A stretch of DNA of 19,295 nt from Amoebophrya sp. AT5.2 (Eukaryota; Sar; Dinophyceae; Syndiniales; Amoebophryaceae). The notes below the pieces were generated by a model. That model ran no database searches. It was given only the letters and a program-made list of their open reading frames with translations, and was not told the origin of the DNA. Within the stretch, counting starts at the first letter, position 1. Each line of letters begins with the position of its first letter. Where the stretch lies: positions 1 to 19,295 of the forward strand of contig RXOD01004675.1 of NCBI GenBank assembly GCA_005223375.1. Direction: 5' to 3'. The translations under genes were made by a program, and so were the position numbers. Of the stretch, positions 1 through 19,295 are shown piece by piece.

Positions 1-2341
1 CCATCGCTGCGGAGCCGCGACTGACGGCACCGACAGCCGCGCCAACAGCGATACTGGCCGCGGTTGTCGTTCCCGTAATCGACTGCGACGAGCCAGTCGT
101 GGAGGTAGACTTGAATTCCTTGGAAAAATTATGCGGCGCAGAACTCAGAAGCTCCTTGGCCTGCTTCATCTCCTCGCGAAGCAGAGAGCGCGGGTCCGTG
201 GAGCTGCCTTGTTGGCCTTGCTGGTGCGGGTCTTGCGGGGAATGCTCGTCTAGAGGGAGCCCGAAATCCTCGTACGAATCGACACTGCCACCGCCGGCGC
301 CGGGCCTGTTGCATTGTTAAAAATCATGATCAGACACAGTCGTGGCGTACTCGTCCTAGCCGTGCCCTCGACGTGGTCATGAGACGATCACGTACAAAAG
401 GCGAAGAAAACGCGCGTGATACATGAACCACGTTTAACGTTTAAATATTTTCCTTGCTTTTACACAGTGAACGACGAAAGAAAAACCAAAGTGACCACAT
501 CTAGATGAAGGTTGTGTTGAGTGTGAGTCTGAGTACCTATTGTCTGCCCGGAAAGAGTACCCCCCGCGCGGTCCTCCGTCTTCCTCGTTCTCAACAAGCT
601 GGCCTCTCGCCTTGGCCGTCTTCCGGTCGGAGCCATTTTTCAACTGCTCCAACTTCGCGTTTATGATTTTGTCGCTCTCCATCTGCACCAGGCTCGGAGC
701 TGCTACTTGCGGAAATCTGGAGCTGCGCCGCTTTTCGTCCAGTATCGCATTTACTTTCGAAGCTCGCTCCTGCAAGATTTGCGACGCCCGCTGTAGCAAA
801 GCGGCCTCATCAACCACGCCAGCAGCACCAGCCCCTCCTCGTTGGTCGTTGACATTGTCCATCGCCAGCCCGACCCCCAGCCCCAACATCGGATCCCTGC
901 TAATCGCTAAGTTTCTCGACGCCGCGAGCTGTTCTAGCTCCGCGAGCCTCTGGCGCTGTCGCTCCGTGGCCTGGATCGCCGAGTAGTCCGGGTGCAGACG
1001 CGTTCGAAACGCGCCGAAGAACAGCGCCGCTTTCACTTGCGCCTTTTCCTCCTCCGACAAGACCAACTGGTCGATTAACGCACGCACGATCCGATTGTCA
1101 TCGGCGTGGAGGTCGCTTTCAGTTTCATTTCCAGGTCGTGCATCCACTGCGCGAAGAGCATCCCCCCGTGATGTCCTCTGCTCCGTGCGGGCGGGGGCCT
1201 GCTGCCGGCGTCCCCCGACACCTGATAGCTCCTGCCGGGTAGCACCTCCTGCCGCATATTGTCGGTCGCGTGCCGCCTGCAGGCGGCGCCGCTGCGCCGA
1301 GCGCGGGGCAAGCCCGTACCTCTCGCGTTCAAAGCCGGTCTCGTCGTATCGCAAGCGCGACAACCACTGGCCGGGGGCGTCCTCGTCCTCTTGTAGTTCT
1401 CCAGCACGACGGCTCGTCGACGTCGAGAGCGCGCGCTTCACGTGCTGGTCGAGAAGTCGCGTCGCCTGCAATTGCCACTCCAGATCCTCGGCTGCGGTAG
1501 TCGACAGCGTCATTTTTTTCTTCTGCGCGAGCGCCGCCGCGAGTTTCTCCTCCAACTCCCGGCTTCGCTTCTGTGTCGCCTGCAGCATGACAAGAAGCGC
1601 GGCGGGATCGTTGTCGTTCTGCTTCTGCGGGGGGACGGTAGTGAGAGCAACGCCAGTGGTCGGGGCCGTAATCATTCCATAATCTTCCGCAGGAGCACCA
1701 CCGATCGCAGAACCCCCTCGACCACCACCAGACGGAGACGACTGCTGCGAGGGGCGCGACGGTGTGACTGAGGGGGCGCTGGAAGCTGCACTCGTGGCGG
1801 AACTCCTCTCGGAGTTTCCTCGCGGCAAAAGACCACTTTTCGTGAACATCTCCTTCAGGTCCACGACGGCCGGACTTTCGCCTTGCACCTCGGCCCCGGT
1901 TCCGCTCGCAAACAAGTCCGGCGCTGCCTCGCCTTCGGCCCTAAGCCTCACCAGCTTTGGCTTTCCGTTTCCGAGGTTTCCGCTTTCCCCCGGCGCGGGC
2001 CTGCCGCCTGCTTCCTCCTTCATCATGTTCGCCATCTTCTTCGCATTGTAGTCTGCCAAGGCTCTCTGCGCCAAGGCGGCCATTTCGTCGTCCACAATGA
2101 AGACAGTGCTATCATTGGGCTCCTCCAGCTCCTCGGGAACGGCTGCGCTGGCGCGCACCGTGCGCTTATTTACCTTCCCGTAACGGAGCACCTCGGCGAT
2201 ATCTTCCGCCGATGGCCCGGCGCTTGCGCTCGTTGCTTGAGCTAGAGTGGGCGTTTCGGAAAGAGCGGGACTAAACACGTTGCTGCGAAGGTGCAGCTGT
2301 GCATCCGTGCCTGGATCGGCTGAAGCCCGCGAAGGCCTCAT
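1..2341 (-). CDS. Unrecognised coiled-coil/disordered protein, two exons, 3' end beyond window
   Basis: I do not recognise this protein and suggest no function. Exon 1 runs 2341-537. A stop (TGA) lies in frame two codons before the ATG at 2341, which supports that start. The frame appears to leave exon 1 at a GT donor (AATAG|GTACTC, intron 536-306, 231 nt) and to enter at CAACAG|GCCC, exon 2 at 305-1. Both sides have the same phase (AG|G, Arg602), and exon 2 is open to the edge in that frame. Ignoring the intron gives a 635-residue ORF ending at 434 with an unconvincing tail. Visible parts: an Asp/Glu-containing N-terminal region with a conserved-looking stretch around DDEMAALAQRALADYNAKKM, a Ser/Pro/Gly-rich linker at about 175-220, and Glu/Lys/Gln-rich probable coiled coils at about 250-290 and 440-590. 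Exon 2 adds an acidic/Gln-rich stretch and an Ala/Gly-rich segment near the edge. Coding status is likely; exact splice sites are inferred. Confidence 0.7.
306..536 (-). other. Inferred GT-AG spliceosomal intron
   Basis: On the minus strand the segment starts GTACTC after ...AATAG and ends ...TTTTTAACAATGCAACAG before GCCCGG. It is lower in GC than both flanks and has stops in the used frame. Exon phases match across it. A TTTTTAAC stretch shortly before the acceptor could hold the branch point. The flanks CAATAGG and CAACAGG resemble each other, which is partly what consensus splice sites give. Confidence 0.6.
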
Positions 2342-2726
2342 ACATCAGATACGAGTGCCTGAAAGAATGCTGTGAACCTGAATTTGATCGAGGAGATCGA
2401 TTAGGTTGTACTTCTAGCTACTTAAGGCCGCTGCAGCTCTCCCGTCTGAACCTGAAGCCGATAACTTTGGAACTCACTATAAAACTTTTATTGTTCCGTG
2501 TCACTCACACTAAGTAATCTGATGTATCTCGTATGTTTCTGTTTTTCAGTCGACGATATGAGTTGGTGCTGCGCAGGGTAGTTCTTCTTGGGTTAAATCA
2601 TTTTCATCCGGGTAGCTCCAGTCTTTCCCTATCCGATACAAAGTGTTTGAAGAAGAAACTCGTCGCACTCGCAAGAGTAACACGGATTTTCATACGGTCG
2701 GTCAGCACTCGGATGCAACATACACG

Positions 2727-3002
2727 ATGCAGCGTACTACGTCCGCCTCCGCCTCCGCGATAGAAAGTCTAGTAGACGAAACCGACACCGAGGACTTGAA
2801 GAATACGGGCGGGGAACTTTCTACGACCACGAAAATGCATCAACGGCAGACGACACGAATGAAAACAGAAATTCCGTATCCGTCTGTCTTCGGTGACGAG
2901 AAGAACGATACGAGGAGGGCAACAGCTACACCAGCCTGGAGGCAGCTATTCCTACTCGACGACCTCCTCGGGGTCATCCTCAACCTGGTGTATGAACTAT
3001 GA
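2727..3002 (+). CDS. Possible small hypothetical protein (weak)
   Basis: This is an open frame of 91 codons from an ATG at 2727; an in-frame ATG at 2643 would give 119. It has a Thr/Ser/Asp-rich N-terminal half and a hydrophobic C-terminus (LLDDLLGVILNLVYEL). It lies in a long spacer, is lower in GC than the certain exons, and would be the only plus-strand gene in a cluster that is otherwise all minus. The minus strand here has stops in the frames I read. I have no recognisable domain and list it only because the frame is open and not a shadow of another gene. Confidence 0.22.
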   Translation: MQRTTSASASAIESLVDETDTEDLKNTGGELSTTTKMHQRQTTRMKTEIPYPSVFGDEKNDTRRATATPAWRQLFLLDDLLGVILNLVYEL

Positions 3003-3094
3003 ATATCTTTTTCTTTCGTTATTGTAGCTGTGTAGAAGTTCTTATGTAGCGGTAGCTAGTTCGAGTTCGTAGCAAACCACTTCGCTCGCAATCC

Positions 3095-3132
3095 AATGCG
3101 ATGCAAAACAAAAGTGTAATGTGATGCAAAAC
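3095..3132 (+). repeat. Short direct repeat, 23-bp period
   Basis: AATGCGATGCAAAAC at 3095 recurs as AATGTGATGCAAAAC at 3118. There are two copies only, and a weaker GTGATGAAC follows at about 3146. Confidence 0.4.
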
Positions 3133-3451
3133 CAACGTATGAACTGTGATGAACATGAAGGAGGGGGAAAACTTCTTAATTCCAGTGCAATGCCTAGGCG
3201 GGGTAAATAATTTGGAAAACTTTTATTCTAGCTACGTCTTCTACACGAACATGCAAAGCTGGCACTGACACTGCTATAATCAATCCGTATCCGACGACGC
3301 CTTTCTCTTCCCGAGGGCGTCAACGGCGATGTTAAATTCATTTGATTTCTCAAAAAAAAAAACTGCAACTTCTAGTACGTGCTGACAACGAGGAAATTGT
3401 TGCTACCTACAAACAAAACTACATACCTACGTGCATTTCTTTCTAGCTCTA

Positions 3452-5756
3452 CTACTTGTACACCCCAGCTGCTGCGACAAACTCCGACGACGAGGAGTGG
3501 TGGCCGTCGTGTTCCTCCTCGCCGGACGTGGTCGAGCCTGCCGTGTCCGTCGTACCGTCGAGTGCGGCTGCGTCCACCAGCTTTTTGTTGAACATGATCC
3601 TTTTCGCTGTCGAGTTGGCTTCCAGGTCTTTCTCGGTGTGGTCCTCCTTGTCCGTGCTGGCAAGTTTCTTGCTGTCCTCCTTGCTGGGGCTGGTGCTCGT
3701 GGCGGGCTGCCCCAACCCCATGGCGCGCGCGTACCCGTAAAGAGCGCAGCCGACGACCTAGTAGTCGACCGATGTGACATTTTTTTCTTTCCTTCGCTCC
3801 ATAGATTCAGACGCGTGGTCCAGAGTTTCGATTTCAATGAATCGCGCCGCTGACGCCCTGCTCATAGTTCCGACTTCTGGTTCTGCGCCATCCAGGAGCG
3901 TAGTTCGTTGTATCAATGCCTAGATCTGCATCAAGTCCCGCGACCCATTAAAAAACCACATCAAAAACATCTTCACCACGAGTGATACATAAATAAGACG
4001 AAATCGAAATAAATAGTTATCTGACTATACCTGCACCCCGAAGCCGGCGGCTTGTTTCGGCGAGACCGTGTCTCCGAAGAGCATGACTCCTGCCATGACG
4101 ATCAGCACGTCCTTGAGGATGCCCACGATGACGAAGGTGATCGCCGCGAAGGCGGTCATCATCAGGGCCGTGACCACGTTCAGCGCCACCGACGCGCAGC
4201 CGTTCCCCACCAGGTGTTTCCAGTTCGCGGCGAAGGCGGCGAGGATGGCTTGGTCCCACGTGAAGCACAGCGCGACGGAGAGCACCAGAAGGCAGCAGGG
4301 GGACACCAGCAGCAGAAACGAGAGCGGGTCCACGCGCTTCACGCCCCAGGAATTTCCGTTGGACGACAGCATCCCGTTCACCAGCACGATCCGCGCGCAC
4401 TCGAACAGTATGAAGCGATGGGAGTCCGATGGTAAGTAGCGAGATGAACTGGTATACTATAAGCTAAAGCTATGTGAGGTTTCCGCGGCCCTCACACGCC
4501 GCGCCGGTTTCAGAGCGGGGGCAGAAACGACACTGAACGGCGCAGAAGATGCCCCATTGATGCCCGGGACGGTTTCAGAGATGCCCGTTGTTTGTGGGAA
4601 GTAGGCGGGGCGGCAAGGGCAGGGAGATGAGCATGGGCGAGCCATTAGAAAGGCGGAGAGGGAAGTCAATGAAAGCCTAGCTAAGCCAATAGGAATAGCT
4701 AGAAGGGTGCTAGTGCTACAGCTCTTAGAGCTAGCTTCAGAAAGGGGGGCAAGGGTAGAAGACGAAGAGGGCGCCTCTTACGGTGGCCCTTTCATCTTGG
4801 CTGTCGGGTGTAAGGGTGCCAGTGGTCTACTATAGCCGAGGAAGGCCGCCTTTGCTCGTCCTGCAAACCCCTCCCAGGAGATTCATCGACGAGAAGGACC
4901 CTGACGAGCCCCCCCAAAATAAAAGTGATTATCACTATACCACTTGTCTACTAATACCACCTGGTCCCACCTCCTCCATAAACAGCTGCGAGCTGAACTG
5001 CACGACGAATCCCAGCAGCACGAAGTGCGCCTCGCCGGTGATGCTGAAGTAGCTGCCGACGAGCACCACGGCCAGGATGGCCAACAACTTCCCGGAAAAC
5101 TGTTCCAGCCCCGCGAGGAGGGAGCCTACGTAGACGATCCCCACGTTCATCTCCTTCATCATCTGGAGAAAGGGGATGCCCGCGTACTTGTACGCCACGT
5201 TGGAGAGTACCACCCCCAGCCCGAAGCAGAACGCCACCGGGAGGAGGAAGACCGCGTATTCTCGGAGGGGGACGCCGTTGCGCAGCGCCTGCACGGTGGT
5301 GAAGCTCTTGGGGATAACTGAGTAGGTGCCCACGGAGAACACCGTGCAGAAGAGCATGTGCCACCAGGTGAGCGCAATGGCGTACGGAAAGGGACCGTGA
5401 ATAAGAAACTTGTTGTAGGAAATGAGACCGGCCGAAGTGCCGATCATTGAACAGCAAGCGACGGTGGTCCAGAAAATCGGGTAGGCGGCCACGCGCTGCT
5501 GCAGCCAGGAACCGCCGTCGTCGACAACTGGCGAGGGATTTGTGATGGGGGTGGCGGTGCCGGTGGCTCCTCCTCGCGCTGCAGACGTTTTATTGGCGCT
5601 GGCTAGTTGCGCCGTCCGCTCGCGGGCCCCTGTCAGACCCACGACACTGGACGCGGTGGTCGAAGAGAGGTTGCCATCCTGATCCGATCCCTGTCCCCCC
5701 GACGTCGTGTACCGCGTCGGGTTGCCGCGAAGGAGCGGCCTCCGCTCGACCTCCAT
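3452..5756 (-). CDS. Triose-phosphate/nucleotide-sugar-type transporter (TPT family, DMT superfamily), three exons
   Basis: The predicted carrier has 484 residues. Exons are 5756-4981, 4403-4031 and 3757-3452. A stop lies in frame upstream of the ATG at 5756. Residues 1-90 are a polar, probably disordered N-terminus. About ten hydrophobic segments follow from residue 94. Family signatures seen: SYNKFLI and FPYAIALTWWHMLF (113-136), GIPFLQMMKEMNVGIVYV (193-210), GEAHFVLLGFVVQ then LFECARIVL across the first junction, DPLSFLLLVSPC (284-295), and KDVLIVMAGVMLFGDTVSPKQAAGFGVQVVGCALYGYARA across the second. TPT carriers exchange phosphorylated or nucleotide sugars, usually in plastid, Golgi or ER membranes; substrate and membrane cannot be read here. 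The C-terminal 90 residues are hydrophilic and charged. Intron 1 is an introner-like element; intron 2 is ordinary GT-AG. The family call is firm, the substrate is not known. Confidence 0.88.
3758..4030 (-). other. GT-AG intron 2 of the transporter gene
   Basis: The minus strand reads GGGGTGCAG|GTATAGTC ... GACTACTAG|GTCGTCGGC. Removing 273 nt joins GFGVQ to VVGCALYGYARA, the expected last membrane segment of TPT carriers. It is AT-rich relative to the exons and is an ordinary spliceosomal intron in the same gene as a non-canonical one. Confidence 0.85.
4409..4980. mobile_element. Introner-like element, copy 1 (non-canonical intron 1 of the transporter gene)
   Basis: The 572-bp segment interrupts the transporter reading frame. 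It is flanked by an exact 5-bp direct repeat, AACAG at 4404-4408 and 4981-4985 (CTGTT on the coding strand). Its two ends are imperfect inverted repeats of about 30 bp: plus-strand start TATGAAGCGATGGGAGTCC then GATGGTAAGTAG, and minus-strand start TATGGAGGAGGTGGGACC then AGGTGGTATTAG. Excision leaving one CTGTT gives CAG CTG TTC GAG (QLFE), the sequence expected for the family. No placement within the direct repeat gives GT-AG ends. It encodes no convincing protein, so any mobility would be non-autonomous. It shares internal blocks with copy 2: a TTTCAGAGATGCC block at 4573-4585, AGATGAGC at 4625 and GCGAGCCATT at 4637. Confidence 0.8.
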
Positions 5757-7022
5757 CGCTCTATCTCCCGTTGGGTAGATGAGCTAGTAGTAGTAGAGCG
5801 AATATTAATTTACTATTGCATGACGCAGTGAAGTTCTTCGTAGGCTCAGAATCGTGTGACGCGTGGTGCTGCTGGCCGCAACATAGAGTGGATTGGTTGT
5901 ATAGGTCAAGCGAGGGGGATTACGTGAACAAGAAAAAAAATGCAAACCTCGCTCGGGGAGTACGAGTAGGGTGTGACTGTAGTTACTTTATGTGAGAAAG
6001 ATGATGTTGACGATCAGAGCAGCCGACTAGTGCGTGGTACTGCCACGTACCCATACGCGTTGATGCTGTTGCACATCAGCGTGACTGTGGCATGATACCG
6101 ACGGACTGACGAGCCACAACCGCGGAAACCGGCAGAACCGCCCCACGAAAATTGTCTAGTGCACGAGCAGGGGAAGCAGAAGAGAGGGAGCATTCAAGTC
6201 ACGAAGTACACAGAACCTGCCACGACGGAGGCTGACGAATGAGACGCACTTACTTGTTTCCTTCACGTCGACGAAGCATCAGCCGCACGCCCGAGAATCA
6301 CACACCTTTTCACCGATCACGCACACGTTCGTGGTCAGAACGACGACTGCGCGACGACAAAACGTAAGGCACAGCTGTTCGGGCGATACCGATGCAGCAT
6401 GCGCAAACGCAACCGTCGCACTACGAACGTAGTTTGTCACCAGTCGCAGTCACATTCTATGTATTCAGGTATTAATTCATAAAAGTATGTTGCTGCGGGC
6501 TTCTCTGTCTTTGACAAACAATGCGAGTAGCTGAGTAGAGGACCATCAAAATAGGGACCTCCTGCAGCTGAAAGGGAAAGAACCTCCAAAACTAAAATTT
6601 TCATTTGCAACTTAATATGGATGATGGCGTGAGTCGGCAAAAACAAAATCAAAAAACAAAATATAAATACCAGGCGGCGTGGAGCAAGATTTTATCAATA
6701 ACTTTAGTACTGTAGAAAAGTAAAAGGAGAGCTCGTGGCTTTGTTCTTGAACGCCAATGAATTGCGAGAATTCTGGCTCGGGCCCAGAACAAGATCATCA
6801 CCGATCGCTGTGATTATTCGCCCGCATTAAGCCTCCTCATCGTCATCGCCTCGATCGAAAGTCTGCTTCTCCTAGTCCCACCTGTGTTGTAGTTTGTTGC
6901 AGCTGCAATATTTTTAAGTGATAGCATTAGCGTACAAAGAAAGATGCAAGAATAAACTGCTCCTGTATCCAGCATGGAGCATTTTCTATGTGCGTATAGA
7001 TGACCTTCTTCTTCTTCTTTCT
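5757..7022. other. Spacer with no supported gene
   Basis: About 1.27 kb of mixed composition between the transporter start and the end of the 603-residue protein gene. It has a GTAG/TAG triplet run near 5785, an A-run near 5932 and a CTT-rich stretch near 7004-7022 just past the stop of the next gene. I found no conserved coding frame, tRNA-like fold or long repeat. Confidence 0.5.
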
Positions 7023-9775
7023 CTATTCCTCCGCCGGCGGAGCGCTATCCTCCTCTGCTGGTTTTTCTTCTTCTGCTGGTGCTGCCGGCGTTTCCTCTGC
7101 CGGCGTTTCCTCTGCCGGCGGTGGCGTCTCTTCCGCTGGCGGCGGTGCTTCTGCAGCGCTTGCTGGCGCTGCCGGTGTTTCTTCTGCTGGCGGCGCTGCT
7201 TCTGTTGCGCTGGCTGGCGCTGCCGGTGTTTCTTCTGCTGGCGGCGGTGCTTCTGCTGCGCTGGCTGGCGCTGCGGGCGTCTCCTCGGCCGGCGCTGGGG
7301 GTGTTTCTTCTGCCGCTGCCGCGCCCCCACCCCCCATGCTTTGGGGTGCTTCCGGTGGCGAGTAGCCCCCCCCACCTCCGTACGACGTGTCCGCGCCGGC
7401 GTCTTCCGCCTTACTTTCAAGTCCTTCGGCCCGGAAGTCCGCCTTCGCGTTCGGGTTCCGCGCGGACGCTTGCTTCACCCACTTTCTTAGAGCGATTGAA
7501 AAAACCCAGGTCCTCTTCGTGCTTCAGGTTTAGGCTATTAGCGGGGACTAGTTCCCGCTAATATCAGATGGCACCCATGGACCTGGCCATCATTCGATCA
7601 GCGGTAACTGGCTGAAGATACATTCATACTTAGAATAAAGTTCCATTCGGGCGCTGCACCTAATGGTTTTATTCCGAGGAAACCGACGCCAGTACTAGCC
7701 AGCCAGGCACTCGCTGGCGTCGTATGGCTGCAAAGTATAGACTGGAGCGAAAAGAGGAAGACCAGCATCGACGAAGTGGAACCATCGACACAGGGCGCCG
7801 CAGCCTTCTCGGTGGGGCATATCGGTCAGAACTCGGGCGATCCTAGTCTCGCTGAAGGGGAGAGCCAGCGAGCCAGGAGAACTCTCACCAAACCAGCAAA
7901 GGCAAACGCAAACCTATACAACCTAGTAAACCTGCTGGACCTAATCCTAAGTTGCCTAAGCCTGAGTTTATTCAACCGCTCTTAACTTTCCGCTCGAGTC
8001 CTTCGAGTACCCCACCGGGCCGTCGAAGCCTCCGGCGGAGCTCGGCGTGTCGTTCGCATTCTTCCCCCATTTCTTTTTTTCCACCTTGTTGTGCTGCTTA
8101 TTTGGCATCGGTATGTGCGATTCCGTCATCACCCCGCCCGTCATGAAGGTCTTCTTCCCGCCCAGCATGGACAGTTTGCGCACCGGCACCGGCGGCTTGT
8201 CCCCGGGGAACGCAGGCATCCCCCGGGCGCCGGTCGTGCCTGCGGGGGGGCCCCGCGGCGAGACGGGAGGGGAAGACTTCGATTTCTTTTCCACCCGGGG
8301 CTGCTCGACACTGGGACCCCGGTCGCGCAGCGCGTCGTTGGAAATGCGGTTCTCCACGGGCCCGTCGTTCCTCTGCATCGCCATCGCTCCACTCGCGCGC
8401 ACGCCGACGCTCGCTCCCCCTCCACCTCTCGGAGAGGCCCCCGCGCGAACTCCCGGCCCGGCCGCCAAGTTCGCCAAAGTGTCCATGTTCGACCCACCTC
8501 CCGTGCGCAGGTCCGGGCTGAAGTTGTGGAGCCCGCCGCCCAGGGCCGCTGGGCCCAGGCCCCCGCCGCCCAGCATCCCTCCTCCCGTCATCCCGGTATC
8601 GTCCTCCTCGACGAAGTCGGCGCCCGGACCTCCACCGACGGCTGCCGGCGACATCCAATTGTCGTTGTCCCCCGGACAGGCGAAGTTCCCCGGACCCGCC
8701 GGCTGCAGTTCTTGTCCACCTCCGTGATGTCCCTTCGAGGAGGAGCTTCCGGGGCCCGCAACCCCTGCCGCGCGGAACATGCTGCCGCCGCTCGAAACCG
8801 CCTGCTGCGTCGCGCCGGCCTTCAGCTCCGACTTCAGGCTCCCGATGCTGTTCTTCACGGCGGCGTCCAGGCCCGAGTCCTGCTTGTGCCGCTGCTCGAC
8901 CGCCAGCTTCGCCTCGTCCGCGAAGATCCGGCAATGCATCACACCCGGGTTCGTATGAAACCAAGGACCAGGAATGGTAAACCATATCGATGCTTGAATG
9001 ATCGATGAGCAAGTGCTGGTGGTAGTGGAGGTTCTTTTTGTCTTTGTTAGGTTTAGTGCCAGGCAATGGGAGGGGGTCCACTTGCCGAGGGCGGGTGCAG
9101 ATTGTTCTTAAGGCGCTCTAGAGATTCATTAGACCCGGCGCGAAGGCGGGATCTAGGGCGTTTTCAGAGATGCCGGACTGATCGACGGGGATTGGGGAGC
9201 GGCGTCCTCGCTTCAGATGAAGATGAGCCAGCGCGAGCCATTGTGAGGAACAAAAATAATAGGAAAGCGGTAGGAGGAAGCCACCGGCCAAATTGGTGAC
9301 ACGACCCGAAAGGAAAGCAAATAGCGGGCGCTTAGGGCGGCAATGGATTGGTTGTCAGCTAGGTACATAGCTTACCAACTGGTCCTCGGGCATAGTCTGC
9401 CGTGTAGTTCTCCCGTGCCACCCGGCTCGTCGCGGCTTTCGCGAGCGCGTAGTGCTGGTCTAAGATCGCGTGCAGTCGCGCGAGCCGGTAGAAATCGTTC
9501 TCCGTCATGCAGCGGACCAGGTTCTCGTGGCCCTTGTCCTGCTCCAGCCACCGCTGCAGCAGGTCCCCGATCTGACCCAGACGGCCGTTGATTTTCTGGA
9601 GGTAGCCCGCCTTGCGGGAGGTGGAGGAGAAGCCGCCCATGCCGAGACGGGTCACCTTCGTCTGCAGCTCGGAGAGAAGGCGGTCGTACTCGATGCAAAA
9701 ATGCTCGACCACATCAAACCCGTGCGCCGGCATCATGCCCGGGTTGGCGTGGTGGTGACGACGCATCGCTGACAT
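7023..9775 (-). CDS. Unrecognised protein with Gly/Pro-rich middle and Ala/Glu/Pro repeat tail, three exons
   Basis: The predicted protein has 603 residues; I do not recognise the family. Exons are 9775-9395, 8948-7980 and 7484-7023. Both introns are introner-like, and all three exons join in phase 0. Residues 1-127 are probably helical and globular (FDVVEHFCIEYDRLLSELQ, then RLARLHAILDQHYALAKAA). The first junction reads ENYTAD|PGVMHCRIFADEAKLAVEQRHKQ. Residues about 180-420 are Gly/Pro/Ser-rich and likely disordered. The second junction reads SSGKLR|KWVKQASARNP. Exon 3 has no ATG and stops in its frame shortly upstream, so it needs splicing; it ends in an Ala/Glu/Pro-rich tail (from about 508) with three 17-residue PAEETPAAPASAAEAPP-type units. 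An in-frame ATG at 9835 would add 20 residues, but the DNA just before 9775 is AT-rich like a leader. Without splicing this would be called as two or three separate ORFs. Confidence 0.72.
7141..7293 (-). repeat. 51-bp in-frame tandem repeat, three units, in exon 3
   Basis: Units start at 7141, 7192 and 7243 on the plus strand (GGCGGTGCTT, GGCGCTGCTT, GGCGGTGCTT), a period of exactly 51 bp or 17 codons. The third unit diverges at its end. Shorter GAAACGCCGGCAG-type partial units continue on the low-coordinate side. The period keeps the frame, so copy number can change without breaking the protein. Confidence 0.85.
7490..7979. mobile_element. Introner-like element, copy 3 (non-canonical intron 2 of the 603-residue protein gene)
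   Basis: The 490-bp segment is flanked by the exact 5-bp direct repeat TCTTA at 7485-7489 and 7980-7984 (TAAGA on the coding strand). The ends are inverted repeats: the plus-strand left end reads GCGATTGAAAAAACCCAGG (7492-7510) and the right end, read on minus, GCGGTTGAATAAACTCAGG (7979-7961), 16 of 19 bases identical. Excision leaving one TAAGA joins AAG TTA AGA to AAG TGG GTG, in frame with the Ala/Glu/Pro-rich exon. Neither end gives GT-AG. Terminal repeats differ from copies 1 and 2, so this is another family or a far-diverged one. It contains a 28-bp palindrome at 7536-7563. Confidence 0.75.
7536..7563. repeat. 28-bp near-perfect palindrome inside introner copy 3
   Basis: Arms TATTAGCGGGGACT and AGTTCCCGCTAATA pair at 13 of 14 positions with no loop; the one mismatch is G opposite T, a G-U pair in plus-strand RNA. 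It lies 52 nt inside the coding-strand 3' end of the intron. Confidence 0.8.
8954..9394. mobile_element. Introner-like element, copy 2 (non-canonical intron 1 of the 603-residue protein gene)
   Basis: The 441-bp segment has inverted ends: the left end on plus reads TATGAAACCAAGGACCAGG then AATGGTAAACC, and the right end on minus reads TATGCCCGAGGACCAG then TTGGTAAGC. Both share TATG, AGGACCAG and TGGTAA. The flanks GTTCG (8949-8953) and GTCTG (9395-9399) match at 3 of 5 bases, as expected for a decayed direct repeat. Excision joins GCA GAC to CCG GGT in phase. Internal blocks match copy 1: TTTCAGAGATGCC at 9162-9174, AGATGAGC at 9221 and GCGAGCCATT at 9233, the last two spaced 12 bp in both copies. 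No GT-AG pair suits these ends. Confidence 0.76.
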
Positions 9776-9990
9776 CTTAAATAAGTAGTAGTTGGATTGT
9801 TTTTTTCGCAGATGCTCCGGGCTCCGGGGGCTCAACAGCCGGAGCAGAGTGCGCGTGGCGGCGCACGCACAAGAGTGGTCAACATTTTCATTTTTTTCAA
9901 GCGCTTTCTTAGGCTGTAGCTATCTCGTTCTCGGGTATTAGTATATGTGTATCTATATTGGTGCTACTAGGCGACAGCAAATATAATCGA

Positions 9991-10014
9991 AATTCAAATT
10001 TTACGCGGTTGATG
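9991..10014 (+). repeat. Dispersed intergenic repeat, copy A
   Basis: AATTCAAATTTTACGCGG followed by TTGATG closely matches 16055-16079 (AATTCCAAAATTTACGCGG then TTGGTG). The shared core is TTTACGCGGTTG. Both copies are in spacers on the same strand. Confidence 0.4.
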
Positions 10015-10780
10015 TACACAGCTACGTCTCCGTCGTAGCAAAATGCTGAGAACCGAGATGACTATGAGTATCGTACGTTCGTAGTATCCAACCTCCCTAT
10101 CGCTATCGGCGATCGACTGCTTTGCTTTCCGGGAGGAAAACAAGAATCGGGAGGCGAAGCGGACCTACACCTGACCCTGGTGAGAAAGAGTAAGAGAAAG
10201 TATCAAGTATAAGAAAGAAGTGGGCTTGGATTTTTTGGATACTGCTGGACGTGTCATGGACCAGAGGTAAAACGAACGAGACCGAGTTCCTCGCAGTATC
10301 AACCGATTGCCATCACTGCTGTGCTTGCTTTACCGACACACTGTTCGAAGTTGTTTAGTTCTACGAAACCGAAAATAGAGTAGGACCACGACGACGACCA
10401 CAAGGACGAGTAGAGACGGGCCGGAGGTTTCTTAGTCCGTCACGATCACGAATACAGAAAACCAAAAGCAAACTAGACTAAACAAACAAGTTGAAGTTTT
10501 ACGTCTAAGTATCTATATATCCACGACCGACATCAAGAACCCTATTGCTGTCTACCTCGTCGGGATCGGAAGAACAAGTTGAAAGTGCCGAGCAACCTCG
10601 TCGCGGGGGACGGGTCGTCCATCATTCGCTCTCGACATATTTGCATGATCTTCATCTTCTGCTTCTGCTCTTCGATTTCATCTCGCTTTACATTACAACC
10701 CCCAATATGGAATAGCGAGCGCCTCCCTACAACTACAAGAATATCATATGGAGGTTTCTCTTTCTACTTGTGGGGGTGAT

Positions 10781-10804
10781 GTATGAGTATGTGTATGAGT
10801 ATGT
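10781..10804 (+). repeat. Exact 12-bp tandem duplication
   Basis: GTATGAGTATGT occurs twice without a gap, at 10781-10792 and 10793-10804, in the 3' flank of the 543-residue protein gene. Confidence 0.6.
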
Positions 10805-10837
10805 AGTTCATGTTGGGTACTAACAAAAACAAACTAC

Positions 10838-10868
10838 CTAGTACTATCGGTACCAGCTAGTACTATCG
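10838..10868 (+). repeat. 12-bp direct repeat overlapping a stop codon
   Basis: CTAGTACTATCG occurs at 10838-10849 and 10857-10868, 7 bp apart. The second copy contains the complement of the TAG stop (10865-10863) of the 543-residue protein gene. Confidence 0.6.
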
Positions 10869-12494
10869 CGCGATGAAAGAAGACGATGTATCGTTATGTT
10901 TTGCGTGGTACCACGCCACGAGCTCTTTCGCGTTGGCTGGAAAGTCGTGCCCTGTCGGACTCAGCTCTTCAATCTGAGAAATGTAGTCCCTACGTCTGGC
11001 AATCACCTCCCGTATGATCGAGGAGGCCTTCGCTTTAGAAATATTAGACTTCTCTTTCTCGCGCTCGCCTATTTCTCTCTTCTCTTCTGAAGGTCCTGCT
11101 TCTGGCGCTGTCAGCACTGTCGCTGGAAGATCTCTGTGATGTCCCTCGATATTGTTCTCTTCTGCTTCTGGAGCTGGAGCGGTGTTAAAATGCGACCCGG
11201 CGCCGGCAGGTGCCGGCTCTGGCGGTCGGAAAAAAACAAGAACCTCGTCCACCTCTCCAACCGGGCAAAGATCAGGCGTAAGATCTGCTGAAGAAAATCC
11301 GGCTCCCTGTCCTCGCGGAAACCCAGATCCATAGGAATCGCCGGGCACCGCGATGAGGGACAGAGAAGCTTCCGTTGGCATGTTGTCGTCGCTCCTGCAA
11401 AGAGCAGACAAAGAGAGAGTCGCGCCGTTTCTTGGTGATGTGCCCTCGAGGACTTGCTTAGGAAGCTCCTCCTCCGCAAAACTCCAACCGCCCGGCGGCA
11501 GCTGTGCGGGCGCAGCCGACGCGTGAGACATGCCCCCACCCCCCGCGGCCGCGACGAGGAAATCGAGGCGCGATTGGGCTTCTGCTTGCTGTTTTTCCAG
11601 GAAGCTGCCAATTTCCCGCCCCAACCGCGCCTTTATCGCCGCCATGGCCTCTTCCTTAGTTTTCGGGTTCTTGTTGTGCGGCAGGGCTCGTGCGTTGCGA
11701 ACGAAAACCCGCCCGCCCCCACCCTGCTCCTCCGACTCTCGCCCCGCGGCCCCACCAGCAACTACTACCACCCCTCCCGGCAACGCCATTTTTCGCTCCT
11801 TCTTCGGCAACACGAACCTCTGGCGGTCTTTTAGCGGATTCATCGGCCTCCGCGCCGCTTTTGCGTCCGCCTCCATCCGGGGGAGCACCGCCGGCGACCC
11901 GTCTTCGGTCAACAACATCGGGTCGGAACCATCAGCGGGATAAGCCGGCGCCTCCGCGTAGTGCGTGGGAAACTCTTCTCCCGCCATCGCGATCGTTGTT
12001 TGCAGGGTCCGTACGTCCCCCAAAATCTCGGCGAAGAACTTCGCGTTGCGCTCCAGGACCTTCACCGCGGCGATCTTCTTCACGGTGAACGTCTTGTTCA
12101 GGGACTCCAGCTCTTCCTCCGTCGAGGCGTAGACTCGCTCCGGAATTGTACTGATCACCGTGTTTTGCTGTCGCGACCTTCTGGGGATCAGCTTGCTGTT
12201 CTTTAGTCCTGGGTGGGATTTTTTGCTGATGTCGTTGGTGTCGCCCGGCGCGCCCCGAATGTCCCAGAGGCGGTAGCGCACGCCGGGTTTGCTCTCACTA
12301 CTTCCCACGACGACAAGCTCCGGAGATGCAGCGCCGCGATACAGGTAGGGGTCACCGTAAGGGTCGTCGACGACGTCGGAGACTTCTTTCGGCGGAGGAA
12401 GGCCGGCGAGCTCCTCTCGAGAGATGAACTCGTTCAAGGCACCCTCACCGAGAGAAGACTCGGAAGCGAAAGATCTTCTGCGATCCCCGGTCAT
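10863..12494 (-). CDS. Unrecognised 543-residue protein, single exon
   Basis: This is a long GC-rich frame. TAG lies in frame one codon before the ATG at 12494, which fixes that start. I do not recognise a domain. The N-terminal third (about 20-180) looks most ordered, with DDPYGDPYLYRGAASPELVVVG, GVRYRLWDIRG, and a helical part ASTEEELESLNKTFTVKKIAAVKVLERNAKFFAEI. The middle is basic with a Gly/Val-rich linker, then KTKEEAMAAIKARLGREIGSFLEKQQAEAQSRLDFLVAAA, a probable helix at about 280-320. The rest is low in order with Pro/Ala/Glu stretches, ending in a charged helical segment (EKREIGEREKEKSNISKAKASSIIREVIARRRDYISQIEEL). There is no signal peptide or membrane segment. The antisense frames are shorter shadows. 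It is certainly a coding candidate; its function is unknown. Confidence 0.75.
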   Translation of the reverse strand: MTGDRRRSFASESSLGEGALNEFISREELAGLPPPKEVSDVVDDPYGDPYLYRGAASPELVVVGSSESKPGVRYRLWDIRGAPGDTNDISKKSHPGLKNSKLIPRRSRQQNTVISTIPERVYASTEEELESLNKTFTVKKIAAVKVLERNAKFFAEILGDVRTLQTTIAMAGEEFPTHYAEAPAYPADGSDPMLLTEDGSPAVLPRMEADAKAARRPMNPLKDRQRFVLPKKERKMALPGGVVVVAGGAAGRESEEQGGGGRVFVRNARALPHNKNPKTKEEAMAAIKARLGREIGSFLEKQQAEAQSRLDFLVAAAGGGGMSHASAAPAQLPPGGWSFAEEELPKQVLEGTSPRNGATLSLSALCRSDDNMPTEASLSLIAVPGDSYGSGFPRGQGAGFSSADLTPDLCPVGEVDEVLVFFRPPEPAPAGAGSHFNTAPAPEAEENNIEGHHRDLPATVLTAPEAGPSEEKREIGEREKEKSNISKAKASSIIREVIARRRDYISQIEELSPTGHDFPANAKELVAWYHAKHNDTSSSFIAR

Positions 12495-13481
12495 CTTCTA
12501 CTTCTCATTTGTATTTTTATGCATACTTACTTACTTACATGCACTTATTGCATGAACTCGAACGCGGACCGCCGCGAGCCCATCTGTGGATGATCCTCAT
12601 TGCGTTTGCGTTCAGCCATGAAGACGTCACGGAGACGTCCCCTCGCCGAACTCTATGTATGATCTTGATCCAACGATCTACTAGCTGCAGGTCTTTATCA
12701 GCGATTTTCTCAGGTTGGCAATGGAATGATCAACATCTGCAATATCGGTACTGGGCGGGAGGTGAAAAGAAACCAGCACTGTCCTGCACCTGTTGCGGCG
12801 GAGCGCGAGCGTTACACCAGGTGGTCAACATTGAGGTGATTGTACATCAAATCAACAGCACAAACGCGTAGCACCGTTGAGTTCCACCGAGGACGAAAGG
12901 AGACGACGATTTCATTTGAGTTTGACTCATCCACGCCATCCATCTGACAACGTTGATCTGTGCTACACGACGACGAACATACAAGCACGACGAAGACCGA
13001 CTCTTCAACAAAACAACCACAGATCAAACTCTCTTCCAAGACGAAGCAGGGCAATGACCGAAAAGAATGTGGACCAGGACACTGACGCAGAAACAAGAAA
13101 GCTGCGGTCGTACGGTACGAACCAAAGTAAAAAGTGGTGTGTTCCAGTTGTGATGTCCTTCTGACAAGACGAGCGAAGAAGTGACGTTTTTCATTTTGAT
13201 GGAAGCGACTTTTTCGGGTTCTTCACGGCCCGCGGCAAAAGCGCGACAGCTTCTGCTCGTTTCATATTTTTCTCCTTGTTGATGCAACACACTAAAACTA
13301 AAAGCAAGATGACGAGCACGACATCTGGAGCACGACATCTGGTACGCTGTTGCTACCATCGAGAGCAACAGCAAGCTCGTCGTAGTGGTAGTCGTTCCAT
13401 ACCTAGTATATTTCTATTTGCTATTGCCTATTGGTGCAGCGTGATGAAGGTGCGCGTTAGAGTTAGTCTTTCAGTGCTATT
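12495..13481. other. Spacer with no supported gene
   Basis: About 1 kb between the 543-residue protein gene and the end of the Arp3-like gene. Open frames on both strands at about 12812-13374 are short, rich in Arg/Ser/Thr, overlap each other, and show no domain. A short TTAC repeat (CTTACTTACTTAC) sits at 12526-12538. Confidence 0.5.
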
Positions 13482-15782
13482 CTATCCCCTACTAGCGGCT
13501 CTCCTGTCTTGTTCGAAACTAACTAACTGGTTAACTTTAGGAAGCCATAGAACTGCTTTTTTTTTCTGCTCCGTTTGCTGCAGTTCCTTCCATTTTCGTG
13601 CTTCTTGTCTCCAGTTCTTTTTCCCTGTTTCGTTCGCAGTTTTCGCCACCACCTCGTTCAATATCTTCTCGCGAAATCCTCCCAGTAGGTTCAAATGCCC
13701 CCTCCCAAACACTCTATCCAGCGCGGCCCGGCTTCCACCCTCCGCTCGGTACATGTCGCGCGTGATTCGCGTCGCCTCGTAGGCTTGCCGCGAGTGCGTC
13801 GCGAACAGGCTGCCCCCGTACCACGCGGCGTTTTTGCGCGCCCGCTGGCTGCCCCCGAAGTCGTTGCAGAACACCCGCATTTTGTTCGCGGAGGTGGTCA
13901 TTTTTTCGCGGACTTTGGTTGCCACCGGTCGGAGCTGCCATCGCTTCTCCAGCTCGGATCGGAGGCGCTCGCCGAAGAACAGGATCTGGCTGCTGCCGCC
14001 GCAGAGGATGACGTTGCCGTACAGGGAGCGGCGGTAATCGATGGGGCACGCCTCGATGATCTCGGACACGCAGTCGACGAGATTGCGCTTGCTCGTGGTG
14101 AGATCGCGCCGCCGCGGGTACAGCTGCGGCTGGAAGAAGATCTCGGGAGCGAGGAAGCGCTCGGGACCCATCTCGCACTGGAAGGCCCGGTTGCCGCGGC
14201 CGCCGGCGGTGCTCTTGATCTTCGACTGAGGATGCTGAAGGGGTTGATGATCTAGATGCCGATGCTGATGCTGATGATGTTGCTGGTGTGAAGATGCGGA
14301 GGTAGTTCTCTGGCGCTTCCTGTCTGGGGACTTCGCTGCCTGATCATCGTCTTCGCGCTCACCCGCATCGAAAGTGGAATTTGTCATTGTAGGGGGATCG
14401 ATATGGATATGTTGATCCACAACTTCCATTGCACATGGTGCATCCCCATAAAAATTCTCGTTGTTCGTGATCCTACTACTACCCCGAGCCGGCCTTTTCC
14501 TGCTCCCGGCTGCTTTGGTAGGCGAGGAAGTGGAAGTGCTGCCGCTCTTTTCGCTTCCGATATTTCCCGCGACCACTCCCACGAACGAAGTTGTAGACGT
14601 ACTAGAGGACGGCACAGATAAAGTTGAAGTTGCCAACGAAGCCTTCGCCACCTCTTTCTCGTACGTTGCTGCGGGCGGGAAGTAGCGCGCGAATTCCGTG
14701 GCCAGGTCCTTCGCCAAGTAGCAACCCGTGGCCTTGATCTTGTCCACGGCGTCCGCACGCACTTCCGGCGCGAGCGGTTCCTTCCGCTCCACCAGCGCGT
14801 CCAGGATGAAATCACTCACGTGCGCGCCGCCGACGGGCAGAATTTCCGAGGTGGTGTACAGCGGATAGCCCTCCACCACGGGGATCACGCGCGTGCAGCG
14901 GTAGCCGACGTCAATCACCAGCGCCGTCGAGCAGTTGTAGTGCGGATTCGTGCTTATGGCTGCACTCGATGAAGAACTGCTCTTCATCTGCTCAGACGCC
15001 ATCTTCCGATCGAGGTTCTCCAGGCGACGCGCGATGTCCTCGGCGGTGACCGGCTCGAAACGAGCCGGGCGGCCCGACGAAGTACTTCTAGCACGATCTT
15101 GTTCATCTACTTCTACTGCAGTGTCGTTCCTCTTGCAAGTCCTTCCCGCCATTTTTTCCACCGCCAGATTCGCCCTGATCCCCTGCGCGCAGCCGGCTGC
15201 GTAGACCGCCAGCACCGGGGCCGGCACGAAGGCCACCGCGGCGAAGCCGAGCACCTCCATTAGCACTTCCAGCGTGGTCGTTTTGAACTCCTTCGTGAAG
15301 AAGGGTCCCGGGTCCACGACCAGAATCTCGGTCTTCTCCGGGCTCGCGCGCAGGTAGTTAAACACCGCCTGGTGCCAGAACCGTTCCATCGCGTCCCAGT
15401 CCGCGACGCCGGCCGCATGCACGGGGTGCGCCATGTGCCAGTTGGGGGAGTTGCGGAACGACGTCTGTGCGTTCACGCCAACGTCGAAGTTCAGCTCGTT
15501 GTGCACCGCGGACTGGGTGACTCCGGCGCGCGTCTGGGAAGCCACTTGGCGGTGCGTGGCCACGCAGGTCGGGAGGGTGTACAGCGGCTCGCGGTTGCCG
15601 GCCCAACCAAACCGGGTCACGTGGCTGCCAATGTCGAAAACACAGGTGTTGATGGGGAGCTGCGGCCTGCTTGGACCAGTGGTGTTGGGGCCGTCTCCGT
15701 CGGCGGGCGGGGGCGAGGCAATATAGGCGCGGCCGCGAATTTGCGGAGCGTCATACACGGTTGGATCATCGTTTCGAGACAT
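13482..15782 (-). CDS. ARP3: Arp3-like actin-related protein with large insertions
   Basis: The protein has 766 residues in one exon, against about 420 for typical Arp3. A stop lies in frame upstream of the ATG at 15782. Actin-fold landmarks in order: VFDIGSHVTRFGWAG (48-62, first phosphate loop), the Arp3-like AGNREPLYTLPTCVAT (61-76), VADWDAMERFWHQAVFNYLRASPE (127-149), STALVIDVGYRCTRVIPVVEGYPL (285-308), ERFLAPEIFFQP (541-552), CPIDYRRSLYGNVILCGGSSQILFFGERL (579-607) and AAWYGGSLFAT (652-662). GNxEPxYxxPTxVA, DWDxMERF and CPIDxRRxLY point to Arp3 rather than actin, Arp1 or Arp2. Insertions occupy about 201-283 and 380-535, the latter Ser/Thr- and then His/Gln-rich, and about 80 residues extend the C-terminus. 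The second phosphate loop reads DVGY where DSGD is usual, so ATP binding may be altered. Arp3 with Arp2 nucleates branched actin; whether this one does is unknown. Confidence 0.85.
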   Translation of the reverse strand: MSRNDDPTVYDAPQIRGRAYIASPPPADGDGPNTTGPSRPQLPINTCVFDIGSHVTRFGWAGNREPLYTLPTCVATHRQVASQTRAGVTQSAVHNELNFDVGVNAQTSFRNSPNWHMAHPVHAAGVADWDAMERFWHQAVFNYLRASPEKTEILVVDPGPFFTKEFKTTTLEVLMEVLGFAAVAFVPAPVLAVYAAGCAQGIRANLAVEKMAGRTCKRNDTAVEVDEQDRARSTSSGRPARFEPVTAEDIARRLENLDRKMASEQMKSSSSSSAAISTNPHYNCSTALVIDVGYRCTRVIPVVEGYPLYTTSEILPVGGAHVSDFILDALVERKEPLAPEVRADAVDKIKATGCYLAKDLATEFARYFPPAATYEKEVAKASLATSTLSVPSSSTSTTSFVGVVAGNIGSEKSGSTSTSSPTKAAGSRKRPARGSSRITNNENFYGDAPCAMEVVDQHIHIDPPTMTNSTFDAGEREDDDQAAKSPDRKRQRTTSASSHQQHHQHQHRHLDHQPLQHPQSKIKSTAGGRGNRAFQCEMGPERFLAPEIFFQPQLYPRRRDLTTSKRNLVDCVSEIIEACPIDYRRSLYGNVILCGGSSQILFFGERLRSELEKRWQLRPVATKVREKMTTSANKMRVFCNDFGGSQRARKNAAWYGGSLFATHSRQAYEATRITRDMYRAEGGSRAALDRVFGRGHLNLLGGFREKILNEVVAKTANETGKKNWRQEARKWKELQQTEQKKKAVLWLPKVNQLVSFEQDRRAASRG

Positions 15783-16054
15783 GTTTGCTGGCTTTACCTG
15801 GCGCTATGAGCGGGCCGTACTGATTGTGCGCGACACCAACCAACCGACGTATGCGTGACACTTTTGTCTTTTGAGGTGATAAGACGATGATGTGCGTGGT
15901 GCGGCATGCAAGATGCGTACTTGCGGCCCACCTTTGATGGTGTGTAAAACGTGACTCGCTTGGTCATATCTTTGAAGCGTAAACGAGTTGGCTTCTTTGC
16001 GTGGTCGGGATGGCTGATGGGTTTCGAAACCATTCCCAGAGTCGCAAAATTCTG

Positions 16055-16079
16055 AATTCCAAAATTTACGCGGTTGGTG
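16055..16079 (+). repeat. Dispersed intergenic repeat, copy B
   Basis: This is the match to 9991-10014, sharing AATTC, an A/T run and TTTACGCGGTTG, then RTG. It lies about 90 bp before the large repeat array. Confidence 0.4.
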
Positions 16080-16170
16080 CCAGGCAGAGTGACACTGTAA
16101 CTGCAGGAAGGAAGACTGATCAAACGAGAGCTGGCAAAAACCAGCACTTAACTTTTAAAGCATTACACGC

Positions 16171-16930
16171 GAAACCGCATCACAAGCACTCAAACGCCAT
16201 ATCATACTACCCGCTGCGTTGAACCCAGATCCCTAAACCCTTTTAAAGCGCTACATGTGAAACCATATCACAAACACGCAGAACAAGCCGCTACTATCCG
16301 TTGCTTGGAATTCGTTCAAGGCACCACATACGAAACCGTATCACAGACTCCGAAACAGAATTACCATCAGCTACTTTGACCCCACTTGCGCAGGGGTCAC
16401 ATGGGAAACCACATCACAGAATCCCAGACGCCACTCACTGGCGCAACGTGCTCTGCATCAAGTTCTCCAAGCATCACATGTGAAACCATATCACAAACAC
16501 CCAAATGCCACTACAGCGCTACATGTGAAACCATATCACAGACACCCAAACACCACTACAGCGCCACATATGAAACCGTATCACAGACACCCAAACGCCA
16601 CTACAGCGCCACATGTGAAACCGGATCACAGACACCCAAACACCACTACAGCGCCACATATGAAACCATATCACAGACACCCAAACGCCACTACAGCGCC
16701 ACATGTGAAACCGGATCACAGATTCCCACCTATCAGTTGTTTTGAGTTCATTTTCCGAAGCGTTTTACTGAAACCGTATCACATACCCTCAACCGCTACT
16801 ACTTTCCACTATGCTAAGCCTAGCTGTCCGAGCATCACATGTCGAACCGTATCACAGACATCCAAGCGCCCATGCTGTCCGCTGCTTTGTGATCGTTTCA
16901 AGGCGTCACGACATGTGAAACCACATCACA
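16171..16930 (+). repeat. Thirteen-copy motif array with 73-bp flanks and a homogenised 45-bp core
   Basis: The core GAAACCRTATCACA and close variants start at 16171, 16259, 16332, 16405, 16482, 16527, 16572, 16617, 16662, 16707, 16770, 16844 and 16917. Spacing is 88, 73, 73, 77, then 45 five times, then 63, 74, 73. The longer units carry an extra piece of about 28 bp with a loosely kept GTTCAAGGC-like segment before the core. In the 45-bp block, units alternate ACATGTGAAACC and ACATATGAAACC and also ACACC and ACGCC, giving a 90-bp dimer. Many copies show dyad symmetry, TGTGA-N7-TCACA. Confidence 0.9.
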
Positions 16931-16950
16931 AGCATGCGAACCTGTTGATT

Positions 16951-17015
16951 GCAAAATTTAAATTTTAAAAAATTTTAATATTTAATTTTTTATTTTTTAT
17001 TTTTTGAATTTTGTT
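16951..17015. other. AT-only tract
   Basis: About 65 bp of almost pure A/T with runs of TTTTTTA, between the motif array and the 20-bp repeats. It could be a low-complexity spacer, an easily melted site or a retroposed A-tail remnant; I cannot tell which. Confidence 0.6.
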
Positions 17016-17020
17016 TCTTC

Positions 17021-17080
17021 CAGCGTGTATCAGGCTGTGCCAGCGTGTGTCAAGCTGTGCCAGCGTGTGCCAGGGTGTGG
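17021..17080 (+). repeat. Three tandem 20-bp units
   Basis: Units at 17021, 17041 and 17061 read CAGCGTGTATCAGGCTGTGC, CAGCGTGTGTCAAGCTGTGC and CAGCGTGTGCCAGGGTGTGG. Each unit holds two half-units of the type CAGSSTGTG. Confidence 0.85.
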
Positions 17081-17632
17081 TCTTGGCGTGCTTGAGCCGC
17101 TCTTCTCTACGCATTCAAATTCAATTTAAATGAATTTTGCTGCAGCAGGCTTCTTCTGCTGGGCGAAGTCGAAGATACATCTATCGGCGGTTGCTGAGAA
17201 TGTATGAGAAGCAGACCGCTGGAAGAGTACATCGGTCATCAAGGTTTTTGCGCGATCATCATGCCGCGTTGGATTTGGAAAAACCAGCACTATGATGCTT
17301 CAAATTTCCATATCCATTTGATGTTTGTCGTGCGTTTATAATCTCACTGAAAAATCCATCGGTCTTTCATTTGCCGTAATGCGACAGCGAGAGCGACAGA
17401 CAGTCACGGAGAAACAATTAGCGGCCGCTTACCGGATTTGCGGTGCAAGCAATAAACATCCCGTCTAGATCTTTTCGCTTTCCCCGCGCCACGCCCCGCA
17501 TCTTCCTTAGATTTCAAGAATATCTGTTTCTGATCTTTGATCATGCTTTCCACCTCATCTTCCTCATTCCACACCCGCCGACTTCATCGTCAACTTCATC
17601 TCGCATTTCTATAATGGATCCCGTATTCAGGG

Positions 17633-18480
17633 TCACGCTGCCGCTTCCGCCGTCGCAAGCTTGTTGCGGACAGCGATCGCGAGATTCTGGTTCACACGCT
17701 CAGGATTCGGAGACAGGAAAAAAGAAATCTGCTCGTTAAGCTGCGGCAGCTCCTTGCAATCCTTGGCACGGAACGTCAAGCGCTGCTCTTCATCCTCGGT
17801 TCCATCCGGCTGAATGACGCCCCCCTCCTTCTCGTCGACGCGTACAACGCGGCCCTCCCGCTGTCATTCCATTGATTTTTATTTCAAGAAGTAGCAGCAT
17901 TTATTTCCATGTTAACCACGATGAACCTAAATAAAAAAAAGCTAGAAAAACGTGAACGACGTTCTTTTTTTATATTTCTTTCCACATGTACGTGTACCTT
18001 CGCATCCCACAGCATGTGGTTCGCAAATCTCGTGACGTGTTGCTTGGCTGCCTGCGATTCGCGGAAGGCCTTCTGGGTCTCGAAGTCCTTGACCCGTCCT
18101 TCCCCCGCTTCCTTGCGCTCTTGCAGCGCCTCTTTGCTGAACTTCTTGCTGCCCGTACCGCCTTGGACGTTTAACGCCGTCGGCTTTCCCGTCTTCTCAT
18201 CCTGCGACTCCTCGAAGGTGACCTCATCTCCCATGCGCACCCAGCGACCCTCGCACTGGGACATCCGGAAATGCACCAGCGCGTTGCCTTCCTTGATGTC
18301 GCGACCCTGCACCCGAATGAAGCCATAGCGCCTCTCGTCGATGCGCGAGACGAAGCCCGAAATGGTAGCAAACGACCGGAGGTGCGAAGCGGTGCTGAAC
18401 GGGCGGGGGGCCCGCAGGACGGACGAGCCCGCCCCACTGCACGACCGCTGGGCAGGAGACAAAAGTGCGCGGCTGAACAT
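17633..18480 (-). CDS. Probable mitochondrial protein with two cold-shock-like domains, two exons
   Basis: The predicted protein has 236 residues. Exon 1 is 18480-17998 (161 codons) and exon 2 is 17860-17633 (75 codons plus stop). The intron starts AAG|GTACAC and ends GACAG|CGG, phase 0. The N-terminus (1-39) is rich in Arg/Ser/Ala without acidic residues and contains RPFST, typical of a mitochondrial presequence. Domain 1 (40-108) is a cold-shock fold: SGFVSRIDERRYGFIRV matches the RNP1 strand and NALVHF the RNP2 strand, followed by GDEVTFEESQDEKTGKPTALNVQG. A charged helical linker follows (112-160). Exon 2 gives a more divergent repeat of the fold: GRVVRVDEKEGGVIQPDG, LTFRAKDC, LNEQISFFL and NLAIAVRN. 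Cold-shock domains bind single-stranded RNA or DNA, so an organellar RNA role is likely but inferred. Reading through the intron gives a 198-residue ORF with an implausible Phe/Arg-rich tail. An in-frame stop upstream supports the start. Confidence 0.82.
17861..17997 (-). other. GT-AG intron of the cold-shock-domain gene
   Basis: The 137-nt segment reads GTACACGTACATG ... CAATGGAATGACAG on the minus strand. It is AT-rich and carries a long A/T stretch. Removing it joins MLWDAK to REGRVVRVDEKEGG in frame. Confidence 0.8.
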
Positions 18481-19236
18481 CGTTCGTTGGTAGGTGATCA
18501 GGATTTTCGCGAGGCTGGTAAGAAAGTAGGTGATCCGATGCTGCCGAAGTCACTCTCACTTCGGTATCGATTTATATGTGTTTCTGTTTCACGACAGCGT
18601 CGTGCTGATGTACTAAACTTGGCTATTCTTCGGTGAAGTTGATACATAAAAGTAGATGTTTTTTTCCACGACGCACGACATCACCTGGCTGAAGAGTCCT
18701 TCCTTGCCAACAGCTACGTATACCAGGTGTACTACACGCCAAGAGTAACGCGGCCGGTAGTACCGGCGACTTCTAGTGCATGCCTCGACACGTCACGAGT
18801 GGCTTGAAGACAGATGAGGATGAGCTGTGAGAGATGAGATCCGTTTCGGCATCTCCTCCGAAGTAGAAGTATGCCACGACCACGCGAACACCATTCCACC
18901 CCTGCCCGATCGGAGTAGTCTGTCCGCGAACTCCCATGTGGTGTGCGATAAAAATGTCTCTCTGCATTTTTATGCTTTAGCCACTGCCACGGTTGTTTCC
19001 AATTTCGTGTAGAACCTTTTGCTCGCTATGTTCTGGAGTCCTGCAGAAAGTTGTGGCCGCGTGTGCACCAAAAAAAACGTACAGTGATCATATTTCCAAT
19101 TCCAAACCACATCTTGTTCTAGTAGTTGATGGATCGATCGATAAGTTTGTCCAGGACAGGGTCATGAGAGTGGTCGTGAGACGATTGAACTCAAAGTCAG
19201 CTGCTGCAGCTGCGTGTGCCGCCGCGGCGCCGCTTC
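18481..19236. other. Spacer with no supported gene
   Basis: About 750 bp between the cold-shock-domain gene and the next minus gene. A 10-bp direct repeat GTAGGTGATC lies at 18490-18499 and 18526-18535 in the leader region of the cold-shock gene. Short open frames at 18773-19247 on either strand show no domain. Confidence 0.5.
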
Positions 19237-19295
19237 CTAGAGTTTGAACTCGTCATCCGAGTCGTCTTCAGGGATCGGCGGGAATTTGCTTCCCG
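19237..19295 (-). CDS. 3' end of a minus-strand gene, cut by the window edge
   Basis: One minus frame from the edge reads GSKFPPIPEDDSDDEFKL and then TAG (19239-19237). The acidic, Pro-containing tail ending in a hydrophobic residue looks like a real cytosolic protein C-terminus, and it fits the all-minus gene order. The other frames give stops or Arg/Ser/Thr-rich peptides. Eighteen codons are too few to identify the protein. Confidence 0.45.
   Translation of the reverse strand, partial: GSKFPPIPEDDSDDEFKL

Follow-up and report, generated by a model that had tools for sequence, protein, structure and literature searches.

Introners with inverted ends and short duplications are known from Syndiniales, as the first-pass annotation of the locus described here had stated. 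For Amoebophrya A25 and A120, the passages of Farhat et al. 2021 (PMC7789003) that treat such introners describe direct repeats of 3-5 nt, inverted repeats of 8-20 nt and borders that are mostly not GT-AG. The same passages give RNA-seq support for introns of this build. In the case of A120, the inverted ends start with TAT. U1 was not detected in that study (PMC7789003). How Amoebophrya introns without GT-AG are recognized is posed in that part of the paper as an open question.

Regarding the direction of insertion, a review (PMC10228655) states in its section on this subject that, according to Huff et al. 2016, introners of Micromonas and Aureococcus insert in both orientations. The method of Gozashti et al. 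2022, as described in the sections concerned, allows for opposite-orientation insertion (PMC9860276), and for Micromonas the relevant passages of another report give sense orientation only (PMC3879977). The passages of PMC7789003 that mention orientation or antisense concern genes, not elements. Insertion in both directions has thus been described for other introners; a family inserting both ways without GT-AG borders was not found in the literature searched.

Here, we compare these systems with an insert in a transporter gene of Amoebophrya sp. AT5.2. The insert lies in what we call the window, i.e. the whole stretch of 19,295 nt that was analysed (NCBI GenBank assembly GCA_005223375.1, contig RXOD01004675.1, positions 1 to 19,295 of the forward strand). 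With a probability of roughly 0.8, the insert belongs to a family of non-autonomous, MITE-like elements that acts as an introner of the Amoebophrya type and would be removed at the RNA level as a non-canonical intron.

Like the introners of A25 and A120, the family combines inverted ends, short direct repeats at the exon borders, non-GT-AG borders, a predicted end-to-end hairpin and the lack of an internal transposase gene. The TAT start of the inverted ends is common to the A120 introners and the window family. Unlike the A25 and A120 introners as far as the passages of PMC7789003 describe them, the window family has a duplication of 5 bp, ends of ~45 nt instead of 8-20 nt and copies of 229-576 bp, and its orientation was counted. 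With the GT-AG introners of many eukaryotes it shares the DNA-transposon-like spread and the duplications and inverted ends that the sections on these features report for part of those families (PMC9860276). Whereas these introners rely on GT-AG or close variants of it, which in part stem from the target site, the window family is without GT-AG at the precise border. Similarities also exist to the non-conventional introns of euglenids and diplonemids, whose borders are non-canonical and vary, whose ends are joined by a secondary structure, and whose removal mechanism is given as unknown in the parts of PMC6221363 and PMC4770533 that deal with it. In contrast to the introns of this unrelated lineage, as described there, the window copies form one family with a coherent terminal sequence and exact duplications.

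The kind of element is already known from Amoebophrya; what is added here is this family and its orientation-independence without GT-AG. As coherent ends, exact duplications and both orientations come together in one family, with two opposed copies in one gene, the question of recognition becomes directly testable. Precise removal of copies in both orientations would mean that the process is not guided by directional splice signals within the element.

The insert in the transporter gene and its family

On the gene strand (minus), the window element reads CTGTT-TATGGAGGAGGTGGGACCAGGTGGTA...CATCGCTTCATA-CTGTT. The first-pass annotation had noted AACAG flanks on both sides and matching inverted ends beginning with TATG, and both observations are borne out. 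The flanks are exact copies, both ends read TATG inwards, and the ends are inverted over ~45 nt with small gaps; for the transcript strand, 39 pairs are predicted to form between the first and the last 60 nt. Excision of 4409-4980 together with one AACAG gives ...VQFSSQLFECARIV..., which is ungapped at this place in a ten-row alignment including nine homologues. At the protein level, the junction QFSSQLFECARIV shows zero gaps in any of the nine aligned homologues, so that the clean restoration of a TPT-family segment upon removal, which had also been noted, is confirmed. The cut that had been proposed, 4404-4980, holds as a valid precise removal, but it is not unique, being one of six equivalent cuts. 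In the joined protein, the Pfam domain TPT (PF03151) spans the junction with an E-value of 3.5e-07 and 30.3 bits, at a cut-off of 30. Leaving aside the gene's own unspliced reading, the closest homologues among the matches listed are a EukProt protein with 60% identity and a protein of Amoebophrya sp. A120 with 50%. For this gene and one other element-bearing gene, the best named homologues among the matches listed are from Amoebophrya sp. A120, with 50% and 59% identity, respectively, which would fit a Syndiniales host. The features of the window, together with the interrupted genes that were compared with solved proteins, are given in Table 1.

Table 1. Features of the window (window positions) and element-bearing genes at other loci of the assembly (locus only)
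Feature	Position or locus	Strand	Description
Introner-like element	4409..4980	-	572 bp, TATG...CATA ends, exact 5-bp duplication; interrupts the transporter gene
Target-site duplication AACAG, copy 1	4404..4408	.	CTGTT on the gene strand; read from the sequence; repeated exactly at the opposite end
Target-site duplication AACAG, copy 2	4981..4985	.	Read from the sequence
Terminal inverted repeat, left	4409..4453	+	Forms the 3' end of the insert as read on the gene strand; approximate length; predicted to pair with the opposite end
Terminal inverted repeat, right	4936..4980	-	Forms the 5' end of the insert as read on the gene strand; has the CCAGGTGGTA family motif; approximate length
TPT-family transporter, exon 1 (coding)	4986..5756	-	Open frame; putative start codon at 5756
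Transporter, exon 2 (coding)	4031..4403	-	Open frame; aligned with nine homologues
Putative ordinary GT-AG intron, same transporter gene	3758..4030	-	CAG/GTATAG ... CTACTAG/GTC; joined protein aligned across
Transporter, exon 3 (coding)	3452..3757	-	Open frame; alignment with homologues
Second, diverged family copy in another gene	8954..9394	-	TATG...CATA ends, partial body similarity, stem between the ends
ERCC-6-type helicase	L042		Ungapped junction against solved protein
Cystathionine beta-lyase	L062		Ungapped junction against solved protein
MAP kinase 6	L075		Ungapped junction against solved protein; found at a looser cut-off, none at the strict cut-off
DNA polymerase epsilon	L029		Ungapped junction against solved protein
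Aminotransferase	L069		Ungapped junction against solved protein

The assembly that was searched for further copies is the window's own genome (50.7 Mb in 2759 contigs). A DNA search with the whole window element returned four relatives. When up to three mismatches were allowed, the terminal motif CCAGGTGGTAAGTAGNCAAGTGGTAAGT gave 177 matches, against 0 for the reversed control pattern. The terminal sequences thus recur elsewhere in the genome instead of occurring only at this locus. Of these 177 matches 100 were listed, and stretches around at least 70 of the listed ones were looked at (30 loci and 40 stretches); a copy was defined by TATG...CATA ends and an exact 5-bp duplication. In this way, 41 distinct copies of 229-576 bp were counted, the window copy included; they were chosen for their exact duplications, and the duplicated 5-mers have no fixed sequence. 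In detail, the loci L006-L075 contain 77 distinct motif sites, 41 of them inside these copies. Three further sites show a 5/5 duplication (two of these duplicate counted copies) and six show 4/5; the remaining ones comprise 15 without a partner end, one with a cut flank and 11 that agree at no more than 3/5 or have no recognisable terminus.

To this census a scan of TATG/CATA pairs can be added, from which four duplicate loci were left out. In the loci examined, 43 pairs had an exact 5-bp duplication and a duplex energy of -20 or lower, and 41 of these are the family copies, whereas each of four controls with displaced 5-mers gave 0 pairs. Body similarity ties the window element to the 40 other copies. 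The 41 bodies form one similarity group. Among their 820 possible pairs there are 677 that match, and the relative strand is consistent in 674 of the matching pairs.

Several matches of the terminal motif sit within a few hundred bases of contig ends. The assembly therefore seems to break inside elements, and the true copy number may exceed the count. In viral contigs the motif was not found, in a search that may leave out records close to the window's own genome.

Terminal inverted repeats, a target duplication of fixed length, a short body (229-576 bp) and many copies are all features of MITEs, and the 41 copies with inverted ends and exact 5-bp duplications agree with the DNA-transposon-like insertion that had been suggested from the window alone. 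The same structure would be expected of ordinary transposon insertions that break genes and are never removed. Of the readings weighed here we give this one the least credence. The median nearest-neighbour identity between copies is 0.81, so many of them are not recent, and yet their ends and the flanking frames have been kept; moreover, the gene of DNA polymerase epsilon is among those interrupted.

Coding frames across the precise junctions

Most copies of the family are located in coding exons. When the element is taken out together with one 5-mer, a single open coding frame is regained. To test this, codon scores were trained on four long open frames from the window, the transporter's own first exon being one of them; they show one frame coding on both sides after precise removal in 37 of the 41 copies. 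With joins shifted by +1 or +2 bases, same-frame coding was seen in 1/41 and 3/41, respectively. Random sites passed the same test in 161 of 400 cases within the loci and in 185 of 400 within the window, and the difference between the precise joins (37/41) and the random sites of the loci is significant (Fisher P 4e-10).

Conservation at the protein level was also considered. When 20 joined proteins were scanned with Pfam, domain matches spanned the junction in 11 and stopped short of it in two, and seven had none. In addition, five proteins picked as looking conserved were aligned to solved structures, and the alignment is ungapped over the junction in all five (Table 1).

In the case of the lyase, a gene model that is apparently of this genome (P0012, EukProt g5174.t1) covers 57% of the query, with 100% identity in this part. 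This model begins 3' (downstream) of the insert and does not span it. Because it breaks off at the insert, such elements may distort gene annotation, as judged from this one element-bearing gene model. Among the protein matches listed for two element-bearing genes, none was a transcript of this species. A separate observation in the same lyase gene is an apparent further family end on the minus strand near position 2005 of its locus, with CCAAA for the usual CCATA, just before the conserved GNPTR motif.

Splice borders, orientation and the predicted stem

GT-AG was found among the six equivalent precise borders in 0/41 copies, the borders being deduced from the duplications. The duplicated site itself is therefore best read as the border, in agreement with the first-pass annotation, with one near-miss GT-AG alternative in the window copy. 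This alternative runs on the minus strand from a GT at 4970 to an AG at 4400 and would add two residues only (QLFMEECARIV). It belongs to a different explanation, in which the elements would be canonical spliceosomal introners. Their donor would be a GT of the inverted end, within the conserved GGTAAGT or within GTGGGA, and their acceptor an AG of the exon or close to the opposite end, so that the protein would gain or lose a few residues. GT-AG introners with duplications and inverted ends do occur elsewhere, according to the sections of PMC9860276 on such families. In the present family, GGTAAG[TC] lies within the first 45 nt of 36/41 copies, and some in-frame open GT-AG option exists in 37/41, four of these being without net length change. 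However, AG is found within the last 30 nt in 5/41 copies only, and no fixed AG position is common to more than 47% of the copies of one orientation. Furthermore, GT-AG pairs near the ends number 869, 903 and 832 for length changes of 0, 1 and 2 modulo 3, thus showing no frame-keeping excess, and the five conserved proteins are gapless at the precise junction. Judged by position, frame and conservation, canonical GT-AG removal of the family is unlikely, though it may apply to the window copy with its near-miss.

As to orientation relative to the host gene, the copies divide into 26 and 15, which is no departure from an even split (binomial P 0.12). The gene strand was taken as the strand with the best codon score, and orientation consequently rests on these scores; at one locus (L004) the score is only 1.2 and the strand is not trustworthy. 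Two slightly different ends, of the AAGTGGTAAGT and AACTGGTAAGT types, swap sides between the orientation groups in the consensus. This is an independent sign that the orientation call is right. Genes with a conserved junction are present in both groups: those of the helicase, the lyase, the aminotransferase and the TPT transporter belong to one, those of the MAP kinase and of polymerase epsilon to the other. Moreover, one glycosidase-like gene (L046) holds two copies in opposite orientations. Both lie in stretches that match PF02836, the second with 20.0 bits, just below the cut-off of 21.

Exact borders and two orientations could also arise at the level of DNA. The internal eliminated sequences of ciliates are removed by programmed DNA excision, and removal of this type, with the assembled DNA as the uncut form, would likewise give exact, signal-poor borders at a short duplication as well as independence of orientation. 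We regard this as very improbable, because Amoebophrya introns of the same build are part of the assembled genome, and RNA-seq supports that they are introns, as reported in the intron passages of PMC7789003.

Returning to removal as a non-canonical intron, both the absence of a precise GT-AG and the occurrence of both orientations indicate that recognition most likely takes place via the palindromic ends or the stem, and not via a directional donor and acceptor borne by the element. In the sequence of events that we take to be the most likely one, the host gene would be transcribed with the element still inside, and the two inverted ends of ~45 nt would then pair into a stem. With the two copies of the 5-mer brought next to each other by this stem, the host would join the exons within the duplicated 5-mer, irrespective of the orientation of the element. 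As a tentative extension, which we hold to be rather doubtful, the family would represent an orientation-blind class of introns. In such introns, the union of the 5-mers by the stem would make GT-AG and any directional spliceosomal signal dispensable for joining, and the stem might possibly replace the contact of U1 with the donor. The predicted stem contains GGUAAGU paired with ACUUACC, and the latter presumably resembles the 5' end of U1.

In the minimum-energy folds of 40 of 41 copies, no fewer than 15 pairs link the first to the last 60 nt, and the mean duplex energy of the copy ends is -48.2, compared to -21.5 for shuffled ends. The arms of a given copy fit each other no better than they fit the arms of other copies (mean rank 0.457; above the mean in 18/41), and covariation consequently gives no evidence for a selected stem. 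The end-to-end stem may simply reflect transposon ends. A search for U1 did not find it; this is uninformative, because U2 was also missed although U6 was found. At gathering level, Rfam gave no match in the window.

Related elements and the search for a transposase

A second, more diverged copy of the family lies in another gene of the window (Table 1). Its flanking 5-mers, GTTCG and GTCTG, agree at three of five positions, and at its precise join a single frame is coding on either side, with scores of 18.0 and 17.3. Besides, the TATG scan revealed a second introner-like family beside a U6 gene (L076:2400-2808), with different inverted ends, TATGAACAGGAAATTTGTCC..., but with the same TATG termini and 5-bp duplication. 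When the assembly was searched with this element, 66 match rows were obtained, in some cases more than one for the same place. Exact duplications were present in all four loci examined (L076, L081, L082 and L083). In the codon test, the joins are coding on both sides at two of these loci and weak on one side at the other two.

A more general search for inverted repeats with duplications of 4-8 bp showed no clear excess over the control, with real/control counts of 30/34, 8/13, 6/6, 2/0 and 0/0. This search says little, because a perfect 7-mer near the end was required and 0/41 of the known copies were recovered.

Across the three Pfam families tried, no partner transposase carrying the family ends was found. 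The MULE search gave no match while its positive control matched, and the piggyBac-type search gave no match, but its control was also silent. The rve search gave 14 matches, and the two loci checked were both without family ends. These rve matches (assembly contigs C399, C1391, C2156, C1935, C736 and nine more) lie in long open frames of 506-2820 aa and are probably retroelements.

Finally, the window also contains two regions of direct repeats. Positions 7105-7318 hold imperfect direct repeats of 51 bp, situated in a minus-strand open frame with a high content of Ala, Pro and Glu. At 16150-16950, a direct-repeat array with units of 45 bp and longer contains GAAACCATATCACA-like units.
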